Below are positions 1 through 25,241 of a DNA stretch of 25,241 nucleotides, one piece after another. A program made the position numbers and the translations under genes. Source of the DNA: a virus; the IMG/VR virus record IMGVR_UViG_3300034198_008553, positions 1-25,241 of that record; one strand, given 5' to 3'. How positions within the stretch are numbered: position 1 is the stretch's first letter; each line of letters starts with the position of its first letter. Below the pieces are notes generated by a model, which had not been told where the DNA came from, made no database searches, and was given only the letters and a program-made list of their open reading frames with translations.

Positions 1-458
1 AAAAATTCTGTTTCGCCTCCTTCATCTACAGTATTCAAATAACACAGATATGTCAATATTCTCCCCGATAATTCAATTGATCCACACTCATGATGCCACT
101 CATGGTGTCCTTCACCTATTTTAATTTTTTGGAGTTTTATGCTATTGATTTTGTGTGGAGCATTATTTTTTAGTATGCTGTATTTATTTGTGTATTGCGG
201 ATAAACTTTCGACCAAAATTCATTTAAAAAATAACTTGATAGTCCTTGTGTCGCTTCCAACTTAACCGATTCTTCACCTTGCAGTGTTGTGTTTGTATCG
301 CTAATTTGGTGCATCAATTTATTTTGAGCTTGCATCCTATTTTCTGTGAATCCACATTTTTCCATATTTTTATAATACTCAATGGTTGCTTCACAGAATT
401 CTTTAGGAACAAAATTATCATATTCTAAAATAAAATCTTCAATTTTAATATCACTCAT
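1..458 (-). CDS. 2-oxoglutarate/Fe(II)-dependent oxygenase, N-terminal part (runs off the window)
   Basis: The frame is open from an ATG at 458 to the window edge, giving the first 152 residues of a longer protein. Residues 113-124 read KIGEGHHEWHHE, and shortly after comes RILTYLCYLN followed by EGGETEF. This is the pattern of the prolyl-4-hydroxylase-like 2OG-Fe(II) oxygenases common in T4-like phages. H122 and E124 would be the first two iron ligands of an H-x-D/E...H triad; the distal His and the 2OG-binding Arg lie beyond the edge. In the family it hydroxylates a protein or small-molecule side chain; the substrate here is unknown. The start lies one base after the primase stop, so the two are probably co-transcribed. 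Confidence 0.8.
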   Translation of the reverse strand, partial: MSDIKIEDFILEYDNFVPKEFCEATIEYYKNMEKCGFTENRMQAQNKLMHQISDTNTTLQGEESVKLEATQGLSSYFLNEFWSKVYPQYTNKYSILKNNAPHKINSIKLQKIKIGEGHHEWHHECGSIELSGRILTYLCYLNTVDEGGETEF

Positions 459-459
459 A

Positions 460-1476
460 TTATACTTTTTTCCAATTAATAAATTCTGCTTTTGCTCTTA
501 AATTCACAAAGGTATTTTTACTTATAATGTCTTGGATTTCATCAGGTGAAAACCCATACAATACCATATCATTAATGTCTTTAGATTCAATCATTTCGGG
601 CCAAATCACTACATTAAAATGATTTTCAATAGCTTCATCTATTTTTTTACAGATTTCTTTATTGCGAGGTTCATTATCAAACACCAAAACAACTTTACTC
701 TTATCGTATATAGAAGTTATGGAGGAAAGGTTAGAATCAGCTGTTGCCACCGCATTATTTAAAAACATGCTGTCAATAGGACCTTCTGTTACATAGATTA
801 ACTCGTCCTGATTGATCCTGTCTAATCCAAAGACTTTGGAGTTATCTTCATCGGTCTTAATAGTGATGTAACGGAGTTTGGACTCACCGAGAGCCCTCCC
901 TTGGAATGCAATGAGGGTTTTGTTCTCATCATAGAATGGAATAACGAGCCTCGGGTCATCTTCTTTAAGGCCTTCCTTTTCGATATTAAGTTCTTGAACA
1001 AATTTACGGAAGTCTGGCGCAAAGTATAATTGCGAATAGAAATTTTCGGGAATCTTCCGTGACCGAACATATGTCTTAGCAAAATGTTCTTCTGGTAACG
1101 ATTCAATCGATTCCAATGGTATTTTTTGTTGAAAGACCGGTTTAGTTTTAGCTTCTTCATATTCAAACTTTGGTTTCTTGTAATTTGTATCCCGTGTTTC
1201 ATCGTTCTTATATCTTTCGAGAGCATATTCTTTAATGAGTGTTGAATCAACTCTGTCTAAAAAATTATAAAAAGATGTGGACGCACCACAATTGTGGCAC
1301 ATATAGAAATAATCATTCTTTTTACGGTAAATATATCCACGACATTTGGATTTATTTTTTTGTGAATCACCACAAAGAGGACACCTGAAATTGTACAGGT
1401 CATCCTTTTTCTGTGTGAATTTTTGGAGCTTTGGGGAAACCCTCAGCAAAAACTGCCTATCAATAAAAATGCTCAT
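460..1476 (-). CDS. 61: DNA primase, T4 gp61 type
   Basis: The 338 residues match the length of T4 gp61 (about 340). The N-terminus carries a zinc-ribbon: C32-P-L-C35 followed by C60-H-N-C63, with the GDSQKNKSKCRGY stretch between them typical of phage primases. A TOPRIM core follows: YVTEGPIDSM with E231 as the catalytic acid, and LVFDNE with D267 and E269 as metal ligands. It should synthesise short RNA primers for lagging-strand replication together with the gp41-type helicase, whose C-terminus is at the right end of this window. The start is ATG. The upstream spacer of 24 bases has only a weak ribosome binding site (TTGGTATATAATG). It follows the lysis block rather than other replication genes. 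Confidence 0.93.
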   Translation of the reverse strand: MSIFIDRQFLLRVSPKLQKFTQKKDDLYNFRCPLCGDSQKNKSKCRGYIYRKKNDYFYMCHNCGASTSFYNFLDRVDSTLIKEYALERYKNDETRDTNYKKPKFEYEEAKTKPVFQQKIPLESIESLPEEHFAKTYVRSRKIPENFYSQLYFAPDFRKFVQELNIEKEGLKEDDPRLVIPFYDENKTLIAFQGRALGESKLRYITIKTDEDNSKVFGLDRINQDELIYVTEGPIDSMFLNNAVATADSNLSSITSIYDKSKVVLVFDNEPRNKEICKKIDEAIENHFNVVIWPEMIESKDINDMVLYGFSPDEIQDIISKNTFVNLRAKAEFINWKKV

Positions 1477-1500
1477 TATATACCAATTATGTAAATTAAC

Positions 1501-1929
1501 TTAATGCAATAATTTTAGTAGTGTATCAAATCCTACTCTAGAAATCAACCATGTTATAACAATAATACCACCGGCAAGTGTCCATTTCCATTTACTCAAC
1601 TGCTCAAATTGTGCTTTGGTGTTGGCACTATGTTCACTCATCGATTTTTTCAAACTTTGGAATTCATCCATTATCCGTTTTTCGGTTTCAGTTAGTTTTT
1701 CTAAAACCACATCAACTCTTTCATGAACTTCGGCAACATCATCATCTTTTTCTTTTCTTTGATTGTCCATGGATTCATATACTTTACTAATGTGTTGGTC
1801 GTGAACATCCACAAGTCTTTCTATAACTTTGTCCATTTTCTCACATAATTGTGATAAAGTAAATACTTGTGTCTTTAAAACACCAACATCCACTTTTAGG
1901 TCGGTATATTCTTGCTCTGCTGGGGACAT
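1501..1929 (-). CDS. Coiled-coil protein with C-terminal membrane anchor (XhlA-like, lysis-associated?)
   Basis: This 142-residue protein is mostly heptad-patterned helix (about residues 5-108, rich in E, K, L, V), followed by one hydrophobic segment (about 115-132, WTLAGGIIVITWLI) and a short C-terminal tail. That architecture resembles phage haemolysin XhlA-type proteins, which sit beside holins and endolysins. It starts directly after the stop of the small secreted protein (TAA then ATG, no spacer). Its place at the end of a lysis cassette suggests a role in membrane lesion formation or its control, but no catalytic motif is present and the assignment is by architecture only. Confidence 0.6.
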   Translation of the reverse strand: MSPAEQEYTDLKVDVGVLKTQVFTLSQLCEKMDKVIERLVDVHDQHISKVYESMDNQRKEKDDDVAEVHERVDVVLEKLTETEKRIMDEFQSLKKSMSEHSANTKAQFEQLSKWKWTLAGGIIVITWLISRVGFDTLLKLLH

Positions 1930-2112
1930 TTATTTTTTCTTTTGTGCTGGAGCTGGTACAGGTTCAACTTCTAATTTTTTATGTACCTTAATTTGTTTAC
2001 AAACTTCTTTACCTGTTTTTTCATTTTTTACACAAGCTTTTTGTACTTCACCTTCAGCGTGTACCAAAGAGAAAGCAAACAAGAGTGCCAATGCGCTGAT
2101 AATTTTTTTCAT
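1930..2112 (-). CDS. Small exported protein with signal peptide
   Basis: This 60-residue protein starts MKKIISALALLFAFSLVHAEG, a textbook signal peptide with a likely cut after HA at residue 19. The mature part is about 40 residues, basic, with two cysteines (KACV, EVCKQ) that could form a disulfide in the periplasm, and it ends in a Pro/Ala/Lys tail. Function unknown. It sits between a holin-like protein and a tail-anchored coiled coil, so a role in the envelope at lysis is plausible but only inferred. Confidence 0.65.
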   Translation of the reverse strand: MKKIISALALLFAFSLVHAEGEVQKACVKNEKTGKEVCKQIKVHKKLEVEPVPAPAQKKK

Positions 2113-2115
2113 TTT

Positions 2116-2334
2116 TTATTCCTTTTTAGCAAATTTTTCGGATGCAGTAAAACCTAGACCTGCAATTACAATATACATCATTGAATCAAACAAATGTGGT
2201 TCTGCTTTATAGTTTGATAATAAATCTACCATAAATGCAATACCACAAAGTATGAAAGCAATAAAAGTTACTACTCTTTTACTACTAACAGAACCGTTGG
2301 TGCTGTCAGACAACATACTAGTTAACCAATTCAT
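2116..2334 (-). CDS. Holin-like small membrane protein
   Basis: This 72-residue protein has two hydrophobic segments (about residues 20-38, VVTFIAFILCGIAFMVDLL, and 49-63, FDSMMYIVIAGLGF) and a charged C-terminus (SEKFAKKE). Size, topology and position one gene away from the endolysin fit a class II holin, which would make the inner-membrane lesion that releases or activates lysis enzymes. The ATG overlaps the stop of the upstream two-TM gene (TAATG), implying coupled translation. The neighbouring two-TM protein could also be the holin, so the exact division of labour is open. Confidence 0.6.
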   Translation of the reverse strand: MNWLTSMLSDSTNGSVSSKRVVTFIAFILCGIAFMVDLLSNYKAEPHLFDSMMYIVIAGLGFTASEKFAKKE

Positions 2335-2873
2335 TATAATTCAGGCTGAGGTGGTTGAACTGGCATTGGTTTGCCTGTAGAACTCATTACAACACCAGGT
2401 ACAAATGGTGCAACTGGTGCAGGTGTAAATGATGTAGGCATTGCACTCATATTATTACCACCTAACGGTGAAGCACCGAAACTAGGTGTCAATGATGGTC
2501 CACCAAAAGAAGGAGGAGTGACTGGAGCAGGCGATGGTGTTGTTGGTCTTGTTGCCGCCTGTAACGCCATCTTTTGTGCGTCCTTGTCACCACCAGCCAA
2601 CATAATACCAGATAGTGTACCTGTTAAAAATGTAGCAATAGGTGTAATTAATTCAAAAAATTTGGCATCAATTGGTGAGATAGCATTTAATGGTTGTGTT
2701 ACGAAAATCAAAGAATATAACACAACAAATACAATACCAAACAAAGTAAGAGATAAACAAATACCAATAAAAAATTTCAATCGAGCCATTAATTGATCTT
2801 CTGTATAAACGAAAGTTTCCACTACTTGCTCCTCAATTTTATTATCAACAGGTTTAGTATTTTTGAAAATCAT
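2334..2873 (-). CDS. Two-TM membrane protein with Pro-rich tail, lysis cassette
   Basis: This 179-residue protein has an acidic N-terminus, a first TM segment (about residues 32-56, rich in F, L, V), a second hydrophobic segment (about 70-95, FELITPIATFLTGTLSGIMLAGG), then a long Pro/Gly/Ser/Thr-rich low-complexity tail to the end. The FLTGTLSGIMLAGG segment recurs in membrane proteins of aquatic T4-like phages; this is from memory of the family, not a search. The ATG at 2873 gives an ATGA overlap with the preceding gene and is preferred to the TTG two codons upstream. Holin, antiholin or spanin-accessory roles are all possible. Confidence 0.6.
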   Translation of the reverse strand: MIFKNTKPVDNKIEEQVVETFVYTEDQLMARLKFFIGICLSLTLFGIVFVVLYSLIFVTQPLNAISPIDAKFFELITPIATFLTGTLSGIMLAGGDKDAQKMALQAATRPTTPSPAPVTPPSFGGPSLTPSFGASPLGGNNMSAMPTSFTPAPVAPFVPGVVMSSTGKPMPVQPPQPEL

Positions 2874-3142
2874 TTGCAATTTGCTCCTACTGGTGTTACT
2901 GGTACAGTTGGTGTTGGTGCCTTGGTATCAGCTGGTGGTCCTTGTCTTGGATCACGTTGACCTTTAAAAATATGTTCAGGACAAGTTCTTGTAACGTCAC
3001 ATAAAGGCAATTTACACATATCTTTATCCCAATTAGCTGGGTCTTGGCAAGGATAGCGAAATCTCTCACTACTACAAAATCCTAACGCCAAAGGAAAGAA
3101 TAATAAAAGAACTAAGTATCTACCTAATTTTCTATCGTTCAT
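2870..3142 (-). CDS. Exported Cys-rich small protein
   Basis: This 90-residue protein has a basic N-terminus (NDRKLGRY) and a hydrophobic core (LVLLLFFPLALGF), consistent with a signal peptide, then CSSERFRYPCQDP and several further cysteines (DMCKLPLCDVTRTCPEH, terminal NCK). LALGFC resembles but does not satisfy a strict lipobox, so it may be either a lipoprotein or a disulfide-bonded periplasmic protein. The C-terminal third is Pro/Thr-rich. It starts two bases after the endolysin stop and overlaps the next gene by ATGA. Function unknown; the setting suggests the envelope during lysis. Confidence 0.65.
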   Translation of the reverse strand: MNDRKLGRYLVLLLFFPLALGFCSSERFRYPCQDPANWDKDMCKLPLCDVTRTCPEHIFKGQRDPRQGPPADTKAPTPTVPVTPVGANCK

Positions 3143-3144
3143 TA

Positions 3145-3768
3145 TTATACTCCAAATACTTGTAAAGCATGTTTATAATGTGCAATACGGTCATCTAAAC
3201 CGATTGTACCACCATTAATACGTTTTGTCATGGTAACGAAATCACCAGTATCAGCAAATGCGTTTAGGTTATTATTTTCCCAAAACCAACACGCTGATTG
3301 TGCAGCACCTTCAAAAGTCTGTAGATATTCAGAAGCTTCTTCAACAGAAATACCAACTGAAGCGGCAAACCAAGAATAGTTTTCTCTACCAGTCAATTGA
3401 ATTAGACCACGACCACAGAAACGGAATCCATCACCAGATGCTTCGTCTCCATTACCCATACGATTAGCATAAACACGATTAGCTATAGCTTCTTGTTTAT
3501 TTGGTTTATTTGCATATTCGTTGGCAATATCATCCGTTGGAAAATATTTTGGAAATACTTTGCGTAATGTTGGCGCTCTGTAATTTAAGTTTTCCTTCAA
3601 TGCGGTAAACTCACCAGATTCGTGAGCACATTGAGCTAAGAAAGCTGCGACTCGTTGTGGAGTGCTAATTTCATAATCCGGCAATAATTGTGCCAAAACA
3701 CGATGCCAATGATCCACATAAGGATTTTTTGGTAATAGTTGCTTTAGTTGGTCTAATGTTAATTCCAT
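3145..3768 (-). CDS. Endolysin, GH19 chitinase-like muramidase
   Basis: This 207-residue single-domain protein carries the glycoside hydrolase family 19 signature: AHESGEF with E50 as the likely catalytic acid, KENLNYRA with E59 as the likely second carboxylate, then GFRFCGRGLIQLTGRENY and a C-terminal TKRINGGTIGLDDR. Phage members of this family cut the glycan strands of peptidoglycan at lysis. There is no signal peptide, so export should depend on a holin encoded in the same cassette. Neighbours are lipoproteins, holin-like proteins and a spanin pair, which supports the lysis role. The start is ATG. Confidence 0.92.
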   Translation of the reverse strand: MELTLDQLKQLLPKNPYVDHWHRVLAQLLPDYEISTPQRVAAFLAQCAHESGEFTALKENLNYRAPTLRKVFPKYFPTDDIANEYANKPNKQEAIANRVYANRMGNGDEASGDGFRFCGRGLIQLTGRENYSWFAASVGISVEEASEYLQTFEGAAQSACWFWENNNLNAFADTGDFVTMTKRINGGTIGLDDRIAHYKHALQVFGV

Positions 3769-3778
3769 ATATTATCTC

Positions 3779-3991
3779 TTATAAAGGTATTGCACTTGCC
3801 ACTTGAATAACACCCAAAATAAAGGCACGATATTGTTGGTCTCTTTCAAAATCACTGGCATCGTCAGCAATTTGTTGAACAATTTTTAAATCTTCACATA
3901 ATTCTTTAAATTCTGCGGCAGATAACTGTCCTGCTTGATACTGTTGTTGTAAATCATTAGCTTGTTGTGCTATATTAACTAGTGCGCTCAT
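3779..3991 (-). CDS. Small helical protein, unknown function
   Basis: This 70-residue protein is Gln/Ala-rich and predicted helical (QQANDLQQQYQAGQLSAAEFKELCEDLK), with a mildly hydrophobic C-terminal segment (AFILGVIQVASAIPL) that may associate with the membrane. The ATG overlaps the stop of the upstream lipoprotein gene (ATGA) and the gene ends 11 bases before the endolysin start. The tight arrangement suggests it belongs to the lysis operon. I do not recognise a characterised family. Confidence 0.6.
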   Translation of the reverse strand: MSALVNIAQQANDLQQQYQAGQLSAAEFKELCEDLKIVQQIADDASDFERDQQYRAFILGVIQVASAIPL

Positions 3992-4347
3992 CTTGGTTTA
4001 CTCCCCACAACTTGTTGTATTTGTTCTGCCGATTTAGCTATAATATTTAGTTTAATCTTACAGTAGGCAGGGCTAGGGTTTTCTTTTTTATGTAATTCGT
4101 CTACCAAAGTATATAGATTTTTACTCAAATCAATTGTTGCTTGGTTTCTTGGTATATACTGTGCAAAATTCTTAAATTCTGTTGTGGTAACATACAACGA
4201 ATTAATTGTAGTCGGTTCACAATTACCAAGTTCTGCTGTGGTTCTAATTTTGTTAACCAACATATATTCACTGGAATCATATCCTGCCATCCACAATGAA
4301 CATCCTGAAAGTATTACAAAAGTACTTGTAATGAGTATCTTTTTCAT
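3988..4347 (-). CDS. Predicted lipoprotein, unknown function
   Basis: The ATG at 4347 gives 119 residues beginning MKKILITSTFVILSGC, a clear lipoprotein signal peptide with lipobox LSGC, so C16 should be lipidated. A longer reading from an upstream TTG would bury this signal and is rejected. The mature part is mixed helical with two more cysteines. It starts one base after the nuclease stop and overlaps the next gene by ATGA. Placement among lysis genes suggests an envelope role such as outer-membrane disruption or superinfection exclusion, but nothing in the sequence decides this. Confidence 0.65.
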   Translation of the reverse strand: MKKILITSTFVILSGCSLWMAGYDSSEYMLVNKIRTTAELGNCEPTTINSLYVTTTEFKNFAQYIPRNQATIDLSKNLYTLVDELHKKENPSPAYCKIKLNIIAKSAEQIQQVVGSKPR

Positions 4348-4348
4348 A

Positions 4349-5182
4349 TTAATCCACCGATGAGTTTGCACCACACTTGGCACGTTTAGCATTTGTGAGA
4401 GCACCAAAATTTACAGGCCATTCTTTACCTGGTTGTAACTCTACACCGCCTTGTGGTAGAGCAAAGTTTACACCTGCCATACCCATGATTTGTTGTACAG
4501 GAACACGAAACTTAGTTAAGTCGTTACCCAAATTTGGATATGGTTCAACATGTGGGAATCCCCAACCTGCATATTCTTTAGTTTGATTATTAATTACAAT
4601 TTTATAAAAACCATGAGGTACAATTACACCATTACCAATTTTTTTATCAGTTGCATTGTAGATGCCGCCAACATAAATCGTATACGATTGGTTCCTTTGA
4701 ACGGACCATCCTCTTACAGAGGTCTCTAACAGTTTCCAAATGCCACGGTTCAAAGATCCAGCTTGAGGACTCATATTTGTCATCAAAAAACTTTCATATT
4801 CTACTTGTACATCCCAAGATTGGTCTCCATCTGGTGACATGTGACCTTTATCATATCCTGTACCAGCATAATCTTGTGGTGATGCACCATTTGGTGTAGT
4901 TTCATCTTTAACAAAAGCATTTGTTCTTGCAACACAACCTAAAGCGTTTTGTGGAAGTAATGTGTATGTCACATACCTTGGTAACTTAGCGGCAGCATCG
5001 TAACCAACAAAATAACCTTGACGACAAATTGGATATGTTGGAGGATTTGTTGCAGGAAATCCATAAGGTGCTTGTGGAATACATTGAGCTTGTGCTGCAT
5101 TAGACCGTTGTGTCCAAGCAAAACTGTTACCTATAGGTAACAAAACAAAGGCCAAAATAATACTTATAAGTCGCATTTTCAT
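4349..5182 (-). CDS. Secreted DNA/RNA non-specific endonuclease (beta-beta-alpha-metal fold)
   Basis: The 277 residues start with a signal peptide (MKMRLISIILAFVLLPIGNSFA, cut near residue 22). The nuclease core shows YDKGHMSP (D111-K-G-H114), the DRGH-type motif of the NUC1/Serratia-nuclease family with H114 as general base, then TNMSPQ...N145...E153, matching the family's metal-binding Asn and helix. Such enzymes cut DNA and RNA without sequence preference using Mg2+. Several cysteines suit an oxidising compartment. The ATG at 5182 overlaps the Rz1-like stop (ATGA) and is preferred over an upstream TTG that would hide the signal peptide. An exported nuclease inside a phage lysis cassette is unusual. 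Confidence 0.87.
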   Translation of the reverse strand: MKMRLISIILAFVLLPIGNSFAWTQRSNAAQAQCIPQAPYGFPATNPPTYPICRQGYFVGYDAAAKLPRYVTYTLLPQNALGCVARTNAFVKDETTPNGASPQDYAGTGYDKGHMSPDGDQSWDVQVEYESFLMTNMSPQAGSLNRGIWKLLETSVRGWSVQRNQSYTIYVGGIYNATDKKIGNGVIVPHGFYKIVINNQTKEYAGWGFPHVEPYPNLGNDLTKFRVPVQQIMGMAGVNFALPQGGVELQPGKEWPVNFGALTNAKRAKCGANSSVD

Positions 5183-5478
5183 TTTATACTTTCGTAGATT
5201 TGTTTTTGAGATTTGTACCAATCTTGCCAAGCGTCATACTTCTCTTTTAATTGGTAATATTTGCCAAAATTTTCATTGGCGTTTTGAATCAGGTCAGTAA
5301 GTGATTTCTTATCTTCTGATAGAGGATCTAAATTACTTGCTGGTTCCATTAAACTTGGTGGTGCCTCCGGCCATGTCATTTTGACTGGCACGGTTGTACC
5401 ACATCCAAGCAACATCAGACAGCTTGCACTCAGCATTGATACTAGCACGATTCGCTTCGATACCTTTTGCTTTAACAT
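5179..5478 (-). CDS. Rz1-like outer-membrane spanin lipoprotein
   Basis: This 99-residue protein has a lipoprotein signal ending in LMLLGC (C26 lipidated), followed by a proline-rich stretch (WPEAPPSLMEPASNLDPLS) of the kind seen in Rz1 proteins, then a helical C-terminus. Its start lies inside the upstream i-spanin-like gene in another frame, overlapping it by 146 bases. That nested or overlapping Rz/Rz1 arrangement is itself diagnostic. The o-spanin would bridge to the inner-membrane partner and fuse the two membranes at the last step of lysis of a Gram-negative host. Confidence 0.8.
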   Translation of the reverse strand: MLKQKVSKRIVLVSMLSASCLMLLGCGTTVPVKMTWPEAPPSLMEPASNLDPLSEDKKSLTDLIQNANENFGKYYQLKEKYDAWQDWYKSQKQIYESIK

Positions 5479-5809
5479 TTACATTATCCTTAATATTCTT
5501 AACTCGCTCTGCAACTCTTTGTTCAATTGCAGCGTTTGCCTCTTTTGATTGTTGTTCTGCTATTTTTACTTTAGCTTGCAAATCAGCAATCTTGGCACGA
5601 TACGACATTTCAACACCCAAACCACCCTCAAAATAAACACCAATCAACAATAAAATTCCACCAATAGTGTTAGCAAATTGTGCATACGAATTAATTATAG
5701 GCACATTTTTTAATAACGAACCACCAAAAGTCAAAAACAAACCCACGATGACAGCACCGTGAATTAACCATGTCAATAACCAATCAGGTACAAATGATAA
5801 AAACCACAT
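5333..5809 (-). CDS. Rz-like inner-membrane spanin
   Basis: This 158-residue protein has two N-terminal hydrophobic segments (about residues 9-30 and 44-62), then a long coiled coil (about 68-130, with KIADLQAKVKIAEQQSKEANAA) and a C-terminus with INAECKLSDVAW, similar to the ends of Rz-type spanins. The overlapping, out-of-frame lipoprotein gene 5179-5478 supports the assignment. Classical Rz has a single TM segment. With two, the N-terminus would have to lie outside for the coiled coil to be periplasmic, which is a topological oddity. The gene begins two bases after the stop of the preceding small gene. Confidence 0.72.
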   Translation of the reverse strand: MWFLSFVPDWLLTWLIHGAVIVGLFLTFGGSLLKNVPIINSYAQFANTIGGILLLIGVYFEGGLGVEMSYRAKIADLQAKVKIAEQQSKEANAAIEQRVAERVKNIKDNVNVKAKGIEANRASINAECKLSDVAWMWYNRASQNDMAGGTTKFNGTSK

Positions 5810-5811
5810 AA

Positions 5812-6018
5812 TTAAATTTTTGGAGGTTTTCTATGACCCATACCCATCATTACAGGGTTATGTGCCTTTTTCTTCTTCAAATGAACTCCAGGCTCTCTTT
5901 GGTCAGCAGGCAATCTAGAATCTCCTGTAGAAGCAACACCACCTACTGTATTTGTTGGTCCCCCACCAATAGCGCCACCGCCCATTCCATCTTCACAAAA
6001 TTGTTTAAAAGATTTCAT
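5812..6018 (-). CDS. Small Gly-rich protein with capsid-targeting-like N-terminus
   Basis: The ATG at 6018 gives a TAATG overlap with the upstream gene and yields 68 residues starting MKSFKQFCEDG; the GTG four codons upstream is rejected. After the N-terminal motif come Gly-rich segments (GMGGGAIGGGPTNTVGGVA) and a basic tail (HLKKKKAHNP). Similar small Gly-rich proteins with this N-terminus occur in many aquatic T4-like phages (recollection, not a search). The first ten residues resemble the T4 capsid-targeting sequence but lack the (I/L)xE cleavage site. It is likely virion-associated; the precise role is unknown. Confidence 0.6.
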   Translation of the reverse strand: MKSFKQFCEDGMGGGAIGGGPTNTVGGVASTGDSRLPADQREPGVHLKKKKAHNPVMMGMGHRKPPKI

Positions 6019-7469
6019 TAGCAATTCCACTTTCTTAAAGCTTTATTGATACGAGAATTTGGATCACGTGCAGTTTTAGCAGATGTTAATCTTTTTTTCA
6101 TACCACCCATACGAGCACAAAATGATTTACGGCGTTTAGCTGCTTTACTACCCTTTTTTAATTTAGAGGGTTTTGTTGTAACAGCCATAGATAATTTTGA
6201 ACCTGGATTTTCTCTACGATAAGAAGCAATACCTTTACGATTTAATCCACCTTTTGGATCTTTACCTGCTTTTCGTTGCCATGCTGCAGTTTCGTATAGT
6301 TCTTCATCAGGAACTGCTTCAAAATCTTCCCAAATAACTTCAGGATCAACTTCATACTTTTCTGCTAATTCTACAACATAATCTTCAACAATATCAAACA
6401 TTACTTCAGGATTGTATTCTTCGTGCATTTCACTACGCATGTAATTTGCAACTGTCATGATGTAATCTTCCGCCAATGTGATTTTAGATTCTACCCACTC
6501 CGGCAAATCTGTATTTTGTCCCATCAAGTTAATCAATTCTTCAGCATTATGCATGATAGTTTTTAATTGATTAACTGCCATGTGTGGATCAGAATATTCA
6601 TGGTCTCTTTTTTCATAAATTTCAACTTCTTCTTTAGTACTTCTCCAACCGCCACCCATTGATTTGTATTTTTTAGAAGCCCAACCATTAGCATATGCAG
6701 AAGGATAAACAGCAAATTTAGATTTGGCAGCTGCCTTAGCACGTGCCCATTTCTCTGGACTTGTTGGAACATTTTTTTCGTCCAACGTTTCATTTTTTTC
6801 CATAAATGATTTAAATGTTTTCATTTTTGTTCCTTCTTTTAATCTTTCTGCGTTGCTTTTTCTTAAAGGATGGTCTGGATTTTTATAAGGAGTTTTTCTT
6901 AATCCTTTTGAATCATAATCTCCAGATTTTTTCTTTGCAATTGCTGTTGCAGCTGCAATTGCGGCCGCAGCACTTTCTGTTTTGACATTGATTGGTGCAC
7001 CACGGCGTTCTGGATTAGGATCTTCACGGCGTTTTCTTTGTGATGCTTTAGCTCTGCCTTCTTTACCCAATGCATTTGCTTTTGCTCTTGGTAAACATTT
7101 TGGTTTGCCTTCACCTGGTTCTCTAGCACAATGTCCCTTGACATTACCTTTGGTGTCCATGCGAACCCAATCTTGTTTAAACCATTTGCGCAAATCTTCA
7201 TTGATCCAATCGTCAGGTGTTTTACCGTGTTTTGATTTAAAGTCGTTGTGTAGGTCTTTGCCTGTGATGCCGTGTTTTTTGGATATTTTTGTCATTAATC
7301 CATCAATTGTGTCATAATCATGGCTATCTAATTTTTTTAAACCATCTTCCAACTCTTTAACATGATCCTCTTTTGTGCAACTTCCTGGAGAATAAGGTTT
7401 TTTACCTGGAACAGGTCTATGACCTGGCCAACATCTACCTTTTTCTCTAATTTGTTTAAAAGTTTTCAT
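6018..7469 (-). CDS. 483-residue modular, probably head-packaged protein
   Basis: This is a chain of short phage modules. Residues 1-10 are MKTFKQIREK. A Cys/Pro/Gly segment follows (GRCWPGHRPVPG). The region around 95-165 has WFKQDWVRMDTKGN and C-LPRAKA, similar to DUF5872-like modules. A second MKTFKSFMEK lies at 216-225. WARAKAAAKSKFAVYPSAYANG is at 241-262, an acidic helical region at 287-390, and a basic C-terminal module has SFCARMGGMKKRLTSAKTA and a terminal KALRKWNC. Family names are from memory. (I/L)xE tripeptides sit at module borders (89-91, 229-231, 284-286, 391-393), matching the T4 prohead protease consensus. The start is ATG, overlapping the next upstream gene by ATGA. I infer a structural or packaged protein; no enzyme motif is seen. 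Confidence 0.7.
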   Translation of the reverse strand: MKTFKQIREKGRCWPGHRPVPGKKPYSPGSCTKEDHVKELEDGLKKLDSHDYDTIDGLMTKISKKHGITGKDLHNDFKSKHGKTPDDWINEDLRKWFKQDWVRMDTKGNVKGHCAREPGEGKPKCLPRAKANALGKEGRAKASQRKRREDPNPERRGAPINVKTESAAAAIAAATAIAKKKSGDYDSKGLRKTPYKNPDHPLRKSNAERLKEGTKMKTFKSFMEKNETLDEKNVPTSPEKWARAKAAAKSKFAVYPSAYANGWASKKYKSMGGGWRSTKEEVEIYEKRDHEYSDPHMAVNQLKTIMHNAEELINLMGQNTDLPEWVESKITLAEDYIMTVANYMRSEMHEEYNPEVMFDIVEDYVVELAEKYEVDPEVIWEDFEAVPDEELYETAAWQRKAGKDPKGGLNRKGIASYRRENPGSKLSMAVTTKPSKLKKGSKAAKRRKSFCARMGGMKKRLTSAKTARDPNSRINKALRKWNC

Positions 7470-7675
7470 TTTTTACCTGCAATATAATTGTAGTCGTCCA
7501 TCGTTAGTGTGCCACGATGGCGAATATCAATAAGTCTTTCAACTACTTTATGTAAATCTACGTCCGTTTTTATATCTTCACGAACCAATTCAAAAACACG
7601 AATCAATAATGGAATATCAAAAGCGATGATATCTTTTTTATCCGCTTCATTGATATGTTGCTTAAATGATTTCAT
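7466..7675 (-). CDS. Small conserved phage protein with capsid-targeting-like N-terminus
   Basis: The 69 residues begin MKSFKQHINEA, which aligns position for position with the T4 internal-protein leader MKTYQEFIAEA, including I8-N-E10 followed by A11 where the T4 prohead protease would cut. The rest is a compact helical domain (DIPLLIRVFELVREDIKTDVDLHKVVERL, ending LTMDDYNYIAGKK) that I recall as recurrent in marine T4-like phages without known function. It overlaps both neighbours by ATGA. It is likely packaged in the head or part of the prohead core. Confidence 0.7.
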   Translation of the reverse strand: MKSFKQHINEADKKDIIAFDIPLLIRVFELVREDIKTDVDLHKVVERLIDIRHRGTLTMDDYNYIAGKK

Positions 7676-8058
7676 ATTTTCCTTAATATTTCTGCAATAT
7701 TTGGTTCTAATGGAATATCAGATGAGTAAATTGTTTTACCATTTATTCCAGTTACTTCGTCTGGCATGATATCCAAATAATCCAAAAATGTTTTTAGTAT
7801 ATCGTAATCTCGTTCATCTATTTTATAGAATAAAATTCTTGCTGTTGGTATAGGACCAAAAACATTATTCAATAAAATAACATGATTTAAAATTAATCTT
7901 TCTTTTAAAGATTTTGTAACTTTGTATCTACGAAACAACCTCTTTAAATATTTCGTTCTTTTAATGTCGCTCTCAAATTCTGACATAATACAATGAGGTG
8001 AAGCATAACACTTCACCACATATAACATAAAGTTTTCTTCGTTCAAATCTTCAAACAT
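7672..8058 (-). CDS. Conserved phage protein, unknown function
   Basis: This 128-residue soluble, mainly helical protein contains ESDIKRTKYLKRLFRRYK and LKERLILNHVILLNNVFGP, with a C-terminal segment ending LEPNIAEILRKI. I recall similar proteins next to structural genes in T4-like aquatic phages but cannot name a function. It overlaps both neighbours (TAATG with the methyltransferase stop, ATGA with the next gene), so its expression is coupled to them. Confidence 0.62.
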   Translation of the reverse strand: MFEDLNEENFMLYVVKCYASPHCIMSEFESDIKRTKYLKRLFRRYKVTKSLKERLILNHVILLNNVFGPIPTARILFYKIDERDYDILKTFLDYLDIMPDEVTGINGKTIYSSDIPLEPNIAEILRKI

Positions 8059-8669
8059 TATTTAACTGCTTCTAATGTCATTGATTCTAATTGTAAAAAT
8101 TCTTTACCCATTCTTGGCCAATTTTCCAAATCTCTTAAATTGGCATCATCACTTTCACAAATTTTATGTTCGGTGATATTTTTAAATCCTGCCAATTCTA
8201 AACTTTTAGCCAAAGTTTTTTTATCATAAATGAAAACGTGTCCCCAATCTCTCACAAAATTATTGAAAAGAAATACTTGGTCATTATAAGGCGCCCATTT
8301 CATCATTAATGGTGTTGCCCATTCCAAATATCTCTTATACAATTCATTGTCAGGATTAAGATACATCTCCACTAAAAAACCTAAATCTGGTGTAGTAATT
8401 CTAATTCTTCCACCAGTTTTCATAGCTCTATATGTTTCTCTCAACATAGCTTGACCTTTTTCATAGGTCAAATGCTCAATCGTGTGTTCTGAATAAGCAT
8501 AATCAAAAGTTTCGTTGAAAAATGGAAATGGCTGAGTAATATCAGCTTTGAGAATGTTGGGGTTACCGTGAGGTTCCCAATCTACATTCAACCATCCATC
8601 CAACACATGCGAATCAGAACCTAAATGTAATTTTCTTACTTCATTTTGTTCAAAATACTGCCGAATCAT
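8058..8669 (-). CDS. SAM-dependent methyltransferase, class I (type 11-like)
   Basis: The 203 residues contain a Rossmann-type SAM site: LHLGSD as motif I, LNVDWE with an acidic residue for the ribose hydroxyls, ILKADITQPFPF as motif II, then YSEHTIEHL and MKTGGRIRITTPD typical of type 11 methyltransferases. The substrate is unknown; a sugar, lipid or protein is as likely as nucleic acid. A good ribosome binding site (GAGGAAATATAATG) precedes the ATG, which lies 19 bases beyond a strong hairpin. A related but distinct methyltransferase sits in the glycan block at 16543-17274. Confidence 0.82.
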   Translation of the reverse strand: MIRQYFEQNEVRKLHLGSDSHVLDGWLNVDWEPHGNPNILKADITQPFPFFNETFDYAYSEHTIEHLTYEKGQAMLRETYRAMKTGGRIRITTPDLGFLVEMYLNPDNELYKRYLEWATPLMMKWAPYNDQVFLFNNFVRDWGHVFIYDKKTLAKSLELAGFKNITEHKICESDDANLRDLENWPRMGKEFLQLESMTLEAVK

Positions 8670-8688
8670 TATATTTCCTCAAGTTTAA

Positions 8689-8708
8689 GGGGGATACGAA
8701 TATCCCCC
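8689..8708 (-). terminator. Terminator-like hairpin with UUCG loop
   Basis: A perfect 8-bp stem (GGGGGATA / TATCCCCC) closes a four-base loop that reads UUCG in the minus-strand transcript. It lies 28 bases beyond the stop of the Ig-like virion protein gene. There is no run of U after the stem, only CTTAAACTT, so it may be partial, or act as an RNA-stabilising 3' end instead. T4 uses UUCG-loop hairpins as terminators. Confidence 0.7.
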
Positions 8709-8736
8709 AACATCAATTTTAAAAATTAATACTTAA

Positions 8737-9459
8737 TTAATAAATTCTAACTTGGCTATTAGCAGAGTATACTGTTACACCAGAATTTTGGATTCCAGCG
8801 TTTGTTGCTGTAATCTTTGCACGGTATACGTAATTGTTTGCTGTTGTAGCTGTTGGTGCTAAAGTTACTGTAGCTGTATCAGAATTAGATTTCTTCATGC
8901 TACCAGGTTGACCTGTTGTAACATTTACACCAGTTGGCATATCAACCCAATTCATACCACCAGCATTAACTTGCCATTGATATGTTAGAGTTGCACTAGA
9001 AGGAACAACTGTTGTACCAACTACAGACAATGTTGTTGTATTAGCACCTTGAGCATTAGCAGTTAATGTGCGCAATGTTGCAGGTTGTGTGATTGTGATT
9101 ACTGCATCAGGTAATGTTGCATCGTCACTATTGTTGTCTGATTGAACATTGGCGATAGTAACTAAAGTTTCCCATGTTACACGACCTGCACGGCCACCAG
9201 AACCTTCTTTTCTTAAATTCCAGCCAGAATGTGCTGGTTTTACAGAAGTAGATTCTTGTACCTGTTCTTCAGCAGAATCAACCATGAACAATCCAATTTT
9301 TTCGTCTGTGGTATATACATCAGAAGATGTGTTACCATACAGTAATGCCACATTGGCAGCTGTTGGTCTAGCACGATTTGGATTGTCAGGTGCTACCGTT
9401 GAATTGACCACCCAATATGGTGCGTTTGATGATGCATCGTAATTTCCCCATGAGGACAT
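8737..9459 (-). CDS. Virion structural protein with C-terminal Ig-like domain
   Basis: The 240 residues begin MSSWGNYDASSNAPYWVVNS, with PNRARPTAANVALLYGNT after it, an N-terminal domain I recall as common in structural proteins of marine T4-like phages. Residues about 75-105 hold HSGWNLRKEGSGGRAGRVTWETLV. From about 120 the sequence turns into a Thr/Ser/Val-rich beta domain with TLTYQWQVNAGG and YVYRAKITATNAG, the usual look of an Ig-like phage domain. Such domains decorate capsids or tails and bind glycans or cell surfaces weakly. It has its own late promoter, a strong ribosome binding site (AAGGAGAAAAACATG) and a terminator hairpin, consistent with high late expression. Confidence 0.75.
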   Translation of the reverse strand: MSSWGNYDASSNAPYWVVNSTVAPDNPNRARPTAANVALLYGNTSSDVYTTDEKIGLFMVDSAEEQVQESTSVKPAHSGWNLRKEGSGGRAGRVTWETLVTIANVQSDNNSDDATLPDAVITITQPATLRTLTANAQGANTTTLSVVGTTVVPSSATLTYQWQVNAGGMNWVDMPTGVNVTTGQPGSMKKSNSDTATVTLAPTATTANNYVYRAKITATNAGIQNSGVTVYSANSQVRIY

Positions 9460-9491
9460 GTTTTTCTCCTTAAATATCCTTGTTTGTTAAC

Positions 9492-9499
9492 TATTTATC
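9492..9499 (-). promoter_or_regulatory. T4-type late promoter, GATAAATA
   Basis: The minus strand reads GATAAATA immediately after the stop of the preceding gene and 32 bases before the ATG of the virion protein gene. T4 late promoters are TATAAATA, and T4-like cyanophages use NATAAATA, recognised by the gp55-type sigma with gp33 and the clamp. The same octamer occurs at 23383-23390. Confidence 0.68.
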
Positions 9500-10726
9500 T
9501 TACTTCTTTTTCTTATCCTTAACAACCTTATCAATTTCGTTAGGTTGATTATTAGGACGATTCTTCATTAGGGGGTCAATTTCAATGGTGTCCCTAGGTT
9601 CACCAGTTAAAGTCTTACCACCACTCATAATTGCTGCTGCTTCAGGTTCTTTTGCAACCTCGTTACTGTCATCTGTTTTAATGAACTTTGGTTTTTTACC
9701 ATAAGACGCAACAGATTTATCTTCTTTTTCGTGGTCATATACTTCTTCTTTGACCGCATTATGTTTTTTATATAAAGACTTAATCATTCGAGCCGATTTA
9801 GTTAATTCGGATTTTCTGATATTTGATGGTTGTTGAACATCATCAGCACCATTTGCAGCATCAGCCACAGTTTGAGTTGCAGCCTGTGGATCTTGATAAG
9901 TATCTTCTTTAACTACAGCATCATGAGGATATTTTTCAGAATGTCCTTTACCATCTCTTTGAACATGAATAGATTGATTATCAACTTTGGTTACTTTACC
10001 TTTTTGTTTACCAAAAAACTTAGAATGAACAACAACAGAATCACCCACTTTGTGTTCAGCTTCTTCTTTATTTAAATGTTTTTCTAAACGGTCGATAGCA
10101 CCTTTGACATCAGTTTGGCCTGCTGCATGACGAGCTTTCATTTGTTTTTCAATCTCATTATGTTTTTTTGCTCTTTCAGCAGATGCTTGACGGAACTTAT
10201 CTAAAGCAGTTCCTTGTATTGTTTTAACTTCATCAAGTACAGTATCTTCTTTATGTAATCCATTTGTTGTAACAACTTTATTCATATGTTTAGATTTGTC
10301 TAAAGAATGTTTTCTAAGTTGTACTGAAGTATGTTGTGAGGAAATACCCTCATGCATATGTGTCTGTTTCCATCTAATGAAATCAGCTGATTTTGCATAT
10401 GAAATTTTTTGTGATAGAGAAACATATTTTGGATTCATACCTTTATATAAAAGATATTGTTCCAATTCACTTTCGTTGATGTTTTCAACTTCTTCAAATG
10501 TGTGTTGTTGTTTCCATTTAATAAATGCAGAAGATTTAGCATGAGAGATTTTAGTATCTTTACTAACTCTTTTAGGATCAATTCCACGAGATAACAAATA
10601 TGTATCTAATGAAGCTTCATTGATACCAGCTCTAGTTGACCAAGGGTCATTAGGATCAGTACCAAAGGTGGACTTGGGTGCCACACCTTTGATAATCTCC
10701 TTTAGTTTTTTTGCCAGTTTGTGCAT
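9500..10726 (-). CDS. 408-residue modular charged protein with tandem repeats, probably head-interior
   Basis: The ATG at 10726, preceded by AGGAAATAACTAAT, is chosen over a TTG nine codons upstream. The protein is Lys/Glu/His-rich with little hydrophobic core. It holds two tandem 41-residue repeats (35-75 and 83-123), each opening with INE and ending in FI-K/R-WKQ. A KOW-like segment follows at about 225-272 (HKVGDSVVVHSKFFGKQKGKV), then a disordered acidic/basic tail ending KVVKDKKKK. (I/L)xE sites occur at 35-37, 83-85 and 164-166. The composition fits prohead scaffold or packaged internal proteins. No enzyme signature is seen. Confidence 0.68.
   Translation of the reverse strand: MHKLAKKLKEIIKGVAPKSTFGTDPNDPWSTRAGINEASLDTYLLSRGIDPKRVSKDTKISHAKSSAFIKWKQQHTFEEVENINESELEQYLLYKGMNPKYVSLSQKISYAKSADFIRWKQTHMHEGISSQHTSVQLRKHSLDKSKHMNKVVTTNGLHKEDTVLDEVKTIQGTALDKFRQASAERAKKHNEIEKQMKARHAAGQTDVKGAIDRLEKHLNKEEAEHKVGDSVVVHSKFFGKQKGKVTKVDNQSIHVQRDGKGHSEKYPHDAVVKEDTYQDPQAATQTVADAANGADDVQQPSNIRKSELTKSARMIKSLYKKHNAVKEEVYDHEKEDKSVASYGKKPKFIKTDDSNEVAKEPEAAAIMSGGKTLTGEPRDTIEIDPLMKNRPNNQPNEIDKVVKDKKKK
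10358..10480 (-). repeat. In-gene repeat, copy B
   Basis: This encodes residues 83-123 of the 408-residue protein (INESELEQYLLYKGMN...). It matches copy A at 24 of 41 positions. The conserved core is IS-x-AKS-x-x-FI-x-WKQ. Confidence 0.8.
10502..10624 (-). repeat. In-gene repeat, copy A
   Basis: This encodes residues 35-75 of the 408-residue protein (INEASLDTYLLSRGID...). The two copies are spaced 48 codons apart, indicating a tandem domain duplication. Confidence 0.8.
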
Positions 10727-10727
10727 A

Positions 10728-12080
10728 TTAGTTATTTCCTGGAGCTTTACCAAGCATTTCTGTTTTGATACGTTTCATTGCTTGACGAGCCAAGTCTTTT
10801 GCACGACTCATTGGAGTATGAACTGCACCAGATTTATCTTTTACATTTTGTGGTGTTGTTGAATATGGTTGTTCAAATGGTGCATCATCTTGTCCAGGTG
10901 AAAGTGTTTTTGCTTCATTGGTTTCTTTTTTGCCTGCTAAGAAACGACCAAAGTTTTTCAAATCACCTTTTAAAGAAGGTTTTTTACCCATATCTTTTAA
11001 ATAAGATTTATCAGCAACATCTTGATTCTTTTTTGGTGTTTCTTCTGACAATTCAGATTGTTCTTTAAATGAATTTGGTTTTCCATATTTTGGATCCAAA
11101 CGGTCAATTTTATCCTCTAAACCAGGTTTAGCTATATCGGAACGTATTGCAGCAGAATCAGCAGGTTCTTGTTTTGGTGGAGCTTTCATTTCACCATCAG
11201 ATTTCAATTTTAATTTGAATGATTGGAAAGAATTGGATCTACCACCTTCTTCACGACCTTTTAATGTGTCTGTAGTAATACGGTCTGGATTAGTATCGGA
11301 AGTTGTTACTTTGGCTTCATCCAATTCATATTCTTCTTTTTTCAAAGCGGTTTTCTTAACCATCTTTTTAACTAATTCTTTATCTTCTTCTTCATCATCA
11401 TGTTTCTCACCAGCTTCTTTTTCTTCATTCTGTTTTGCATAGTAAGCACCTAATGCCATCTTCTTACGTTCAGCTTTAGTCTTACCTTTGAATTTTGGAT
11501 TATCTGAGTGAATGAAATCATGAATCCAGTCACCAGCAGAAGCATCTTTACTCAACACTTCATTGAGTTCTTCTTCAACTTCTTCAGCAAATATAGCATG
11601 GTTGATTAAACGAGAAGCAAAATTATAACCTTCTTTGTGATGCATCTTTTTTTCGTGACCTTTTACTTCTTTCTTAGCAATGTTTTTTGCTTCAGGTTCA
11701 GTAACACAATCACCTTCTTCTTTAAGGTCTTTGTCTTTTGGTTCTTTAACTTTATCAATGTCGTGTTTGGTTTGGTCTTTACGAGCTTTAGCGGAATCAC
11801 CATAACGATGACCATACACTTTCATACCAGTAGGAGTAGGAACTTTTTCAGAAGTTGCTTCATCGACAGTTTCTTCCATACATTCACCATAAGTGATGTT
11901 TTCGCCTTGAACTTTAACAGGATATGTCTTACCTTTAAATGTAAACATTTTTTGGCCTGCTGAATGTGCTGCATAAGCAGCTTTACGCAAACCTGTTTCA
12001 TCTAGTTCCGCTTCTTTAGCCATTACTTTTTTAACGGCTTCAGCAATAGCATCTAGTTGCATATTATTTTTGGTAAACAT
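10728..12080 (-). CDS. 450-residue modular charged protein, probably head-interior
   Basis: This is a low-hydrophobicity protein built of modules separated by acidic/basic linkers. LRKAAYAAHSAGQKMFTFKG is at 31-50. VLSKDASAGDWIHDFIHSD followed by FKGKTKAERKKMALGAYYAKQ is at 175-217, a module I recall from many structural or prohead-core proteins of T4-like aquatic phages. Basic helical stretches follow, and a C-terminal RAKDLARQAMKRIKTEMLG. (I/L)xE sites precede modules (LDE 26-28, LNE 172-174, LDE 253-255). The start ATG has a strong ribosome binding site (CAGGAGAAATAAATG) inside the end of the upstream gene. A role in the prohead core or as packaged protein is inferred. Confidence 0.68.
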   Translation of the reverse strand: MFTKNNMQLDAIAEAVKKVMAKEAELDETGLRKAAYAAHSAGQKMFTFKGKTYPVKVQGENITYGECMEETVDEATSEKVPTPTGMKVYGHRYGDSAKARKDQTKHDIDKVKEPKDKDLKEEGDCVTEPEAKNIAKKEVKGHEKKMHHKEGYNFASRLINHAIFAEEVEEELNEVLSKDASAGDWIHDFIHSDNPKFKGKTKAERKKMALGAYYAKQNEEKEAGEKHDDEEEDKELVKKMVKKTALKKEEYELDEAKVTTSDTNPDRITTDTLKGREEGGRSNSFQSFKLKLKSDGEMKAPPKQEPADSAAIRSDIAKPGLEDKIDRLDPKYGKPNSFKEQSELSEETPKKNQDVADKSYLKDMGKKPSLKGDLKNFGRFLAGKKETNEAKTLSPGQDDAPFEQPYSTTPQNVKDKSGAVHTPMSRAKDLARQAMKRIKTEMLGKAPGNN

Positions 12081-13886
12081 TTATTTCTCCTGTTTCTTTT
12101 TCTTTTTATTAATTACTGTGATTAGGTTTTTATCAACATCTTTATAGGTTTGCATCGGTTCTTTGTTATCGGAACCACTTAATGTTCCCCCAACTCCAGA
12201 TTCCACATCATTTTGGAATCCATTAAACTCTCTAATAATACTTCTAAATTTTTTGAAATCTTTTTGTTCTCTATAAGTTACATCGCCTAGTCCAGACATA
12301 GGGTATACTGTTCCCTGTTGGCGAGTGTCATATTCAGGTCCAATACCTGTAGTATTTCTCATTCTCTGATTCTGTGTTGGAGAATCAGAGAACCGCTTTC
12401 TCTTTAGTTTTTCTTTGTCTTGGGAGAAGTTGCTTTCTTTTTCTGCTGGCCGGATTTTGATGCTCGGCTTCTTGGCTTCTTCTGCGTAGGTGCCTGGACC
12501 TGCACCGAAGGTGTAGGTTTTGGTTCGCTTGGGAGCGTTCCACTTGAGGTTTCCTGAATTGGAGTCTCCTGCTCTGTTGTCTGGACTGATATCGTCTGGA
12601 CCGTCTGCTTTGGGGCCACCGGTTTTAATTTTAGAAAATCTATTAATTTTTTCAACATTTTTTTCTTCCTTGAACATTAAATTAAACTTCACATTTATAT
12701 TTAGCCGGTTGTTGTTTTTTAACCAGCTCTCTGTCACTACATTATATATCTCAGTATCAATAAAACTATTAATTTTTTTGTATATATCGGTGATGTTTTC
12801 TTCAACCGATTCTATTGAACCACTATTATCGAATATTGTAACATTTTTAAAAGATTCAAGGAAAATATTTTTATTATTTTGTGCTTGTAACCATTTTTCT
12901 TGTCTAATAGACTCAACCATCATTCGAGTCAGCCTGGAGTTTCTTTCTTGGCTGGCTTGGTTTGTGGTATCAACAAAAACCATCAATGTACTGTATCCTA
13001 ATTCTTCCAATTCTTCTTTAATGTAAGATATCTTTTCAATGTCATCGGCAGGACTATTAATGACTAATGGACCACGATTTCTAATAGCTTCTCTGCGGTA
13101 ATCTGTTGATTTTTCAGATAATTTTTGTTTATCAGCAAGATAATCAAAAGCCTGTGTTGCATTTAGTTCAACAGCTCTGGCCTCAGCAATAGATTCTCTT
13201 ATAATGATATCTTTACCTGAACCCGGACCACCAGTAACAAAAATTGCGTGGAATAGACAACGATTGGTAGATTCATGTAAACCCATTCCTTTACGAACAT
13301 CGTGCATTAACTCTTTGGCATGATGGTCAGAAACATGAGAAGGAACGCCTTTCCTAAACTCATGGTGGTTCTTATTCTTGGCATGTTCTCTCATCTTAGT
13401 ACCAGACATACCTTCTGCACCTTCTGCGTCAGGATCACGGTGACCAGCTGAATGAACAGTAATCTTTTTAAAGTTGTAGTGACCATGAGGACCTTTTACA
13501 CCATTGTATTTGTGTAATAAATGGTGCATTTCTTTGACACGGTCAGAACCAACAACCATATGTAAATGTGTCACACCAGACTTGTGTAATTTTGATGCAT
13601 GGTGTAGAACGGTAGAATGTTCTTTTGACGCTTTTTCAAAATGAGTACCAGGTGAATATCTGGTCAAATGTTTTACTTTTTGTTCTGGTGATAATGGATT
13701 CTTTTTAGAATCTTGTGAATGTGAAACCACTACTGAATGGGAAGCATTCTTATTCTTAGCAATTTCTTTAACCTTATCGATTAATTTTAAATGACCAGTA
13801 GTGGGAGGATTCATCCTTCCAAAAGTAGTAACATGATGTTTACTTGATGATTCTTCTTCTTGGAGGATTTCTAAAAACGATTTCAT
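12081..13886 (-). CDS. Nucleotidyltransferase-P-loop kinase fusion with capsid-targeting-like N-terminus
   Basis: The 601 residues comprise four parts. (a) Residues 1-10 are MKSFLEILQE, a capsid-targeting-like leader with L8-Q-E10. (b) About 18-205 is a cytidylyltransferase/NMN-adenylyltransferase-like domain with TFGRMNPPTTGH (the (H/T)xGH site) and SGTKMREH (the ISSTxxR-like motif at 161-168). (c) About 213-385 is a P-loop kinase-like domain with Walker A GGPGSGKD at 219-226. (d) About 415-601 is a Gly/Pro/Lys-rich tail like those of structural proteins. The order nucleotidyltransferase then kinase resembles the bifunctional NAD-salvage protein NadR without its repressor domain; the substrate is not provable here. 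The N-terminal domain is about 14% His. It overlaps the ligase-like gene by ATGA. Confidence 0.75.
   Translation of the reverse strand: MKSFLEILQEEESSSKHHVTTFGRMNPPTTGHLKLIDKVKEIAKNKNASHSVVVSHSQDSKKNPLSPEQKVKHLTRYSPGTHFEKASKEHSTVLHHASKLHKSGVTHLHMVVGSDRVKEMHHLLHKYNGVKGPHGHYNFKKITVHSAGHRDPDAEGAEGMSGTKMREHAKNKNHHEFRKGVPSHVSDHHAKELMHDVRKGMGLHESTNRCLFHAIFVTGGPGSGKDIIIRESIAEARAVELNATQAFDYLADKQKLSEKSTDYRREAIRNRGPLVINSPADDIEKISYIKEELEELGYSTLMVFVDTTNQASQERNSRLTRMMVESIRQEKWLQAQNNKNIFLESFKNVTIFDNSGSIESVEENITDIYKKINSFIDTEIYNVVTESWLKNNNRLNINVKFNLMFKEEKNVEKINRFSKIKTGGPKADGPDDISPDNRAGDSNSGNLKWNAPKRTKTYTFGAGPGTYAEEAKKPSIKIRPAEKESNFSQDKEKLKRKRFSDSPTQNQRMRNTTGIGPEYDTRQQGTVYPMSGLGDVTYREQKDFKKFRSIIREFNGFQNDVESGVGGTLSGSDNKEPMQTYKDVDKNLITVINKKKKKQEK
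12362..12392 (-). repeat. Perfect 12-bp inverted repeat (hairpin) inside coding sequence
   Basis: The arms TTCTCTGATTCT and AGAATCAGAGAA are perfect complements around a 7-base loop. In the minus-strand mRNA it lies 11 bases after the stop of the nested ORF 12404-12658 and within the C-terminal tail codons of the fusion gene. There is no U-run after it. Confidence 0.85.
12404..12658 (-). CDS. Possible overprinted small basic protein nested in the fusion gene
   Basis: An 84-codon ORF in the +1 frame relative to the 601-residue gene starts with ATG after CAAGGAAGAAAAAA, a good Shine-Dalgarno at 8-base spacing. The product starts with an amphipathic MLKKLIDFLKLK, has a Thr/Gln/Pro-rich middle and ends in a histone-tail-like basic segment (KKPRSRASKSGQQKKKAT). 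It looks like a genuine small phage protein rather than a random frame. The DNA here is about 52% GC over 12421-12600 against about 25% in the next 60-base line (12661-12720), as could result from two coding constraints. The host frame remains open and plausible, so this may still be chance. Confidence 0.42.
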   Translation of the reverse strand: MLKKLIDFLKLKPVAPKQTVQTISVQTTEQETPIQETSSGTLPSEPKPTPSVQVQAPTQKKPRSRASKSGQQKKKATSPKTKKN

Positions 13887-15073
13887 TTGCGAACTTTTAA
13901 TAAATTTTGTTTTGCAAATTCAGCACGGTTAACCAATTTAGTTGGTTGATTATCATGATGAACGACAAAACCTTCAGGCTTAGATTTTTTGCCAGCAATA
14001 TGATGTTTGTAGTGACCTTCATGTGTTTCTAAAGATTTAACCAAAGCATTTTTGGCTTGGTGTAAATGATGGTGCATTGCAAATAGGTTTCCATAGTGTG
14101 CTTTATGTTTTTCGACATGAGCAATTTGAGATTTACCTTCACTTCTTTTTTCTTCTTTACTCTTATCGGTTTTTACTTTTGCTGCCTGCTTTTCATGTTC
14201 ATGGTGTAAATGTTCTTTAAAACCTTTAACACTAGGCACCTCATCATGTCTAACTGTATGATTTATATATGATGCTAAGTGTCCGTGTTCTCCACTATGT
14301 TTGTGGTGAATAGAATCATACATTTTGTGACCATGAGTATCGTGAATTTCTTTAGCAGCAGTCATGTGCTTGTGAAACTCTTTTTCTCTTTCTGGAGTAT
14401 GTTTCACTTTACTTGTATCATGTTCTGCGCCATGTAAATGAACATCTGGATGTTCTTTAAATTTACTGGTATCTACATGAGGTGAAGCGTGTTTCATATC
14501 ATGGCTATATTCATGATGAACCACCACTCCAACTTTAGATTTCTTAATCTTTTCGGCTTCTTTACCATGTGCAGTATATGTGATTGTATTTGGTGTAAAA
14601 GATACATCACCTTTAGCTTCAACAATATAACTTTCATGTAAAGTCTTGGTATCAGCATGGTGCATCAAGTCACCTTGATATACTCCATGTTTTGGTGTTA
14701 CTTTTGGTAAATGTTTTAGTGCATGTTTAAGTGTGTGTGCTAAACCAGGAGCATGGCCATGGTTCCTATCAATATCTGCTTCAGTATGATTAATCTTTGG
14801 ATTCTTATTGAAAGCAGATTTGGTCGCAACAAAAAACTTACCATTTTTAGGGTGGTGACCAAAAACAATAGATGGTGAACCATCATATTTCATTGTTAAA
14901 TTGGTGTTCTTGTGACCAGATTTGACGTGTTCATGAGCTTTCATCAAGGCAGCATGAGCATGCTCAAACCCAGCATGACCGTGCATTAGGGGCCTATCTT
15001 CTGCGTGATGAATGTGTTTAAGTTCAGAACCTTTTTCAGATTCTTCCGTTAAGAATGACTTAAATGATAACAT
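13883..15073 (-). CDS. His-rich ligase/nucleotidyltransferase-fold protein with capsid-targeting-like N-terminus
   Basis: The 396 residues begin MLSFKSFLTEE, a leader ending L8-T-E10. The catalytic signature is MKYDGSPSIVFG: K62-Y-D-G65 is motif I (the adenylated lysine) of the ATP-dependent ligase/capping superfamily. GVYQGDLM at 130-137, VGVVVHHEY at 181-189, PEGFVVHH at 366-373 and K379 could serve as motifs III-V. I recall cyanophage homologues with VKWDGAPAI and the same GKFFVATK...NKNPK core (DUF6267-like, name from memory). Unusually, 62 of 396 residues are His. It has a perfect late promoter and an AAGGAAAATT ribosome binding site. RNA or DNA ligase activity is possible but unproven. 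Confidence 0.75.
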   Translation of the reverse strand: MLSFKSFLTEESEKGSELKHIHHAEDRPLMHGHAGFEHAHAALMKAHEHVKSGHKNTNLTMKYDGSPSIVFGHHPKNGKFFVATKSAFNKNPKINHTEADIDRNHGHAPGLAHTLKHALKHLPKVTPKHGVYQGDLMHHADTKTLHESYIVEAKGDVSFTPNTITYTAHGKEAEKIKKSKVGVVVHHEYSHDMKHASPHVDTSKFKEHPDVHLHGAEHDTSKVKHTPEREKEFHKHMTAAKEIHDTHGHKMYDSIHHKHSGEHGHLASYINHTVRHDEVPSVKGFKEHLHHEHEKQAAKVKTDKSKEEKRSEGKSQIAHVEKHKAHYGNLFAMHHHLHQAKNALVKSLETHEGHYKHHIAGKKSKPEGFVVHHDNQPTKLVNRAEFAKQNLLKVRK

Positions 15074-15118
15074 AATTTTCCTTACTAGATTTGCAACACA
15101 CTTTGGTTGCCGGTCACT

Positions 15119-15126
15119 TATTTATA
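15119..15126 (-). promoter_or_regulatory. T4-type late promoter, perfect TATAAATA
   Basis: The minus strand reads TATAAATA, the exact T4 late consensus, in an intergenic region 45 bases before the ATG at 15073. It would drive the ligase-like gene, the fusion gene and the modular head proteins as one late transcript. It marks the border between the glycan block and the head-protein block. Confidence 0.82.
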
Positions 15127-15134
15127 CAACTTTT

Positions 15135-15164
15135 AATGTTTCGTATATAAACTTTTGAAACATT
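15135..15164 (-). terminator. Possible hairpin closing the glycan operon
   Basis: Arms AATGTTTC and GAAACATT (8 bp, perfect) flank a 14-base AT-rich loop in the 124-base gap between the glycan block and the late promoter. The stem is AT-rich and lacks a following U-run, so termination is a weak inference from position. The rest of the gap (15074-15197) holds only the late promoter and the ribosome binding site. Confidence 0.3.
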
Positions 15165-15197
15165 CGATTTACTACATAGTCGTTAAAAACGTTGGAT

Positions 15198-15854
15198 TTA
15201 ATCTATTTCAACACCATAATATCTACAAATGCCGTGTTTTCCATGAAATCCTAAACTTTTTCCTAACCAAGGAGAAGAAAGATTATGTTCTATACTGAAT
15301 CTGTCGGCCAATTGAGATGGTGCATATTTGATTTGATATTTCTGTTCCAAGACTTCTCTGTGTATTCTACAAATATACTCATCTTCCAATCTGTTGTTAT
15401 GTGGTTCTTTTAAATCAGCAAGAGCCGACAATAATTTTTTACTTCTCAATGAAAAACCACCATTTCCAACAACATTGATGTTTTTCCATTCTTCATGCCA
15501 CCACGACCATGTTGCACCAATATAATCATAATTTAAAAACTCATCCGTCCAAGCTTCTGAATTAACAGCGTAACCATCACTCTGTACGACAATCACATAA
15601 TCTTCTGTAACAAGGTGTAATAACTTATTCAATAAAACATCATTTAATTGTTGATTTAATGTCTTAGGATCAATTTTATCAATAATGGTGTAAACTATAT
15701 TATACTCTGTTTGTACAGGAAAAGCAACATCAGAGAACCAATAAATGGTAGAAATGTCAATTTTATCTTTTAAGGTATTGACGGTGCTCATAACAGCTCT
15801 AGAAGCTGCTTCATAATTTAAAGTATCAACACAAACTATACCAAATTTTTTCAT
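15198..15854 (-). CDS. DUF5672-type putative glycosyltransferase
   Basis: This 218-residue protein has LVTEDYVIVVQSDGYAVN, FLNYDYIGATW and VVGNGGFSLRSKKLL, the hallmarks of DUF5672 proteins, which look like GT-A glycosyltransferases (QSDG in place of DxD, GNGGFSLR in the acceptor loop). The C-terminus has LEDEYICR and IEHNLS. It should transfer a sugar in surface polysaccharide assembly; donor and acceptor are unknown. It is the last gene of the glycan block, overlapping the gene before it by ATGA and followed by the 124-base intergenic region. Confidence 0.75.
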   Translation of the reverse strand: MKKFGIVCVDTLNYEAASRAVMSTVNTLKDKIDISTIYWFSDVAFPVQTEYNIVYTIIDKIDPKTLNQQLNDVLLNKLLHLVTEDYVIVVQSDGYAVNSEAWTDEFLNYDYIGATWSWWHEEWKNINVVGNGGFSLRSKKLLSALADLKEPHNNRLEDEYICRIHREVLEQKYQIKYAPSQLADRFSIEHNLSSPWLGKSLGFHGKHGICRYYGVEID

Positions 15855-16546
15855 CTTGTGGTATCAAATGTAATTGTTTCGGACATATCATTTCGGTATT
15901 GACTTGGTGTCCAATACCATCTTCTATCAGGACCAGGATGCATATCATACCATTTTGGATTTCCACTACCGTGCCAACATTCTGAATCAAATCTCATGTG
16001 TGGTTGGCCTTCAAACTGTGGTTGAAAATTATTTTCTGGTGGAGTTTTCATTCGTTTACATCTTCTGAGATAAGAAGCTCTTGCCCAAAAGAAATTTCCA
16101 GCATAAAAAGGATGAGGAGGATTATTTAAAAAAGATGCACCACAAGTTTCATAACCTTCGTCTAACTTTTCAATACATTCTTTCCATCGTTCAATACAAA
16201 AATATTCCATATATTTTCGCCAACCAACTTGATTACTAAAAGCACCTTTATGGTGAATGTATAACACATAATATTCTTCATCATTACTATGAACATCTTC
16301 TTGTAATTTGTGTAACGTGGTTTGTTCGTGCCATTCTTTGTAATCTGAATTGAAAAAATGAAATTTAACATTGTTTCTATTTTGCCATCTTTCCCCTAGC
16401 CAATTAAATTTTTGGTGGTCAAAATGTAAGCAGAAAGTGGCTTCATCACAAGCATCCAATAATCCTGTGTTTTCCAACAACTCTGCTTGTTCCATCGTTA
16501 TTTGTGGAGCATTTTCTACCACATGACTGTATAATTTTATTTTCAT
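15851..16546 (-). CDS. Polysaccharide-type glycosyltransferase-like protein (RgpF-like)
   Basis: This 231-residue protein contains YYVLYIHHKGAF, WRKYMEYFCIERWKECIEKLDEGYETCGASF and HPFYAGNFFWARASYLRRCKRM. This pattern (HxKG, WR-x-YM, GY-x-T-x-G, GNFFWA) resembles proteins annotated as rhamnan or capsule synthesis (RgpF-like) in bacteria and giant viruses. Catalytic details are not visible. ATGA overlaps connect it to both neighbours in the glycan block. It is probably a sugar transferase or partner for a surface glycan. Confidence 0.58.
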   Translation of the reverse strand: MKIKLYSHVVENAPQITMEQAELLENTGLLDACDEATFCLHFDHQKFNWLGERWQNRNNVKFHFFNSDYKEWHEQTTLHKLQEDVHSNDEEYYVLYIHHKGAFSNQVGWRKYMEYFCIERWKECIEKLDEGYETCGASFLNNPPHPFYAGNFFWARASYLRRCKRMKTPPENNFQPQFEGQPHMRFDSECWHGSGNPKWYDMHPGPDRRWYWTPSQYRNDMSETITFDTTR

Positions 16547-17274
16547 ACTTTTAAATTTTTAGAATTTTCTAATAGTTTTAAATAATAATCTCGTAAATCA
16601 ATATCTGTTGGTGTTTCTGTTTTTGGAATACCGACAAATTTAATCATATTGGTGTCAATATTATTGGATTGACCAAAGTAATAACCGTGTGATTTTGCTT
16701 CAGTTTGAAACCCAGCATCATTCATAGAGTTAGGATAAACTACAGATTTATGTATCGTTCCTTCTAATACAATAAATTCTTCATAATTTAAATATTCTTT
16801 ATCTGATTTGGCTTCTGAGATTTCACCGTTGAGAAAATGATGATTGATAACATGACTAGGTAATGGAGTCACCAAGATGATGTATTTGGCAACCCTTTTC
16901 ATTTCTTCTATTGCAGGAATAACATCCTCTTTATAAAGATGTTCCAAGTTTTCAATTGATAATACAACATCAAATTCTTGGTCTTTGAATGGTAGTTTAC
17001 TAGATTGAGCCAAATAGACTTCATTATATACATCTTTTGTTTTTAACAAGTCTACAGCTTTGGTTGACCAGTCAAGTGCAACCGTTCTTGAAAATGTTTC
17101 TTTACCGACAGTATATGAAATTTTTTTGAATTGTTCACCTGAACCACAACCCACGTCTAAAATAGACATAGGTTTATTTTTCATTTCTTCAATCAATTTA
17201 ATTACATAATCAGATAATTCTAATGGTGCTGTTTGACCGTGTTCTTTATGTTTTTCACGATAAGGTCTACTCAT
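16543..17274 (-). CDS. SAM-dependent methyltransferase of the glycan block
   Basis: The ATG at 17274 gives an ATGA overlap with the upstream gene and yields 243 residues; an ATG six codons upstream is possible but less likely. Residues around 37-47 hold SILDVGCGSGEQF, a canonical motif I, followed by VALDWSTKAV (acidic residue at the end of beta 2), SKLPFKDQEFDVVLSIENLEHL and ILVTPLPSH. This is a class I methyltransferase of the type 11/12 kind. Its place among glycosyltransferases suggests O-methylation of a sugar, for example capping a glycan chain. The C-terminal region is not typical and may bind the acceptor. Confidence 0.82.
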   Translation of the reverse strand: MSRPYREKHKEHGQTAPLELSDYVIKLIEEMKNKPMSILDVGCGSGEQFKKISYTVGKETFSRTVALDWSTKAVDLLKTKDVYNEVYLAQSSKLPFKDQEFDVVLSIENLEHLYKEDVIPAIEEMKRVAKYIILVTPLPSHVINHHFLNGEISEAKSDKEYLNYEEFIVLEGTIHKSVVYPNSMNDAGFQTEAKSHGYYFGQSNNIDTNMIKFVGIPKTETPTDIDLRDYYLKLLENSKNLKV

Positions 17275-17966
17275 AATAAATCTAACTTCCATTGTTGATT
17301 AAACATATTAATATTTCCTTTACCTTGCAGAGCATAGAAAGGAGTAGTATGTAGTAATCCCACAGAACCATAAAAATAATTTAATTTTTCTTTTTGGGGT
17401 AGAACGGAAGCAAAATGTGATGTACCAGTATCGCCACCAACAAAATGACTACATTCAATAATATGCTCAATGTTTTTTATAAAATCATGACTACAAGACC
17501 AGCCTGATACACTAGAGAACCAATCTTTTACACAAATCACCTTTTCGTAGTCATCATATTCTTTTTGTGAATAGTGTTCTATAATATCATCAGCCATTTG
17601 TTTAGGCCAATTTCGATACGTGTTATATGGACCATCAAACAAAGGAGCAATAACAATTTTTTTCTTAGTTGGTTTAGCAAAATCAAGCTTGAGTATGTCG
17701 CCAGTCATTGACCTTAGTTCCCAAAGATTGGCGTTTTGAATATTCAATACATTTTGTCCTTCGGTTTTTACAAAATGGTTCGTATTGTCTACCAACCAAT
17801 CTCTAAATCTTCGAATGTAATCATTTGGTTGTATTGAACGGTCTGGAACATGAAACTGTAATTCTTTATTATCTTTCCATAGATATTCGATGAAGTTCAT
17901 CAACGCAATTAAATCTCCATTGCGCATCGGTCCACCAAAGTTGTGAGGTTCAATATTGATAATCAT
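17271..17966 (-). CDS. GT9-like (heptosyltransferase-type) glycosyltransferase
   Basis: The 231 residues end in a GT-B C-terminal half with ECSHFVGGDTGTSHFASVL, the donor-binding signature of the ADP-heptose:LPS heptosyltransferase family (GT9), and KKIVIAPLFDGPYNTYRNWP resembling the linker strand before it. The N-terminal half is short. It overlaps the upstream GT9-like gene by 17 bases; the two may be duplicated or cooperating enzymes. It should act on a lipid-linked or outer-core sugar, if active. Confidence 0.65.
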   Translation of the reverse strand: MIINIEPHNFGGPMRNGDLIALMNFIEYLWKDNKELQFHVPDRSIQPNDYIRRFRDWLVDNTNHFVKTEGQNVLNIQNANLWELRSMTGDILKLDFAKPTKKKIVIAPLFDGPYNTYRNWPKQMADDIIEHYSQKEYDDYEKVICVKDWFSSVSGWSCSHDFIKNIEHIIECSHFVGGDTGTSHFASVLPQKEKLNYFYGSVGLLHTTPFYALQGKGNINMFNQQWKLDLL

Positions 17967-18690
17967 GTATATAAAATAATTTACTATTTCTATTTTTATA
18001 ATAGTGTAAATCGAAATCGTGTTCTACAGGTTTGCCTTGCCAGTTTCTCATATCTTCGTCCCACAAAACATGAGTTTCTTTTTTCATTAAGTCAGCAAGA
18101 ATACCAATACCAGTAAATGTTGATATAAAAGGCTTTGCACTTTTCTTAACTAAATTGCAATTATACATCAAATCTTTTGTATAGTCAAGGTAAATAGCAT
18201 TTTCTTTTGGTATAATATTGGCACTCTCAATCAAATTAGAATATCGTCTTGTATCTACATCAACAGCATCTTTAGGTGACCATCTATCACCAATAACAAA
18301 TTTATCACCAGTATCTTCTACCAAAACATCTTGTAGTTTTAATTCAAAATCATCATCACATTCAAAATCAATTTTATAATTATCACGGATAAAAGTATAC
18401 ATTTTATGTGTAACGATAGGCCTTGTACCGTAACCTTCTTCTGTACCAGTATCTTCAAGTAAGATGTAGTTATTATCGGTGGTATATAATTCATACATGA
18501 AATTGACATTAGAAAAGAATCCTTGTGCCATCAAGAGTTCTTTGATGCCTTTAAATCTTTCCAATCGATTACAAATGCCAAAAGATATTTGAGAATCTAA
18601 TTTTTTTGCCAAACCTGACAACACAGGTAAACAATGTATAAAGTCGCCAAGATTGTGTATGCGTGGAGAATATACTCTAATTTTGTTCAT
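17950..18690 (-). CDS. GT9/heptosyltransferase-like protein, second copy
   Basis: The start at 18690 has a good ribosome binding site (TTTTTAGGAAATACAATG) and is preferred over an ATG 15 codons upstream, giving 246 residues. The N-terminus IRVYSPRIHNLGDFIHCLPVLSGLAKK matches the GT-B N-terminal pattern of heptosyltransferases (GD-x-IHxLPxL). The C-terminal half (SAKPFISTFTGIGILADLMKKETHVLWDE) retains the position of the donor loop but is divergent. It overlaps the previous gene by 14 bases and the next by 17. Together with the following gene it forms a pair. Confidence 0.62.
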   Translation of the reverse strand: MNKIRVYSPRIHNLGDFIHCLPVLSGLAKKLDSQISFGICNRLERFKGIKELLMAQGFFSNVNFMYELYTTDNNYILLEDTGTEEGYGTRPIVTHKMYTFIRDNYKIDFECDDDFELKLQDVLVEDTGDKFVIGDRWSPKDAVDVDTRRYSNLIESANIIPKENAIYLDYTKDLMYNCNLVKKSAKPFISTFTGIGILADLMKKETHVLWDEDMRNWQGKPVEHDFDLHYYKNRNSKLFYIHDYQY

Positions 18691-19501
18691 TGTATTTCCT
18701 AAAAATTCTAAACCAGTCATTTGGATCGGCTTCATGTAATTCGAATTCTTCTGGATTACTTAAATAAGACATGAGTAATAATGTTTGGTCATCATCAATT
18801 AATTTATGATTTAACAAAACATTTAAATTACTCAAAATTAAATCTTTGAATAGTTTCCACTTTTCTGTGCCAGCAACAATATGGCATCCTTGAACATAGA
18901 CATCGCCTGTATAAATGATACTATCAATAGGTCTCTTTTGGTCGATAGGATATTGATTGAATAGATGAATCTTAGTCTTATCAAAAGGATAAGTCCACCG
19001 ATTGCATGGAGGTATTGTGGTGCTATCCCTAACATAACCAAAGTCTATCCAAGCAGTTAAATAATTTTTAACAAAGCCACTTTCAATCGCATGTTCAACA
19101 TATAAAGATTTGAAGATGTTTACCAACACATAATCTGCATGCCAATATTCAATTAGTTGTGGATTAACAACTTTACCATAATAATTGGGGTCATCCATAA
19201 TTTCTTGAATTTTACTTTTAACAGGTTCAAATCCACCTGGCAGATAAGAATCTATAGAAACGACATTTGTTTTATCTTCAAGTCCATGTGATTTGCGTAT
19301 GTTATAAACCGTTTCAACAAAATTTGGCGTTGTATAGATGACCATATCATTTTCAAGTTTGGCCAAATTATTAAAGAATTGAAAATAAGTATCGACACTT
19401 CTATGTTGATAATGTGGTAAAACTCTACCATGTTTTTCATTAGGTAAATTTCCTCTACCAATATCAAAGAAAGCAGTTACTACTGTAATATCATTTTGCA
19501 T
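18677..19501 (-). CDS. HtrL/YibB-like protein
   Basis: The ATG at 19501, with GAGAAAAAAT upstream, gives 274 residues; a TTG four codons earlier is rejected. The start ITVVTAFFDIGRGN, then VDTYFQFFNNLAKLENDMVIYT and a C-terminal HEADPNDWFRIFRKYNE, fit the HtrL/YibB family, found in LPS core regions of enterobacteria and in polysaccharide clusters. The family is thought to be glycosyltransferase-like, with no proven reaction that I know of. It sits in the middle of the glycan block with overlaps on both sides. Confidence 0.65.
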   Translation of the reverse strand: MQNDITVVTAFFDIGRGNLPNEKHGRVLPHYQHRSVDTYFQFFNNLAKLENDMVIYTTPNFVETVYNIRKSHGLEDKTNVVSIDSYLPGGFEPVKSKIQEIMDDPNYYGKVVNPQLIEYWHADYVLVNIFKSLYVEHAIESGFVKNYLTAWIDFGYVRDSTTIPPCNRWTYPFDKTKIHLFNQYPIDQKRPIDSIIYTGDVYVQGCHIVAGTEKWKLFKDLILSNLNVLLNHKLIDDDQTLLLMSYLSNPEEFELHEADPNDWFRIFRKYNEQN

Positions 19502-20345
19502 ATTTTTTCTCAATCTCTTTTTTCCATTCAGGAATTCTATTGTATTGATGAACCATTACATACTTTTCACCTAAACTATTATATACATATTCGCCATCAA
19601 ATGTGGGTTCAGGACTCAACAGATTTGGTCTAAAGATATCAATTCTTTTTGGATCAACTGTTGTACCACATTGACAAGACCAGTTCGTATCGTGGTCATT
19701 AAAATTGGTGATTGATTTGTATGGTTCTAAAGATAATAATAAATTTACTCCAGCTTGGTCTGGTGTAGGATGATTGATTCGTTCTATAATTAAAGCCACA
19801 TTCAAAGAAAAGTCTTTAAATGTTTCAAATTCACCTGCCATTGAACCTGCATTATAGATAGGTCTATCTTTCATGTAATCCTGTATTAATGGTCCATAAC
19901 ATTCAGCCATGTTATTGAAGCCCCATTCTGTTTCGTTTTTATATTTTAAAGATTCACAACCATAATTCAATTTTTTACCATTCATATTCTCTGTTAGCCA
20001 ATCAGATGGATTTAATTGAAATACGATATCAACATCAGTAGAAATGACATAACGAATATCTTTTTGTTGGCGTAAGAACAACCAATAAAAGAAATGTCTT
20101 GCCATTGGTGTTTGAAATGTGAAGTTATCCATAAAATGGTAACCGTTATTTTCTTTATTTCTGTTTTCAGATGCCAAAAAGATTTCGAACCCACGGTCAG
20201 TTAGTTGTTTGATTGTTTCATCTGACACATTAAAACAAATCATGGCCTTTCGACCACTATATCCTGTTTGTTCTAAGGAGTTAATCCAATGTTCAATCTT
20301 ATCAAATTCATAAGACGATATTGCTGAAATCACTAAATCTTGCAT
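19491..20345 (-). CDS. Putative GT-A glycosyltransferase
   Basis: This 284-residue protein has IRYVISTDVDIVFQ, where DVD is a DxD-type metal/sugar-nucleotide site, preceded by ARHFFYWLFLRQQ and followed by RPIYNAGSMAGEFETFKDF and TPDQAGVNLLLSLEP. The NAG-x-MAG loop with a downstream D-Q-A is common in glycosyltransferases of polysaccharide loci. Near the C-terminus SCQCGTT and VMVHQYNRIPEWK recall the acceptor-side region. It overlaps its upstream neighbour by 13 bases and its downstream one by 11. Confidence 0.72.
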   Translation of the reverse strand: MQDLVISAISSYEFDKIEHWINSLEQTGYSGRKAMICFNVSDETIKQLTDRGFEIFLASENRNKENNGYHFMDNFTFQTPMARHFFYWLFLRQQKDIRYVISTDVDIVFQLNPSDWLTENMNGKKLNYGCESLKYKNETEWGFNNMAECYGPLIQDYMKDRPIYNAGSMAGEFETFKDFSLNVALIIERINHPTPDQAGVNLLLSLEPYKSITNFNDHDTNWSCQCGTTVDPKRIDIFRPNLLSPEPTFDGEYVYNSLGEKYVMVHQYNRIPEWKKEIEKKYAK

Positions 20346-21124
20346 AATTCTTTTCCTAGGTAATAAAATTCTTTTTCATAATCAAATGGACCAATATCGA
20401 TATTGAGTTCTTTTTTGAGTTTGTTATTGGCTAATACAAATTGCTCTTCATTTTTATAATCTAAGTTATGTATTTCTGCATCATAACCATAACCATCAAT
20501 TAACCATTGTGCTGCTTTTCCAACCTCTAGTCCATAACCAGAACTAAGATTATAAACACCTAAAGGCCTTTTTTTACAGACTTCTTCTAATATTTTTGAC
20601 ACAGCATTAACATTAATAAAATCTCTTTTTACGGTTTGTACTATGGTGAAATTAATTCTACCTTCATTGACCAATTGTGTCATGCAATAACCAGTAAACG
20701 AGTTTCTTCCAAATTCATAACCAAAAATGTTAGAAGCTCTGAGAATTGTTACTTTGTCGGGGAAATTGGATAGAAGTTTTAATTCTGTGATAGACTTATT
20801 TTCACCATAGTATGATGAAGGATTTATATCAGAAAATTCATCAAAAATTTCAACAGAGTCCGTACCACCAGCACCATACACCTTTCTTGTTGAAATCATT
20901 ACATAATGACAGTTGGCTTTAGTTGCTTTTTGAGATACTTTAAAATCAATATCATATCTCTGTTTATATTTTTCTAATTTGTAGGCAGGATGCAAGGCAC
21001 AGTTGACCACAACATCATATTGTGTCAAATCAACATCGTCTAATTGGTGATATGAAACTCTATCATAATTCTTTAGACTTTTACCAACAAAACTTCTTTC
21101 ACCTACTACGAGGACTTTCTCCAA
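20333..21124 (-). CDS. NAD(P)-dependent sugar epimerase/reductase (extended SDR)
   Basis: The 263 residues begin with a Rossmann strand, VLVVGERSFVGKSL (a GxxxFxG variant of the usual GxxGxxG), then VVNCALHPA, ISTRKVYGAGG and SSYYGENKS with the Y-x-x-x-K catalytic pair, and ILRASNIFGYEFGR. This is the pattern of dTDP-4-dehydrorhamnose reductases and nucleotide-sugar epimerases. The only workable start is TTG at 21124, since an in-frame stop lies just upstream and the next ATG would remove the NAD site; GGAG lies seven bases before it. It overlaps the GT2 gene by 19 bases. It should make a nucleotide-sugar for the block. Confidence 0.8.
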   Translation of the reverse strand: MEKVLVVGERSFVGKSLKNYDRVSYHQLDDVDLTQYDVVVNCALHPAYKLEKYKQRYDIDFKVSQKATKANCHYVMISTRKVYGAGGTDSVEIFDEFSDINPSSYYGENKSITELKLLSNFPDKVTILRASNIFGYEFGRNSFTGYCMTQLVNEGRINFTIVQTVKRDFINVNAVSKILEEVCKKRPLGVYNLSSGYGLEVGKAAQWLIDGYGYDAEIHNLDYKNEEQFVLANNKLKKELNIDIGPFDYEKEFYYLGKELCKI

Positions 21125-21828
21125 GGGAATACTCCATTATATTTTTCATTCATTACTTTATTACCATTAATAAAGAAATCTCCATTTACTGAACCAGCAT
21201 TACCACCAACACGATAATTTACAGTATATTGTCCTGTACAATCAAATTTAGGGAAATAATTAGAAAATGCACCTAATACCACTCTGTCAGTTCCCCAACC
21301 ACCGTGCCATACCTGTGCTAATTTTATCGCAGTTTCAGTCTTAAAGCAATAGCAATTTGTATCAATCATATTAACACCATGATATGTTTGCCATTTACCT
21401 AAAGATTCACAATCATCATTACAAATATAGTTGCCTTCTTTATCAATAATTTTTCTTAAAGAATAACACCAGTCTAAATTATTTTCTTCAATTTTCTTTA
21501 CACAAGTTTCAATATGATTTTCTTCTAAGATATTGTCGTGATCCAAATACATTACATATTTGGTATTGATTAGATGTGTGAAAGCAGCATAGACACGGTG
21601 GCCGTAAAAACCATTGGCACCGACATTGACTGGTAAATTACAAAAATGGATTTTTTTGTAATTTGGATGGTTTTGTATATACTTTAATAGATTCTTGACC
21701 ACATAATTGTGTTCTGGTCCATCAACTACAACATAACATTCTGTATCATATGTTTGATTCAAAACAGATTTCACGGTATCAATCAACTCTGGAACTCCAG
21801 TAGTTGCTATAATCACAGTAGCAGTCAT
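21106..21828 (-). CDS. Family 2-like glycosyltransferase
   Basis: This 240-residue protein has the GT-A fold signature: ATVIIATTGVPELIDTVKSVLNQTY at the N-terminus, CYVVVDGPE, NLPVNVGANGFYGHRVYAAF, KYVMYLDHDNIL (DHD as the DxD site) and a C-terminal WHGGWGTDRVVLG. It should transfer a sugar from a nucleotide donor to a growing surface glycan. It is the first gene of the glycan block, starting three bases after the stop-side neighbour's end region; no clear promoter was seen immediately before it, so transcription probably continues from upstream. Confidence 0.82.
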   Translation of the reverse strand: MTATVIIATTGVPELIDTVKSVLNQTYDTECYVVVDGPEHNYVVKNLLKYIQNHPNYKKIHFCNLPVNVGANGFYGHRVYAAFTHLINTKYVMYLDHDNILEENHIETCVKKIEENNLDWCYSLRKIIDKEGNYICNDDCESLGKWQTYHGVNMIDTNCYCFKTETAIKLAQVWHGGWGTDRVVLGAFSNYFPKFDCTGQYTVNYRVGGNAGSVNGDFFINGNKVMNEKYNGVFPWRKSS

Positions 21829-21831
21829 AAT

Positions 21832-22113
21832 TTAATCTTTAGTTAATTTTAATATTTTTTCTATTTGTTGTTCGATTGCTGGTTTACGATTTGGCCAATA
21901 GATATACTCTTTATCACCAGTAGAGTGTAGTTTAGTTAAAAAAGGAACAATTAGTTTTTCCAATTCTTTTAATCTTGCTCTATAATCTTCTACCGTACCT
22001 GTGGCTTTATTGATGACAGAATTGTATTCTTCTTCACTAATAGCAGAGAATCCAAAATCATTATCTAGAGCACTATATTCTTTTGAAAGTTTATCGAAAT
22101 CTATTAATCCCAT
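21832..22113 (-). CDS. Conserved small phage protein, unknown function
   Basis: This 93-residue helical protein ends in GDKEYIYWPNRKPAIEQQIEKILKLT, a C-terminal motif (YIYWPNR...IE-x-QI-x-KI) that I recall in many T4-like cyanophages and pelagiphages. The middle has YRARLKELEKLIVPFLTKL. No function is known to me. A ribosome binding site (AAGGTAAAAT) precedes the ATG. It lies between a large conserved protein and the glycan block; small size and conservation suggest a replication, transcription or assembly accessory. Confidence 0.68.
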   Translation of the reverse strand: MGLIDFDKLSKEYSALDNDFGFSAISEEEYNSVINKATGTVEDYRARLKELEKLIVPFLTKLHSTGDKEYIYWPNRKPAIEQQIEKILKLTKD

Positions 22114-22121
22114 ATTTTACC

Positions 22122-23363
22122 TTATTTTGCAATTACATATTTAGCTGAATTGTTTGACCTTGCTGTGGCGTAGGTATATAAACCCCTAACAAACTGATTT
22201 GCCTTTGTTTTGTCTTTTTTCAACCAATCAATTAAAAGTGGATTGACTTCATTAGTCAATTCAGCACTAGCGATTTCTCGTTTATTTTCATACTGTTTTC
22301 TATCTTTTTCTTTTAATTCTTTATCTAGATATTTTTTTTCATTTTTAAATTTTTGATTAGCCTTTTCAAAAGTTTTTGTCCATCTCTCATAAAATCTCGA
22401 ATCTATATTTTTTACAATATCTGACATAGGACCCATAGCTAAACTACCTTCAAAAGCACCAGCACCTTCAAACTGAACAACACCTTTATATGATTCTCCT
22501 GAAGGATCGTGGCGAATTTGTACATATAGAGATTTATCTTTTGACATATAAATTAACAATGTTCTTGTATAATCTTTTATGTCTTTATCTTTATCATAAA
22601 TTTTCCAATCACTTGTACCACCATATTCGAGTTTGTCTATCTCTTTTTGTTCTTGTGGTCGATTAAAGTTTACTTTTTTAATTGTAACTTTGTTTACTTG
22701 TTTTTTTAATGATAACGGAAGTAATTCCCCATCGGCAATCATTCTACTAACAAAAGAATTTAATTTTAAGAAGTCAATATCTTTTTCTTTTTTATAATCC
22801 TCAATTAACTTTTTGGCTTTTGTTGAAGCAAAGTATATGTCGGCTGTAGTCCATTTGTTGATGTTATCAAAAGGTCTGGCTAATTTTGCACCATGTTTAT
22901 TATTAGTATTTTGTTCTTTTAAATAATCATTGGCTCGTTTAAATAAAGCAGCCATATTATCCATAACTTCTTTATCACCTTGAGCATAAAAGATGTCAGA
23001 CAAGTGACCAGTTTTTAAATAAGAAAAGTTCTTACTAATTGTTGTAATGTCTTTTAATAATTGTGCTGCGATTTCTAAAGAAGAATAGTACCAATCATTT
23101 TTTGCTCTTTTTGATTTTTCATTAACTCCATAAAGTAAATCTTCTACTTGTTTAAATGAAGCCTTACCTGCTGAAACTTTATTTTTAAAAGTCTTTTCTA
23201 CGGTGTTTATTGTATATTTTTCATCCCAAAATTTCTTAAAGTCAAAATAGGTTGGATATTTTTGTTTATTGAAGATGTTTTTGATATTTGATGATCCCAC
23301 CGATTCGGCCAAGGCACAAAATAATGCCTGTGCGGTTTCTTGTATGTCTGCTGGAGATGCCAT
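22122..23363 (-). CDS. 413-residue conserved phage protein, unknown function
   Basis: This Lys-rich soluble protein starts MASPADIQETAQALFCALAES, a type of N-terminus I have seen in hypothetical proteins of T4-like aquatic phages. It has YFDFKKFWDEKY at 39-50, a beta-rich segment around 265-305 (TRTLLIYMSKDKSLYVQIRHDPSG, VQFEGAGAFEGSLAMGP) and a basic helical C-terminus. A GATAAATA late promoter lies just before it, so it is probably late and structural or packaged, but no domain decides this. The ribosome binding site is AAGGTATAAA. Confidence 0.65.
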   Translation of the reverse strand: MASPADIQETAQALFCALAESVGSSNIKNIFNKQKYPTYFDFKKFWDEKYTINTVEKTFKNKVSAGKASFKQVEDLLYGVNEKSKRAKNDWYYSSLEIAAQLLKDITTISKNFSYLKTGHLSDIFYAQGDKEVMDNMAALFKRANDYLKEQNTNNKHGAKLARPFDNINKWTTADIYFASTKAKKLIEDYKKEKDIDFLKLNSFVSRMIADGELLPLSLKKQVNKVTIKKVNFNRPQEQKEIDKLEYGGTSDWKIYDKDKDIKDYTRTLLIYMSKDKSLYVQIRHDPSGESYKGVVQFEGAGAFEGSLAMGPMSDIVKNIDSRFYERWTKTFEKANQKFKNEKKYLDKELKEKDRKQYENKREIASAELTNEVNPLLIDWLKKDKTKANQFVRGLYTYATARSNNSAKYVIAK

Positions 23364-23382
23364 TTTATACCTTAAATGAAAA

Positions 23383-23390
23383 TATTTATC
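23383..23390 (-). promoter_or_regulatory. T4-type late promoter, GATAAATA
   Basis: The minus strand reads GATAAATA overlapping the stop of the upstream gene, 19 bases before the ATG at 23363. The octamer is identical to the one at 9492-9499. The very short leader expected (about a dozen bases) still contains the ribosome binding site. Confidence 0.6.
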
Positions 23391-24495
23391 TAATTATTTG
23401 GATGTCTTTACCGGAAGTCCAGAACTCTAGCTCCGTACGGAGGCGTCCTTCAGATTTAAGGCTTTCGTAACGAGTTGAAGCTTTGTTTCGCCACCACTCA
23501 ATAATATTACTCAATTTATGCTTTTCATAATTTTCTCCTGGCACCAATGTATCGGTTTTACAGGCCAAATAATCAATGTAGTTACTATACCCATAATTAG
23601 ATGTATAATATCGTTTCTTCTCTGTCAACTTTTTGGCGTTCTCAATCGTTAAAAGGAATTGTTCACCTTCTGATGAACCTTTTAAAGCTGCTTTAGTCAA
23701 AGCTATAATTTTAGTAAAAGTTCTTAGCTTTCTACTAGTAGATTTAGTATCACCTTCTAAAATATCTCCAACTTTACTTTCCACAAACTGTTTAAGTTCA
23801 GTATATCTTTCACCGTGCATCATAGGAATCATATCCGAATCGGTGATGCCTTGAAAACGAATAAAAGGTTTCATACCATCATATTGTGAAACACCTTTGG
23901 TTGAACCATACAAACTGGTGGTTTCAAATAAACAAAGATTCATACCATATTTCTTATTACAGATTTCTCTTACTTCATGACTGGTACAAATACCAGCCAT
24001 AAGTTTACCACCCAAGTAATTAAAACCAAATGGCTGACTTGGTACAATCACGAAACCCATCATAGCGGAATCATTGAATCTTTTGGTAGTATCTGGACTT
24101 TGCGAGAACACTTGTCCAAGAAGTTCATTACGAGGACGCATATAGATTACTGGTGAACCCAAACGAATGAATCCTAGAATCTTTCCTGTGTTTTTCTCAA
24201 TTACTGCCAGTTGAATATTTCTTCCAACTGGTGCTTTATTAATATGTGATGAGGTAATTGAGAGTAATGTTTCCCATTGTTGATTTGGTATTTCTACCAC
24301 ATCAATATCCATATCTTTAGGGTGCATGGAGAAATCTGAAAATAAATCATCTTCTGGTGGAAATAATGATTGTGGTATATTGTCAAGGTTCTTTAATTTC
24401 TCCTCACGCATATACTGTTCGATATCGGTAATATTACCAAAATATTCTTTGAAGGCATTGGCACAATAAAGTGCATCTTCTCTATTTAATTCCAT
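23386..24495 (-). CDS. 369-residue conserved phage protein, acyltransferase-like?
   Basis: The ATG at 24495 gives a TAATG overlap with the membrane-protein gene and is preferred over a TTG 11 codons upstream. The central region reads GKILGFIRLGSPVIYMRPRN, then MMGFVIVPSQPFGFNYLGGKLMAG, and LFETTSLYGSTKGVSQYDGMKPFIRFQG. I recall this block in many T4-like aquatic phages. The pattern (strand, P-x-Q-x-F-G-x-N, GGKL) is loosely like DUF4338/Mom-type GNAT folds, which modify or act on DNA, but this is a weak impression. The C-terminal third is basic and helical. It sits two genes after the gp41 helicase. Confidence 0.65.
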   Translation of the reverse strand: MELNREDALYCANAFKEYFGNITDIEQYMREEKLKNLDNIPQSLFPPEDDLFSDFSMHPKDMDIDVVEIPNQQWETLLSITSSHINKAPVGRNIQLAVIEKNTGKILGFIRLGSPVIYMRPRNELLGQVFSQSPDTTKRFNDSAMMGFVIVPSQPFGFNYLGGKLMAGICTSHEVREICNKKYGMNLCLFETTSLYGSTKGVSQYDGMKPFIRFQGITDSDMIPMMHGERYTELKQFVESKVGDILEGDTKSTSRKLRTFTKIIALTKAALKGSSEGEQFLLTIENAKKLTEKKRYYTSNYGYSNYIDYLACKTDTLVPGENYEKHKLSNIIEWWRNKASTRYESLKSEGRLRTELEFWTSGKDIQIIR

Positions 24496-24848
24496 TATTT
24501 TACCAAATGTTGTGCTAATACCATGCAACTAATCCAAACCCATAAAGTATTAAAACCTACAAGTGTAGGTAACAATTTTTTATTTGAAGCCCAAATTAAA
24601 CTTAATGATGTGAGTAATGTTAAGAAATACAACCACCAAAGTTGTATACCAAAAATTAATCCCGGAACAATAATAATTCCTTTGGCCAACCAACTTAAAA
24701 ATTCAACTGTGTTATAGTCGGTCCAATATTCTTTAGTGAACCACATACCATAACATTCTTTAATTTTTTTCCAACCACTATGTTTATAAACTATAGAAAT
24801 TAAAAAAATCCAAGCCACTACTGCAATCATAATCTGTTCGAATGTCAT
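24495..24848 (-). CDS. Small polytopic membrane protein, unknown
   Basis: This 117-residue protein has about four hydrophobic segments (near residues 5-22, 52-67, 68-88 and 95-113) and many Trp, with a soluble Tyr/Trp-rich loop (YGMWFTKEYWTDYNTVEF) between the first and second. The ATG overlaps the helicase stop (ATGA), so it is translationally coupled to replication genes. Function unknown; inner-membrane phage proteins here could affect superinfection or nucleotide transport, but nothing specific is visible. Confidence 0.62.
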   Translation of the reverse strand: MTFEQIMIAVVAWIFLISIVYKHSGWKKIKECYGMWFTKEYWTDYNTVEFLSWLAKGIIIVPGLIFGIQLWWLYFLTLLTSLSLIWASNKKLLPTLVGFNTLWVWISCMVLAQHLVK

Positions 24849-25241
24849 ACTTTAAATCCTTTAAATTTGTCTTTACGTTCATTATCACCAAATGTGTTTA
24901 ATGGTTTGTCGTGTCCTTTGTGTCCAGCATCTGCAATACCCATCTGTGCAGATTGCTCAACATCAAATAGTTTCATTTTGGATCTATCGATGCCAATCGT
25001 AAATCGTTTATGGAAAGTTGGATCGTTATATCGATTCTTTAATTGTTTCACCATCATTTGGCCAAGTTCTTCTAGTTCTTCAGAAGAAATCAAAGCAAAC
25101 ATTAAATCGGCGGTTGCAGGCAACCCGAATGATTCACTTGTATCCTCCAGTCCCGGATCAGACGATGTGAATCCGCTTCTGGTAGTTTGAGTAGCAGATA
25201 CAATAGGAACATTATATTCAACCGCAAGACCTCTAAGTTCT
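24845..25241 (-). CDS. 41: Replicative DNA helicase, T4 gp41/DnaB type, C-terminal part
   Basis: The frame is open from the right window edge and ends at 24845, giving the last 131 residues. The partial sequence starts ELRGLAVEYNVPIVSATQTTRSG, the RecA-fold beta strand with the sensor motif (TQTTRSG) of DnaB-family helicases, then DPGLEDTSESFGLPATADLMFAL and KNRYNDPTFHKRFTIGIDR, which match the C-terminus of gp41 in T4-like phages. It should unwind DNA 5' to 3' at the fork and partner the gp61-type primase encoded at 460-1476. The ATP-binding Walker motifs lie outside the window. The internal TTG at 25123 is not the start. Confidence 0.92.
   Translation of the reverse strand, partial: ELRGLAVEYNVPIVSATQTTRSGFTSSDPGLEDTSESFGLPATADLMFALISSEELEELGQMMVKQLKNRYNDPTFHKRFTIGIDRSKMKLFDVEQSAQMGIADAGHKGHDKPLNTFGDNERKDKFKGFKV

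Follow-up and report, generated by a model that had tools for sequence, protein, structure and literature searches.

Why should five proteins encoded at one phage locus, two of them enzyme-like, begin with much the same ten residues? The stretch of DNA analyzed here (the window) is a linear IMG/VR fragment of 25.2 kb from a T4-like phage, and contains the end of a DnaB-type helicase, a primase, a GH19-type endolysin, and a glycosyltransferase block. Between positions 5812 and 15073, on the minus strand, five leader-bearing proteins are interspersed with leaderless genes that encode a DUF7207 protein, a methyltransferase, a head protein of the family phrog_613 (8737–9459), and two long proteins of no assigned kind. 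An earlier note on this DNA had read the leaders as capsid-targeting signals, and that reading is supported by leader conservation, by recovery of the T4 internal proteins, by published virion proteomes, by the presence of gp21 in relatives, and by the non-homologous cargo behind the leader. We consider it very probable that the leader serves head targeting with gp21-type processing, in the manner of T4 internal proteins. For this virus itself we infer that the proteins are packaged, virion presence and the protease having been tested in relatives only.

The translations show the five N-termini exactly as first described, all on the minus strand: MLSFKSFLTE (15,044–15,073) on a 396-residue protein (13,883–15,073), MKSFLEILQE (13,857–13,886) on a 601-residue protein (12,081–13,886), MKSFKQHINE (7646–7675) on a 69-residue protein (7466–7675), MKTFKQIREK (7440–7469) on a 483-residue protein (6018–7469), and MKSFKQFCED (5989–6018) on a 68-residue protein (5812–6018), for which the leader Met is taken as the start of an ORF that also has a GTG start four codons upstream. 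The internal MKTFKSFMEK at residues 216–225 of the 483-residue protein (6824–6795, minus strand) is present as well, and is followed by LDE|KNVPTS. Phe4 is common to all five leaders, and position 7 is His in the 69-residue protein. The cleavage motif (I/L)-x-E lies at residues 8–10 of the 69-, 396-, and 601-residue proteins, the position given for it before, and a cut after E10 is predicted in each; the 483-residue protein has IRE at 7–9 instead, with a predicted cut after E9, directly before a KGRCW module. The leader at 5989–6018 lacks the motif, reading FCE-D with no Ile or Leu at position 8 and Asp at position 10. Inspection of the proteins at 9500–10,723 and 10,728–12,080 for leaders found none with E10. 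A T4-late-promoter-like TATAAATA lies 46 bp upstream of the gene for the 396-residue protein (15,119–15,126, minus strand) and is suggestive only; the match weighs little because 3.4 copies are expected by chance in the window and one was seen, and the late-promoter argument was dropped.

Similar starts are uncommon in related genomes. M[KL][ST]F begins 1.1% of first-ATG starts in eight relatives, or 0.4% without the homologues of the 396- and 601-residue proteins, and it begins five of the approximately 35 genes of the window (p = 4e-5 and p = 3e-7, respectively). The stricter M..[FY]...[IL].E occurs in 3/35 (p = 3e-3, or 4e-4 without those homologues in the background). Both patterns were chosen post hoc, and thus the real weight rests on independent tests.

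The proteins behind the leaders have little in common. Structure modeling and fold comparison uphold the ligase-fold label that the 396-residue protein had been given. It is a DUF6267 protein (Pfam PF19782, 1.4e-95) with a KxDG motif I at residues 62–65, an EGxV motif IV at 367–370, and a KLV motif V at 379–381, and K62, D64, G65, E367, G368, V370, and K379 are invariant in 28/28 aligned family sequences. In the VIA comparison, all best matches listed for its model are RNA or DNA ligases, including Naegleria RNA ligase (Z 8.8, 3.6 A over 185 residues), Trl1, T4 Rnl2, and T4 Rnl1, and Foldseek E-values are weak. The fold and the KxDG, EGxV, and Lys motifs resemble those of T4 RNA ligases 1 and 2, Naegleria RNA ligase, and Trl1, whereas identity to them is only ~11% and the protein has a long helical segment of its own. 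The model points to an RNA-ligase-type nucleotidyltransferase fold, with putative ligase activity.

Models likewise support the label nucleotidyltransferase-kinase for the 601-residue protein, which has a PPAT/NMNAT fold at residues 16–205 (Z 14 over 15–205), a P-loop polynucleotide-kinase-like domain at 207–395 with GxxGxGK present as GGPGSGK at 219–225, and a disordered tail at 396–601. The nearest matches to the P-loop domain are polynucleotide and nucleotide kinases (C. thermocellum polynucleotide kinase, Foldseek E 9e-6); a sequence search of the PDB with this protein gave nothing useful. As modeled, the protein joins an NMNAT/PPAT-type nucleotidyltransferase to a P-loop polynucleotide-kinase-like domain, both activities being predictions, and a role in NAD metabolism is a guess. 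In one relative, a tagged HAD phosphatase-like gene sits between the ligase and kinase homologues (contig L068/L098). A ligase beside a kinase could heal and seal RNA or DNA after breakage by host defences, a guess to which we give somewhat less than an even chance. The 483-residue protein consists of KGRCW.., DUF5872-like, KRDHEY.., and DUF6321 modules; the 69-residue protein is a module that in relatives is also fused behind other modules; and the 68-residue protein is T4 gp61.1-like (38% identity over 42 aa, E=1e-4).

From IMG/VR we gathered homologues of the 396- and 601-residue proteins, counting distinct N-termini. In the DUF6267 family (74 distinct N-termini), F4 and E10 are each present in 74/74, position 7 is F in 69 and Y in 5, and position 8 is L in 73 and I in 1, while position 5 and residues 14–17 vary freely. 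Homologues of the 601-residue protein have F4 in 84 of 84 distinct N-termini and E10 in 81 of 84, and with both families pooled, F4 is found in 158/158 and F, Y, L, I, or V at position 7 in 157/158. Leu8 is encoded by all six Leu codons, and therefore selection acts on the peptide. The fixed DUF6267 positions F4, F/Y7, L8, and E10 coincide with the residues that T4 genetics assigns to targeting (4 and 7) and to processing by gp21 (8 and 10) (PMC9026906). A T4-type capsid-targeting sequence is an N-terminal propeptide, 10–19 residues long, in which positions 4 and 7 direct targeting; the 396-residue protein was modeled with low confidence at residues 1–19, which are not part of the folded domain. 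Asp10 in T4 blocks processing and leaves targeting intact (PMC9026906), and by analogy MKSFKQFCED is predicted to be targeted but cut poorly or in a different manner.

Homologues that keep the protein and lack the leader had been named as grounds for abandoning the idea. They do occur, in distant phages (HTVC008M, ACG-2014h, S-PM2, and DLP_6 have no good leader), but where the matter could be checked, in two published virion proteomes, the leaderless DUF6267 homologues (S-CREM2 gp87 and S-SZBM1_141) were undetected, whereas the tagged cytidylyltransferases of both phages were detected. Judged from these sequences, leader loss in distant homologues shows the tag to be modular, not universal.

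The earlier note had also proposed scanning related genomes with a leader profile. Our profile, built from DUF6267 leaders only, placed T4 gp61.1 (leader MKTFKEFIKE), ipI, ipIII, and ipII within the best six matches in T4 and ranked virion proteins first in S-CREM2. In the published S-CREM2 virion proteome (PMC10665884), 41 of 197 annotated proteins are in the virion. The top five of the 197 by profile score (gp154 cytidylyltransferase, gp6 SAM hydrolase, gp14 APH/ChoK-like kinase, gp13, and gp136) are all virion proteins by the published mass spectrometry (5/5, p = 3.2e-4; p = 3.5e-5 when restricted to proteins not classed as structural), and scores drop from 9.9 to 4.1 between the fifth and the sixth. 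The best match in S-SM1 is the cytidylyltransferase T4-GC190, with the start MKKFSAFLNE, which Sullivan et al. 2010 (PMC3037559) list as detected in the purified virion. The virion cytidylyltransferase S-SZBM1_140 starts with a nine-residue form, MRFRQFIIE. Thus, the published proteomes of S-CREM2, S-SZBM1, and S-SM1 place orthologues and other tagged proteins in virions. A counter-example is S-SZBM1_191, which has a perfect leader, MKSFKSFLSE, yet is absent from the published virion list; detection of a leaderless neighbor, S-SZBM1_139, in the virion also counts against the reading. The Cas9-like S-CREM2 gp12, with LRFASFMAE at residues 17–25 after a CTG codon, is suggestive only. A scan for relatives of S-CREM2 gp154 returned one locus. 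A strict regular expression applied to whole relatives found few leaders, and the profile performed better; at score 8, however, it has 10 internal matches among 14,107, and column-shuffled gene starts give 1.5 expected matches outside DUF6267 against 9 seen, and therefore the profile alone cannot call weak leaders.

The window is a fragment that does not reach the head genes, and the evidence on a gp21-type protease comes from relatives. Peptidase_S77 (gp21, PF03420) was found together with Gp23 in 8/10 large relatives or reference phages, and the two without are partial records. In all eight, gp23 has L-x-E some 50 residues from its start, immediately followed by a variable stretch and then by the conserved shell domain; this sequence near the presumed mature start is as would be expected for a gp21 of T4-like specificity. 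Cleavage-like motifs also persist at other boundaries. In Melnitz-type DUF6267 proteins, (I/L)xE precedes the mature start DKGG in 34/34 distinct contexts, and a leader one residue shorter keeps the site (MISFAQTLTE|DKGG versus MISFAQLTE|DKGG). Among proteins related to the 483-residue protein, (I/L)xE stands before the KNxPTSPEKW module in 35/35 contexts, both behind gene-start leaders of varying length and inside longer proteins. The motif lies directly before the KGRCW module in 9 of 10 distinct contexts, and one or two residues before the DUF6321 module in 26 and 8 of 35 contexts, respectively. In relatives, separate genes start with a leader where the window protein has its internal MKTFKSFMEK, which suggests that a second tagged unit begins here, fused in frame to the first. 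With eleven (I/L)xE sites (at 9, 212, 231, 286, and 393 among others) against 3.6 expected, the 483-residue protein looks, from its sequence, like a polyprotein of modules with (I/L)xE between them; predicted cuts in it include LDE|KNVPTS, IYE|KRDHEY, and LYE|TAAWQR.

The same eleven sites could be taken to mean that tagged proteins work in the prohead as scaffold or core components and, instead of being ejected, are degraded or stay behind, and one genome (G004) has a leader-like ORF between portal and protease. Such a fate may apply to the 483-residue protein. As a general account we think it improbable: the tagged enzymes of S-CREM2, S-SZBM1, and S-SM1 are in mature virions, and the 396-residue protein has 3 sites where 2.7 are expected, the 601-residue protein 8 where 5.3 are.

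It is less probable still that the leader is an amphipathic helix for platform or membrane binding, or for translation initiation, and that virion detection reflects sticky, abundant late proteins. Carry-over was allowed as a possible explanation for virion enzymes by the authors of the S-CREM2 and S-SCSM1 studies, and Lys-rich starts of this short kind are frequent; of the 114 matches to a leader DNA pattern in 257 Gb of cellular genomes, 34 (30%) are start-like, some of them matching tagged viral families. In a blind scan of IMG/VR with that pattern, by contrast, 118 of 128 matches are gene starts, which favors targeting. However, neither helix binding nor translation explains a boundary (I/L)xE that is kept when leader length changes. 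Synonymous codon variation at Leu8, the failure of two proteomes to detect leaderless DUF6267 homologues, and a profile that also picks the T4 internal proteins, in which the leader is proven, all count against such a helix. The leader argues against carry-over as the source of virion enzymes.

Returning to capsid targeting, dozens of proteins unrelated to one another bear the leader in marine and freshwater relatives. When 417 distinct tagged ORFs were grouped by their mature parts, 32 clusters resulted, about half of which we judged credible, and this clustering and the IMG/VR scan place the same leader on non-homologous cargo. The cargo includes an S-AdoMet lyase (L471), HicA fused to DUF6321 (L468), an HD_4 domain (L483), an Acb1-like 2H phosphoesterase with both HxT motifs (L396), a RimK-like ATP-grasp protein (L321), a polynucleotide-kinase-family HAD protein (L068), and further cytidylyltransferases (L445, L446); one contig (L506) has five tagged genes. 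Tagged proteins in isolates include several C48C1 gene products and the cytidylyltransferases of S-RIM14, S-RIM4, ACG-2014d, S-CRM01, and P-TIM40, and those of ACG-2014h and S-PM2 are untagged. Paralogy of the genes, or inheritance of a common N-terminal domain, with no part in targeting, is hardly credible as the source of the likeness even for genes that sit in one cluster of one genome, as the downstream sequences form many clusters without detectable similarity, belong to differing folds and Pfam families, and have the same leader as T4 ipI–III.

We propose that proteins with the ten-residue N-terminal consensus M-x-[ST]-F-x-x-[FYLI]-[LIV]-x-E would use F4 and residue 7 to bind the prohead core and would then be enclosed in the prohead, where a gp21-type protease would cut after (I/L)-x-E. 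The cut proteins would remain with the DNA and would probably be ejected with it. Here, the modular tag would serve an RNA-ligase-fold protein, a nucleotidyltransferase-kinase, a polyprotein of small modules, and two small proteins. Because the five best S-CREM2 matches are all in the particle, the tag is probably a label for cargo that travels into the next cell to be infected; that its purpose is ejection into the host seems to us reasonably likely, with less assurance than head targeting. Expression of the tagged genes would be late, and their products would act early, in host takeover or counter-defence.

The closest parallel is with T4 IPI, IPII, and IPIII, whose leaders (MKTFKEF.., MKTYQEFIAE) are alike in length, F/Y4, F7, I/L8, and E10. 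Also alike are the (I/L)xE gp21 site (predicted here), the presence of several genes per genome, and unrelated cargo with the leader alone in common. The T4 proteins, however, are small anti-restriction proteins of Straboviridae, whereas here, in Kyanoviridae-like phages, the tag is borne by large enzymes, by a polyprotein, and by many families unrelated to one another. The T4 ADP-ribosyltransferase Alt is a head-packaged enzyme and a gp21 substrate (PMC9026906, PMC5512222), but it is processed at both ends (PMC9026906), and no tagged window protein is an ADP-ribosyltransferase. NMNAT/cytidylyltransferase-like proteins were detected in the virions of S-SCSM1, S-CBWM1, S-SZBM1, S-CREM2, and S-SM1, in papers that recognized no targeting signal; they are homologues or analogues of the first domain of the 601-residue protein, which differs in its extra kinase domain. 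Polyvalent proteins of phages and conjugative elements (PMC5512222) are likewise multi-domain and predicted to be packaged and injected, with domains released proteolytically. They often have their own peptidase, whereas the sites in the present proteins match the prohead protease, and targeting would fall to a short leader. A limited literature search found no description of capsid-targeting sequences in Kyanoviridae or marine T4-like phages.

Several groups have reported unexpected enzymes in cyanophage virions without being able to tell cargo from contaminant; the tag offers both a mechanism and a test. We see an even chance that a single interchangeable tag for head loading is shared across a whole virus family, uncultured relatives included, and brings in a ready-made kit at infection. 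On that evenly balanced reading, the kit would comprise end repair (RNA-ligase-fold and polynucleotide-kinase-like proteins and, in one relative, a HAD phosphatase), SAM removal, an anti-CBASS-family 2H phosphoesterase, kinases, and perhaps a Cas9-like nuclease, and the prohead protease would cut the polyprotein into several small effectors. If this is true, the injected proteome could be read straight from genomes by means of the tag, and any genome of the virus group would yield a list of the proteins predicted to be injected first, the likeliest counter-defence or takeover factors.

T4 gp61.1 (gene 61.1, AF158101 18966-19130, minus strand, locus L274) carries the leader in perfect form, MKTFKEFIKE, and matches the 68-aa tagged protein of the window (5812-6018, minus strand) at 38% over 42 aa. 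The gene directly adjoins that for primase, and its product may be an internal protein so far overlooked in T4. In T4 gp57B, whose gene adjoins that for internal protein ipI, the N-terminus reads MMEFKDFSTG, perhaps a leader relic. In its mature portion, the 68-aa protein contains GGGPTNTVGG (compare S-SZBM1_134 of isolate S-SZBM1), which resembles AGPTNATGSG, the presumed mature N-terminus of capsid protein gp23 in relatives.

A very frequent small tagged protein, ESVNISGDFNGNLYINS..., occurs in loci L438, L449 and L507, as S-SZBM1_191, and elsewhere. Relatives of the window gene at 9500-10723 frequently start MKKFKDIVKK or MKNFKELRNE, with positions 4 and 7 hydrophobic and mostly without E10; these proteins are perhaps targeted, yet uncut. 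Flanked by portal and prohead protease gp21 genes, an ORF with a TTG start in G004 (16966-17196; the record behind L084) reads LKTLKEFLSE/KRSV (slash, predicted cut) and could encode a core protein of the gp67/gp68 type whose beginning resembles the leader. The N-termini of S-CREM2 gp12, a Cas9-like nuclease (L250 7704-10313, minus strand), and the small protein S-CRM01_128 (L671 953-1504) share an extension, SRW..WS.G...SF..E/AA, that ends in a leader-like core and is possibly a second, longer tag form.

Adjoining the tagged cluster (window 5812-15073) is a row of glycosyltransferase-, methyltransferase- and sugar-nucleotide-enzyme-like genes (15198-21828). A candidate effector island lies in contig L506 (5915-9422, minus strand), where five adjacent leader-bearing genes, one with DUF5662, are unrelated to each other in sequence. 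In L396 (6607-7110), the leader MKSFKSYLTE precedes an Acb1-family 2H phosphoesterase (PF23474, 7e-14), also matched by an RNA-ligase PHROG; the phosphoesterase would be an anti-CBASS enzyme possibly delivered by the virion.
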